A stretch of DNA of 64,000 nt from Progne subis subis (taxonomy: Eukaryota; Chordata; Aves; Passeriformes; Hirundinidae), in NCBI GenBank assembly GCA_022316685.1, contig JAKJHU010000155.1, positions 434,001 through 498,000 of the forward strand, given 5' to 3'. Shown piece by piece: positions 1 through 64,000 of this stretch (position 1 is its first letter; each line of letters starts with the position of its first letter). Under the pieces are notes generated by a model. That model was not told the origin of the DNA, ran no database searches, and was given only the letters and a program-made list of their open reading frames with translations. Made by a program: the position numbers and the translations under genes.

Positions 1-3000
1 AAGTGTCCTTTTCTCTCTCTGCAACAACTTGCTCTTTTGTCTAGTTTCTTACACTTCTCTGATTATCATAATATATGCATAGCATCAGTGTTAGGGCATA
101 ATGCTTCAATATTTAGGACATTTGCCTGAACTTTCTTCCAGCAAAATATTCTTAACTTGTGGTGCATGGTAAATGGTCCATGGAAGTTTATTTAGCTGTA
201 AAACAGGTGGCATTTAAGTTAAACTCTGACAAAGATGCATGATGTCCATAAAAAACTTTCAGGATTAATGGAAAAGTTTAGAACTTTTTTAAAGAAACTT
301 TTTTTTTAACAGGCTTTGTTTAATTAAAAACAAACAAAACAAACAAAAGAACCCAAAACCAAAAAAAGAACAACAACAAAAGAACAAAAACAAACAGAAA
401 AAGCCCTATGTTAAATGCTTATTAAATATGTATTTCTCCATGTGAAATACAGAGAAAACTAACGTTCTCTCTCTCTCTTTTCAATCTTAAAAAAAATAAT
501 TTTTTGACACACAGCTCACTAGAGTATTTTAAGAGTTAAAATCAAGGGACATTACAGAACCTCAGCCAAAAGCATACCCTTAAAAGGGGCAGTTGGATGC
601 CTTGTTGTTTCAGGTTTCTCTTAGTGCATTCATTCTGTTCTGTATTCAGACCAGTTCTGTAGTGGTGGTCATTTACAATCATTAATCTAACTCATTGATA
701 TTGTAATGGGCTCCAAGCATTCTCTGTGAAGCTTACATGCTCCACTGCATTTCCTTCTAAATAACTAATGATGACTTCTTCAGTCTTGTCATTAACCAGA
801 TTACCTTTCTCCAGCCAGTTGTCTTATAGATTTGCTTTGTTTGAGGTTCATTTTCTTTTTAAGTTTTCACACTCATAAAAGAGACTCAATATTGGTGCGT
901 TTAAGAACATTTTACATGACTGAACCACTCTGCCCAAGCATGGGTCCAAATATTATATTTATTTTTATGAGTAGAGACTTTAACTGTTGACTCGGGGGCT
1001 CCTAAAAACAATGCCCTTTCCTTTCAGGCGGTCCTTTAGGCATTATAATTTGTGAAAGAAAATTGGAGAAAACTAGCCCACAGGCTGGGTACTTGGGATT
1101 AAACTACATAGCCTGTGTGTAAACTTCTAGTACATATACTGTGCAGTAAAGTAAAAGAAAGGCCAGGCCTGCTGGTGGCTTTCAGTTCTTGGAAGATGCA
1201 TGTTTATGTCAGGTAGTCAAATGGTTCCAGGTGAACACAAGTGCACAGAGAAAGTTGTTCTAGATCCTTCAGTGCTTTGTGGATCACAACCAGCTTCTTG
1301 ATTTTTAACCACAGTGAACTGACTCAATTACACAAAATTACAATTTGTGTAATTGCATACTGGTGGCACTCTTAGTGGCATGTGGAATTCTCCATTCTTC
1401 ACATGCCTGAAATTGTCTCTTCTATGGCTGGGCTCGTGATGGATGTGTTTCAGAGAAGCAGTATCAGAATGCCTGCTGTGGTGACATCTGTTGGTGAAGG
1501 TGGAGTTAACTGTTCAAAACTTTGCAGTGGATTATTCAAGAGTTGATGTGGAGCAGCGTCAGGAAGCCTTGTGAGACACACAAGGCTATCCCTAGTCATG
1601 ATATAAATTATGCTGAAATGATTTGTCTCTCTTCCATTGGGTGCTTGTAGCAGCTGCACTATTCTTCCAAAGAAGTCACTACAAGAGAAAAGTCCAAAAC
1701 ATTCCTATTTTATTCATTGTTCTGAGAAAATTGTTGACTGTTGCACCTCATGCTTTTACATGCCACGTTGTGCCATATGAACACGTATTTGAAAATACCT
1801 GATTCTACCAGCACTGGTTCATTGGAACCTTTCACTGATGTTTCCTGGAAAGGTTGTCTAGAAAGAAACTGGAAATCAAGGAAATCTTTGATCTTACATT
1901 GCTACAGCAATCTGCAGCATTTCCACAGTTCATTGTGTGTCCTCCTTATCCTCTACCTCTTTTTTGTTTTAGGTCAATGTCATATCTTTCTTCTCCTCCC
2001 TGGCCCTGTGTACATGACACAGAGGAGCTGTCTGCCAGCTAACTATATTTCTTGGGGCTCCCAAAGCAGAAGGGAAATACCAAACACTAATTGAAGACTG
2101 GCCATATTGTCACTAGTCTTAGTACGTATCTGAGGGAGGAGGGGTTCTATGTAAGGTCCTGCATTGAATGAAATACAGCTGCAGACCACCTGCCCATTTA
2201 CTCTGCCCATCTCGTGATGTGTAGCCATGAATTCTTCAGTTGTTTTGAAGATCTTAAGCTTAATGACAACTTGTTTTCTTGAGTAGAGGCTGATCCACAT
2301 CTTGTCTAAAGATTACTGCTGCTGTTTGAGCGCTTGGGGAAATGTTGATGGCCCCCTTCAGTGAAGTGTTGCTGGAATTCCTGTACTTCACTATTAAGAG
2401 TGCTGTGGGTCCTGTTTCAAGTGGTTGAGCAGTCTGCCCCCCAGATGGCCAGAACTTCAACGGGAATGTTTTCTCCTTATTGTTTACAAGACCTATTAGC
2501 TCTGGCATTGGATTGATTATTTTCTACACGAGTGACTGAAAACTTCTCTAAGTGAGGAAAAGTCACGGTTGGACAAGATAGAAGCAGGCTAAATCACCTA
2601 TAGCTGGGGAGATCTACTAGTTATGTCTTTAGTAACATTATAGTGAAGGGAAAAAAATTATTTCATAGTGGACACGTACAAAACATGTCAAATGTTATGG
2701 CATTTCAGTTATAACTTACTTTCACTCTGAAATGCTACTTTATTTCTAGTTTTCTAGTTTATCTGTCTTTAAAGCCATTTATCTGTCTTATGTTGCTTTG
2801 GTCTGGGTTTGCTATGCCTCTGAAACATGATGGGTAGTAATCCATTCTCATACTGTAGTCCACAAAACTAGGCCTGTGTCCTTTGGAGACAGCTGAATGT
2901 CCTTAGAGATCATACTCATTGAGCTGAGCATATCTTTAGGATTATACGTGTTTTGGAATATGCATGGATTTATCTTTGTAAGTGTTAAAGAACGTTGCAT

Positions 3001-6000
3001 GGAAAAAATTGATTGTCCATTTAAATCACCATCTGGTTCCTGTAGTCAACTATGTACTGGAAAATTTAAACCAGACTCTTGTTTGTCATCTTCTATCTTC
3101 TTTTTCTGCTTCTGGAAATATTGCCAGAAGTTGTGGCTGCTTCTCCTTTCTCACTGTTTGCTGTTCTTGCACTTTAGGAACTCTGAATTCTTTAAGCCCA
3201 AACCACATTCAAAGTCCCATTCTAGACTTAAAACAAGAAATTAAAGAGTTAACATTGTCTTTAGTGTTGCATTAGATATAGTGTTTATGTTCCTAAAGGG
3301 AAAACATCAAACTTCAGTCATGTTTCAGATTTTCTGCGGATTCAGGAATATCACACTGCATCAGTTAAACTCTTCCCATATTGGAATGTTTTCTTTACAA
3401 CCATGAGAGCTGAAAACCTTCTCTATGTTTCTAATGAAAGTTTGAATTTTTCAGTTTGTGGATGTGCCATGTTAGCCACATAAGCACGCCAAATGATAGC
3501 CTTGGACTGTACCTTTGGCACAGCTCAGGGTGCCCTGAGTAACACTCACTCAAAGCTGAAGTAATGCTGCCACATGAAACATTTCATACTAAAGGGTAAT
3601 TATGGGGCATTTGAAAGAGACTAGAGAATGATTAACATTTGTATAAACAGACTCTGGATTCTGGGGGTAGAATTGGGGCAGTTCTGTATAAATTTATTTT
3701 CTGTTTTTGTTAATCTGGCAAGTGGTTTATTGATAAGAGGGCTCAAGAACAAAGTGCAGGAAAACAATCACACCGTCTAGAAGATTTAACTTTTTTAAAA
3801 ACCTTTAGCTTGCTCAAAATAGGATGCTACAAGCTTTGCCAGTAATGGACCCTCTTCCCAGTTCATATGAACTGTCCGGGCTACCTCCAGAACAAATTAC
3901 TTCATTCTTCATATCAGCTGCAGCTGAATCTTTTCCTTCCTACCCGAGTACTTCAAAACTAGCTTCCTGCTCAATCACAATGCTAATCCTCTCTCCTTGT
4001 TCTCTCTTGCAGCACTCCCCCAACAAATCTTTTTAGGTCAGTCTGCTTAGCTCTCCAGTATATTTGTCCCGAGTTGGACATAGGTTGTTCCAGCCAAATC
4101 TCACTAAATCTCTTTCAGTCTTTGTTTTTTCACATCATAAACTGACTCTTTTTACCTATTGTCAACAGGAGTCACCTAAGTCTGCTGTTTGCAGCCATGC
4201 TCTTTTTGTAGAGTGCAAAACATCTTGTTTGTGAAGACAGCTCACCTGCAGCAGCACCCTTCCCTTGTGTCTGGCAGGATTTACTCGTATTCTCACAGGT
4301 TGGGAGAGTCAATCCAGGCTGCAGCCAGTTGCTGAAGGTACCTTCCTATCTGAGCCAAACTGTAGTAATTCTGTGCATTCTTCAGCTACCCTGTCTGGTT
4401 TTGCTATCATGTCATGTCAGACACAAAGACTTCCAGGGTCCTTTCCTGACAATGTCCTGGGATCCCATCTGGGAGGTCATAAACAGCATCAGTGGAAGGA
4501 GTAGGTTTGTGAGTAACCTGAATTCATCTGCCTGCTTGGATAGTAAGGATGCCAAAAGTTCTGTCTTAAATGTGTCTGATACCAGAGTGTTCACAAACCA
4601 TCACAGCAGGCAGGGTGCAAGTACAGCAGGTAAAGCTGAACCTGCTTTTGATTAGGAGGATCACTAATCCTATGACATTGCCTTGCAATCCTATGACATT
4701 GCCTAGGCAATCCTGGACCTTAAGGATTAAAACATCTTAAGCAGGGAGCTACTTAAGCCTATCTAACAGGTTTTCTCTGCTGAGGAGGGGGTGAATCTGC
4801 TGTCCTTACCCACCTCCTTCCTTCTTCCCTGCATCTGGCTGTGCTCTTCCACAGCTTGCTTTGCGTGAGCTTTCATCACATATTTCTGAGCCAGTGCAAT
4901 TCACTAGCCCAGGGAAAAAGTTGAATTTTCTCAGCAAGAGGCCTGCCAGGTGCCAGAGCTGATACAGGGGCGGTTCAGAGCCATGTGGCCACCAGCAAGT
5001 GATGGGAAAGGAGAAAGAGGAATGAGCCTGTCCCTTCCAGCAGGAGTAAAAGCTTAGGTTGGCTTAGGTGCATGTTGAACTTCATCATCAGGAAGACAGA
5101 GTTAATGCATCCAGTTGTTAAAATAAGAAAATACATGCTAGTAATTTATAAAATGTATAAAATACAGAAATAATATATGCTAGTATATAATGAGATTGAG
5201 CCAGACCTTGGTATTAAGCCACAGTAGTTAAAGCTACTTATGCCCAAGATTCCAGGTAAAGAACAGGTTCTTGTGTTGATCCATGATATAGAACTTAGCA
5301 TTATCCTCTTTAAACTATTCACTAGAAAATCTTCCTTTAAAAAATTGTTTTTTATCTAACCTGGGATCAATCTTAGGCTTTTAGAGCATTTTCCTATTGC
5401 TTAGAAGTAACAAGTGGGTCTCAGTTTTCTTCTGATTTTCCTACACTCTTTAGGACTATGATTTAATGATTGTAGAAGCTGTCTGTACGCTTCAAGAGCA
5501 AAATGAAACCTGCTGTACATGTCTTACATGAACATGCTCAGTCCTATCCATGCATTAATTTCCCTAGAATCCTTGGCTTTCTGATTGTTATTAGCACTAA
5601 ATGTATGGAAGAAATTAGGCCATAGGTATCCTATGAACAAGGCATGTGCAGGGTTTAGCCTACTAGCCAGTTGATAACTTGAGAAATTGCAGTATTATCA
5701 ATGCTCATGATTATGTTCATTTTTTTGTAAAATTGTAGTTCCTGTAGACAGCATGAGAACACCTAGACTTTTATTTTGGGGGGCTTTTGGTTTTTTTGTT
5801 GTTTTCTACAAGGTTGCAATCCTTCATGGATATAGAGAGAATCCTAAAGATGTTGTACTTACACCAGAAATGCTAAAATCTAAAGGCCAGCAAAGACTCT
5901 TCCAACACTTTTAAAAAAAAAAATTTGCTGTTTTCTGTTATATTTGCAGGAGACTGATTTACAGCTCTATGCTTTTATGACTCTTGAATGACTTCATGTG

Positions 6001-9000
6001 GTAGAAAAACAACCTGTGGAAATTGTGTGTCCTACCATAATTCAAAGGGGACAGCTACATTGCTCAGGGCTCCAGTCTGCTTGGGTACTGGTTGCACATA
6101 AAAAATTATGGGAATAGGGAACTTTAATGTATATTCATCAAGGCAACCCTTGTGTTTCCAAGAAGCTAATAATGTGACTTTTTGGGGCAGATTTCATGCA
6201 CCAGCTGCAGTAAACATTCTCCTACTGCTTTGGGCATTTTTATAGCTGTCACAATGTTGTGACAGTGTTGTAGATAGCTGCTTCTTGTGCTGAAAGCAGC
6301 CTAGATACAGCAGCAATGACTGCAATTCAGGCTAAGTCCTAAATATTTATTGGCTTCCTGGGTAGATTTTACAGCCTTCACTGAGCTCCAGGCTTCTATG
6401 TCTAGGCTGCTGTCATTATGAAAGATAACCGGTTTTAAGATAATTCAGGTGTGTCTACACTTCATGCACAACACTGACAGCAGCATTAACACATCATTTA
6501 GTATTCCTGGAGTTTGCATCACTCCAGATTGTGTGCCATCTGTTAGCCACATACAACCAGAAACAGCTTTAATATGTGCTTTAAGAGCCGGGGAAGTACA
6601 AAGCAGCTGCCTCCATGTTTCTCAAGATAGGCCATTTTTATCCAGGAAATGGTACCTTCTAAGACTGTACCACATGGACAAAATTCTTTCTCCACTATAC
6701 CTCTGAAACCTGAGAAACAATCAGCCTCAGGCACTAAAAGACAATAAACTACTCACAGGACAATCTAATCTGTAGGAAAAGGTTAGAATTTTGCTAGTGG
6801 CATGGTCTCAGTAGCAGTACAAGCTAGGCAAGAATTTTAAGTCCTTTAGAGCAAAAATTATGTTGAATTATCAAAGTACTTCCTGTTAAGCTCCTTCTTA
6901 GTGGAGTTGTTCTTTTAGAATTACTTTGGAATTTGTTATTAGTTCTTTTTTAGTAGAAGAGTGAAGTGTTAGTTCAGCTGTAAATGAACACGATTAACAT
7001 GGAGACTGCAATCTCCATCCTTAACCATATGGTTATGAGCAAGTTTGTTCCACTGCAAGGGCATGGTAGAGCGTGTGTATCTCACTGCCCTGTGCTGTGG
7101 GGTCAGATTTAAACTCCATGATTTGCTTCATTTGTTACTGGAACTTGAGATGCAGTAATTTGTGGTAGCAACCAAAGTAGCAGTTGTGGATTCCAGTTTT
7201 CACTCATTCTGACTGGTACCTTCCTTCTTTTCTTTCTTTCTTCATCATGCAACATTGAACTCTATTTACTCAGCTGTGGCCTGGAGACAGGAAGGAGCAA
7301 CGTGGTCATGCACCAAAACTGCCTTTGTTTATTCCAAGCAGCTCTTGGCAGTCAATGTGGTACATGGGCAAATGTAATTTTCTGCATGGTCTTCACTGAC
7401 CTTGCTGTAGGGGATAGGATAATAGTGATCACAGCAAACTGAAGACACCTCCTAAGGTCTGTGGTGATCCCACTTCCTGTATAAAAGGTACCCAACTATA
7501 GTCTGAAAAACTGGTATGATCTGTTGGTCAGGCGCCTGGGGTATCTACAGGCTGAATTGTGTTACAGCCTAAAAAGGTCTGCCTGTGTACTTGAGTGAAT
7601 AATTTGGTGCCATTTCCCCAGGCATTAGAAACAAAGGGTTTCTTTAGGGCAGGAACTTCTCTGCACCACTTCAGCTTTATGGGCAGTTTCTAATCGAAAT
7701 GGATAATTTGCCTGAAGATTGAAACTGTAATTAATTCCACTTTTATTGACAATAAACTTCATTCTCTAAAGTGCTGGTTTGGAGAGGATTTCTGCCACCT
7801 TTTCCCAAATTCTTTCTGAGCAGACTTCTGTTTTTATTCTATATTGTTTTGTTGTTTTATGGTAGAGGAGTAAGGATGATGCTGTGATTTGGTAAGAAGA
7901 GAGAGAAGAAAAAGGCAGCATAAATTATTATAAGTTTTTGAACTATGTTATTTCTGCCAAGTGAAAGATCTCTGTGCATCAAAACTAATGCTCTCTTAGG
8001 GCCCAGTTACCTTCTCAAGCTGCTTTTGTCTATCAATCAGACAGGGACTGAGAAAAAAGTGCTTCTTTGGAAACCTCATCCTTCAAAAAGCCAACCTCAA
8101 ACTCCTTCACCTTCAGGGTGAAAAGAAGAGACTGAAAACCAAAACTCATGAAAAGTTCCTTAGCTGATTAAAGCAGGCAGATTATCCTCCTAGAGCCTGT
8201 CTGTTCTGAATCCATGAAGGATGCTTTGTATACTGCTGGACACCACATTGTGAAAATCTAAAGGGGATCAAAACAGAGGAACAGATATAACTGGGCTAAG
8301 TAGGGAAAGAAATAGAGGGTAAGGTAAGCAGATTTAACTTTAGATAAATGTAGTTATCTGTTAAGTAGATTGAATAAGATACAGTATGAAGAAAGGGTTA
8401 TTATACTGGTCCGTTGACAAATGAAAGAAAAAAATAACAAGCAAGAGGTGTAAAGATGCATAAATAGGATTTTTAATTTAAGCAAATAAAAAATGGAAAT
8501 TGAGTATTGCATAAAGCTTCCAATTTATGTAATTCCTTTAGACCAACAACTAGACTTTTTAGCAAAAATCAGAAATTTATTGCGTAGCATTATTCACAGC
8601 TAGATTTAGAAATCCTTGAAGAGTAAGAGGTCCATACGATCCTGTTCACTTATGAGAAAGTGTCTGTTTCAACAAGAGCTTTTATATGCCCAAATTTTCT
8701 GTTTTTCTGTAACCTGCTTCCTGTGCTGGGCCTGTCAGAATCACAGAATGGGTCACTGACCACAGTGGGTCATTCGGTCCAGCCTTCCTGCACAAGCAAG
8801 AAGGCTAGAGCACGTGACACAGGATTGCATCCAGATGGTTCTTGAGTATGTCTGGTGAGAGAGACTCCACAACCTTTTTGGACAGCCTAGCGCACAGTCA
8901 GTCCCACAGTAAAGAGTTCTTCCTCATATCCATGTGGAAATTCCTGTGCATCTGCTTCCAGCTGTTGCTTCTTGTCCTACTGTTTGGCACCATCAAAAAG

Positions 9001-12000
9001 AGCCTGGCTCCATCCTCTGACACCCTCCCTTCAGATACTAATAGACATTGATGAGGTCCCCTCTCAGTTGTCTCTTCTCAAGGTGAAGAGACCAAGTCAT
9101 TCAGCCTTGTGCTTGTAAGAGAGATTCTCCAGACCCTTAATAACCTTTGTAACCCTCCCCTGGACCTGCTCCAGGAGCTCCAGGATTCTCTTTTCCTTTG
9201 GATCCCAGAATTGGACACAGTGCTCCTGATGTGACCTCAGCAGGGCTGAGCAAAGGGGCAGGATCACATCCTTGGTCCTGCTGGCAATGCTCTTCCTAGT
9301 GCATCCCAGGATACCATTTGCCTTGTTGGCCACAAGGGCGCTGCTGGCTCAGGGACAGCTTGCTGTCCACCAGAGCCCCCAGGTCTTTCTCCGCAGAGCT
9401 GCTTTCCAGCAGGTCAGCCCCCAGCCTGTGCTAGTACCTGGGGTTGTTGTTTCCTAGGTGCAGGACCCTGCATTTGCCTTTGTTAAATTTCTGTTGGTTC
9501 CTCTCTGTCCATCTCTTCAACCTGTTGAGGTCTTTCTGAATGGCAGCCCAGGTGGCCAAGAAGGCCGATGGCCTGACCTGTATCAGCAAGTATGGCCAGC
9601 AGGACCAGGGCAGTGATTGTCCCCCTGTACTCAGTGCTGGTGAGGCCACATTTGCATAAATCCTGCATCCAGTTTTGGGTTCCTCCCTGCAAGAAAGACT
9701 TTGAGGAGCTGGAGTGTGTCCAGAGAAGGGCAACAGAGCTGGTGAAGGGTCTGGTGCACAAGTCTTGGGAGTAATGGCTGAGGGAGCTGTCATTTTTTAG
9801 CCTGGAGACTCAGGGGAAACCTTACTGCTCTCTGCATTTATGTGAAAAGAGGCTGTAGAGAGATGGGGGTCAGTCTCTCCTCCCAAGTAACAAGGTTAGA
9901 GAAAATGGCCTCCAGTTGTACCAGGGAAAGTTTAGACTGGATATTAGGAAAAATTTCTTCACTGGAAGTGTGGTCAAGTATCGGTATCCCCCCTCCTCCC
10001 CCACCCCCAGGGAAGTGATGGAATCACCATCCTTGGAAGTGTTCAAAAAACATGTAGATGTGATGCTTAGGGCTGTGGTTCAATGGTGGACTTCGCAGTG
10101 TTGGGTAATGGTTGGATGTTAATGATTCTGTAATTCTGAGTTGTGGCTATCATCTGAAACAAGGTTAATTATTTGGATGAGAGCCTAATGAAGACTAACG
10201 TGTTTGTGGCAAAAGAACTTAAGCTCTGTACCTCAGTCCCACTGCCAGTGCCCTTGAGATCCCCTCCCTGACTACTGCTTGGCTCTACTTCCACCTCTGG
10301 CTCTTTCTTCCATACTTCGCATTCTTCTGTATATAGAAGTACTGCAAAATTGCTGCTGTTCAGCTAGTCTCCTTCTTAACTCCAGTCCACAGCCTTTTGG
10401 ACTGTGAACGTACAATCATGTAGGGCTTTTGACATGAGGATGTTTCCATTCCCTTGAGATCCTACAAACTTCCCTAAGAGTCACCTCTTTTAGATTCCTC
10501 CTGCTGAGCCACAGAGTTCCTTCTTGACCAGTCTTTCACAAAACTGCTCTCTAGATTGGTTTTCTTGTGTTTTTTGGATCTTTGTTCTGCGCTTCCTATA
10601 ATACAGTGACCAGATTTGTACACATTATTCCAAAAGAGACCATCCAGCTGTCTTACTGAATGCCAAAGTAATAACGTCTGTGGTTTATACTCTGTAGCCT
10701 TCCATACACAACCCAAAAACCTTGTTTGCCTTTGTTACTGCTGCCAGATGTTCTGTGGATGATTTTCAAGTGTACTGTGGGGAATGTCACCATGCCAGTG
10801 AATTTCAGCAAATTTAAGCAACTTTGAAATTATTCCTTTTTCCACATGGTTATATTCAAGTCAAACCAAACTGTGTTCTCACTTGAAACTGCCCTGTTTT
10901 GGTTACCCCTTTTTCACACTGAATCACTACCTGTTACCAGTTTCTCTGCAGGAGCTTGTTCAATAGGATTTCCCCTTCATCAGGCCTCTCTTCAGATGGT
11001 GCTGGAAATTCCTTCTGAAGTGCCCTGCTCTGAAAGTCTAGGGAACAGTTATATTGTCCTTAATACTCATGCTACTTGAATTGGGAGTAAAGGAAATATG
11101 AGGCTTTTTTCCTAGAGAGGAAGCAAGGGGAGGGAACAGCCTATAAAAGAATTACAATGTTCTCACCTCTCTTTTCCTGCAGATTTGCTGACAGCACAGG
11201 AATACCACTGCCTGCTGCAGTTGCTCTGCCCTGACTTCCCAATGGAACTCACTCAGAAAGCAGCAAGGTGGGTCCTCATTCTCTCTTTAAAGGCAAGATT
11301 AGTCCTACATGCATTGACTTAAGAACTAGACCTGTGGGTAAAGGTATGAACAGGGACCTTCAGCTTTTAAGGTTTTGGGGAAAAGAGACACCATCTTTTG
11401 AGGTTAAGAACAGGATGTTTCTCTAGCAATGTGAAAAAGTATATATTTAAGATATACAAAGACTGAAATACCAATGCAGAATGCTGCTGTTGGCTCTGTG
11501 TTCAGATGAGTTGCAGATAAAAGAATGTTAGCCAGTATGTTTTTAACTGCCATGATTTTTAGACTCTATTTCAAATACTGTTTACTATTCTAAAATGTGT
11601 TCCCCCTTGCCCCAGCTTCTATGGTTGATCACATTTAAACACACTAACCTCTGAAGGATTGCCAGTGTTTTAAAGTATGTTTGGTAAGAACATGGCAGCT
11701 AATCTGTTTGAAATTTTATTTTAATCTAGACAAGGTAAAAAGCAGGTAGTTGGCTCAGGGCATTGATAATGTGATATGGAATATTTTGCTGATTGTGCTT
11801 GCTGATTCCAGTCCAGCCCAGGCAGCTGATTATTAACTATCTGATACTGAAAATGTAATAAGGTGCACACATCTGTTCAGTTGCTGTCCCCCAATGCCGG
11901 ACTAAGAAAGGCTACACTAGCCCTGTAGCAGAGATGTATCTGCCACTTCCTTTCATGGAGGTTCGCCAGCACCAGTCCTGTGTGCTGGTGTGCATTTCAT

Positions 12001-15000
12001 AGGGCTCCAGCTGAACTGAGCAAGAATTTGTGGTGATGCATGCAATGAAGGAGACTCCAGCATATCTACACATGTTGTGATGTTTGTGTCAAGGAATTTA
12101 GTCCACAAGGCTGCTGTTAACTAGAGGCCCCATTCAGGGGCCTGCTGCACTGTCGTGCATGTGCCATAGAGACAGACAAGCTGACTTTGGGAGCAGGTGT
12201 TGGAGAGATATGAGATCTCTGTCAGAGGCACCCAGGCTCAGGTCGGGGAGACCTCACTCCTACTTTTGGCTGGCTGAAGATTTACTTGCACATAGCTACC
12301 TCTGTAACAAGCTAATCTATTTGAACAATGGTAATAAAATTTCTCATATTTCTGAACTATTTTTCTCTTTGCTTACAACTGTTGCTCACTCTCTTGTCCT
12401 TTTTCTGGTCTACACTTCCCATTGTCCTCCTTGGTTTCTGCCTGTTTGGGTGAGCTCTGCAGACTTTCTTAGAGCACCAGCAGACCTAGTCTTTGCAAAA
12501 CATGAGTGTCACATGCAAACCTAGAGACGTTGTTCCTTCTTCAGTCTGCACGCGCCCAATGGTTTTGTTGCTAATTTTCTTTGGACAGGAATTAAATATA
12601 GTAGCAGCGGGAGTAGCCACAACATTGAGTGATACAGCCAGGACCTGCATTGATGCTGCTGGGAAGAGGGCAGTCATAGCTGTAGCCTCAATGCTGCATG
12701 ACTGAAATGATCACACAGCAATGCAGTCCACTCATGCAGGAGCTGTTGCTATGCTCTGATAACAAACAACAGGACTAAGATCAGGATACGTCAGAACATA
12801 AGAACAGAGATGACAACATAGGTTTTATTCACATGACATCAGAGAGCTCTATTTTCCTGTTCCTGGTGCTACACAAATGCAGACGTTATACCCAAAAAAT
12901 GACATAGGATATCTGTGTCTGTGAGATTTCTTGGGGTTCTTTGTTTTGTTTCGTTTTTCTAAATGGTTATAGCCATTAGCAGATTAAAGACTTCAGTATA
13001 TAGAGATAGCTTTGATCTTTAGAGACACCTTTTGGCTTTCTGAATCTTGAAATTGCAGGACAGAAAATGAAGGAATTTTTCCTGGTTTGATGCCATGATT
13101 TTAAGATCTGTACCTGAGCACTGATTTTTCTATTGTAAGAGAAACGCAAGGAACTCATTGCCCACATTTGAGTAGTGACAACCAAGTAATTCACAGCTCC
13201 TATGCTGTTTTATTTGGTGTGCGAGCTCATGTTGCACTGATCAGTACTAATGGAACTGGGGCTTGCAATTCAGTACCCCTGTTGTTAAAAGATTGCCTAA
13301 GAGTGTAGACTGTTTTTGTTTTAACTTTTTTTGCCTCCATGTCTCAGTAAATAAACCAAGTCTCTGACTTGAGCCAGCCTGGCTTTAAAACAGATTTGTC
13401 AGTTAGCCTTTAATGGTGGCAGAAAATGGTAAAAGTCCTTTCAACTTGCCTGGTATAGAGTTTGTCCTGGGAACATCCTGTCTAGTCTGGATTTCTGAGA
13501 TTTTAACCACAATCAGGAGACCATAAAGTTTCCCCATTGGCACAATAGTAAGGCTTTCCCGCCAGCCAAACCCACTTGAACCCTGAAAGACCACTATACC
13601 CTCTACCAGAATGCCTCAAGTGCAGGCATTTTTCTTCAGTCCTTTCCAAAGTTCCTCCTTGATTTTCATTATTCACTGAGTGCCAACTATTAACTTTTTA
13701 AATACATCTGTGGCCTCAGGGTTTAAAATCTAATTTGAACAAGAGAAAAAAAAAAAAAAAAAAACCCTTGAAATATGAGATACCTGATGAACTCTTTTGA
13801 GTTGCAGTTTGGACTTTCAGATTTTTGTCCTTAATTTTGGTCCTGCTGTGTAGGTTACAGTCCAGAGCTAGGTTTTTCTCCTTGCCGGATATTTCAAGGA
13901 AGAGGTGCAGATATGTTGCATATGATGCTCTTTCAGCTTCCTTGAGTGCTTAGTCAGCTGGCTATGTGGGGGAATTGCCAGCTGCAGTCAATCTCCTCAT
14001 AAATGATTGTATGGGATTTAAAGACTTCTCAACATTTCCGGCGTGCAAACCCCTGGGCCAAGCGGAGTCAGTAACCCAGCACCAGAGTGCACCTGCTTCT
14101 ATTTAGATGCTCCTCCGTCACATATGTGCCGTACAGGCTTCCTCAGAGGCTCCTTGCTGTCTTTAACAGCAAAAACTGTCCAGCAAATTCTCACGCTTGT
14201 GTGTACTTCCTCAAGCTCTTCTCTAAGAAAGAGACTGGAACTTGGTGCTGCAGAGCACTGCCATTGACTGGAGTTTTAGACTTAACAAGTGAAATGAGTT
14301 TCCTGTTATGAAGGTGATGTAATATTGTCTCTCCGCATAACAAATATGTAAAACCACTCTCCAGTGTTTTCTTGCATCTTTGAGAAGAAAGCCTCGGTGT
14401 TTTGAGGGTATCTGGGAGACAGACTATCATTTCAAAGGAGGGAGTGCAGCTCATCAGTGATGTGGCCAATCGTATTTCCAGTGCTTAAATAGTGGTTGGA
14501 AATGCCAGTGGCTGAGCAGTATTGCATGAGAGATGAAGATGCTCTGCCTGCCAGCTTCAAAGCCATTTCCTTGATGTGGCCACTGACAATCTCAGTAACA
14601 TGCTTATTAGTGAGAATTAAGTACTGAAGCTACTGCTTCTTTAGACAGGAGGAGAGGAGGCTTCTGGAATGTAATAAATAAATCAGAAGCACTTTGACAT
14701 CTTCAAAGGGTTTTGTTTTAAATACTGGCTTTTCTCCTGGGGACCCTCTTAGCCCCAGTCTTTCTTCTTTGAGATAATTAATTCAAGCTGCTCTACATGT
14801 TTGATTTTGCCACAGTGAACAGAACTGGTCTGAGTGGTGGGGAAGTCTTGCAAGATCCTGTGTTCTTCTAGGTCAGCCTCCCACACAGCTCCCTGGAGTC
14901 TTTTACATGAGATAGAACAGTGTTTCCCCAGCAGTGTGTTTAGACAATTGAAGCAGGAGTTGGTGTGCGGATTGCATCTGGCCCTGTGTTCAGAAGGGTC

Positions 15001-18000
15001 CTACTGGATGATCCATACTTTGGCTGTAATGAACTGACAATCCTCATATGGCACAGCATGCCTGATGCTGACTGTACAGGTTCAGTAGACCTACATGCAG
15101 TTGAATACCAATTGCCTTTCTTCAGCATTGCCTGAATACTCTGGGTTCTTTCCCATCAAGGTAGACTATTTTCTTCTGTTTTGCAGTCTAAGCTGGCATT
15201 GATGAGATGAGTTTGATATTCACCACTTCAGAGGCTGACCTTCTTATCCTTAGGTAGTGGTGGCAGGGACCAGAGCATTGTTTTTGTTTTCATTTTTGCC
15301 CTGAAATCCACAGGTTTTTTCCCTGGAAGGAAGAGTTGGACTTTGCTATCATTTATATTTTATCTTTATGGCCTGTGGCTGGTATTTTCCATATGTAAGA
15401 AATATGCTTCAATATAGAGATGCATGTAGCTCCCTACATGCACCCAGGACTCAGCAGGGAAAAAGAGGACTGTCCCTGGCCCAAGAAGTCTTCAGTTGCC
15501 ATGAAATCTGACTTGACAGTCAAATAATAGACTTAATATGAAAAGAGCCTGATTCTTTTATCAGGAAGGAAAGATGTTCACAGAATGCAGTTAGGAAGCT
15601 GACTGTTGGTGCAATATTATTTCCTCTGTAGTCAGGTAGAGTTTGTTTGAGTATAGAGGATGAATTACAACTGTTGTGACCTTTATGAATCTGAAAAAGT
15701 CCCAGTTTGATGAATTCTGATATACAGAGGAACAGCATGAGTCTCGTTCTGCTTACGCCAGTTTACTACTTGTGTAAGTGTCCTGTCTGTAGTCACATTT
15801 AGTCAGAAGCTGGACTTTGATGATCTTTGTGGATCCTTTCCAACTCAGGTTATTCCACACTTCTATATAGCAATGTGAACCAGCCTTCCAGTTTTTTGTA
15901 CCAGTGTTTGTTCCATCATGTCCACCATGATCTGAGTGTCGCACTGCTCTATTCACACTGTAGCTGAAATGTGTGATTGACATTCAGGTTCTTCTCACTT
16001 AAGCTGTCTTCATTTGATATTAGGGCATCCACATCCATGCAGCAATATGTGTTCCCATTTCTCTCTCCTAACTTCTTGTACTGGGTCACTAGCAATCCTC
16101 AGTTGCACACAGTTCCTTGGCTGCGCTTTCACAAGGTCTGGGGTTCCTGGTTACACACTTCAGTTTTTTGTAGATGCTAAACTCTTTCTCTCATCTTATC
16201 ATAGGATTGTGCTGATGGATGATGCAATGGATTGCCTGATGTCTTTTTCTGATTTCCTCTTTGCTTTCCAGATCCAGTTCTACTACTCAGGTAAATGCTG
16301 GGAAGCTGTTGACTTCTCCCACTTGTAGCATTACAACTTTACAGCTTCCCAATCTTTTCACTTTTTTGAAACTTGAAAGGATATGTTTTTTAACAGAAAA
16401 TATATAGCTAATGGGCTCTACTGATGAAAAGCATCACAGATGTCAAGAGATTAGGAGACTTAATGAGAAGATTCCAAATTGTTGTGCATAACGACATACC
16501 TGCAACTGCTGTGTCTGATGCATTTATTTGTCTTGGCCTTGAGACATAAATTTCCAGCTTTATCTAGATTATGTTAACAGCTAACAATTAGCTTTTATTA
16601 GGAACATTTTTTCCCTTTCTTAAAGGAAATTATTCAATGCTGCTGGAGACAGCATAGGCAAAGCCCACCAGCTGGTGCCTTTAAAGGAAAAGCAACTGAA
16701 CAAATCAATATAATTCTTCCCCTTAATATCTGCTTAACTATGAGCTGGTTTCAGCTCAGAGAGTTTCTGAACTGGCTATAATCCCCATGGGTTTAGGAAA
16801 CCTCAGTGGACTCCGCTTCCAAGAACTTCTCCAGCTCCCCTTGAAAACACATAGAATTGTAACCTCCACACCTTTTGGCAAAGAATTGCACAGGTTCGAC
16901 ACCTCTCCTCTGAAGAACCACCTCTTTTGTTTGATTTGAGACCCCTTAGTTGGAAAGCAAAAGGAACAGATAATCCATCTGAATAGTCTTCATATTGTTG
17001 GTCATTTATTGTATTCTATCCCATTCCCCAGTCTGAGTTTTAATTGGATGGGACACTTCTAAAATTCTTGGCAGGAAAAGTACAAATCAAATAATATTGG
17101 TTTATATGTGTGTATTTTCTCATGCTCACCCATATACATCTGTAAAATCCCCAGTATTTTTAAACTTCAGGAGACAAGGTGGAGAAACTTGGATGAGCAT
17201 TCAGGTGGTTGTCCTGTATGGGAAGACTGCTTTAAAATACATCATCCTGCTGCCCTAGCCCCTCTAAATTGTGACTGAGGAACAAGAATCTCATTCAGGA
17301 CAAAAAGAGGGAAGGAAGCATTAGATATGCTTCCACGCACTGGCTAGCATGCCACTTTCTCACCTCCTGGCACACAGCACTTTCTAACATAAACCTGATT
17401 TCTGTCCACTCACACTGAAATGGCTCCCTCTGATGGACGCAGCTCACAATCGGTCTCGACCAGGCGAAATGGGCCAGGTTTGGATACTCAGAAACACTGG
17501 CTAGAAGCTGTTGTAAGGAGAGTCTGTGGTCAGAGAGTAAACCTGGGTGGCCTTCTGATCTGATCCAACCTGTGAGTTCCCATCTTAGTAGCAGTTAGGA
17601 ATCCGCTGCTATCCCTAACACAAAAATCTCTTTTTCTCAATACTTCTTTGTATATACTTCCCTTGTAACTCCACTGTGCATATCACAACTTTATCCATGA
17701 CAAGTCATTGTAAAAAAAACAGTTCAAAATGGTGATTTTGAGTTGGGCAGAACCAGGCTTGCAATGCCTTTAGTCAGGGACAGAAAATGTGTTTGGAAAG
17801 TTTTCTCCAGTATAACAAATATTTCCATGGAACTGCAGAACCTCAGCACAGCCCCAGGGCCTGCTGACATCCTGACTTTCCTCTCCACCCACCTCACGCA
17901 CAGCATTGCACTTCCATTCACTCAGAAATGAAATGCCACTGGAGTCCTGGCAAGCTCATTCTTGTGTACACACACTCAAAGATCCCATCCCTGTCCTTTC

Positions 18001-21000
18001 ACCCAGGCACAGTGCACACACGCAGCCTGTTATACACTCTCCCACCAACCCACACACATGCAAACCACTCCAAATGGAATCTAGATTTGTAAACTGCTGA
18101 CCACATCCATAAACAAACTTGTTTAAAATTAGACTCCTGCAGTTAACAGTGGGTAGTATGAGGAGCCTGGGGAGAGGCTTTCTGCCAGCTCTGGCCCTGA
18201 CCTGCCCTGGCCCTTTTTCTAGATCCTGTGTTATATTTACTTTGGAGCAGCACGGAAGGCAAGCTGGGATACAGCCTGGAGCCCTAACTAACATGCTTCC
18301 CTTTCCTCCTGTTGCAGTTCAATACAGTTTGCTCCCAAATTGGATGAGTTCTTAATCAGTGGCAAGAGGTGGAGAAGGGAGATATTTTACACTTCACAAA
18401 CTAGTTTTGTGTTTGGCATTAGCTTTCACGCTTCACTATTTTATCAGTATGCTAGCTAGCCTTTGTTCACTTGAGATGAATCTTCTTAACAGAGTGAGGG
18501 GCCTTTCATAATCATCCTAATAAGAAGACAGCAGCTTCTATGGAAATGGCTGTATTGGCTTGCATAATATCTGTTCTGAGCATGCAGGAGAGTAGAGTTG
18601 TGCTTATTTCCAGTTAATACTATGTACAACACAGAACAACAGTTTAAGTCACAGTCTGGTAGGTCAGGAGGATGCTTTGCTGGTTACAGCCCTGAGTTTT
18701 AAATTGCTTTCTGTTCTTTTAGAGTTCCTGGAAAGCGTGGCTGCCATTTATCAAGACTTGCTGGCTGGTAAGAATCCAAATACCGTAATTGTGCCAACAT
18801 CATCCTCTGGGCAACATCGGCAGCGCCAGCCCCCGAATGACAGCACCCCACTCGAAGGGGTAGAGGCATCTCTCTTCTACCAGTGCCTGGAGTCCCTGTG
18901 TGACAGATCAAAATACAGGTATGAATGGAGTCTAAAATACAGATTTGAAGTCTCTGTCTCTGGAGACCCTTTGTAAGGTTGGAGCTGTGAAGAAAGAGAG
19001 GACTTTGAACTAGCTGATATTCCCACATGGCTCTCACTGAAGAAGTACAAAGGGAAACATCATAGCTGAATAGCTTGAATGAAATGAAAGAAACAATTTC
19101 ATGGACCAAAGAAACATGGGGTTTGAACTGATTCTTGAAGTAATAGATGGATTGGGTCTCTGCTCTCCATCTCACTTCTGCGTTGACACTTTAATCAAGG
19201 AGAGATCCATCATGAGTTAGCTAGAGGGGATAAACAAGTGCAGTTACGTTCTTGGGAGCTGAAAGAGCTCACTGGGTGGATGGAGCATGAAGCCTTAGTA
19301 CATAGGTGAGTTCACACTGTCAGGCTGTACCCGAGCCTGTGTTGGAGCTGATCTCCAGCTACAGATCCCAGGCACAAGACTAGCTTTAGTTCAGCAGAGA
19401 ATGGAGCAACACCAGACCTTACTGTATAGCTTTGACAGACATTTTCATCCTAGTTTCTTGCAGGTAGTGAGAATATGCCCTCCTAGTAGGTCATGGTCTT
19501 AAAACCACAAAACAACTCAGGACAATCACTCATAACACATTGCACCTTATTTCTGCTTTAGGTTTCCAAATCCAGATTTGTGTTCCACAAAATTACTGCT
19601 GAACTGCTGTCCAGTGCTATAGATCTACACAGGGAGTTGATGGGTTGTTTTGTTCTTTTAAACAACAAAAGCTCTACATTCCCTGTATGTCCTGAGAACT
19701 TCAGATGGGAAGAGTACTGTGGGCCCATGTGGTAGGTCAGACATGAACAGCACTATGAAGGGAGCCATTCCCAGCCTTTCATGCAGTAGCTCAGTACTCA
19801 GGCTTTGATAACCACTTCTGCCTGAGGGATCACCAGCCACCCCCACATCTCCCAGGGGTACCACTACACCATTGACTGTTCACTGACACTTCCTCTTTAT
19901 GAGACAGTTTGATTTTGCATGAAATCCTTCAAGGAGTATTGGTCAAGAGCAAGAATCACCATGAAGATACTGCTTAGAACTCAGGTCCAGGGGTCAAGGT
20001 GAGTGTAGAAGAAGGGAATATGCTAATTTAGTCCTCACTTAAATAGTGTTCTCTGACATATTTAGGCTATCATTGGAGAGGTTTTCTTACCCCTTGGATG
20101 ACTATCACTGATAATAGTGTGATAACAGCATCGCTGAAAGTGTTCAAAAATGTGTAGCTGTGGCAGTTAGAGGCATGGCTTAGTGGTGAACACAGCAGTG
20201 CTCCATTAACCGCTGGACTCAATGGTCTTTTCCAAACTTATCACTTCTATGAAAGTTTATTGACTTCTGAAGGAATTTCCCAGAGGATTTTTGAAAAAAA
20301 CATGCCAAGAGTTGGGATGTGTACACCTCTGAATGAATCTAGGCTTTTCTCACTGTCCTTGGAATGAAGACAGCTAAGACTGCTCCTAGTGATGTCCCCC
20401 AGCTCAAAGATCTTGCTTAGCAAATGGGGGGCAGATCCAGTGCTCAATGAGCAAGCTGGTGGCTGTTCATTTTAAACTGAGTCAGGGCAACCTGACAGTG
20501 TTAGAACAGGTAAAAGGGTTTATTTCTTGATTTTGAGCTGGGTCCTAGAAAATAAAGATTATAATTTGGAAGACAAGATGATCTCTGTCTCTCTTTTCCT
20601 AGCTGCCCACCTTCTGCTCTTGTGAAAGAAATGCTGAGTAGTGTGCAGAGAATGACCTTCTGTGGATTCCTTATGGCTCTTGCCAAGGATCAGGGCATCA
20701 ATCGAGCCCTAGGTAAGACTTCTACAAATGATACAGCTCTAGATTTTCAGTTGTCCTGTATTTCTGTGAATTTTCCTTTGTAATTATAACCCACATTTTA
20801 CACTGTCAGGAAGAGAGTGAGGGAAGTTTTTAATCTTTTTGTTGATAGATTAACTTTAAAAACATAACACTGTGCCTTACTGTCTGTCTGAAGCTGTGGA
20901 GCTTCCTCAAGGATTACTTTGGATTGAGTTGCCATCCTATGTTTTAGCCCTTTGCACTCCCACAAGATTATAAATGGCAGCTCTCATCTATAAGAAAAGA

Positions 21001-24000
21001 AGCACACCTAATGGAAAACCTCTGCTGTCTCCTTGGCTCAAAGGTTAAAAGCCCAATCTGTCCCAGCTCCTTCCCATCTTCCCTCAAGGCAGTGTGCTCT
21101 TGCTAGTAGCTATCTTTGGCCTGCTGAAAATCTGGTCGTAAAACACAAACTGCTACAAAAAAATCTGTACCACACTGCTGTGGGAACCACAGGGATTACC
21201 AATCGAACATCTCACTGCTTGTTTCTATGTTGTGCTGGTTTGGAAGCAGGGAAGCAGCATTACACTGGCAAAGGACAGTATGTAATTCATCCATAATTCA
21301 CTCGCAGTTTCATATTTTCCCCCATATGCCTTGCTTGTGCTCTTCCTCCTCCTACAAAGAGGAACAGAAATGGCTTCTCTGTTTGACAAGACTGTATTCA
21401 GGGGATAAATTTAAATGGCAGGAGAAGGGAGGGAGGGCTGTGTGTGGGGGTGTTCCCAAACACTCATCTTTACTCATCTCCACTCAGCAAATCACATGGC
21501 CATTAAGGGTAGATGTCTCTCTCTGGGTAAGTATCGTCTTCCTCTGCTTCTGGGCCAGAGTATCTGCCAGTCCCTAATTGCAAAGACAAAACAATGAAAA
21601 GGTGTACCTTGCCTGAGGGCTGCTTCTTTTGCACAGGTGTGTGTCACAGTACAGTAAAAGTGTGTCTTCCCTGGCTGAGCCCCTTCTTACAGCAAACCAT
21701 TTAAGCTGGTAATGCTCCTCTGGGGCAGGGCAGATTATATATCAAAGGTGCATGAATACAGCCCTGCAATCCCCTCTGAAAACAGGCTTAGAAAGCAGTG
21801 TATTCACGGCAAGGAAGGTGATGCCTGGATGGCAGCAAGCAAAATCTTTTTTTCCTTTGCCCTATGAAATCCAGTTCTAGTCAAGCATAAAGAAAACAGA
21901 TGAAAAGGAAAAAAAAAAAAAAAATTCCTGCCCACAACCTCCATTGTGCCATCTACAAAGTGAGTAGGTTTTCATTTCCATTAATGTAGGCCCGTCCTCT
22001 GGCCCTCTGCCAGCCTCCTGCTGAGGCCTCTCTCAGAGGAGGGGCAGCAACCACAAGTCTGACAGGTGCTAGCATTTTTGGCAAGGAAAGGAGGATTCTT
22101 TTCCTGGTGTCTTTTAATCTCTCCTGAAGGGTGATTTCAATAGTCTTTGGTGTGTAGGGGATCACAAGCTCCCCAAAGCCCTTCAGCTAGAGCAGTTTCA
22201 GGCAGAGGAGGTTTGGGTCTCACAAAGCCAGCAGCTACTCTTGAGAAACAGGGATAGGGATTAAAGCAGCTTGTTCAGGCTGGGACAGTGCTGCTGAGTT
22301 CACCAGGCAGGCTGGAATCTGCAGTGTATCTCCAATGTCAGTGTTGATTTGTGAATTCTTCAAGTGCCATTTATCAACTCTCCCAAGTAAATCTTGTGCC
22401 CTAGAGACTTCACTGTGCACTCTGCAACTACAGAAACAAGTTAAGCTTTAGTTGCTTATTCTTTTAAGTGAGCCCACAAAAAGAAGCAGACTGGGACACT
22501 TCTGTGAATCTCCTGGCACAGTTTTGCAGTGACAGACTTTCCTGCTCATTTACAAGAGGAGCAGACCAGAACCCAAATAAAGGGGGGAATCGGTTCTGGT
22601 CTGAACTCACACTAGTTTTCAGGCACTCATTGCTACATTTTTGATGACTGCTGCCAGCCTGCCTCTGTGGGACAAGTGGCTCGCCTGCAAGAGCAAGGTA
22701 ACAGTGCCAGCAAACAGATTTGCATCCCCACAAGGAACACAAAGCCCCTTCCCAAAGGTATTGAGTGTAGCCCGAGTATCTCGAAAAACTTTAGAAACAG
22801 CATCCCTCATGGTACTGTATGTAGAGATTATCAAATGGGTTTTTTGTCCTGGTGTACAGTGGTACTCTCCAGGCTCTGGTAGGAAATCTCTGTGCTGTTC
22901 TCTGTCATTTCTGTGCTCACTGCTCACACTCACCCATAACCCCTATACAGTTCTTTGTTAAAGAATTGGGAAGGAGTGCTTTCCTAAGAGCCCCATCTTC
23001 CTTTCTGATTCTGCTAAGGTCCCAGTGTTTTCAGAGAAGAGCAAGGATTATCAATCAGCTGCTCCAGTCCTGAACTATACCATGTCCTTCATTGGGAGTA
23101 AGGTTTCTAATGTGAAAAGGAGCATGTTGATCTTACTCTGAGAGGGTACCTAAGTACTGGCCCAGCCTTTCATGCTCACACCCAGAGAGCACGAAATGCT
23201 GGAGCACAGTTCATCCACACTTAATTCCTGTAGACAACGTGTATGAGAGTCAGGCCTGACTTTCCTGAGTTGCAAGGAAAGCAAAAGCCTTAAATCTGTG
23301 GAGTGTTTTGACCCCCAAGATCAGAGCAGTTGGCAAGAAAGGCAGGTGGCACAAAACCATAGATAACCCTCGGTGCTATAAGTGCATGTTTGTCTGTGGC
23401 ACTGACAACACCACATCTATTACATCTGGTACTGGTGACTATTCTGCGCAATGAACAGAGGGCCAAAGCTGACAGACTGCCACTTCCCTGACAGTCAGTA
23501 CTCTAATTTTGTACGGTGAATGAAAACTGCCAATCCTCAGGGCTGTAGGAAGTGAGATTATTGAGGCTGCCTCCCATTTAGTCTGAGCTCAGCTATAGCA
23601 TGTAAGACACAGAAAATGGATCATCATTCTTTATCTACAATACTCAACGTTGTGTCCATTTCTCTAAATAGGTATAAGGAAAAGTGTTCTCTGTCTTGCA
23701 GGCCAGATTTTGGATGCTGCTATGGCTTGAACACTTTTCTTAAAGAATGAATAGTGTAACTCTGCTGACACTTTAATTGGTTGCTTTTTTTCCCCCCCAG
23801 GAGCTCTGCCAGATAAAGGAGACTTATTTCTGGACCCTGCCATGGATCAGGAACTTGAGAAATTGTAAGTGGAATTGCCTAAACTAGGAGGTAAAGCAAC
23901 AGATTAAGGGTAGCATGCTAAAGAAGAGTGTAATAAAGTAGAGGAGCTGCAAGAGCATCCTGAACAGGAAGGGCTTCTTTCTTTGTGGTGCCTCAGTGCA

Positions 24001-24519
24001 GTTAATAAAATCCTTACAAGAGTCTTCAGAAACAGAGGGGAAGAGTGTGACTCAAAGAGGGATCAAGAGGAAGCAGCATTCTCTAATGAACAGGGAAATT
24101 TTGTTTGGATAGTGAAAAGTAGAAGTGTTGGAAGGAAAGAGATCAGTCCAGAAAATATGTTTAAATAGGAGAAGATTCACACTGTGAGTCTGGGAGGTAC
24201 CAATGCATGTTCCCCCTCTATGCCATGAACATCTTTCCATCCCTGTGCTAGTTTTAAGTCTTTCTCCCACGTTCACTCCAAGAGTGCTGCAGTGGAAATT
24301 TTAGCAACATGCTGCCTAGCATTTGTCTTTTCTTTCAGGGTAGCTCAGGTTTCAGGACTTTCTGTCTCTGGTCCTACCAGCTCCAGTGCAGACACAGCAA
24401 ATGTGCCCGTTCGTAACTCACCCAGGATTAACTCACCTTGGAAACCTCTACACCATCGTCGAAAAATGGATGCCGAGAGTGAAGGCTCCAATGAAGAGAC
24501 AGACTCCTCTGAAAACTGA
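1..24519 (+). CDS. CSTPP1: CSTPP1 (C11orf49), 3' part of gene, six coding exons
   Basis: CSTPP1 is known in mammals as a regulator of the tubulin polyglutamylase complex at centriolar satellites, affecting microtubule glutamylation and cilia. Six exons join in frame: 11183-11267, 16205-16290, 18723-18918, 20603-20712, 23801-23864 and 24339-24519, all with AG acceptors and GT donors. The joined product begins [20 protein letters not shown], continues through [20 protein letters not shown] and [18 protein letters not shown], and ends in an acidic, Ser/Glu-rich tail ([13 protein letters not shown]). These segments match the C-terminal two thirds of the human protein as I remember it. I found no exon for the N-terminal region (human starts about 95 residues earlier), so bases 1-11182 are read as intron and the 5' exons lie before the window; the human gene is also very long. 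It converges on PACSIN3. Confidence 0.93.
1325..1355. repeat. short inverted repeat (12-bp arms, 7-bp loop)
   Basis: CAATTACACAAA at 1325-1336 is the exact reverse complement of the bases at 1344-1355. It is AT-rich and intronic, and could be chance or a worn mobile-element end. Confidence 0.6.
4666..4704 (+). repeat. direct repeat, 18-bp unit twice, 21-bp period
   Basis: The unit AATCCTATGACATTGCCT occurs at 4666-4683 and again at 4687-4704 without change, followed by a partial third copy (AATCCTGG). It looks like a small tandem duplication in the intron. Confidence 0.8.
8727..9540 (-). mobile_element. CR1 LINE fragment, minus orientation
   Basis: Read on the minus strand this carries the end of the CR1 reverse-transcriptase frame (for example the [20 protein letters not shown] and [15 protein letters not shown] segments at 9097-9333), then the 3' UTR, ending near 8727 with ATTCTGTGATTCTG-type octamers. 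It is 5'-truncated, frame-shifted and inactive. Its 5' end abuts the next CR1 copy. Confidence 0.88.
9541..10139 (+). mobile_element. CR1 LINE fragment, plus orientation
   Basis: A 5'-truncated CR1 starts near GGCAGCCCAGGTGGCCAAGA. It encodes [20 protein letters not shown] and [13 protein letters not shown] (9592-9774), typical of the CR1 ORF2 tail, then the conserved 3' UTR, ending at 10121-10139 in ATTCTGTAATTCTG octamers. It has stops and is dead. Its head meets the head of the minus-strand copy on its left. Confidence 0.9.
10490..10800 (-). mobile_element. decayed CR1-like fragment
   Basis: The plus-strand text (the stretch reading CCAAAAACCTTGTTTGCC near 10708, then TTTGTTACTGCTGCCAGATG) resembles the antisense of older CR1 copies, where it follows a 'vacant' coding segment. 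The match is by eye only and the boundaries are loose. Confidence 0.45.
11183..11267 (+). CDS. CSTPP1: CSTPP1 coding exon ([10 protein letters not shown]...)
   Basis: The acceptor is TTTTCCTGCAG before 11183 and the donor GTGGGT is at 11268. The exon starts with two bases of a codon and ends with two bases of an Arg codon. It encodes [20 protein letters not shown] then ELTQKAA, very close to human C11orf49. Confidence 0.92.
11268..16204 (+). other. CSTPP1: CSTPP1 intron
   Basis: Ordinary intron of about 4.9 kb. It holds a poly-A run near 13746-13764. No exon, RNA gene or clear mobile element was recognised. Confidence 0.8.
16205..16290 (+). CDS. CSTPP1: CSTPP1 coding exon ([10 protein letters not shown]...)
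   Basis: The acceptor is TTATCATAG before 16205 and the donor GTAAAT is at 16291. The first G completes the Arg codon from the previous exon. It then reads [28 protein letters not shown], virtually identical to the human segment as remembered, and ends one base into a Glu codon. Confidence 0.94.
16291..18722 (+). other. CSTPP1: CSTPP1 intron
   Basis: Intron with an old CR1-like stretch at about 16790-17010. I saw nothing else of note. Confidence 0.75.
16790..17010 (-). mobile_element. old CR1 fragment, minus orientation
   Basis: The plus strand reads like the antisense of ancient CR1 copies: a 'TCTCCAGCTCCCCTTGAAAA' segment, then 'TTTTGGCAAAGAATTGCACA', then 'GAAGAACCACCTCTTTTGTT' and a 'GACCCCTTAG' motif in the expected order. 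It is strongly diverged, with approximate ends. Confidence 0.6.
18723..18918 (+). CDS. CSTPP1: CSTPP1 coding exon ([14 protein letters not shown]...)
   Basis: The acceptor is TTCTTTTAG before 18723 and the donor GTATGA is at 18919. It encodes [34 protein letters not shown] and [20 protein letters not shown]. The SSSGQHRQR stretch and the [10 protein letters not shown] segment are conserved in the human protein. It is the largest internal exon. Confidence 0.93.
18919..20602 (+). other. CSTPP1: CSTPP1 intron
   Basis: Intron of about 1.7 kb with one short CR1 3' end at about 20113-20255. Nothing else was recognised. Confidence 0.75.
20113..20255 (+). mobile_element. CR1 LINE 3'-end fragment, plus orientation
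   Basis: It contains the CR1 3' UTR pattern: GAAAGTGTTCAAAAATGTGT, then GGCATGGCTTAGTGGTGAAC, then GGACTCAATGGTCTTTTCCA. The copy is short and diverged. Confidence 0.85.
20603..20712 (+). CDS. CSTPP1: CSTPP1 coding exon ([12 protein letters not shown]...)
   Basis: The acceptor is TTTTCCTAG before 20603 and the donor GTAAGA is at 20713. It encodes [36 protein letters not shown], matching the human ALVKEAL-NVQRLTFYGFLM region. Confidence 0.93.
20713..23800 (+). other. CSTPP1: CSTPP1 intron
   Basis: Intron of about 3.1 kb. It has a poly-A run near 21909-21924. Its ORFs are short and have no family resemblance. Confidence 0.78.
23801..23864 (+). CDS. CSTPP1: CSTPP1 coding exon ([12 protein letters not shown]...)
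   Basis: A strong pyrimidine tract ends in CCCCCCCAG before 23801; the donor GTAAGT is at 23865. It encodes [20 protein letters not shown], which corresponds to human [19 protein letters not shown]. Confidence 0.93.
24339..24519 (+). CDS. CSTPP1: CSTPP1 last coding exon and stop
   Basis: The acceptor is TTTTCTTTCAG before 24339. The frame continues [20 protein letters not shown] and ends [33 protein letters not shown] at 24517-24519. The [10 protein letters not shown] motif and acidic end match the human C-terminus. The 3' UTR follows. Confidence 0.93.
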
Positions 24520-24831
24520 AGGTTTTGAGGGTGGGCACCATTCCCATCTTGGGTTTCTCCAGAAGCCACTGGAGGAACAGCACCTCCTCCCCGAACATCT
24601 GCTCTAACTCTGTCTACATCAGCGGTGTGTTGTGTGGCTGCGCTAATCCCCGGAGCTGGGTTCACCCATTTTTTCCCAGGAACGACTTGCCTTTTTCTTA
24701 GCTCCAAGTCCGTGCAGGAATAGCCCCTCCGCAGAAGCCATTTACAGCTAGAGCTACGCTTCCCTCTGCTGGCAGGCATAAGGCGGCAGCCGCCAGCTCT
24801 GCCGCCGCATGGAACCAGCCAGGGTATGCTC
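24520..24831 (+). other. CSTPP1 3' UTR / downstream flank up to gap
   Basis: No AATAAA or ATTAAA is visible between the stop codon and the N run, so the 3' UTR probably extends into or beyond the gap. The last 60 bases before the gap are GC-rich (GCCGCC-type). Confidence 0.55.
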
Positions 24832-24931
24832 NNNNNNNNNNNNNNNNNNNNNNNNNNNNNNNNNNNNNNNNNNNNNNNNNNNNNNNNNNNNNNNNNNNNN
24901 NNNNNNNNNNNNNNNNNNNNNNNNNNNNNNN
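24832..24931. other. assembly gap (100 N)
   Basis: Exactly 100 N. That length is a common placeholder for a gap of unknown size, so the real missing sequence may be much longer. Confidence 0.98.
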
Positions 24932-25507
24932 GAGGGCAGTGAAAAGGGATGTTCAGGTTGAAGCTGTATCACTTGTACCAGCTGCCTTAACCAGGGAAGC
25001 CAACAAGCTTGCAAACGAGGGATACATGGGAAAATAAAGAGCTTTCTGCCAGTCAGCTTGATGCAGCTAAAAAGGGGAAACAATAGAAGTTCCCTATTAG
25101 CCTGCATATCCAAAACTCCTTGGAACAGGAAGCCTGGAGGCAGGGCAGACCTCAACACCCTATGGATACATTTGCATTGAAGTCAAGGAAGTGTGCTTTC
25201 TCCCTTTTATAGAGCTCCATGAAAACACTTATCTCCTTTCACTGAGTGCAAGTCAAAAGGATCTGTTTCTCTCTGCACTCCTACACTACTGTAGTGCTCA
25301 GAAAAGTCTTTATTCATCCTTGTTTATTTTTTGGAAAATCCCTACAGATCTAGGTGTTCAAAATGAAGCATTAGTTACATGGAATATGTGCCTTTAAAGT
25401 CCAGAAGCTGCTGGATATACTGCAAAGGTGGTTGGGGCCAGGAGACACCCAGTGACCTCTGTAGGAGATGCTGGTATGGCTGTGAGGCACTGGCAGGGCA
25501 GCAGCAA
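24932..25507 (-). other. PACSIN3 3' UTR and convergent intergenic region
   Basis: On the minus strand, candidate AATAAA signals for PACSIN3 lie at 25323-25328 and 25309-25314, about 180-200 bases after its stop codon. A plus-strand AATAAA at 25033-25038 could serve CSTPP1 across the gap. No other gene was recognised. Confidence 0.55.
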
Positions 25508-33106
<7,599 letters not shown>

Positions 33107-33153
33107 CACCCGCTTTTTCTTGCAGCAGAGAATGTTTGCAGATTTCAGTTAAC
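33107..33153 (-). other. PACSIN3: PACSIN3 5' UTR part of first coding exon
   Basis: Forty-seven bases between the acceptor CTCTCTTCTCAG (ending at 33154) and the ATG. The acceptor implies at least one upstream non-coding exon. Confidence 0.7.
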
Positions 33154-36100
33154 CTGAGAAGAGAGAAGAGTGATTTCAAACATAGCACTGGCTGAGCCTT
33201 TGCAGACATCATAGTTCTCCATGACTCTCGGAGTTGGAGGAGCCCAACTTGCTGCCCTGCAGTCAAGTACTGTCATCAGTGCCCCTCCAGCTGCAGGTAG
33301 CAAGGTCCAGCAGAGCTGCCCGGCGCTGAACTGACCTCCTCCCTCCCTGCAGATAAGAGGCCTCCTTGGCAGGCATGTAACACATTGGGAAAGGATGCTG
33401 TAGAAGACAATCTTGCCAAACCTTGGCTGTGCAGATATTGGAGATGCTCAAGAACCCAACGTTCTTCGGCAGCACCAAATACTTCTGCAGAGATTCCTTT
33501 CTTAACCAAGGCCATCAAGAGGTTAACAGAAACTGAGGTAGCTAAAACTATTTAAAATCTCCCTTGAAAGATTTTAAATACGTCTTGTATCAGTGGAGAT
33601 GACTCCAGCTTCCCAGTATGACTCAGGATTACAGGATTACAACAACTGACTGGGGAAAACAAGGCTTAGCAGTCAGCAGGCAGGCATGTCTTGAATGGGG
33701 AGGAGCCCTATAAGCTGTACACCAGCTGAGCTGGGCTTGAGCAGAAGTACAGAAACATGCTGGGGCATACCCAGCCAAATGGCAGTGCAGCACATGTGCC
33801 TGTTACCCAGCAGAACTGCTTCCCTAGAAACATCCCTGCACAGCTGCTCTTTTCACTACACTCACTGCATTAGGCTCAAAATCTAGGCTGCAAGGTAGAA
33901 GGTTCATCTCATTCTCTGCTGTCTCAAAACTTTTGCCCATTCCCCTCTGCTAGCCTGCACTGCCAGTTTGTTCCTGATGTGGTACAACACTGAATTCCAT
34001 GGGGAGAGGTTCAGGGCTGTTCTTGTGCAAGAATGAGAGGAGTAACAGGACCCAAGCCCAGTCACTTGCTGACAAACCCAGTTCTTTCTAGACAAGCCCA
34101 GGTTAATGCAGCATGCATGGCCTTTGCTGCCACTTCTCCTCTTGCACATTCCTAGTTATAAAAAGCTTCCCTCACACCCCAGAGAGGTATCTGCTCATTC
34201 TGCCAGCCCACAGAGCACACAGCAGAGATGAAGATCAGGTCAAGAGTCCACATATGTCCCACCTCATGCAAATCCTTCTTTGTGGCATGAGCCACACAGT
34301 GAAGCACCTCAACCCAGACTTCAGGAATTTCCAACATTTGGCAATGTTTGCCCAGTGTCATCCCATGGATTGTGTCAGAAGTATATTAATGCTGTTCCTC
34401 TGGCCTTCTTCAGAAGGCTGAAAATGCTGAATTCCAGTCACTGAAGCAAGTTGTTAAAATAGGATATGACATTCAGGTACGTGAACCTTGAGAAATTAAT
34501 CCTTCCCCCATGCCACCAGTGGTCCCTATCCTCCCTCCCCACCGTTTTTCATCTGACTGCAAAGCCATTTTACAGCCTCCAGGGCATGCAACTCTACTCC
34601 TGGCCCCAGTAACTACATACCTGAAAGCTGAAAGCGAGCTGCCGCAGGGGAGCAGTGGGAAGCCGGCAAGTATGTCTCAAGCTCTTCAGACTCTGAAAAA
34701 AGACTGGAGGAGACAGAGGTGGACACAGTCAGACACTCCTTTGAAGGGATGATGCCAGTTCTGAAAAGGGTGTCCCTTTTCTACCAGCTACTTAGGAGGG
34801 GCACCCTCTGATATAGCAGCTGCAGCCACTGTGCCTCCCAAGATGCCATGTTCCAGCACGTAGGAGAGATGCCAAATCCTTGTGTCACAAGATCTAGCCC
34901 CAGAGAGAGTTAAAATAGAAACACTGGGGTGGCTGACAGCACTGTACAGGAAAGGTAGCATCACAACAGCTGAGCACAGGGAACAGCCTGGGCCAGAAAG
35001 GCCTAAAATAAGCACGGACCCCAGGCACCCCCAGTTTAGCCAACCCCACCACCTCCGTGCCCTGCTGCATATACTTTTACACACAGCTGCCTTTGGGACA
35101 AAGAGAGAAGGACACACATGTACCTTCTCCAGTCTCTTTTAACTAAAGATGAAGATTTAAACAGAAGTCAAAGAACTTGATAACTCTACAAAAAGAAAGA
35201 AAGAAAAAGCTTCCAAAGCTCACCAGAATGCATATTCTGGTCTACAGTCCCTTTAGTAGCAAAACACCTAGCACTGCACTGGTAGGATGTGGCCCTCTGG
35301 CAGGAGAGCTTTTCTATCCCTTGCCTCTGTAAGCTGTTCCCATCACGTTCTCAGAAATACTTTATTTTGCTACAGAGTACAGGTAACTCTCATCAGCTTT
35401 CCACAAAGCAAAGAGAAGTAAAATGTCTGCAGAGGCTAAGAGAAGCAAGGGCAAAATAAGGCGTTTTTGTTTATCTCACATTTACATCCCTGGGGATTTA
35501 CCTCAATGTAAAAAGTTTATTTATTTATTAAGAAAAAAAAAAAGCCAGACAAAACCAACAAAAAAGCCTCAACTACAGAGAAGCAAACAAATCCCCTCTC
35601 AGTCACCAATATGCACTCAGCTGAGGCTGGAAGGTTAGGGCAGCTGAGAGTAGAAACTGCGAAATCTGGAAGCGGGATGTTTAGCCAGATGATAAGACCA
35701 TTTTTGAGAAGAAAAGAAAGAAGCTAGGGAAAGAGAAGGAAGGAAAGAAAAGCAGACCAAACTAATGACTTTTGGTGAGGAAGGGGAGGGCAAGAGGTTG
35801 AGGGGGAAGAGTTGTGACTCTGAGTAGCCCAGGTCACTGGATAAAAGGTTAAAGCTCATCGAAAACCTTGTAAGGCTTCACAGTGGTCCCCAATGAAACC
35901 AGACTAAACATTCCTGAAATTGCTATGATTAAAAAAAACTTCATGAAGTTATGTAAAAGTGTATTTAAAACCCGTCCTTTCTTTCTTTCTCCTGATGAAG
36001 ACATAGATCAATTATACATGACACATGAATGCTGTATCACTTTTTCCACGCTACTGCCCCATCCCCAGTTTATCAGGAAGCAATGAATCACAAACATGCC

Positions 36101-36351
36101 TTCCATCTCTGGTTTCCAATTCAGGCTGACTACATGGTATTAGAATTTGGGGCGTAAATGTGGAAAGCTGTTGTATGGCAGTATATGCTTGTTAATTTGA
36201 GGGACAGTCAGGCTAAAGAAACATCTCCAAACCTGAATCCATTCTTTCTGCAGTTTCCATGTTAGAATTTGAGTCACATCTGCTTGCTTTCTCAGGAGTT
36301 ACCAACTCAAATAGCCAGATTTACTATCCCTAACAGGCTCTGAAATATAAT

Positions 36352-36650
36352 AGTAGCTGTGCTGGATCAGACTAAGGTTTATCATGGCCTTTCTAGACAG
36401 CAGCCAAAAGGAGATACCTTCCCTTGCTTTGACAACAGAGGAAGCATACATGATGCCTCCCTGCATGCTCTCCAAGCCTCTAACCACTTGCTGACAGGAA
36501 CTTCCCTGAGCTGGATGTGCCACCTATGAATGAGCACTCAACAGAGTTCTCTTCCATTAATTTCTTCAACCTGCTTTTAAACTCATATGATTTTTCAGCA
36601 TCTCTAATATCATGTGGCAAAGTATGCCACAGCTTAAGGCTTTACTGTAG
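36352..36650 (-). mobile_element. ancient CR1 fragment, minus orientation
   Basis: The plus strand starts GTAGCTGTGCTGGATCAGAC and continues with AACAGAGGAAGCATACATGA, TGCTGACAGGAACTTCCCTG, TTTTTCAGCATCTCTAATAT and GGCAAAGTATGCCACAGC. These parts occur in this order in the antisense of old sauropsid CR1 copies. Both ends are uncertain. Confidence 0.75.
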
Positions 36651-39600
36651 TCATCAGCACAGTAGCTGCTGGGAAAATACAATGAAGTGGTATAATATTT
36701 CTACAGGTTTAATCTCCATGACCTGAGCAGCAGTCAGTTGAGTGCATATTTCCATAGCAGTTGTATAGCCTTCATAAACATCCAGAAAAATCCAGCTTGG
36801 TAGAAAAAAAAGGTCAAAGAACAAGAAGGACCCTTTCCTGCTGGGCTTTTTCTGAACTTCACATACTTCATGAGCCCATGTCAGTCAGCAGACCAAACTG
36901 GATCTGCATGCAGACATAGGAAAGGCACTTAGTACTGCACGGAGGGGCTGAAAAGAACAGCTGCTGCTGTCACCCTGAGTGAGCCCTAGAAGAGCAAGTA
37001 GATTGCCAGTCCACCCCTTCATACCTATTTATTCATGAAATACCACATGGTGTGAACCACTAAGGATTTGAGACCAGGGAAAACCCAAGTTTGACGGGAA
37101 AAGTATTATGAGCCAAAGCCTGGAAGTTGTTTTACAGCAAAGTAAACATGACAGGGATACCTCATGGCCTGATTTAGTAAGAGCCACCAAATGATTCAGG
37201 AGGATTGACAGAACCTGTATAGTATGAGCAATGGAGCTGAAGTTACAGCAGGTCGACTAGAGTTTTATGTGGGCCAGTTCCACTACAAGACTCCTCCTGA
37301 TGCCACTGCCACCTCTGCTGAGAGGAGGCTATCTAGCAAATCATATTTGCAGGGCAAAGGAATGTTTATCCCTACCTTCCCACCTTTCTTTATCAGCTCT
37401 CACAGTTAAGAGCTACTTAAGCCACTGCAGCTCTTGCAAGATGAGGTGTCTGTAGAAGAGGGAAAGAGTGACTACATTGCTATTCATTTCACACCTCCAA
37501 AGGATTATGGATAAAGGCACCACTACAACTGGCAACATCAGGCAAACTGAGCCATGCAAATGACAGCTACAACTATTTCCACTTGTGTTGAAAACAAATA
37601 CCTCCCTTCTTCCCCCACATACCTGCTCTCACTTAGGAGCCAAGATAATTATTAGGCCGCACCTGCTATCAGCTCCCTATTAAGTTATCAAAAAATGCTT
37701 CTTGTTCTTTAACTGCAGAAGGGTGGCTCATGACTGTCTCACTGCTACTGAGCTCCACTCAGGAAAATACCAGAGGGCTCATCGTGATAGAGTTGTTTCT
37801 ATCTTTAAGCCATGTTGTTATTCCCACTCGTGGTCCAGCCAGGGATGCGTCTCAGACCACAGATCCCTGCCCTCAGACCAAGGTATCAGGCTAAAACCTT
37901 CCCTTTCAAAAAACATATGAAACCCTTTATGCATTGTAGGGTGTGCCTTGTTGTTTCATGCTTTCACAGTATCTGTGCAACAGGGTCCTGATCCACTGAG
38001 CAAACTTCTTGATGCAAAGGTAATAATAGCTCTTCTCCATTGAAAGCTTTCCCTCACACAGGTAAACCACAGAAACTCTCTTCCATCTACACCACGTTCC
38101 AATACTTCCAGCCTCCAAATGCCCAAGGCACCACTTCTATGCATTGCTTGACCGCCTCCTGAGAATCCTTGTGAGCAATTGTTTTTCTAAGTTCCCCAAG
38201 TTCAAGCCTTTCAACTCTACTCAAGGGCTCAAAGGGCTGCAGCCCTGCAGGAACTTATCCACAGAAACAAAGCTTGTATATTGCACCAGATAAGGCCTTC
38301 TGCCCAACTCCTCTTCCCTTTCCCAATTACAACAGCAAATGCTGGATGCAGACACATGTAGGAACAAATTGAGTTACATTTTTCTAGTAACTGAGGCTTT
38401 GGTGGAGACACATTTTTATTGTTGATCAATTTCTATATAGGTGCTAAAGCCAAGCTAAGCAAAAGTTTTAATCAGTAATAGGTTGCTACTAACTAATTTC
38501 CACTTCAAGACAAATACTTCCACAAGGGGGGAATTTGATACTTTCTGCAACCAATTTGTTTCATTCCCAAGTCCCTTTTCTGTACAGCACACAGTCGTCA
38601 AGGTATTCTTTTCCCTCCAAAAACACTGGCACTCGGGTATAGGTTGCAGATAACTATTTCAATCTGAACAATCCAAATACACAAAAAGATGGCAGCCCCT
38701 CCTCCCGTACAGAATGACAAGCATTAAATCTTTTTTTTTTTTTTTTCCTTTTAACTTGTTAGAGTGAAACTAGACAGCTGAAGCCAGGAGGTTCCACGTC
38801 ACTCCAGCAGTGTAACAAACTTGATTGCTGTTGGTACAGCAGAGCTAGGACGGTGCCCAACAGAGAATGAAATGGGGCATGGGACAGAACGTCCTTTCCA
38901 GACTCACCATCTCTGGAATTGCATATCCAGTAGCTCTGAACCACAACTGGGATGATGCCCAGTAATGTGCTCTCCAATGCCATTATATAGGAGGCCTGGT
39001 ATTTAGAGGCATACTCTCCTTTCTGAAGACATTTCTTGTCTACTGCTAGAAAGGATGCCAAGAAACACAAAAATCCTCCAAAACTTCCCTTAGAGGTATT
39101 TATCTTATTGCAGTGTCATGCCCTCAGCAGTCACCTGACTGGGAAAGGGACTAAGCCAGTGTTTCCCAGCCTCTCCCTAAGGACTGAAGCCTGCCAGGGC
39201 TGTCTAATACAGTTTCAAGCAAGATTTCAGCTGATCTCTCCAGCCAGGGAAAGGTCAGAGAGACACCAGGCAGAACAGTAACTACACACAAAGGTCACTT
39301 CAGCTCTGTGCAAGCCCGTAACAGAAGCCCATCTCCCAGCCCATAATCCTCTAGAGATTATGTGGCTGTCGACTAGCAACATCCTCCATGATTATACCAA
39401 AATACTAAAACACAGACAAGATCCTGTTCCACTTGACAGGCTGACCCCCTGAGTCCAGACCACAGCTTCTTTAGCTTAGTCTTCACATTCAGACCAAGCT
39501 AAGGTACTGATGACAGACATTCCCCATGTGCTACCCCAAGCTGTTTTCAAACTGTTCATGCAGAACTCAATCCTTCCTACATTTATTAGCTATTCCTTGT

Positions 39601-39866
39601 CAGCAGCCACAGCTACAAGACAGGCTTCTACTAATATATTGCTGCTGATGTAGGAGTTAAGATTGCTGGCTGACATAGCTTTACCAGGCAGAAATTGTTT
39701 TACCAAGAAAAGGAAAAAAAAACCTGCTTTCATTTCCAATATGATGTAGGGGATCTTTAGTATTACGGGAACACAGCTCTATACAGTAACGAGACAATGT
39801 TAATGAAGGAATGTAGTGGGCTATCAAGGCACATGTTACTTTTTTCCCCCAGTTGTTCTTTGTACT

Positions 39867-39889
39867 AAAATTAATTAATTAATTAATTC
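39867..39889. repeat. (ATTA)n microsatellite
   Basis: Five uninterrupted copies of the tetranucleotide TTAA/ATTA in the PACSIN3 intron. Confidence 0.85.
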
Positions 39890-40328
39890 TCAAATACAGA
39901 ACTGAAGGAGGGAAGAAGCCAGCACCAAACCATTGTGTACCATACTCAAACAGGGCAACAGGCTATATTCATTTTTATTCAAAATGGTTGTGGGAATAAT
40001 TTAAACATTTATGTTGTGTCTATGTGTTTAGCAGCTGACAGCTTAGTAAGAAGCCACACATACAAGTTACCAGGAACAGCATTACCCTAGCTGCTTTCTT
40101 AGATCTGTGAACAGCATCATTCCTGTTCCACTCCTTAGTCACAGCATGCCCACTCTCCAGCTCTCACACTCCTTGTCTTAGCACTCTCTCAGGGCAAGGT
40201 TTTAACCCAGGCAGATATTGAGATCCTGTAATCGCTACTGTCCCACTCCCTTGGCCTCTTCACTTTTTGCTTCTATGCTGAATATTTCTCAGGGTACATC
40301 CCATCCTGCTGCATCAGTCTCTGCAAGC

Positions 40329-40430
40329 CACTTCCATTATTTCTGCCTTCTTTACTCAGGGTTAGATGAGTCCAGGGCATTTTATTGTGTTTGGATCAGT
40401 GCTGTTCATGTAAAGATCCAAACAAACCAA
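40329..40430. repeat. left arm of 102-bp inverted repeat
   Basis: The reverse complement of 40775-40876 aligns to this stretch without gaps over 102 bases, with seven mismatches by my count (about 93%). The match stops abruptly at both edges. Arms are separated by 344 bp. No transposase or known family was recognised. Confidence 0.9.
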
Positions 40431-40774
40431 GCCTGCCAGCAAAACATGCACTTCCCTTTTCATCACATGGGACCCCTAACAACTGAAAGTTCTTTCTTCC
40501 TAAATCACTGATAAACAGGTGTTTAAAGCTCTAGCCAAAGCTAGTATATCCCTCCTCAGCAGTCTCAATCCACGCTGAATGCAAACATTTTCCAGGATTT
40601 CACCTACATCTCACCTGGTAATGTTTTTTTGGTTTGTTTTTTTTCTGCACTTATTGACTGGTAAGATCAATAGTCCATCCTGTAACACAGTTACCTGGAA
40701 CTTAGTAAACCTAAGTTATTGTAGTATCATGTTGGATCAGTCTACTCTCTCCAACCAGGCTCGGAGTAAAAAGT

Positions 40775-40876
40775 TTGGTTTGTTTGGATCTTTACATGAA
40801 CAGCACTGATCCAAACAGAATAAATTGCCCTACACTCATACAATCCTGAGTAAAGAAGGCAGAAATAATGGAAGTG
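40775..40876. repeat. right arm of 102-bp inverted repeat
   Basis: Partner of 40329-40430 in opposite orientation. The two arms give near-identical short translations on opposite strands, which explains the paired open frames seen here. Confidence 0.9.
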
Positions 40877-42084
40877 ATCAGGGGTGTTCCCTGTGGTTGT
40901 GAATGGGGAGCGGGTAGGGGGCAAACTCCAGTAAGTTCCTGCCACTGGAATATTTTCCTGTGATTGAATCACCTTGCAATGCCGAGAGCAGGGATCAAGT
41001 TTACATGAATGCATTAGGAAGTCCTAAGGAAGCAGACTGCAATCAATGCAATCAAGCAACCTCTGTTAGAGCCACAAGCCAGTTAGCTCCATTCTAACAC
41101 TGAGCTTCTGGTGGTTTCTTGCTTCACTAGGTTGCACAGCAGTCAGAAGTCTCCAGTCTTCTCTGCTCCCTTCTCCCACTTGGAAGCCACAGTGAGTTTT
41201 TAACTCATCTGCAGTTCTGCAACTTCTGGGTTTCCTTTACCAGTAGTTGTCTTTTTCACCGCCTGCTTTTTGAGGAAGGGGAATGGGAGATAAGAGTTGG
41301 CAAGAAATTTGTCCTTCAGATCAAGTGTGTGACAATCATGTGACCAATTATTTCAAAGTACTGCATTTCTTTATCTGTGGTTGCATCAAATAGATTTCTG
41401 GTTTTACATGGTAAAAGCTGATTTACTAAAACTGTTTATTATGTGAATACTTTCCTTCCAAATATTCATATAATGGGGACAAAAACATGAAAGATCATCC
41501 TCAAGGCATTTCTGAAGTTCACCCAGTTCCCTGCGGAGTTTCAAGTCCCAAACAGTCTGTAGAAGGGAGTCCAACCAACTCTTTGAATTGAGAGCTGGGT
41601 AAAATAACACTGAGCGCTAGGGCATCTCTTATGGTAAAGAAGAATGAGGTTAAAGCATCACACCCATTACTTCTGTTCCAGGTGTGACCAGTTCCTCCAC
41701 TTTGACAGCAAGGCTCTTTTTTCACCTTTTGTTACCAGAGCTAGGTTTACTCTGCAGGAAAAATCTATCAGCATAAAAACAACAGCAACTTAAGGCAGAT
41801 TTCAATACCATATGAACTGGAATGACTTTAGGGTAGCTTTCACACAGAGTCATTTTGCATAATCTTTTATGGGACCAGACATGTGAAAAGAAAGCATTAT
41901 TTGCTCTGTGGACTGGAGAGAACTTCCATTCCCTTTCTAGCATCTCCTGGTTCAAGAAGAATTTGGCAGATCAGACACTTTGGAGGTATTCCACTCCTAA
42001 ACAGATTTGCCAGAGATTGAAGGTAACAAGGTTGAAGTAGGAAAGCCATTAGGAACTGACCTGCACTGTGAAGATACATACTTC

Positions 42085-42420
42085 ATTGAATCATAAAATG
42101 GTTTGGGTTGGAAGGTCATCTAGTTCCATGCCCACCTCCATGGGCTTGGATGCCCATGAGTTGACCAGGTTGTTCAAAACCCCATCCAACCTGGCCTTGA
42201 ACACTACCAGGGATGGGGCATCCACATTCTCTGGGCAACCTGTTCTAGCAAAGTAAAGAATTTCTTTGAGTAAAGAATTTCTTCATAACATCTAATCTAA
42301 ATCTCTCCTCTAGTTTAAAAGCATTCCCCCTTGTCTGATCACCATCTGCCAATGTAAAAAGTTGCTCTCCCTCTTTTTTATAAGCTCCTTTTAAGTACTG
42401 AAAGGCTGACATTCTTCTAC
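42085..42420 (-). mobile_element. CR1 LINE 3'-end fragment, minus orientation
   Basis: It begins TTGAATCATAAAATGGTTTG (antisense of the CR1 3' end), continues GGAAGGTCATCTAGTTCCAT and CCATCCAACCTGGCCTTGAA, and runs into the CTGATCACCATCTGCC region. A 17-bp unit is duplicated in tandem inside it at 42252-42285. Confidence 0.92.
42252..42285 (+). repeat. 17-bp tandem duplication inside CR1
   Basis: AGTAAAGAATTTCTTTG is followed directly by AGTAAAGAATTTCTTCA. It is a replication-slippage duplication specific to this CR1 copy. Confidence 0.8.
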
Positions 42421-44578
42421 TGAAAGGCCATGAATACTTCACACATTCTTCTTGAAGTTCATTGCCCTGCATGTCATGGAGCAACTTTTATCTACTTTCA
42501 TAGTATCTGCACAAAATCCACTCTTTCATATCAGTAGTGCCTCTTAAAATAATTTTTTGAATCTCAGGGTGAAAAACAGAACTATTAACACTTCATATCC
42601 CAAATGTTATTCAAAGTACTTTAGGATAACAGAGGGAAATGGAGCAGTCAGCCCAAAGTGCACACGTGACAGGATAGATTTTAATATTCAGCATCACTGG
42701 AATGTCATTTGCTTTCTCAGTCCACTGCCCAAAGGAATGATTTCAGTTTCTGCTCCTCAGGATTCAACCTGACATGTGAGGAAAGAACACTGGAAGGCTT
42801 TTTAAAAAATCCACAAGCACAACAAGGCAATCCAGTGCGCTTTTACTTCCCTGCAATACTCCCTGAAGCAGTTCAAAACCCTGGTTGGTTGCTTGCATTG
42901 GAATAGAAGCTTGATGGAGTCAACAGCAAGCTTTCACATGGGCTACTACAGCTCACCAGTCCTCATACAAGGCAGAGCTGACTGAAAACATCCGGAAGCA
43001 GAAGTGAATACTGTAATCATTCAAGAAGTGAAATATGCTACATCTTCTCCTAATCCTCCATGACAGCTTCTTGCCCTTGTCAGAAAAGGCAGCAAGGCCA
43101 ACAGCAGTACTGCAGCTGGTGCAGCTCAGCACCCTCAGGAGTAGGAGAGGTTTGGCTCAGCAGCAGGGGAACTGAGGGATGGCAGGAAGTTACTACCAAC
43201 AGAAAATCACCTGTAGGTGACTGAAAGGACTAACTATGTCCCTGAGAGCCCAGAAAGCAAGTACTGTATCTTCCTGCAAACAGGAGACACAGCTTGGGCA
43301 AGCTCACAGTAGGGACAGGATTGAGGAGGCTGAAGACTTAGCACTGTTACTTATGGGTTGCCTACAGCAATTGTAACTCCTCTGGCCTGGAAAAACTTAG
43401 TTGCAATAAACAGTCCTACCATAGTCACCTATTAAGAGAGCATAAAATCACACACAAACCTAATGCCTCTGGATCCAGGCCCTCGGTATCATGGAGATCT
43501 CTCACATGCCTTTTCAACAAACTACAGTGCCCAGTGACAATCAGTAGATTTAACACACAAATTCCAGCTATCACAAGTCTGAAAGGCTCATTCCCATCAC
43601 CTCATTCACAGCAAGGGGAAACCAGCAAGGCTCAAACATGATTAGGATGCCAGTCACATTTACTGCCTTATAGCAGTGCCCAGCTTCAGCCCACATTTCA
43701 GCATAAAGGAACTTGAAACTAATGTACCAGTCACTGAAACAAAGCTGGATGATTACAGCAGAGGATGCACCAGGTTCTTTGCACCGACATTTTCCTTTGT
43801 GCTGCTTGAAAAACTCGTGCCCCAACAGAGTGCATTTTGATGTTAAATGACAGTGATCACCATACTGCAAAGTAGTGGCAAAAAGCTACCACTTGAACAG
43901 CTTCTTAACTGCTCCAAGGATGCCAAGTTCTCTTGTAATTCTTCAAAGAGCAAAATCCTAAATGCCTCATTAAAACGTCCAGATACAATAGTCTATGTTT
44001 TCTGACCCATCCACTAAAGTGTTACACTAAAATATTAAGGCTTTTTTTTAATCTATCTGTCACAGTTGCCTCTCACATAGTACACTCTACACCCATTGCA
44101 CTGAATAACTTGTGATAAAACAGCTTGCCTGATCGCAAAGTCTGCTTTAAAAAGATAAGAGCTCCTTAAAGGGCTTAAACAGCTCTCCTATTGTTCAGGC
44201 ATTTCCCCATGAACTCTAAAGAGCAGCCCAAATTCACAGATCAGTGATCAGCTGATGGAAAAAAATAGAGGCAGTTTATTAATGCTCTCTGGTCAAGAGT
44301 ATAGCTTTTTCCACTGAGGCTACAAGTAGATACATTTAGCTTCTGAGGTCCCCAGTTCAATCCCTGGATGCCAGCCATGACACAGACCAAATGGTTCAAA
44401 CAACAACAGAATAATCTCCAGCCCCTGAGATGGCCAGAATAAAGACTATACAGTGTTTGCCATGCTTGCAGATATCATAAGTTCTGACAGAAGGTCCCAT
44501 CACCCTCATGGTGGTGAAGGCATTCATAAAGCTTTCCATCTCCTAAGAAGTCACATTATTGCATTACTGATCTCTTAC

Positions 44579-44614
44579 CTATATATATATGCATGTGTGT
44601 ATGTATATGTATAT
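44579..44614. repeat. AT/GT dinucleotide microsatellite
   Basis: An alternating TATATATATATGCATGTGTG-type tract. Confidence 0.8.
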
Positions 44615-45949
44615 TAATTCTCTGATATATATTTCTTTTCTTTCTGTTGGAAATTCATGAACATCCAGGAAAACCCAGAAGATTCAGGCTAGGTCTTATA
44701 TGATCCACAAAAACCTAAAATGACTAAAAGTACCCGTCACTACCTTGTGAAGAAATTAATTCAGGCTTTTATGACTTGGTTACACACACAGTGTGCCAGT
44801 GACCTGCAGCATTTTGGTGTAGTCCAGTCACACACAAGCCTATTCATTTAATGACATTTGATAATGGAATTCCAGGTGGGCAGTTGTTCTCAGCCCTATA
44901 CATGGGTGACACACTGAAGTTACTGCTTTTTACAGCCTGAGAAGGAGACAGTCTTCACTTGAACAAGTGCAGGCAAGCCAGAGAACCTCAAACACAGAGG
45001 TCAAAAGAAAAAAATAAAAAAGGGAATAAAGCAATACAATAGACCAGGCACAGAATAGGGAAGGCAGCAGGCAGCTGATCAAGCTCACACATTCATTCTG
45101 TTCCAAGCTGCAACTCAAAGGACAATCTAGTAAATATTTTAGGGAACTTCTAGAGAAACACCATAATCACACAAAACACTATCAAAGTAGAATCCATCTC
45201 AGACAAAGAACATTGTGGGCTTCAGGGAAAGGTGAATCCTTGCATGAAAGAATGTGCCCAGTTACACAACTCATGGGGAGAAGCTCCACTTTAACTCCAC
45301 CCAGAGACCAGCTCACACCTGGAGCAAGGAGTATGTGGACCAGTATCATTTTACCCCACACACCACAGTTGTGCATTCTACTGTCACTCCTTCCCAAGAA
45401 TGACTTGAGTCACCTTCTGTAAGGCTTAGTGACTTCTTAGTGACACTTCAGTTCCAGGGTGGAGTGGGAGGCTCTTCTTGGGTTCTGCACTGCAATCAAT
45501 TACCATCATATCAGAAATTCCTTTGTGCGAATCAGACCGGCGGTTGATTTGAAGGGGAGAGAAGTTAACTTCCAGCCTCAGGAAGTAGGGAGCACCAGTT
45601 CTAGAACGAGGGTAAGAAAGTCAACAAAAAGGGCAGACTATTTCCTAGGGCCAGGAACAAGTGTCTGGCGGTGGTCAGCTAACCTCGCCCGCCCCACCAA
45701 GCCCTGAGCCTTCCTGCATGCCTGAAGAACTGAAGCAAGCAAAGAACACATAGTTGGCACAGAAAGTGGTGGAACAGGTTAATGCGTTTGGGCCACGCTA
45801 GCTTCATTTATCGATAGCTTTGCAGAGATCATGGAATCCTCCTCCCGTGCCCAGTGACAAATCAGACTGTCTTCTCAAGCACTGGATATTCAGGCCCACT
45901 AATACCCTCCCTGTTTATCAGCTTTCTCCTGCCCTAGGCTGGAGAGGAC

Positions 45950-47330
45950 ACGGTAACCCCAGCAGCCTGCCAGGGCCCGGTGACACGGCCGCAGGCAGCA
46001 CCCCTGGTGCCTGCCCCTCGCCCTCCCCTCCCTGCTGTCGACAGCCAGAAGAGAGGAAGAGGACGAACAAGGACAGAACTGTCCCAACTGCCCAACGTCT
46101 CCATCCAGCTGCCCGGAGTCCGGCTCACAGACCGGCAACACGGACGCCCGGGACAAGGGACTGCAGCGCGGCGAGCGTGGGCCCCGGCGCGGCCCCTTTC
46201 CCCAGGGGGTCCTGGGAGCCGCTTTATCCGCGCTCTCCTCAGCGCTGCCAGCGCCCGCGGCTCCGGTTTCAGAGTGGGAAGCGGCTCTGCGCGCCTCCGG
46301 CACAAAGAGGCCCCTGTCCCCGCGGCGGAGCGGAGGCGCGGGCTCCAGAGGGAGGGAGGGAGGGGGAACCTCGGCAGCCCCCAGTGACGGGGCGGCGGCA
46401 GCGGGCCGGCCCCGGGAGGCCGGCGGCGGGGCACCCGGCGAAGCTTAGAGACGCAAAGGAAGCGAAGCTCCGCCGAGAGCTCCTCCAGCCCCTCGCGAAC
46501 AAACCCGCCGGGACCGCGGCTCCGCCGCCCTTCCCAGCCCCGCGCGCCGCCGCTCCCGCACCTACCGGGTGTCTCCGCCGCGCCTCCGGACGAACCGCGC
46601 CGAGCAGCCTCCCAGTCCCCTCCTGCCCACAGCCAGCGCCCAGCCGGGTACCGCCTCCCCCACCCACCCCCTTTCCATGAGGAAACTTTTCCCTCGCAGT
46701 TGCCAGCGCTTCCCGAGACGCGCTGCCCGCCGCGGGAAGGCGGCGCCGGGACCTGGACGGGTTCTGCCGCCAGGACCGCCGGCACCCCACGGGGCACAGG
46801 TCCGAAAGGCGCCGGGCCCGGGGGAGCGGTGCCCGCAGCGGTGGCCCCGCCGCTTACCTCGCAGGCGGCGCGGCGGGACGCTCGGCGGGCAGCGGCCACC
46901 TGGGGGAGGCGCGGGTTGGGCCCTCCCCCTATTTCAGCCGCGGGACTCGGGGGTCCCACCCCGCCTCCAGCAGCACCCGCGGGACGGGCCCGGGCTCGGG
47001 CCGCTCCGATGGCAGCGGCGGGGCAGCTTCGGCGCGGCTCCCGCTTCCCCGCCCCCGCCGCCCGGTCCTTGATCCAATTAACGGGAGCGGACTCTGCCCA
47101 GGCTGGTGGGGTCGGCGGAGGCTGCCGGGTGGGCAGCTCTGGCTCCCGTCGTCGTCCCCCACCTCCACCTTGGGGAGCGCCTGGAGCCGTGGGGTGAGGA
47201 GGGGACTGAGGGAAGTCTGCCTGGCCGGGATCCCCCTCGCGGTGGGGGTGGGAGGGAGGCGGCCCTGGGAGGAGCTGCCCGCTTGGCCCAGCCCTGAATT
47301 CGGCTCCTGTCCCTGAGTTCGTTCATCTGT
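45950..47330. promoter_or_regulatory. CpG island, probable PACSIN3 promoter and 5' exons
   Basis: A dense, CpG-rich stretch of about 1.4 kb in otherwise AT-rich DNA. On the minus strand it carries two consensus splice donors, TGCGAG|GTAAGC (exon side ends at 46858) and ACCCG|GTAGGT (exon side ends at 46566). These fit alternative non-coding first exons splicing to the PACSIN3 acceptor at 33153. The island lies about 3.4 kb upstream of the DDB2 island. Long ORFs across it are a GC-richness artefact. No transcription start was identified. Confidence 0.75.
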
Positions 47331-50300
47331 GCGCTGTACCGGCCGGCTGACCTTTAGGGCCCGGGGCCGCCCTGGTGTGTTGGAGCAGGAGGTTCCCCAA
47401 GGCCGGCTCCCACCCAAGTGAAGTGCTGTGGTCTCGCTTTGTGAAAGTGGCATGGGTCACACTCCCTGGGCTTAGAGGGTGGCATCGCCTCTCTTCGCCT
47501 TGGCATCCGTCTTTCTCTTTCAGCCCGATCCTGCTAACTGTTTTCAGTCACTTTTCCTATCCTCTGGAAACCTCTGGCTGAGTAATTCGGACATCATCTT
47601 TAAGTCCTCCGAGCCTTTCAAGTGACACCAGCTGTTTTCTAAATGCCAGGGAGTTTGGCTGCCAGCGTTTCCTTTTGTAACGCCAGGCCCCTGAGTGCAA
47701 TTTCCCCTGGGGCAGGGCTTGTCCAAGGAGCACTAGGAGACCTTGCTGGCCTGTCTCCTCTTGACTGCTTTCAAGTGACTTGGGACACAATTCCAAGGAG
47801 CAGTTGTGGGTTTGCAGTGATGTTTATTCAATTGGTGGGAAAAGGAAAGATTGAGAGCCTTGCAGAAGGAAGAGAGGAAAGAGCATGCCATAAATATTCC
47901 AGTTCTCTGGAGCAGTACTTGGGTGTTTTCCCTTTCTTTACAAGTGCCCTAGATTTCATCAGAGCCTGAAAAAAACTGTGCTGATGCCCTTCACACACAG
48001 TGAAATGCTGTGTTAGAAAATGGACATTAAAAACCATTCCACTTATTTCTTCTGAGACAAATTCTCTCTTCATTTTTACCAGTATAGGGTCCCTGGAAGG
48101 TGGACACCCATGACAGGTCATTGCCTATGGTGTCACCATGAGCGTCTTTTAAAAAAGTGAGGAAAGATGCTTATCTTGTCCTCAAAGTTAACTACAGTTG
48201 AGTGTATATGCAGTAACTTTGTCTTTTACTAAAACAAAACTGAACCCAACTCTGTGGCATAGATATTCCCTAATTCAATTAAGTTCTGAGTTTTAGATTT
48301 CCATTATCAAATTAATGGAAAAGTACATTATTGAGGATCAGAAAAAGCAAACACCTGTCATCCATTAACAGTGTTTGCCCTGTGTTATGTTCTCATGCTG
48401 ATTTCTATATCGAGATCCCATGTGCATCTCAGATAGAGTGTCTAAGACAGATGCTGTGCACGTGGAACCTGGCCACCGCCAGTACTGATTGCAAGGCGAG
48501 AGTACTAAATAGCACGGCTGCTGCAATGCTGTCTTCCAAGGCTTGGGGAAGACAGGGTGCTGGGCTAAAAGAGGTCATAATGATGGTGATCTTTTTGTTA
48601 GTTTTCCTGGTATGGGCAGCTTAGCAATGGTCGTGGGACAGAAGGAGGTCAGATAGCATGACATTTACTCCTTCATCTCTAAGGCTTTATATTTTTTTTT
48701 TTTTTCATTTTTCATGGAATATAGGGTTGTTTTCATACGCATGGCAAACTCTAGTTTCTCTAATGATATACACATCAGTAAAGAGACTAAAGTAGCTAAA
48801 AATATTCATGCTTTGGACAAAAAATCCGGGCAACAAGGAGGCAGAACACCTAATGATATTGCTAATACCATGAAGCTCATCTTAGTTACAATATAGCTTT
48901 ACCAGACTCAGTGACAAGACCACTTGATTCTGAGGGAGAGAGCCATGTCCCATAACTGAGGCAGAGCCTAAACACAATTGTACATCTGAGAAAAGGCATC
49001 ATAAAAATAAGCCTAATATCCTGTCCATGCAGAATTCTGTTTCTCTGACTTTGTTGCATACTGCAGTATGAAGAGTGTGAGACTGTAAATACATGAAAGA
49101 ATATTTTCTCAAATTAGTCTTTCTCTTGCTTGCTCAGAGTACCATCCAGACACTGAGCTGTGGGACATCAGGCCACTGGCATTCTTTCTGTGCATGAATG
49201 GTGTACTATCTGCTGTTCTTGCCTTAGTGGATAATAATTACAAAAATACCTCGTGATTAGTCTCTAGAGAGAAATCAAACTGTGTTAGTCATTGACACAA
49301 ACAATCTATTTTGCATGTGGCCTCATCTTGAGTACTGTCTGCAGTTCTGGAATTCAAAATTTAAGAATGATGTTGAAGTCCTCGACTGTGTCCAGAGTTT
49401 TGCTTGTCTAGGCTGGAGAAAAGCAGGCTGAGGGGTGACCTCATGGCTCCCTACAGCTTCCTGAGAAGGGGAAGTGGAGAGGGAGTTGCTGATCTCTTCT
49501 CCTGAGATCCAGTGATAGGATGCATGGGAATGGTTTGAAGCTGCACGAGGGAAGGCTTAGACTGGACATTAGGAAGCATTTCTTTACAGGCAGAAAAACT
49601 CTGGAATAATCTTCCCAGAGAGCTGGCCAATGCCCCAAGCTGTCAGTTTTTAAGAGACATTTGGACAATGCTCTTAATACCAGGCTTTAACTAGGTCAGC
49701 CCTGAACTGGTCAGGCAGCTGGACTAGATGTTCATTGTAGGTCGCTTCCATAGGAAATACTCTTTTCTACTCTTTTCTATTCTATTCCATTTCTAAAAAA
49801 ATGCTGACTGTGATAGCTCCAAGATGGAAATGTGTAGGTTACACTGGGTTTTTTTGCTAGTGGGTACAGTTCTAAGACAAATGCTGTGCATTACAAAAGT
49901 GCCTGATGAGACTTTAGGACTTGCTAATTGGGTTGATGTATATGTCAAAAACCAGATTGTATTCCTTATTATATTTTTGTGTATGGCATTCTGATACAGC
50001 AATTAATACAACTTTATTACTGTTCAGGGAAAAAGCATAGAGACTGAGTATTTGTTGTTTTTCTGGGAAGTTTTTCTCTGCATTTTCTAGTATGGGAGAA
50101 AATCCACAGGTAACTGTAGTTACAGCGCAAAAAATAGTGGCACCCAAACCCTACAGAAGCCATGGCTATGTACAGCTATTTTAGAACCGGTGTTCATAGC
50201 CATCTGTGTGGATGACTGTACCCTAATTACTCAGCATAGTTACTGGCAGGTCTGAAGCCGGGGACCTTAATGCTCCAGAGATGAGGGATAAGGTTCCCCA

Positions 50301-50680
50301 CGCAACATGGCCGGCAGACAGCAGCCTCCTTTGCAGGTGCGGGGGAAAGCGCTGCTACCTCCCTCTGTGTTGGTAGAGCTCTTCCTTCCTCATTCATATC
50401 AGCTTCGTCATGTAGGATCTGGTACTCTCTGAGCTGCTCTGACACTTTGTTATCAGCTTTTGAAGCCCCTTTTGTTGTTGATGGTCTTGATGCTTTTGTT
50501 GTGTTACACCACCAGGTGCATTTTCTTGCGGAAATGGTGTTTTGAATTTTTGTTGGTTTTGATTGCTGTGTTTGGGGCCCTTACGAAACAGCTTTAATAG
50601 GCCAATTTGATGCTCTAGAAACTAATGAGGGGCGTATGATTTTACGTGCTGCACCAAATAAACAACAGGCAAAGACGGAT
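47331..50680. other. intergenic region between PACSIN3 and DDB2 CpG islands
   Basis: About 3.35 kb between the divergent promoters. Apart from the CR1 element at 49307-49797 and a poly-T run near 48691-48705 I see no gene or RNA. Confidence 0.65.
49307..49797 (+). mobile_element. CR1 LINE fragment, plus orientation, with TTCTA tail
   Basis: The plus strand carries the CR1 pattern ATGTGGCCTCATCTTGAGTA, then CTGTGTCCAGAG, GGCTGGAGAAAAGCAGGCTG, GACTGGACATTAGGAAGCAT, GGCAGCTGGACTAGATGTTC, and ends in repeated TTCTA units (TACTCTTTTCTATTCTATTC). The subfamily differs from the 42-kb and 52-kb copies. Confidence 0.88.
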
Positions 50681-51480
50681 CGCGCCTTTCAGGCCAGCGT
50701 GGCGCTCGCAGCCGCCTCTCTCTGCCGGGGAGCCGGAGGCTGCTCACGCTGATGACCGGGGAGGCCGGCAGGGGTAGGGGCGTTGGAGGCGGGCAGGGGC
50801 TAGGGCCAGGCAAGCACCCTGAGCCCTGCCCAGCCTCCTTCTGTCGCTGCCGCTCTGCGGCGAAGGGTGGCGGGGCCCGCCACGGCCGGCGAACTCGGCG
50901 CCGCTCCGGGGGCCGGGCCGAAGCCGCTGCCCCGCGTTCCCGCCCCGGTTATGAAACCGCGGGGGAGGGGCCAGTGGCGGCCGCGGCGGCGCCGGGAGGG
51001 CCGAGGCAGCGCAGGTGAGAGCGGGGTGGTCTCTCCGCGGGGGCGCCGCGCCGGGGGCTGCGGGCCGGCCCGCGCCAGGCCCGGAGGCGCCGCAAGGGGG
51101 GCGCCGCCTGGGCAGGGGCCTGCGCGCTGCCCGCCCAGCTGCATTTAACGGGGCAGATAGCCGTGACGGCCGGTCAGGAGTTCTAAGTAAGCTCAACGCG
51201 GGCACGGGCTCAGTCTAGGGATGCTCTGCGGGAAGGAGCTGCGGCTGCGGACGGCGTTTGGCGCACGGCCCGCTGGCTGCAGAGAAGGCCGCGGGAGGCC
51301 CGTGCTTTTCCTCAGGGGCCTGGTGGCGTTGTGGCCGGCATAACACGGGAGGCGAGTGGCTGAATCCCACCGCTGCCAGAAGAGCGGTTCCGGTGTGGTT
51401 GCCAGGCAGTGCAGGAGCCCAATGCAAATACCGGGCGGTGGTTGTGAGGAAAAGTGGTCGTTATGCAGGAAATGCCTTCT
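50680..51480. promoter_or_regulatory. DDB2: CpG island and DDB2 first non-coding exon
   Basis: A CpG-rich stretch of about 0.8 kb just before the DDB2 start exon. The plus-strand donor GGCAGCGCAG|GTGAGA ends a likely non-coding exon at 51014, which splices to the acceptor at 51904. The exact transcription start is not visible. Unlike human, where the start codon is in exon 1, the ATG here is in the next exon. Confidence 0.72.
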
Positions 51481-51904
51481 GAGCCCATTTGTTGCGAGGC
51501 CAGTCAGCCCTGGCCATTGTCATAAAAACTGTGACCTTTCACTTAGCTGAATCTAAAGAGCTCGGTGTGAGCTACCAGAAAAACAGGGTATTATGTGGTT
51601 TCATAGACTTACTTTATGCAGATCTTTGGGTTTCAGTCTTAAACGTCTGGGAAAGCACATCTGTCAAAACATACTCTAGTGCTTTAGGATATGTTAATTT
51701 TCATATGTGAACAAAGAAGATTTTATTGAACCTGTTCCTCTCTTCAGTAGAGAACAACAAAAAGTTAGTATCATCCCAATAAAAGAGGATACAGGTCTAA
51801 TCACTACCTCCAGACTAACTGGGATTTGTTCTATTCTAGTTTTTCTCTCTGTCCTCTGGTTAAGAGTATGACAGTCTTACCTTCCATGCTTTGTTTGCTT
51901 TTAG
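51015..51904 (+). other. DDB2: DDB2 first intron (inferred)
   Basis: Runs from the GTGAGA donor in the CpG island to the TTGCTTTTAG acceptor. The first half is still GC-rich. No other feature was recognised. Confidence 0.65.
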
Positions 51905-51916
51905 TGGTTGGACAGA

Positions 51917-52088
51917 ATGGCTCCAGCGAACCAGTCAAAGGACAAGAAGCGTGAGAGGGCATGTCAACATTGGCCAGAAGAGGCAAAATCAGCTGGGAAG
52001 AGGAAACGGGATTATGGAGAACGAGGGAGTGAGAAACAAGAAAAGAAGTTGTTTGTGAGAAAAGCGTCTAAACTCTCAGGGAAAATCG
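51917..52088 (+). CDS. DDB2: DDB2 first coding exon
   Basis: The exon starts at 51905 after TGCTTTTAG; ATG at 51917 has a favourable context (ACAGAATGG). It encodes [52 protein letters not shown]; the donor is GTAACA at 52089. The MAP start and basic content match the human N-terminus. It ends one base into a Gly codon. Confidence 0.88.
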
Positions 52089-55000
52089 GTAACATTTCCT
52101 CAGATTCTTAACTCTTTCGGCCTACCAGATTTACTGCAAATGACAGGCATTGACTAGTTGAAGAGGGAGAATGTCAAGAAGCATGTTCAGACATGAGTGT
52201 TCAGGTGGGGTTAGGTGTTGGAGTAATAGGCAGACTTGTGCTGCATCCTCCAAGTTTTTGTTTAGTGACTGTGTGTGCATGCGTGTATGTTTAAGTTTTG
52301 AGACTCTGTACCACTGGGTAAAAGCCTGAAGGTGTTGTTGCAGCTCATTTGAGGGTGGTTAAGTTTTGTGGAATTCCTGTATTACCAGATCTCTGCTTTG
52401 GCGTAGGACAGACCAGTCTTGGTAATCCATTCTTACTCTCATGCAATTACAAATGTAGTTGTTAGTTTTAAGGTTGGTGTCCTACAGCATTCAGTCTGAA
52501 CTGATATTTGCACCCCATTCTTTCCCTATTCTAATTTTTGCTGCAGTAGGTAGGAATACTTTATACCTCTGTTCAGATTAGAATGGACAGAATTTCCTCT
52601 TATTACTTCTCCTCATGTGCATTTTTTTTTCCTTTTGTGTCTAACTTATATTAAAAAAAATCTCAAAGATTTTTGATGTAATGTGGAGCTGTGATTAATT
52701 TCTAATATACTGGAAAGTTTAATGCTTTGCATTATCGAGGGAGTTGTCTAGACTTTGCCTACAGCAACTTCATAGAATCATTTAGGTTCAAAAAGACCTT
52801 TAAGATCATAGAATCCAACTGTTAACCCCGCACTGCCAAATCCACCACTAAACCATGTCCTTAAGTGCCACATCTACACATCTTTTAAGTATCTTTGGGA
52901 ATGGGGACTCGTCTGCTTCCCTGGGCAGCCTGTTCCAATGGTTGACAACTCTTTCAGTGAAGAAATTTTTCATGACAGCCAACCTAAACCTCTCCTGGTG
53001 CAACTGGAGACCCTTTCCTCCTTCCTATCACTTGTTACTTGGGAGAAGAGACCAACTCTCCTCTCCCTACAGCCTCCTTTCAGATGGTTGTAGAGAGCAA
53101 TATGGTCTCCCCTCAGCCTCCTTTTCCCAGATAAAACCTTTATCTGTGGTTTAGGAGATCGCTAGGATTACTGCCTTGTGTGGAGATACTATGTGTTTTC
53201 TGTACAATTTTACTTACGGATCTGGCTTAAGGATCCAGAAATTACTGAAGTGTGTTTCAAAAGTCAGAAATACAGGGGTTCTTCGATTCTGCGCATTTCC
53301 ACTGTGTGGTCTGTAAGTCCAAACTTGGAGGAGTTAGCAGGGTGAACGGTGACTCTGGAGGCAAAATGCTCTGTTTGAAAGGAATTCTATCTATAACTGT
53401 AGATAGTTAAAACATCTTCTGTAGTTAATTTAGCTACATGATTTTATTGTAACTTCATTACTTGATTTTTGTATTTGGTAAGCATCTGCCATTCCTGTAA
53501 GATACTTCAGGAAAATGAGGCTAATCATATTTTTCCATTAAACCTTTCTTAAAAAGATGAAGACCTTAGTATTTGAGAAGTATAAAAGAGTACTTTTCCA
53601 TTCTGTGTTCCAGTTTGTATGTGTTTGGATTTTTTTTTCTCCTGATCAATATAGGACAGTTTCCGTTTCTTACAATTAAACCACATTTTTAGAAGGTTTC
53701 TTTCAGCTGATTCTAAAAAGGCCTGAAGCTTTGTTTCTTAATAAATTGTCCGTCATTGTAAAATGAAATCTGAAAAAAGTACCTCAATTTCTGTCACCTC
53801 TGAAGAAGAACCTGTGGGTACCAATTCTTCAGCAAAAAAAAGGAATTAGAATAGAAATACTTTTGTACCTATTTCAACAGGTGTGACAAGTGTTCTTACT
53901 GTGTTGGCATGTGACCAAAAACTGCTTTTCTCCATCATTGCATTAAAGAAAGATTTAATTTAGGTTCTAATCATATAGGATGATCCATGTATTTTCAGTC
54001 TTCTGTATTGTGTTGGTTTTTTTTTTTTTAGTAAGTGTCCTGAAATGAAAATAACATTTGTGTTTCTTAAGAAATGCATGTGACATTTAGATCCCCTGGA
54101 GTGTTGCAGACCACTGGTGTGGGGATGATTAGATCACAGACATGAGACTGAACAGATCTAGTTTTTACGTAAAGGTCCCTGAAGATAAAAAATTGGAACA
54201 TGAACAAAATGTAGAAACAAGCCGTGCTCTCAGCAAAAATCACTCTGAACAGAAAGGTTTTCAGGCGGTGAGATGTCAGCAAGTCTATTATCAAAACCGA
54301 AACTCGCAGCGCTGCAAGCAGACTGTATGGGCTACAGCGTGAGCAGACAGAAAGTTCTGATTCACAGCAGGAATTTCAGGAACTCTGTGGGACCTCATGT
54401 TGCCATACTTGGGAAATTTTCAGATGTTCCTGCTGATTGCACACGTGACACTTCTTTTGCTGTATGCAGGGGCTTGGCACCTCCCATGGCATATTTCCAA
54501 GCTGCTGGGGCTTTGGATATAAAACGTTCAAATTGTATGCTGTCCAAGAGGTACACCACCCACCTGTGGCATTGCTTTAGTCCTTTCCTGTTGTCTTTGA
54601 TAAATCTTCGGGAAAGAGGAGGAAGGTGTAACAAGAGGAATCATACACAAAACTCTGGTGGGCTATGGGATGCACTGTACTTCATTTATGCAGAAGCTGC
54701 TGCACCTTAGATGTGTAAGAATTATTTAGAGGTTTTTATCTTGTGGCTGAAGCTTTTAATGGATGTAGCAGCAAATGCAGATGTCTTCCTATATTGTTTA
54801 GTGAGCATGGCAGGTGTTGCTGATCAGTAAGTTTTACTCTTTTCCTCACTGGCAGGTTGCAGTGGAGGTGGGTTTGTAATGAGAAAGAAGAGAGCCCTTT
54901 CCTCTCAGCTGGAGCGGCGATGCAGCATTGTTCATTATGTCTACCAGAAAATGCTGGGAGGTTCCATTCAGGCACAGCTCAGGCAGGTGAGGAGTGTCTC

Positions 55001-58000
55001 TTTCAGGACCTGTTGGACATCTCGGCTCCCTACATAAAAAGATCTTCAACACAAGCAGAGGAACTTTTAGGAGCCTAAGAAGTTCCCCACATATACAGTT
55101 TGTGGCTCCAAGTCTGGTGCACCCTTATGTTTCTTAATCCTGTAAAATGCAAAAGCTGAGATGGCTTTCCCTTTTTGTTGACCCAGCCCTACCAATTTTT
55201 ATCCTCTGTTAATTCTGTACTTCCTTGAATCATATTTAAACTTGCCCACTCTCCCAGTTGAATTATTGCACAGTGATACTTTTGCATGCTGATCTGACTG
55301 TTTTGTGATACTGTTCTTGTATCCACTCTACTTTGCAAGTCTTATAAGGTTAAGTGTTGATTTTTTTTCCTCTTCACAGACGTAGCCATCAGGTCCATAA
55401 TGTTTTAGTGTTTTGCAGAGCCGAATGCCTTTCATTTGAAAATTAATTCTTTCTGTAACATCCATAGGTGGGAAGCACCTGGGCAAGCTTTGTTGTTAAG
55501 AATTTTGTGTGAACATACTAACACTAATGACAATTTAAAAATATTAGCAGTCCTCATTCAGAGAATTTCAGGGATGCTTGCAAAAGTCATAATTCCCTTT
55601 ACCTTTTTAACAGAGATTGGAGCTGGCTTTTCTGCGTTCTCTTTCCTCATACTGCCTCTTTCGAAGAGCAAGTCCCTTTGACAGGAGAGTGACGTGTCTG
55701 GAATGGCACCCAACACACCCCAGTACGCTAGCTGTCGGTTCCAAAGGTGGAGACATCATCCTTTGGGACTGTGAAGTACTTGCTAAAACCTGCTTCATAA
55801 AGGGGGTAAGTCTCTGTATGTGAGGAATGGGTGGGAGGGAAAACCAGGGTGCTATGAAATACTGCAGATGAAAACTGAGGTCTGTTGTGAGAAGCACATG
55901 AGGGTCTCAGGTTTCAGAGTAGCCAGTAATGGGTAGGACTGAGATGCATCAGCCTGTGTGTTCCCAAGTCCCACACTCTTCTAGCGCACTGGGGAGAACT
56001 GAGGCATAGTGATTAAGTTCATAATGAAGCTGCACTTGGTGTGTGCCCAGTGGAAAAATAATACAGCAACTGGCAAAACAGTTATCTTCGAGGTGGAATG
56101 AATGGTTTATACAGCTGGCATACCCCCTATTGCTGGATTCAGCCATTTCCATTCCAGCAGGGGTTCAAAGACCTTGTAATATTTTTCACATTTCTAAGTT
56201 AAGATAGATACACATTGGGAGGTCTATCCTCCAGAAATTCCAGAGTCACCTCGTTCTTTTTGTAAATAGTGTGGTGCCAGACAGCAAGGGAGTACCTTGC
56301 CTGGGGACTGAAGGAATTGCAGCTTTGTCCTCCAGTAGGGCAGCTCCTGGTTTAGACAGTTTAGACATGCAGGAGACATGGTTGTCTTTCCTGCTTAGAG
56401 GACTGTGGTGTGTTTCACTGTTACTGTTAAGAACATAGCAGTGCCTGCAGACTTAGAGAACACACTTTTCTCCTTCCCCATCACTCAGTGGAATTTTCTT
56501 TTGTTCATCCCCTTCCTTGTAGATGGGAGCTGGAGGGGCCATCACAGCAATGAAGTTTAACCCTTTTAACCCTAGTCAGCTGTACACTGCGTCAGTTGCC
56601 GGCACTACCACCCTGCAGGATTTTAATGGCCATACTGTCCGGGTCTTCACCAGCACCGAGGACTGGGAGTAAGAATTACAGTAATGCTTTGGGCCTCTGT
56701 GTCCTGCTGGCAGAAGCACTCCAGAGAGCAAGAGAAACAGAGAGAGATATGTTTGTCTCTAATATGTGAGAGCTGGGCTTTCTCTTTCCCATGTCCTTTA
56801 TCCTCTGAATTTAAGGGAGGCTCATTCTTTTTATTTCTCCTTGAAATGGGGTAGTGGGTAGGAAGGATCTTCTCACTGATGGGGACGGACTCTTCCTTTT
56901 GTACATGAGTGAATGGGGATCCAGTGGATTTCCTTAGTTGTCTGTTCTTAACACACCACAAAACTCTGTGCCCTGGGAGCCTTCTAACCTCTTCACCTAC
57001 TAGCAGTGCTGCTTGTTGTCAGATGGTTTTTACAGGACAATTCATAGTTCTCGCCATGCTTCTCCACAAATGCCACTGACTTCAAGCAGTGCCTGCCATT
57101 AGGGTCATGCTAATTCATCCCACTGAGCTTCTGGTGCTTATCTAAAATACCAAAATTAAGCGTCTGGGTTCCTTCAGTAGTGAGCGAAAAGAGGAGATGA
57201 ATTGCTAGAAGCAGCTCCCAGAATTATCTTCTCAAGACTGTTGTTTTCCTGTGGACTCATGAAGAAGCCTGAGCTCTTTGGTTAGTTACTTGAGTTCTGT
57301 GCTTGAAGGTGAGAGAATTTGAGTTAGCCTTCACTTTACTTTCCCCCACCTAATTCTTTCTGCGTGCAGCTTTCATGGTGACTTTTTAATTTGGCTGTTC
57401 ACCTGCAACATAGGGCAGAAGGTGAATCCAAGTCATGCTGGGATGACTGGTGGGGTGAGCAAGGAGAGATAAACTGGGTCCTGAGACATGAGGATCTTGT
57501 ATCCCAGTGGGATGCCTGTCACAATAGTGATGCCTGGATTTGAAAGGGCATACCATCCTCCTACTGCTGTGTGGACAGGCAGGCTCTATGAGCAGGGCTT
57601 TTTTATCTTCATTGGCCTCCTGCAACATAGTATTTACATTGAGACTTAAGTAGTTGTTCTGTGAGCAGCAGTTGGAGCGTACTTGAGTACCGAAGAGTTT
57701 GGGGACTCCCAGCTAGCTTTGTTTTTTCCTGTCTTTTTGTAGGTTTCCACTTTTCCTCAGTAGACAAGCTGGAGGAAAACAACAGAACAATAACAATACA
57801 ACATAGCAAAGAATATAAGATTCCTGTGCCATGGGGTTAGCAGTAAGATTTGCACTTGGCTTTTCCTGCTTGTTGGTACCTTGAGAAAGACCAGATACAG
57901 CACTGGAAGCAGCCTGTAGGGAGCTACTCAGTGTAGTCTATAAGAAAAGCTTGGTACTGGGCTATCATGAGGTTTTATGTGGTTTATGCATGGAATAGTG

Positions 58001-61000
58001 CTGGTGTTGCTTGTGATCTCCTAAGCATGGTCTGAGCCAGGTGGTTCACTGCAGATTCGTCCTACCTCCAGAACAGAAGCAGCAGTGCTTCCTGCTAATG
58101 CGGTCTGCAGCCCAAAGTTTGAAGGATCAGAATTTATGCGCTCGGATGTGAAACAGGTTAGAAAAAAAGAGTTCTTGTGTATGTGCTCTGCCAGAAAGCG
58201 GTGCTTGTACCTAGAGAAACTGACAGTGTGTACCAGGAGGTGACTGTTGAATTAAGATTTTCACTTTCACTCTAACCTTGATGTCTCTTGGCTTTGTGTG
58301 TATTTCAGAAAGGGCCAGGAGATTCTCTCGGAGACATCAAGTTCAGTCCTTATGAGGCAGAGAAGCTTTATGTGGCATCAGGTGATGGCACCCTAAGTCT
58401 GCAGGATCTTGAGGGCAGAGCGGTGCAGGTGATCTCTCGTGCCCTGGACTGTGGCCACGAGCATCATAATGTTTGGTGAGAAGAGGGCACTTGAAGGTTA
58501 ATTCTCTGTTCCTTGGGGTTAATGCTGTGTTGCTTATCTCTGCCAGTGTCAGGAGACTCTTGGTTTGAATTGGTCTCATGGGGAGCTTGGAGACAGAGTC
58601 CTGGTTGCTAGGCAGCCACAGGGCACTTAGGCTTTTACATTAGCTGAGTGTGCTGCCCGCATCTTCCCACATTACTTTCTGGTGATGCCATCTCCTGTCT
58701 TGCAGATACTGACAGCTTTTCCATATCTGCAAGACAGGAGATGGCATCACCAGAAAGTGTGAGGTGAGAAGAGCAGGGTAACTTCCCTCTCTTCATTGTT
58801 GTCAGTAGTCTGTTTCGTCAGTGGAATCCAGCTCAGGTAGCATAAGGAAAGCCACACAACATTCCTGCACAATTTGAGTTTCAGTTTATTGAGTTTACCC
58901 TGTGGCCCTTTTGCAGACTTCAGGCTCACTAGGTTAATTTTCTGTGGCCTTGAATTCTTAGAATAATTTGTCTTGCAAGTGAAGCTTTTGCAACAAGTTC
59001 CCAAAGGATCCCAGCTTTACTCTCACTGTCCTTCTCCTGGGAGAGCTGGCAGAAAGCCAGCTTATCAGATGTTTTTATCAGATAAGTTTCTATTCAGTCT
59101 TGTTTCCTGGAGCTGTGAAGTTGAGATAGTTTGATGTGCAACTTTTCAGTCCAAAGCTTCTGTCTTTGTTGCTGCTTCAGTGTTTTGTGGAAATGTAATT
59201 TTAAAGCTGTTTCTCCACATTTGTCGAAGTCCCAAGGATGCTCTGATCTTTCCCAAGGTATTTTCATGTGCAGGCACCAAGTGGTTCTTCAGCAATGTGT
59301 TGCAATGTGTTACACTACACCTAATAAGCACTTCAAAATTACTTTGAAGTTGTTTCACATTCAGTCACCAACAGAAAACATTGTTGATAAGCTGTCCTTC
59401 TTCCTGATACTCAGGCCCACACCACTCAGGCAGGAGATTGCAGTCAGTTGCAGTCTCCCTTGTCAGGGAGGAGATGTGAACCAGAACTCCGCTGCCTTCA
59501 CTTTTCTCTAGGAACAGCACTGATTTGTGTCTTTCCCTCTAGTTGCTGGTACTGCAGTGTGGATGTTTCTGCAAGCTGCCGTGCCGTGGTGACAGGTGAT
59601 AATGTGGGCAATGTGGTCCTGCTCAGCACTTCTGGTGAAGAGGTTTGTATGGCTCCATGCAGCATCTCCTCTGCAGGAATCTTCATGGCTCATGTGCTTT
59701 CCTACTCTACAGGGACCCTGGAAAGAGTAGCAAGTGGCTTGCAGCTCAGGAGATGAGTTCACTTATTGTCTGGGTGGTGGGAAACACTCCACTTCTGCCA
59801 CCCAGTAGACGTTTTACATTGTTGAGTGTAATGGTAATAATTTCTAAACCTGTCATGTGCTACCCCTTCCTTAAGAGTATTTGCTACTAGCCAGAGTAAT
59901 TAATTATAGGGTAACCTGAAGATGTGAGCACCCTCTGCCAACAACTTTCACACTTCCAGAAACTTAGTGCCCTGATGGGAGTCATTTAGGAGCCACTGCG
60001 TTGCTGTACACCCCTCCCTGACCTGGGGATAGGCACGGAGCAGTGAATATTGGGATGGAAATTGCACTCCTGCCCTTGGACACGAGAGGGCAGGCAGAGG
60101 CAGACTTTGAGTCTGGAGTAGTAGCGGAAAGAGGAGAGAATAGTTGGAGTGGGCCCTGCTTCAAGAGCCTGCTGTACTGTCACAGTGGCACTGCCCTCTT
60201 TCCTGCACATAAGGGTAATATCTGTAAAAGTTTGCTACCCAATGAGCTGTGGTCAGAGGCAGCTGTGTAAAGCAGTGGGCAGAATCAGGAGTGCTCCAGG
60301 TAACTTGTCTTAATGTTAGTTGCTGACTTACTTTTTGTCCCCTCTGAAAGAATGTGACAGTTTTTTCTGCAGTTGGGAGGTGTCCATTATTCTAGGGAGA
60401 ATGGCCAGCTTCAGCCTTTAGATTAGAGATAACCTTCTGGCTTTTACAGAAATTTATTCATGGCTGCTTTGTGTTTGTTTGTTGTAGTTGATTGAAATAT
60501 TTGTCCTACCCTCATGTTTCTTTGCTCATGTGTTTCTAGAAGCCAGTTATATCTCCTCTCACCTTTTTTACTTAAAGAAAGGTTTTTTGGTTTTCCACAC
60601 AAAGCAGTTCCTTCCTTCTTTTTATCTTGGCAGTAGATTTTCTCTACATGTTCCAGTTTGTTTAAATCTTTCTACAAGTGAAAGGCTGGTACTGCTTAAA
60701 GTCTTCCAGATATGATCTTGCTTTGTGCAGTGGCACTAATACCTCTCTCCATGTAGGCCAGGGGTTGTGCTTTCTTTTCTCATAGGTATAATAAATTGAC
60801 AGATCAGAGTTTTTCTAGAATGGAATAGTGACTTCCCAAGGTCATTCTTTTAATTTCTTGTTTCCAGTGAATACACTCTTGATGTATTTTAGAAGTTTTT
60901 TTACTCATTAAATATGAGACCTCTTTACTCGGCACTAGGAGATTATAATTTATTTTTTTTTACTCCAGATCTTGATTATTTTTTTTACATTATTTTCTGT

Positions 61001-63296
61001 TTGCTGCAGATCTGGAAGCTGAAATTGCACAAGAAGAAAGTGACTCATGTAGAGTTTAACTCCCGATGTGAGTGGATGTTTGCCACAGCATCTGTGGATC
61101 AGACAGTCAAAATCTGGGACCTCAGAAATATCAAAAACAAAACAAACTTTCTTCATCTGCTTCCACATGAGAAACCTGTCAATGCAGGTGAGTTAAGGAT
61201 TTCTTTGCATAGATGTCTGCAGAGAGTCCAGTCGACTCAGCTTTTATTGTGGTGGTAGTGTTAGGTTTTACTCAGATACCAAGTTGCATGCTAATTAAAG
61301 GAAGGAAGCTATTGGGAATGTGTGGCCAGAGGCAGGGAGGTGGCTAGGGCAGCTGCAGCACTTTTTTAAGACTTGCCATACAAATTTTGACACTGTACCT
61401 TAGAAGTGAGTTTGAAAGCAGCAATGGCTGAGATTAGAAAACTGAATTTATTGGGGCAATCCTTTTAACAAGAGCAGAAAATGGAACTCAAACCTCTGTT
61501 CCTTGGGTGCAGCTTTACCAGTTGATGGGAGTCCAAGCTGCAGGTGTCCATCTCATTATTCTGCTGTCTTTCCATTTGAATGAGCAAGTTCCTTGCTTTG
61601 CAATGTTTCCTCCTGTGATTCTGAAATGAGAAAAAATTTTCTTCTTAGGTAACCCGGCATGGTAGGTTTCAGCTTACTTTTTGTAAGAGTTTTGTGTTGG
61701 AGACAGGTAGTCTGTCTTGTCAAAGTCTTATCTGTTGGGACACAGCCATATTCACATCCTAATTAAAGAAATAGCGATGGATTTTCAATCAGCGAAACGT
61801 GACACTATGTTTCTTGTCAGTCACAGCATTGTGATCTTTAGTTTTCCTTATTGTCCCACTTTCCTAGCTTACTTCAGCCCAACACATGGTGCCAAGCTTC
61901 TGAGCACAGACCAGCACAATGAAATCAGGGTTTATTCATCTTCAGACTGGACCAAGCCACAGCATCTGATTCCACATCCACACAGGCAGTTTCAGCACCT
62001 CACACCTATTAAGGTAAGTCTAAGAGGAACATCATGCTTGGTGCTAGCAGCCATCTGCAAATCAGAAATGGTCTGATTTGGTCAAGGTGCTGTACTGGTG
62101 GGTGGATTATTTACACTGCTGCTGCTCCCAGTGGAGCACTGTTCCTCAGCCAGTGGGTGGGATAGAGTAAGAACTTCTCCCAATGTCAGTTGTGTGGATT
62201 ATGTCCCTTTCTCTGCGCTCTCCATGACTCTGTTCTCTGATCAGGCAACGTGGCACCCTCGCTATGACCTCATTGTGGTGGGTCGCTACCCAGACCCCAA
62301 GTTCCCTGGGTACACTCTGAACGAGCTGCGAACCGTGGATGTGTTCGATGGAAACACCGGTGAGATGGTTTGTCAGCTCTACGATCCAAATGCATCGGGG
62401 ATCATCTCGGTGAGTTGAGCGCTGCAGCTGAAAGGGCTGTCAACAACGCTGCTCTGCCTCTGGGAAAGAGGCATGGCTTAGGGACTGGAACCATATCCAG
62501 CTTACTTGTGACAGACTCAGGCTGTCATGGGATGTGGCTGCCAGCTAAAACTTCTGACTCAAGCAGGGCTAGGCCTTGGTCCTTTGTGGGGTTTTTGTGA
62601 TACTCTTAGGGAACTCTGGTTTTTCCAGAGGGTTTGTTGCTGTTATATAACCTGTGGTGCTCTTATGACTTACATAAGCAGTGATGCTCTTACAGACTCT
62701 TGTGTTTCCATTTTCAGCTCAATAAATTTAACCCTATGGGAGACACACTGGCTTCTGGCATGGGTAAGTAAAGAGAACTTGGGTTCTAGGCCCAGAAAAG
62801 GGCTGGCTTGTTATTCCATGTGATCCATGAAGCAGTAGAAAAAAACAATGGAGGGGGGAAAGCCTTTTCCTGCAGGGCTGTACCTGTTTCCCTTTGTTTC
62901 ATTTATCACATTTCCTAGGCTGCAGAGCCAAGTTTAGTCAAGCTTCTTGCAGGCTGTGTGGGATTCAGTTAGCTGGCTATAGATTTGGGTCTTAGACCTG
63001 TGACAGAAGAGACTAGGAATTACTTATATTTCTTAGTTAGATCTGTGGACACAGCATCTACAATAGCTATTTTTGCATCCTCTATACTTTGGAAATACCT
63101 TAGGAAAAGTCTTTTGAATTTCTGGCATTTAAGTGCCATAGCCTAAGGTATTATGATTGATGCAGAGTTTCTGATACGCAGCATTTAACTTTTCTTCTCA
63201 GGCTTTAATATTCTGATCTGGAACCAGGAGGAGATGGCAGCCAAGAAGCATGAACATCTTTTGAAAGCCATGACAAATGAGGAGATTGAACCGTGA
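51917..63296 (+). CDS. DDB2: DDB2 (XPE), WD40 subunit of UV-damaged DNA-binding complex
   Basis: DDB2 finds UV photolesions in chromatin and links them to DDB1-CUL4 ubiquitin ligase in global-genome repair. The standard path joins ten coding segments: 51917-52088, 54856-54986, 55614-55805, 56523-56668, 59543-59642, 61010-61187, 61868-62013, 62245-62409, 62718-62763 and 63202-63296, giving 456 aa. The N-terminal 57 residues are Lys/Arg-rich. [13 protein letters not shown] (about 80-92) corresponds to the DDB1-binding helices. The seven-bladed WD40 includes [24 protein letters not shown], the DDB1-contact motif WDLR (283-286; R286 corresponds to human R273) and the lesion-probing FQH hairpin (348-350, in [13 protein letters not shown]). 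The C-terminal tail is longer than in human. An alternative exon, 58309-58475, replaces 56523-56668 in frame and would give 463 aa. Confidence 0.96.
52771..53140 (-). mobile_element. CR1 LINE 3'-end fragment, minus orientation
   Basis: It begins CATAGAATCATTTAGGTTCA, continues AAGACCTTTAAGATCATAGA, CCACTAAACCATGTCCTTAA, CCTGGGCAGCCTGTTCCAAT, CAGTGAAGAAATTTTTCATG. This is the antisense of a relatively well-preserved CR1 3' end. Confidence 0.95.
54142..54713 (+). other. two overlapping unidentified open frames in DDB2 intron
   Basis: Frames of 66 and 145 codons overlap at 54273-54342. The first ([20 protein letters not shown]...) crosses a GTGAGA donor-like site near 54269 but has no convincing acceptor in front. 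No protein family was recognised for either. They are most likely chance or remnants of a mobile element. Confidence 0.25.
54856..54986 (+). CDS. DDB2: DDB2 coding exon, DDB1-binding helices
   Basis: The acceptor is CTCACTGGCAG and the donor GTGAGG. It encodes [43 protein letters not shown]. The SIVHYVYQ part aligns with human SIVRTLHQHKLG. The nearer AG (TTGCAG, 6 bp on) would give an early stop, so the upstream acceptor is chosen. Confidence 0.9.
54987..55613 (+). other. DDB2: DDB2 intron
   Basis: Intron of 627 bp with no recognised feature. Confidence 0.8.
55614..55805 (+). CDS. DDB2: DDB2 coding exon, WD40 blade 1
   Basis: The acceptor is TTTTTAACAG and the donor GTAAGT. It encodes [64 protein letters not shown]: 64 codons, phase 0 at both ends. 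The human DNA-contact residues R112 (PFDRR) and K132 (GSKGGD) are retained. Confidence 0.96.
55806..56522 (+). other. DDB2: DDB2 intron before exon A
   Basis: Intron of 717 bp. Nothing was recognised by eye; it would be a place to look for docking sequences if exons A and B are mutually exclusive. Confidence 0.75.
56523..56668 (+). CDS. DDB2: DDB2 exon A, WD40 blade 2 (canonical)
   Basis: The acceptor is CCTTCCTTGTAG and the donor GTAAGA. It encodes [48 protein letters not shown], ending after two bases of a codon. It closely follows human [20 protein letters not shown] and the zebrafish equivalent, so it is the ancestral exon. Its phases (0 in, 2 out) are identical to exon B at 58309. Confidence 0.95.
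56669..58308 (+). other. DDB2: DDB2 intron between exon A and exon B
   Basis: About 1.64 kb without recognised repeats. Exon B follows. Confidence 0.75.
58309..58475 (+). CDS. DDB2: DDB2 exon B, alternative WD40 blade 2
   Basis: The acceptor is GTGTGTATTTCAG and the donor GTGAGA at 58476. The open 167-base exon encodes [55 protein letters not shown]. About 17 of 42 residues match exon A, including G-G, KF-P, LY-AS, GT, LQD and the V-V pair. It enters at phase 0 and leaves at phase 2, so it can only replace exon A: 55805 joins 58309 in frame, and 58475 joins 59543 in frame. It adds acidic residues and a His-rich end relative to A. Direct inclusion with A would shift the frame. Confidence 0.8.
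58476..59542 (+). other. DDB2: DDB2 intron after exon B, with perfect hairpin
   Basis: Intron of 1067 bp. It contains the 35-bp perfect inverted repeat at 58674-58758 and a 10-bp tandem duplication (CAATGTGTTG/CAATGTGTTA) near 59293-59312. Confidence 0.8.
58674..58758. repeat. perfect 35-bp inverted repeat, 15-nt loop
   Basis: The arms at 58674-58708 and 58724-58758 are exact reverse complements; the loop is CTGACAGCTTTTCCA. The transcript would form a 35-bp hairpin without mismatch, starting 198 bases after the end of exon B. Confidence 0.95.
59543..59642 (+). CDS. DDB2: DDB2 coding exon, WD40 blade 3
   Basis: The acceptor is TTCCCTCTAG and the donor GTTTGT, which is weaker than consensus. 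It encodes [33 protein letters not shown]. It matches human [20 protein letters not shown]. The first T completes the split codon from exon A or from exon B. Confidence 0.94.
59643..61009 (+). other. DDB2: DDB2 intron
   Basis: An intron of 1367 bp. Read-through of the weak donor stays open to 59756, which would give an alternative truncated end. No repeat family was recognised. Confidence 0.75.
61010..61187 (+). CDS. DDB2: DDB2 coding exon, WD40 blades 4-5 with WDLR
   Basis: The acceptor is TTTGCTGCAG and the donor GTGAGT. It encodes [59 protein letters not shown]. The HKKKVTHV (around human K244) and WDLR (human R273) positions changed in xeroderma pigmentosum E are both intact. Confidence 0.96.
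61188..61867 (+). other. DDB2: DDB2 intron
   Basis: Intron of 680 bp with no recognised feature. Confidence 0.8.
61868..62013 (+). CDS. DDB2: DDB2 coding exon with FQH lesion hairpin
   Basis: The acceptor is CACTTTCCTAG and the donor GTAAGT. It encodes [48 protein letters not shown]. The FQH residues insert at the lesion in known DDB2-DNA structures. The 231-bp intron 62014-62244 follows. Confidence 0.96.
62245..62409 (+). CDS. DDB2: DDB2 coding exon, WD40 blade 7
   Basis: The acceptor is TCTCTGATCAG and the donor GTGAGT. It encodes [55 protein letters not shown]: 55 codons, both ends phase 0. It matches human [19 protein letters not shown]. The 308-bp intron after it is unremarkable. Confidence 0.96.
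62718..62763 (+). CDS. DDB2: DDB2 short coding exon (46 bp)
   Basis: The acceptor is CCATTTTCAG and the donor GTAAGT. It encodes [15 protein letters not shown], matching human [15 protein letters not shown]. Confidence 0.95.
62764..63201 (+). other. DDB2: DDB2 last intron
   Basis: Intron of 438 bp with nothing recognised. Confidence 0.8.
63202..63296 (+). CDS. DDB2: DDB2 last coding exon and stop
   Basis: The acceptor is TTTTCTTCTCAG. It encodes [33 protein letters not shown] at 63294-63296. The [10 protein letters not shown] part corresponds to human YHILIWSQEE; the rest extends past the human end. The 3' UTR continues; no AATAAA was seen before 64000. Confidence 0.94.
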
Positions 63297-63553
63297 GAGA
63301 ACAGGGGATTGGAAGCTGGAGTTCATCCAGACATAGAGGGCAGAGGCAGGCAAACCCTGGCACAAGCAAACTCAAAACTAAGTTAATGTCTGGGGAGCTG
63401 GAGGAGATGAAAACAAAAAGCAGTAATTCTAAACTGCAGGGAAGGAAGTGAAAAGAAACGGATCTAGAGACCTGATTTAGTATTTTGATCCTTTCTGAAT
63501 CCCAGGGTACAAACTCAGTTGTTGGCAATGGGCAGTGTAAGCCGTGCAGGGAA
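63297..63553 (+). other. DDB2 3' UTR / downstream flank
   Basis: No gene or repeat was recognised. It overlaps the zone leading into the candidate minus-strand exon. Confidence 0.5.
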
Positions 63554-63904
63554 TTAGACTTTGTCCTTCCTTCCTGGATCTGAGTTGCTTCCCTGATCCT
63601 CTTGGCCTCCCTTTCTAGAAAGTTGTGTCAGTATTTGGTTCCTCCAATTGCTACTCGTTTTCTGAGGCACTAGGAAAACTTCCAAGATGTTCCTAGATCT
63701 TGCTGGAGTTACTGCTTTCAGCCTGCCATATCTGTCATCACTTGTCAGAGGTTCCCATTTCTTGTAGTCTGTAGTGGAGCAGCTCATGACAGGGTCCCCA
63801 GCCTGTTCTAGTCCAACCAACTTGAGAAACCATTTGCTAACAGGACTGATGTCCTGAAAAGATGGAACGTTCACAGGGGTGAAGTCATGGATAGCTTGGG
63901 TATC
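63554..63904 (-). CDS. candidate terminal coding exon of an unidentified minus-strand gene
   Basis: On the minus strand an acceptor-like site (TGTGTTTTCTAG, ending at 63905) is followed at once by an open frame of 116 codons to a TAA at 63554-63556. It begins DTQAIHDFTPVNVPSFQDIS and ends in a charged, Gly/Ser/Lys-rich tail. The composition looks protein-like, but I recognise no family. In human the next minus-strand gene is ACP2; its C-terminus as I recall it does not match. The frame could be chance, a terminal exon of another gene, or a mobile-element piece. Confidence 0.35.
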   Translation of the reverse strand, partial: DTQAIHDFTPVNVPSFQDISPVSKWFLKLVGLEQAGDPVMSCSTTDYKKWEPLTSDDRYGRLKAVTPARSRNILEVFLVPQKTSSNWRNQILTQLSRKGGQEDQGSNSDPGRKDKV

Positions 63905-64000
63905 CTAGAAAACACACCAAGCTCTCCCTTATGCAAGCTTGGAAAATGTTTGTTAAGACATCAGGCTTAGCCTGTTCTCTGCTTGCAGCTGTTTAACTGG
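63905..64000. other. window end
   Basis: The last 96 bases show a polypyrimidine/AG-type acceptor on the minus strand at the left edge and no other recognisable feature. Confidence 0.4.

Follow-up and report, generated by a model that had tools for sequence, protein, structure and literature searches.

The DDB2 gene in the window (the whole 64,000-nucleotide stretch of DNA analysed here) contains two versions of exon 4, named 4A and 4B, which are adjacent homologous exons of one gene on the same strand with equal entry and exit phases. Exon 4B probably arose long ago by tandem duplication of exon 4 and has been kept as a functional, mutually exclusive alternative, a reading drawn from sequence comparison and gene structure. 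Cyclobutane dimers in chromatin are first sensed by DDB2, and mutations in DDB2 are found in xeroderma pigmentosum group E.

Gene model and reading frame of the exon 4 pair

A gene model based on splice sites and reading frame placed DDB2 at positions 51917-63297 of the plus strand, with ten exons and one extra. The coding part of exon 1 (51917-52088) starts with the start codon at 51917 and ends in a weak donor. It is the least certain exon, because no match to known DDB2 was found before residue 79, where the match begins in exon 2 (54856-54986). Exon 3 (55614-55805), which leaves in phase 0, and exon 5 (59543-59642) are the upstream and downstream partners common to 4A and 4B. Between them, exon 4A (56523-56668, 146 nt) is the canonical blade-2 exon with most of the lesion pocket, and exon 4B (58309-58475, 167 nt) is the duplicated blade-2 exon with an alternative predicted pocket; both enter in phase 0 and leave in phase 2. 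Exon 6 (61010-61187) is followed by exons 7 (61868-62013), 8 (62245-62409), 9 (62718-62763) and 10 with the stop codon (63202-63297), the last four being defined by splice sites, frame and matches to known DDB2. Isoform A matched eight DDB2 sequences of the PDB at E values of 5e-160 or better and, judged by these matches, is an ordinary vertebrate DDB2. When isoform A was compared with the window by tblastn, its ten exons and exon 4B (E 1e-5) were recovered, and no further copy of any DDB2 exon was found in the window at E values up to 1.

Exon 4B is without stop, frameshift or lost splice site. Use of 4A or 4B alone gives an open full-length protein of 456 or 463 amino acids, respectively, while use of both or neither shifts the frame and leads to an early stop. 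When 4A is joined to 4B, the stop falls some 30 codons into B and several junctions follow it; when both are skipped, it lies in exon 5. Such mixed transcripts are therefore expected targets of nonsense-mediated decay. Recomputation confirmed the coordinates, phases and splice dinucleotides given in a preliminary description of this DNA, as well as its open frames and its reasoning on the frame. The tandem exon duplication proposed there was likewise upheld, with matching phases, exclusivity forced by the reading frame and the same blade identity.

Homology of exon 4B

In the alignment of 4A with 4B, 17 of 45 residues are identical; with the Gly contributed by the shared exon 3 the count is 18 of 46, and the MAFFT figure is 38%, in agreement with the approximately 40% reported earlier; over 47 aligned exon codons, 18 residues are identical. 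The local alignment score of the pair was 90, compared with a maximum of 47 among 20,000 shuffles. When exon B and the five following residues were compared with 177,635 PDB sequences, the eight best matches were all blade 2 of DDB2 (E 2.1e-4 to 2.0e-3) and the next was RACK1 (E 0.026). Among the best candidates, which alone were scored, three places were found in the 1.17-Gb genome: exon B, exon A at E 0.004 and a third at E 4.35. At the DNA level exon B had one match in the genome. By these comparisons exon B is truly homologous to blade 2 of DDB2. Exon A is identical to zebrafish DDB2 at 26 of 46 residues and to human DDB2 at 27 of 46, and exon B to each at 16 of 46, which bears out the earlier claim that the human and zebrafish proteins resemble A.

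Other comparisons were less informative. Pattern scans with exon B gave 43 matches in viral_contigs and 178 in genome_contigs, none confirmed by tblastn; these collections are viral and prokaryotic and uninformative on other vertebrates. Pfam returned general WD40 models for both partial isoforms, with PF00400 at 50.9 bits (A) and 48.7 bits (B), but the best stretch lies outside exon 4 and the scores therefore have no bearing on the 4A/4B question. An AlphaFold2 model of exon B, computed from its alignment with exon A, has four strands, as a blade would, but its mean pLDDT of 58.3 is insufficient for a fold search. A four-sequence maximum likelihood tree over 45 sites favoured B with zebrafish (p-AU 0.863), and two other topologies were also compatible (p-AU 0.201 and 0.111). 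The tree, in which long-branch attraction may play a part, was not taken as evidence of the age of the duplication. Should the weakly favoured topology be right, the pair would predate the bird-mammal split and B would have been lost in mammals.

WD40 blades are abundant and degenerate, and this is a single case picked from a 64-kb window, so that an intronic stretch might merely resemble a blade exon. The distance between the observed score and the shuffle maximum, the ranking of DDB2 above other WD40 proteins in the PDB, the position of exon A as the best other match scored in the genome, and the fit of phases and order make such a chance resemblance extremely improbable. We give hardly more weight to an origin of B in another gene, a larger rearranged block or an assembly error. 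The nearby 35-bp perfect inverted repeat may reflect a local rearrangement or an assembly oddity, but the single DNA match in the genome, the fitting gene order and strand, and the lack of any other repeated DDB2 exon within the window all speak against such an origin.

Splice signals and predicted RNA structure

Exon 4B carries AG and GT dinucleotides, and its splice-site scores, calculated with a weight matrix, fall within the range of the other exons of the gene. Its donor scored 3.19, with exons 1, 4A and 5 lower among ten donors. Its acceptor scored 2.66, and among ten acceptors only that of exon 7 (2.41) was lower. The earlier statement that B has good splice sites is thus to be qualified, since its acceptor is the second weakest of ten. 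A branch-point-like CTAAC, identified by pattern only, is present at 58272-58276 on the plus strand, its first base 37 nt upstream of 4B.

A hairpin was predicted at 58277-58341 of the plus strand, with a perfect outer stem of 11 bp (58277-58287 with 58331-58341) that encloses the 4B acceptor together with its polypyrimidine tract. Its z-score is modest (-2.05), and it was spotted after the fact. A Markov model puts the probability that a perfect 11-bp stem with a loop of up to 60 arises anywhere in 55806-59542 at about 6%, and the hairpin over the 4B acceptor is therefore no more than a lead. Upstream of the acceptor, mean unpairedness was lowest for 4B among the ten (0.33), with exons 5, 2 and 6 close to it (0.36, 0.37 and 0.37), and in summed pairing across the splice site 4B (22.2) was only fifth of ten. 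Such a hairpin might make A the default and B the regulated choice. Rfam gave no match in 50000-64000. TGCATG occurs once in 55806-59542, at 57987, and was not taken as evidence. A perfect 35-bp inverted repeat begins 199 nt beyond the end of exon B.

Selection and drift on exon 4B

Exon B retains 10 of the 18 exon-4 residues that are identical in A, human and zebrafish, and matches A at 8 of the 29 other positions; the remaining 8 of the 18 core residues are changed. The B branch carries 1.0 amino acid substitutions per site, compared with 0.20-0.32 for the other three sequences. This length is about that expected of free drift, so that the protein rate is near neutral. In a drift model with A fixed, copies at 0.5 substitutions per site had a mean identity of 17.7 of 47, compared with the observed 18, and 37% of them were free of stops. 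A simple neutral simulation with indels was started from exon A (47 codons, 20,000 runs), with CpG effects ignored, the in-frame length difference outside the model, and indel/substitution ratios of 0.03, 0.05 and 0.1 that are guesses. Joint intactness, here meaning freedom from stops and frameshifts, retention of the two splice dinucleotides and conservation of 10 or more of the 18 core residues, was reached for a B branch of 0.5 substitutions per site with frequencies of 0.00085, 0.0004 and 0.00005 for the three ratios in the same order. At 0.4 substitutions per site luck gave 0.7%, 0.26% and 0.03%, and at 0.3 it gave 3.1%, 1.5% and 0.25%.

The pairwise maximum likelihood omega between A and B was 0.38, and an omega of 1 was worse by 2dlnL 5.13; this estimate mixes A and B, and therefore selection on A alone could lower it. 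Taken alone, a dN/dS ratio was not accepted as proof that B is under selection, because nearly the same identity arises when A is fixed and B drifts. The preliminary description had taken the divergence with an open frame as a sign of long-standing selection. The substitutions, being near free drift, do not favour this claim, but joint intactness does, and it is from joint intactness, which drift would rarely leave, that we infer constraint on exon B.

A decaying duplicate, once used, now rarely or never spliced in and intact through recent loss of its role or luck, would agree with the near-neutral protein rate, the weak acceptor, the eight changed core residues and a predicted hairpin that could bury the 3' splice site. 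We nevertheless consider it unlikely, though to be taken seriously: frame, splice dinucleotides and core are jointly intact, a combination that drift would seldom leave at the estimated distance, and decay of this kind would itself require constraint until recently. Considerably less probable is a poison exon, by which B would mainly lower DDB2 levels. Joining of A to B shifts the frame, with a stop about 30 codons into B and junctions downstream that would trigger decay, and double skipping leads to the stop in exon 5. A poison exon, however, has no need of homology to blade 2 or of an open frame that fits both neighbours in phase, and B has both.

Lesion pocket and putative isoform B

Residues G154, A155, G156, I200, N201 and W203 of human DDB2 contact the CPD, according to the part of PMC12606344 consulted, and P191, I213, W236 and W239 of zebrafish DDB2 form the (6-4) pocket in the corresponding part of PMC4264169. 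The published residue letters and numbers agree with our alignment. Four of the six human contacts lie inside exon 4 and one at the codon split at its end; three of the four zebrafish residues likewise map to exon 4. By this mapping exon 4 is the lesion-pocket exon, carrying both loops that touch the photolesion except for a Trp in exon 5. That pocket Trp (human W203) is available to isoform B, since exon 5 is shared. The preliminary description had argued by analogy with a DNA-contacting Arg of blade 1; the relevance to lesion binding is sharpened here, as the published contacts put most of the pocket in exon 4 itself.

In exon B the Gly-x-Gly contact (human G154-G156) is retained as Gly-Pro-Gly, like zebrafish. 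The first-loop change is accordingly softer than was stated before, Gly-Pro-Gly-Asp being the zebrafish DDB2 sequence. In place of the second loop, with its Ile/Trp and Asn/Asp (human I200 and N201), exon B has one that is 7 residues longer and His/Cys-rich. It contains Cys, Gly, His, Glu, His, His and Asn, and may even bind metal. Val and Cys stand at the human I200/N201 columns, a placement that depends on the gap position chosen.

Isoform B would retain the propeller, the DDB1-binding parts and the backbone contacts equivalent to human R112 and K132 (exon 3) and K244 (exon 6). Its lesion pocket would be remodelled, with Pro in the first loop and the longer loop in place of the Trp/Ile loop. 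With such a pocket, B should prefer another spectrum of flipped-out lesions, or another partner at the pocket face, in some tissue or state. It is possible, and we put it forward tentatively, that in a vertebrate lineage one gene encodes two UV-damage sensors. Through the exchanged lesion-gripping blade CRL4-DDB2 would gain a second specificity, for lesions or for substrates, and the exchanged unit would correspond to roughly one propeller blade with its pocket loops. A functional B would offer a ready-made second specificity, a natural alternative exon over most of the lesion pocket that can be compared with the first. It would be relevant to the wide variety of lesions accepted by UV-DDB, and alternative splicing would alter damage recognition itself. 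Even if dead, B clearly records an exon duplication within a repair gene.

Comparison with known systems

Relative to known DDB2 (XPE), the WD40 lesion sensor of UV-DDB and CRL4-DDB2, the second exon 4 would replace blade 2 and the pocket loops. The human DDB2 splice variants D1-D4 are skipping or truncating forms; they are also alternative DDB2 transcripts, but here an exchange of homologous exons is predicted. Tandem exon pairs are of an already known kind, and SNAP25 exon 5 and OGDH 4a/4b are reportedly mutually exclusive homologous exons.

Tandem duplicated exon substitutions are described for PKM and ACTN1 in the consulted part of PMC9741552. Exons 4A and 4B are like them in being adjacent and homologous with equal phases, either keeping the frame, and their 38% identity is close to the 37.4% given there for human pairs without binding residues. 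In human pairs the predicted ligand-binding residues are mostly kept (80.6%, same part of PMC9741552), whereas the lesion-contact loop differs between 4A and 4B, which counts against the functional reading. Among the matches listed in a literature search of titles and abstract openings, none was a DDB2 case of tandem duplicated exons, and neither PMC9741552 nor PMC9013439 mentions DDB2 in its main text. A missense change at residue 346 of blood-pheasant DDB2 is mentioned in the portion of PMC7593199 seen, and passages of PMC8391564 name DDB2 once. OGDH 4a/4b is likewise a vertebrate mutually exclusive pair, in which, by the consulted part of PMC7969005, exclusivity is enforced by distant branch points. 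Unlike OGDH, exon 4B has its branch-point-like site at -37, and the reading frame alone would enforce the exclusivity of 4A and 4B.

Structure of the DDB2 gene and the two versions of exon 4

Ten exons on the plus strand were joined into a single open frame of 456 residues: exons 1 (51917-52088), 2 (54856-54986), 3 (55614-55805), 4A (56523-56668), 5 (59543-59642), 6 (61010-61187), 7 (61868-62013), 8 (62245-62409), 9 (62718-62763) and 10 (63202-63297). The frame matched the DDB2 chains of zebrafish (E 5e-166) and human (E 1e-160), the match starting at residue 79 or 81. Exon 1 with its start codon is the least certain part of the model.

The diverged copy, exon 4B (58309-58475), is flanked by AG and GT, is open in phase 0 and exits in phase 2. 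Substitution of 4B for 4A gave a stop-free frame of 463 residues (isoform B), while inclusion of both exons, or skipping of both, shifted the frame and led to an early stop. The coordinates and the frame logic of the preliminary description, which had proposed that either exon is accepted in frame and that both together are not, are therefore correct.

Exon 4B is homologous to DDB2 exon 4

Judged by sequence similarity, exon 4B is a DDB2 exon. When its translation plus the next five residues (60 in total) was searched against 177,635 distinct PDB sequences, the top eight matches were DDB2 (E 2.1e-4 to 2.0e-3), aligned in blade 2 over query residues 2-45, and the first non-DDB2 match was RACK1 (E 0.026). 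In the whole 1.166-Gb genome (2,896 contigs), the best candidates scored with a 55-residue query were three places: exon B, exon A at E 0.004, and a third at E 4.35. As DNA, exon B had a single match in the genome. A tblastn search of the window with isoform A (E up to 1) recovered exon B besides the ten exons of the query, without any further copy of a DDB2 exon, so exon 4 alone was seen duplicated there. Shuffled sequences never came close to the A-B alignment score. Exon B is roughly equidistant from A (18/46 residues), human (16/46) and zebrafish (16/46), which are alike among themselves at 24 to 27/46.

The putative exchange falls on the lesion pocket

In the nucleosome structure 9J8W with a cyclobutane dimer (CPD), human DDB2 residues G154, A155, G156, I200, N201 and W203 contact the dimer directly, and I200 and N201 recognise its methyl groups; in the nucleosome complexes with a 6-4PP or an abasic site these two residues are positioned away from the lesion (PMC12606344). 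The shallow (6-4) pocket of zebrafish DDB2 is described as P191, I213, W236 and W239 (PMC4264169). All ten published letters were found by alignment at the positions given by the numbering; the zebrafish offset was chosen to fit, and one offset suits all four residues. The exon B query aligned to this human DDB2 chain of 9J8W as well, its residue 2 falling opposite residue 154 of the chain.

Exon 4 of this gene contains four of the six human contact positions and three of the four zebrafish ones. The fifth human position, N201, corresponds to the codon split across exons 4 and 5, and W203 is encoded by exon 5. By this mapping exon 4 is the pocket exon of DDB2. The residues that contact phosphates, R112 and K132 (exon 3) and K244 (exon 6), are encoded by exons common to both isoforms. 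Isoform A carries Gly-Ala-Gly, Val, Trp, Asp and Trp at the pocket positions. Isoform B has Gly-Pro-Gly in the first loop, as in zebrafish, and Gly at the next pocket position. Between the common Val and the pocket Trp isoform B has 16 residues against 9, a stretch containing [10 protein letters not shown], and its counterparts of I200 and N201 vary with gap placement. Given the strand order in WD40 blades, the swapped unit comprises roughly one blade together with the lesion-side loops on either side of it. A low-confidence structural model of exon B has four strands.

Tandem exon pairs are of a known kind. The predicted ligand-binding residues of human pairs are retained in 80.6% of cases (PMC9741552), whereas the DDB2 swap falls on the binding pocket and would alter it; both its location and this change make it unusual. 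No report of a duplicated DDB2 exon was found in titles and abstract openings among the matches listed in the splicing and bird literature, and the word DDB2 is absent from the main texts of two tandem-exon surveys. A predicted B isoform may already be present in genome annotation databases.

Selection or drift on exon 4B

Exon 4B contains no stop or frameshift and retains its splice dinucleotides. It keeps 10 of the 18 core residues (identical in A, human and zebrafish among 47 aligned codons) against 8 of the 29 other positions. When drift was simulated at 0.5 substitutions per site, intactness and core retention occurred jointly in fewer than 1/1,000 of 20,000 runs at each of three indel ratios; the same joint fraction was 0.7%, 0.26% or 0.03% at 0.4 substitutions per site and 3.1%, 1.5% or 0.25% at 0.3. 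Pairwise dS between A and B was 1.15 (Nei-Gojobori) or 1.44 (ML), that is ∼0.6 to 0.7 per branch assuming two equal branches. The pairwise ML omega was 0.38, and an omega of 1 fitted worse (2dlnL 5.13). Against use stand the B protein branch, three to five times the length of the other three, and the outcome of a drift model: with A kept constant and B left to drift, the observed A-B identity is reproduced and 37% of copies remain stop-free. Weighing intactness, simulation and omega against the long branch and the identity under drift, we take exon B as kept until recently at least, under relaxed or altered constraint. We consider its functional use somewhat more probable than not.

Splice sites and predicted RNA structures

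Among ten acceptors and ten donors scored, those of exon B rank second weakest and fourth weakest, respectively; exon A combines the top-scoring acceptor with a weak donor. A CTAAC lies at -37 relative to exon B, and the segment immediately 3′ of it (58277-58287) is perfectly complementary to 58331-58341 within the exon. The predicted hairpin (58277-58341), part intron and part coding, lies over the 3′ splice site and pairs much of the pyrimidine tract. Folding of 95 nt gave an energy of -28.5 kcal/mol (z -2.05; 7/200 shuffles equally good), and the hairpin was still present in a 271-nt fold (z -1.45). Among ten folded acceptor regions exon B had the lowest z but ranked only fifth in summed pairing across the splice site. 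The hairpin as a possible regulator of exon 4B choice is a lead only. Beginning 199 nt downstream of exon 4B is an inverted repeat (58674-58758) whose two 35-bp arms match perfectly around a 15-nt loop. So exact a match suggests either a recent local event or an assembly oddity; as RNA, the repeat could fold into a strong hairpin.

Other features of the window

An open frame on the minus strand (52848-53024) is, to judge by a motif, similar to the 3′ end of the reverse transcriptase of a CR1 LINE. A 126-residue open frame on the plus strand (18596-18976) has a protein-like composition and may represent an exon from a gene next to DDB2 or elsewhere nearby. Long open frames overlap on both strands at 45800-47320, a region which is GC-rich judging by codons and is like a CpG-island promoter.
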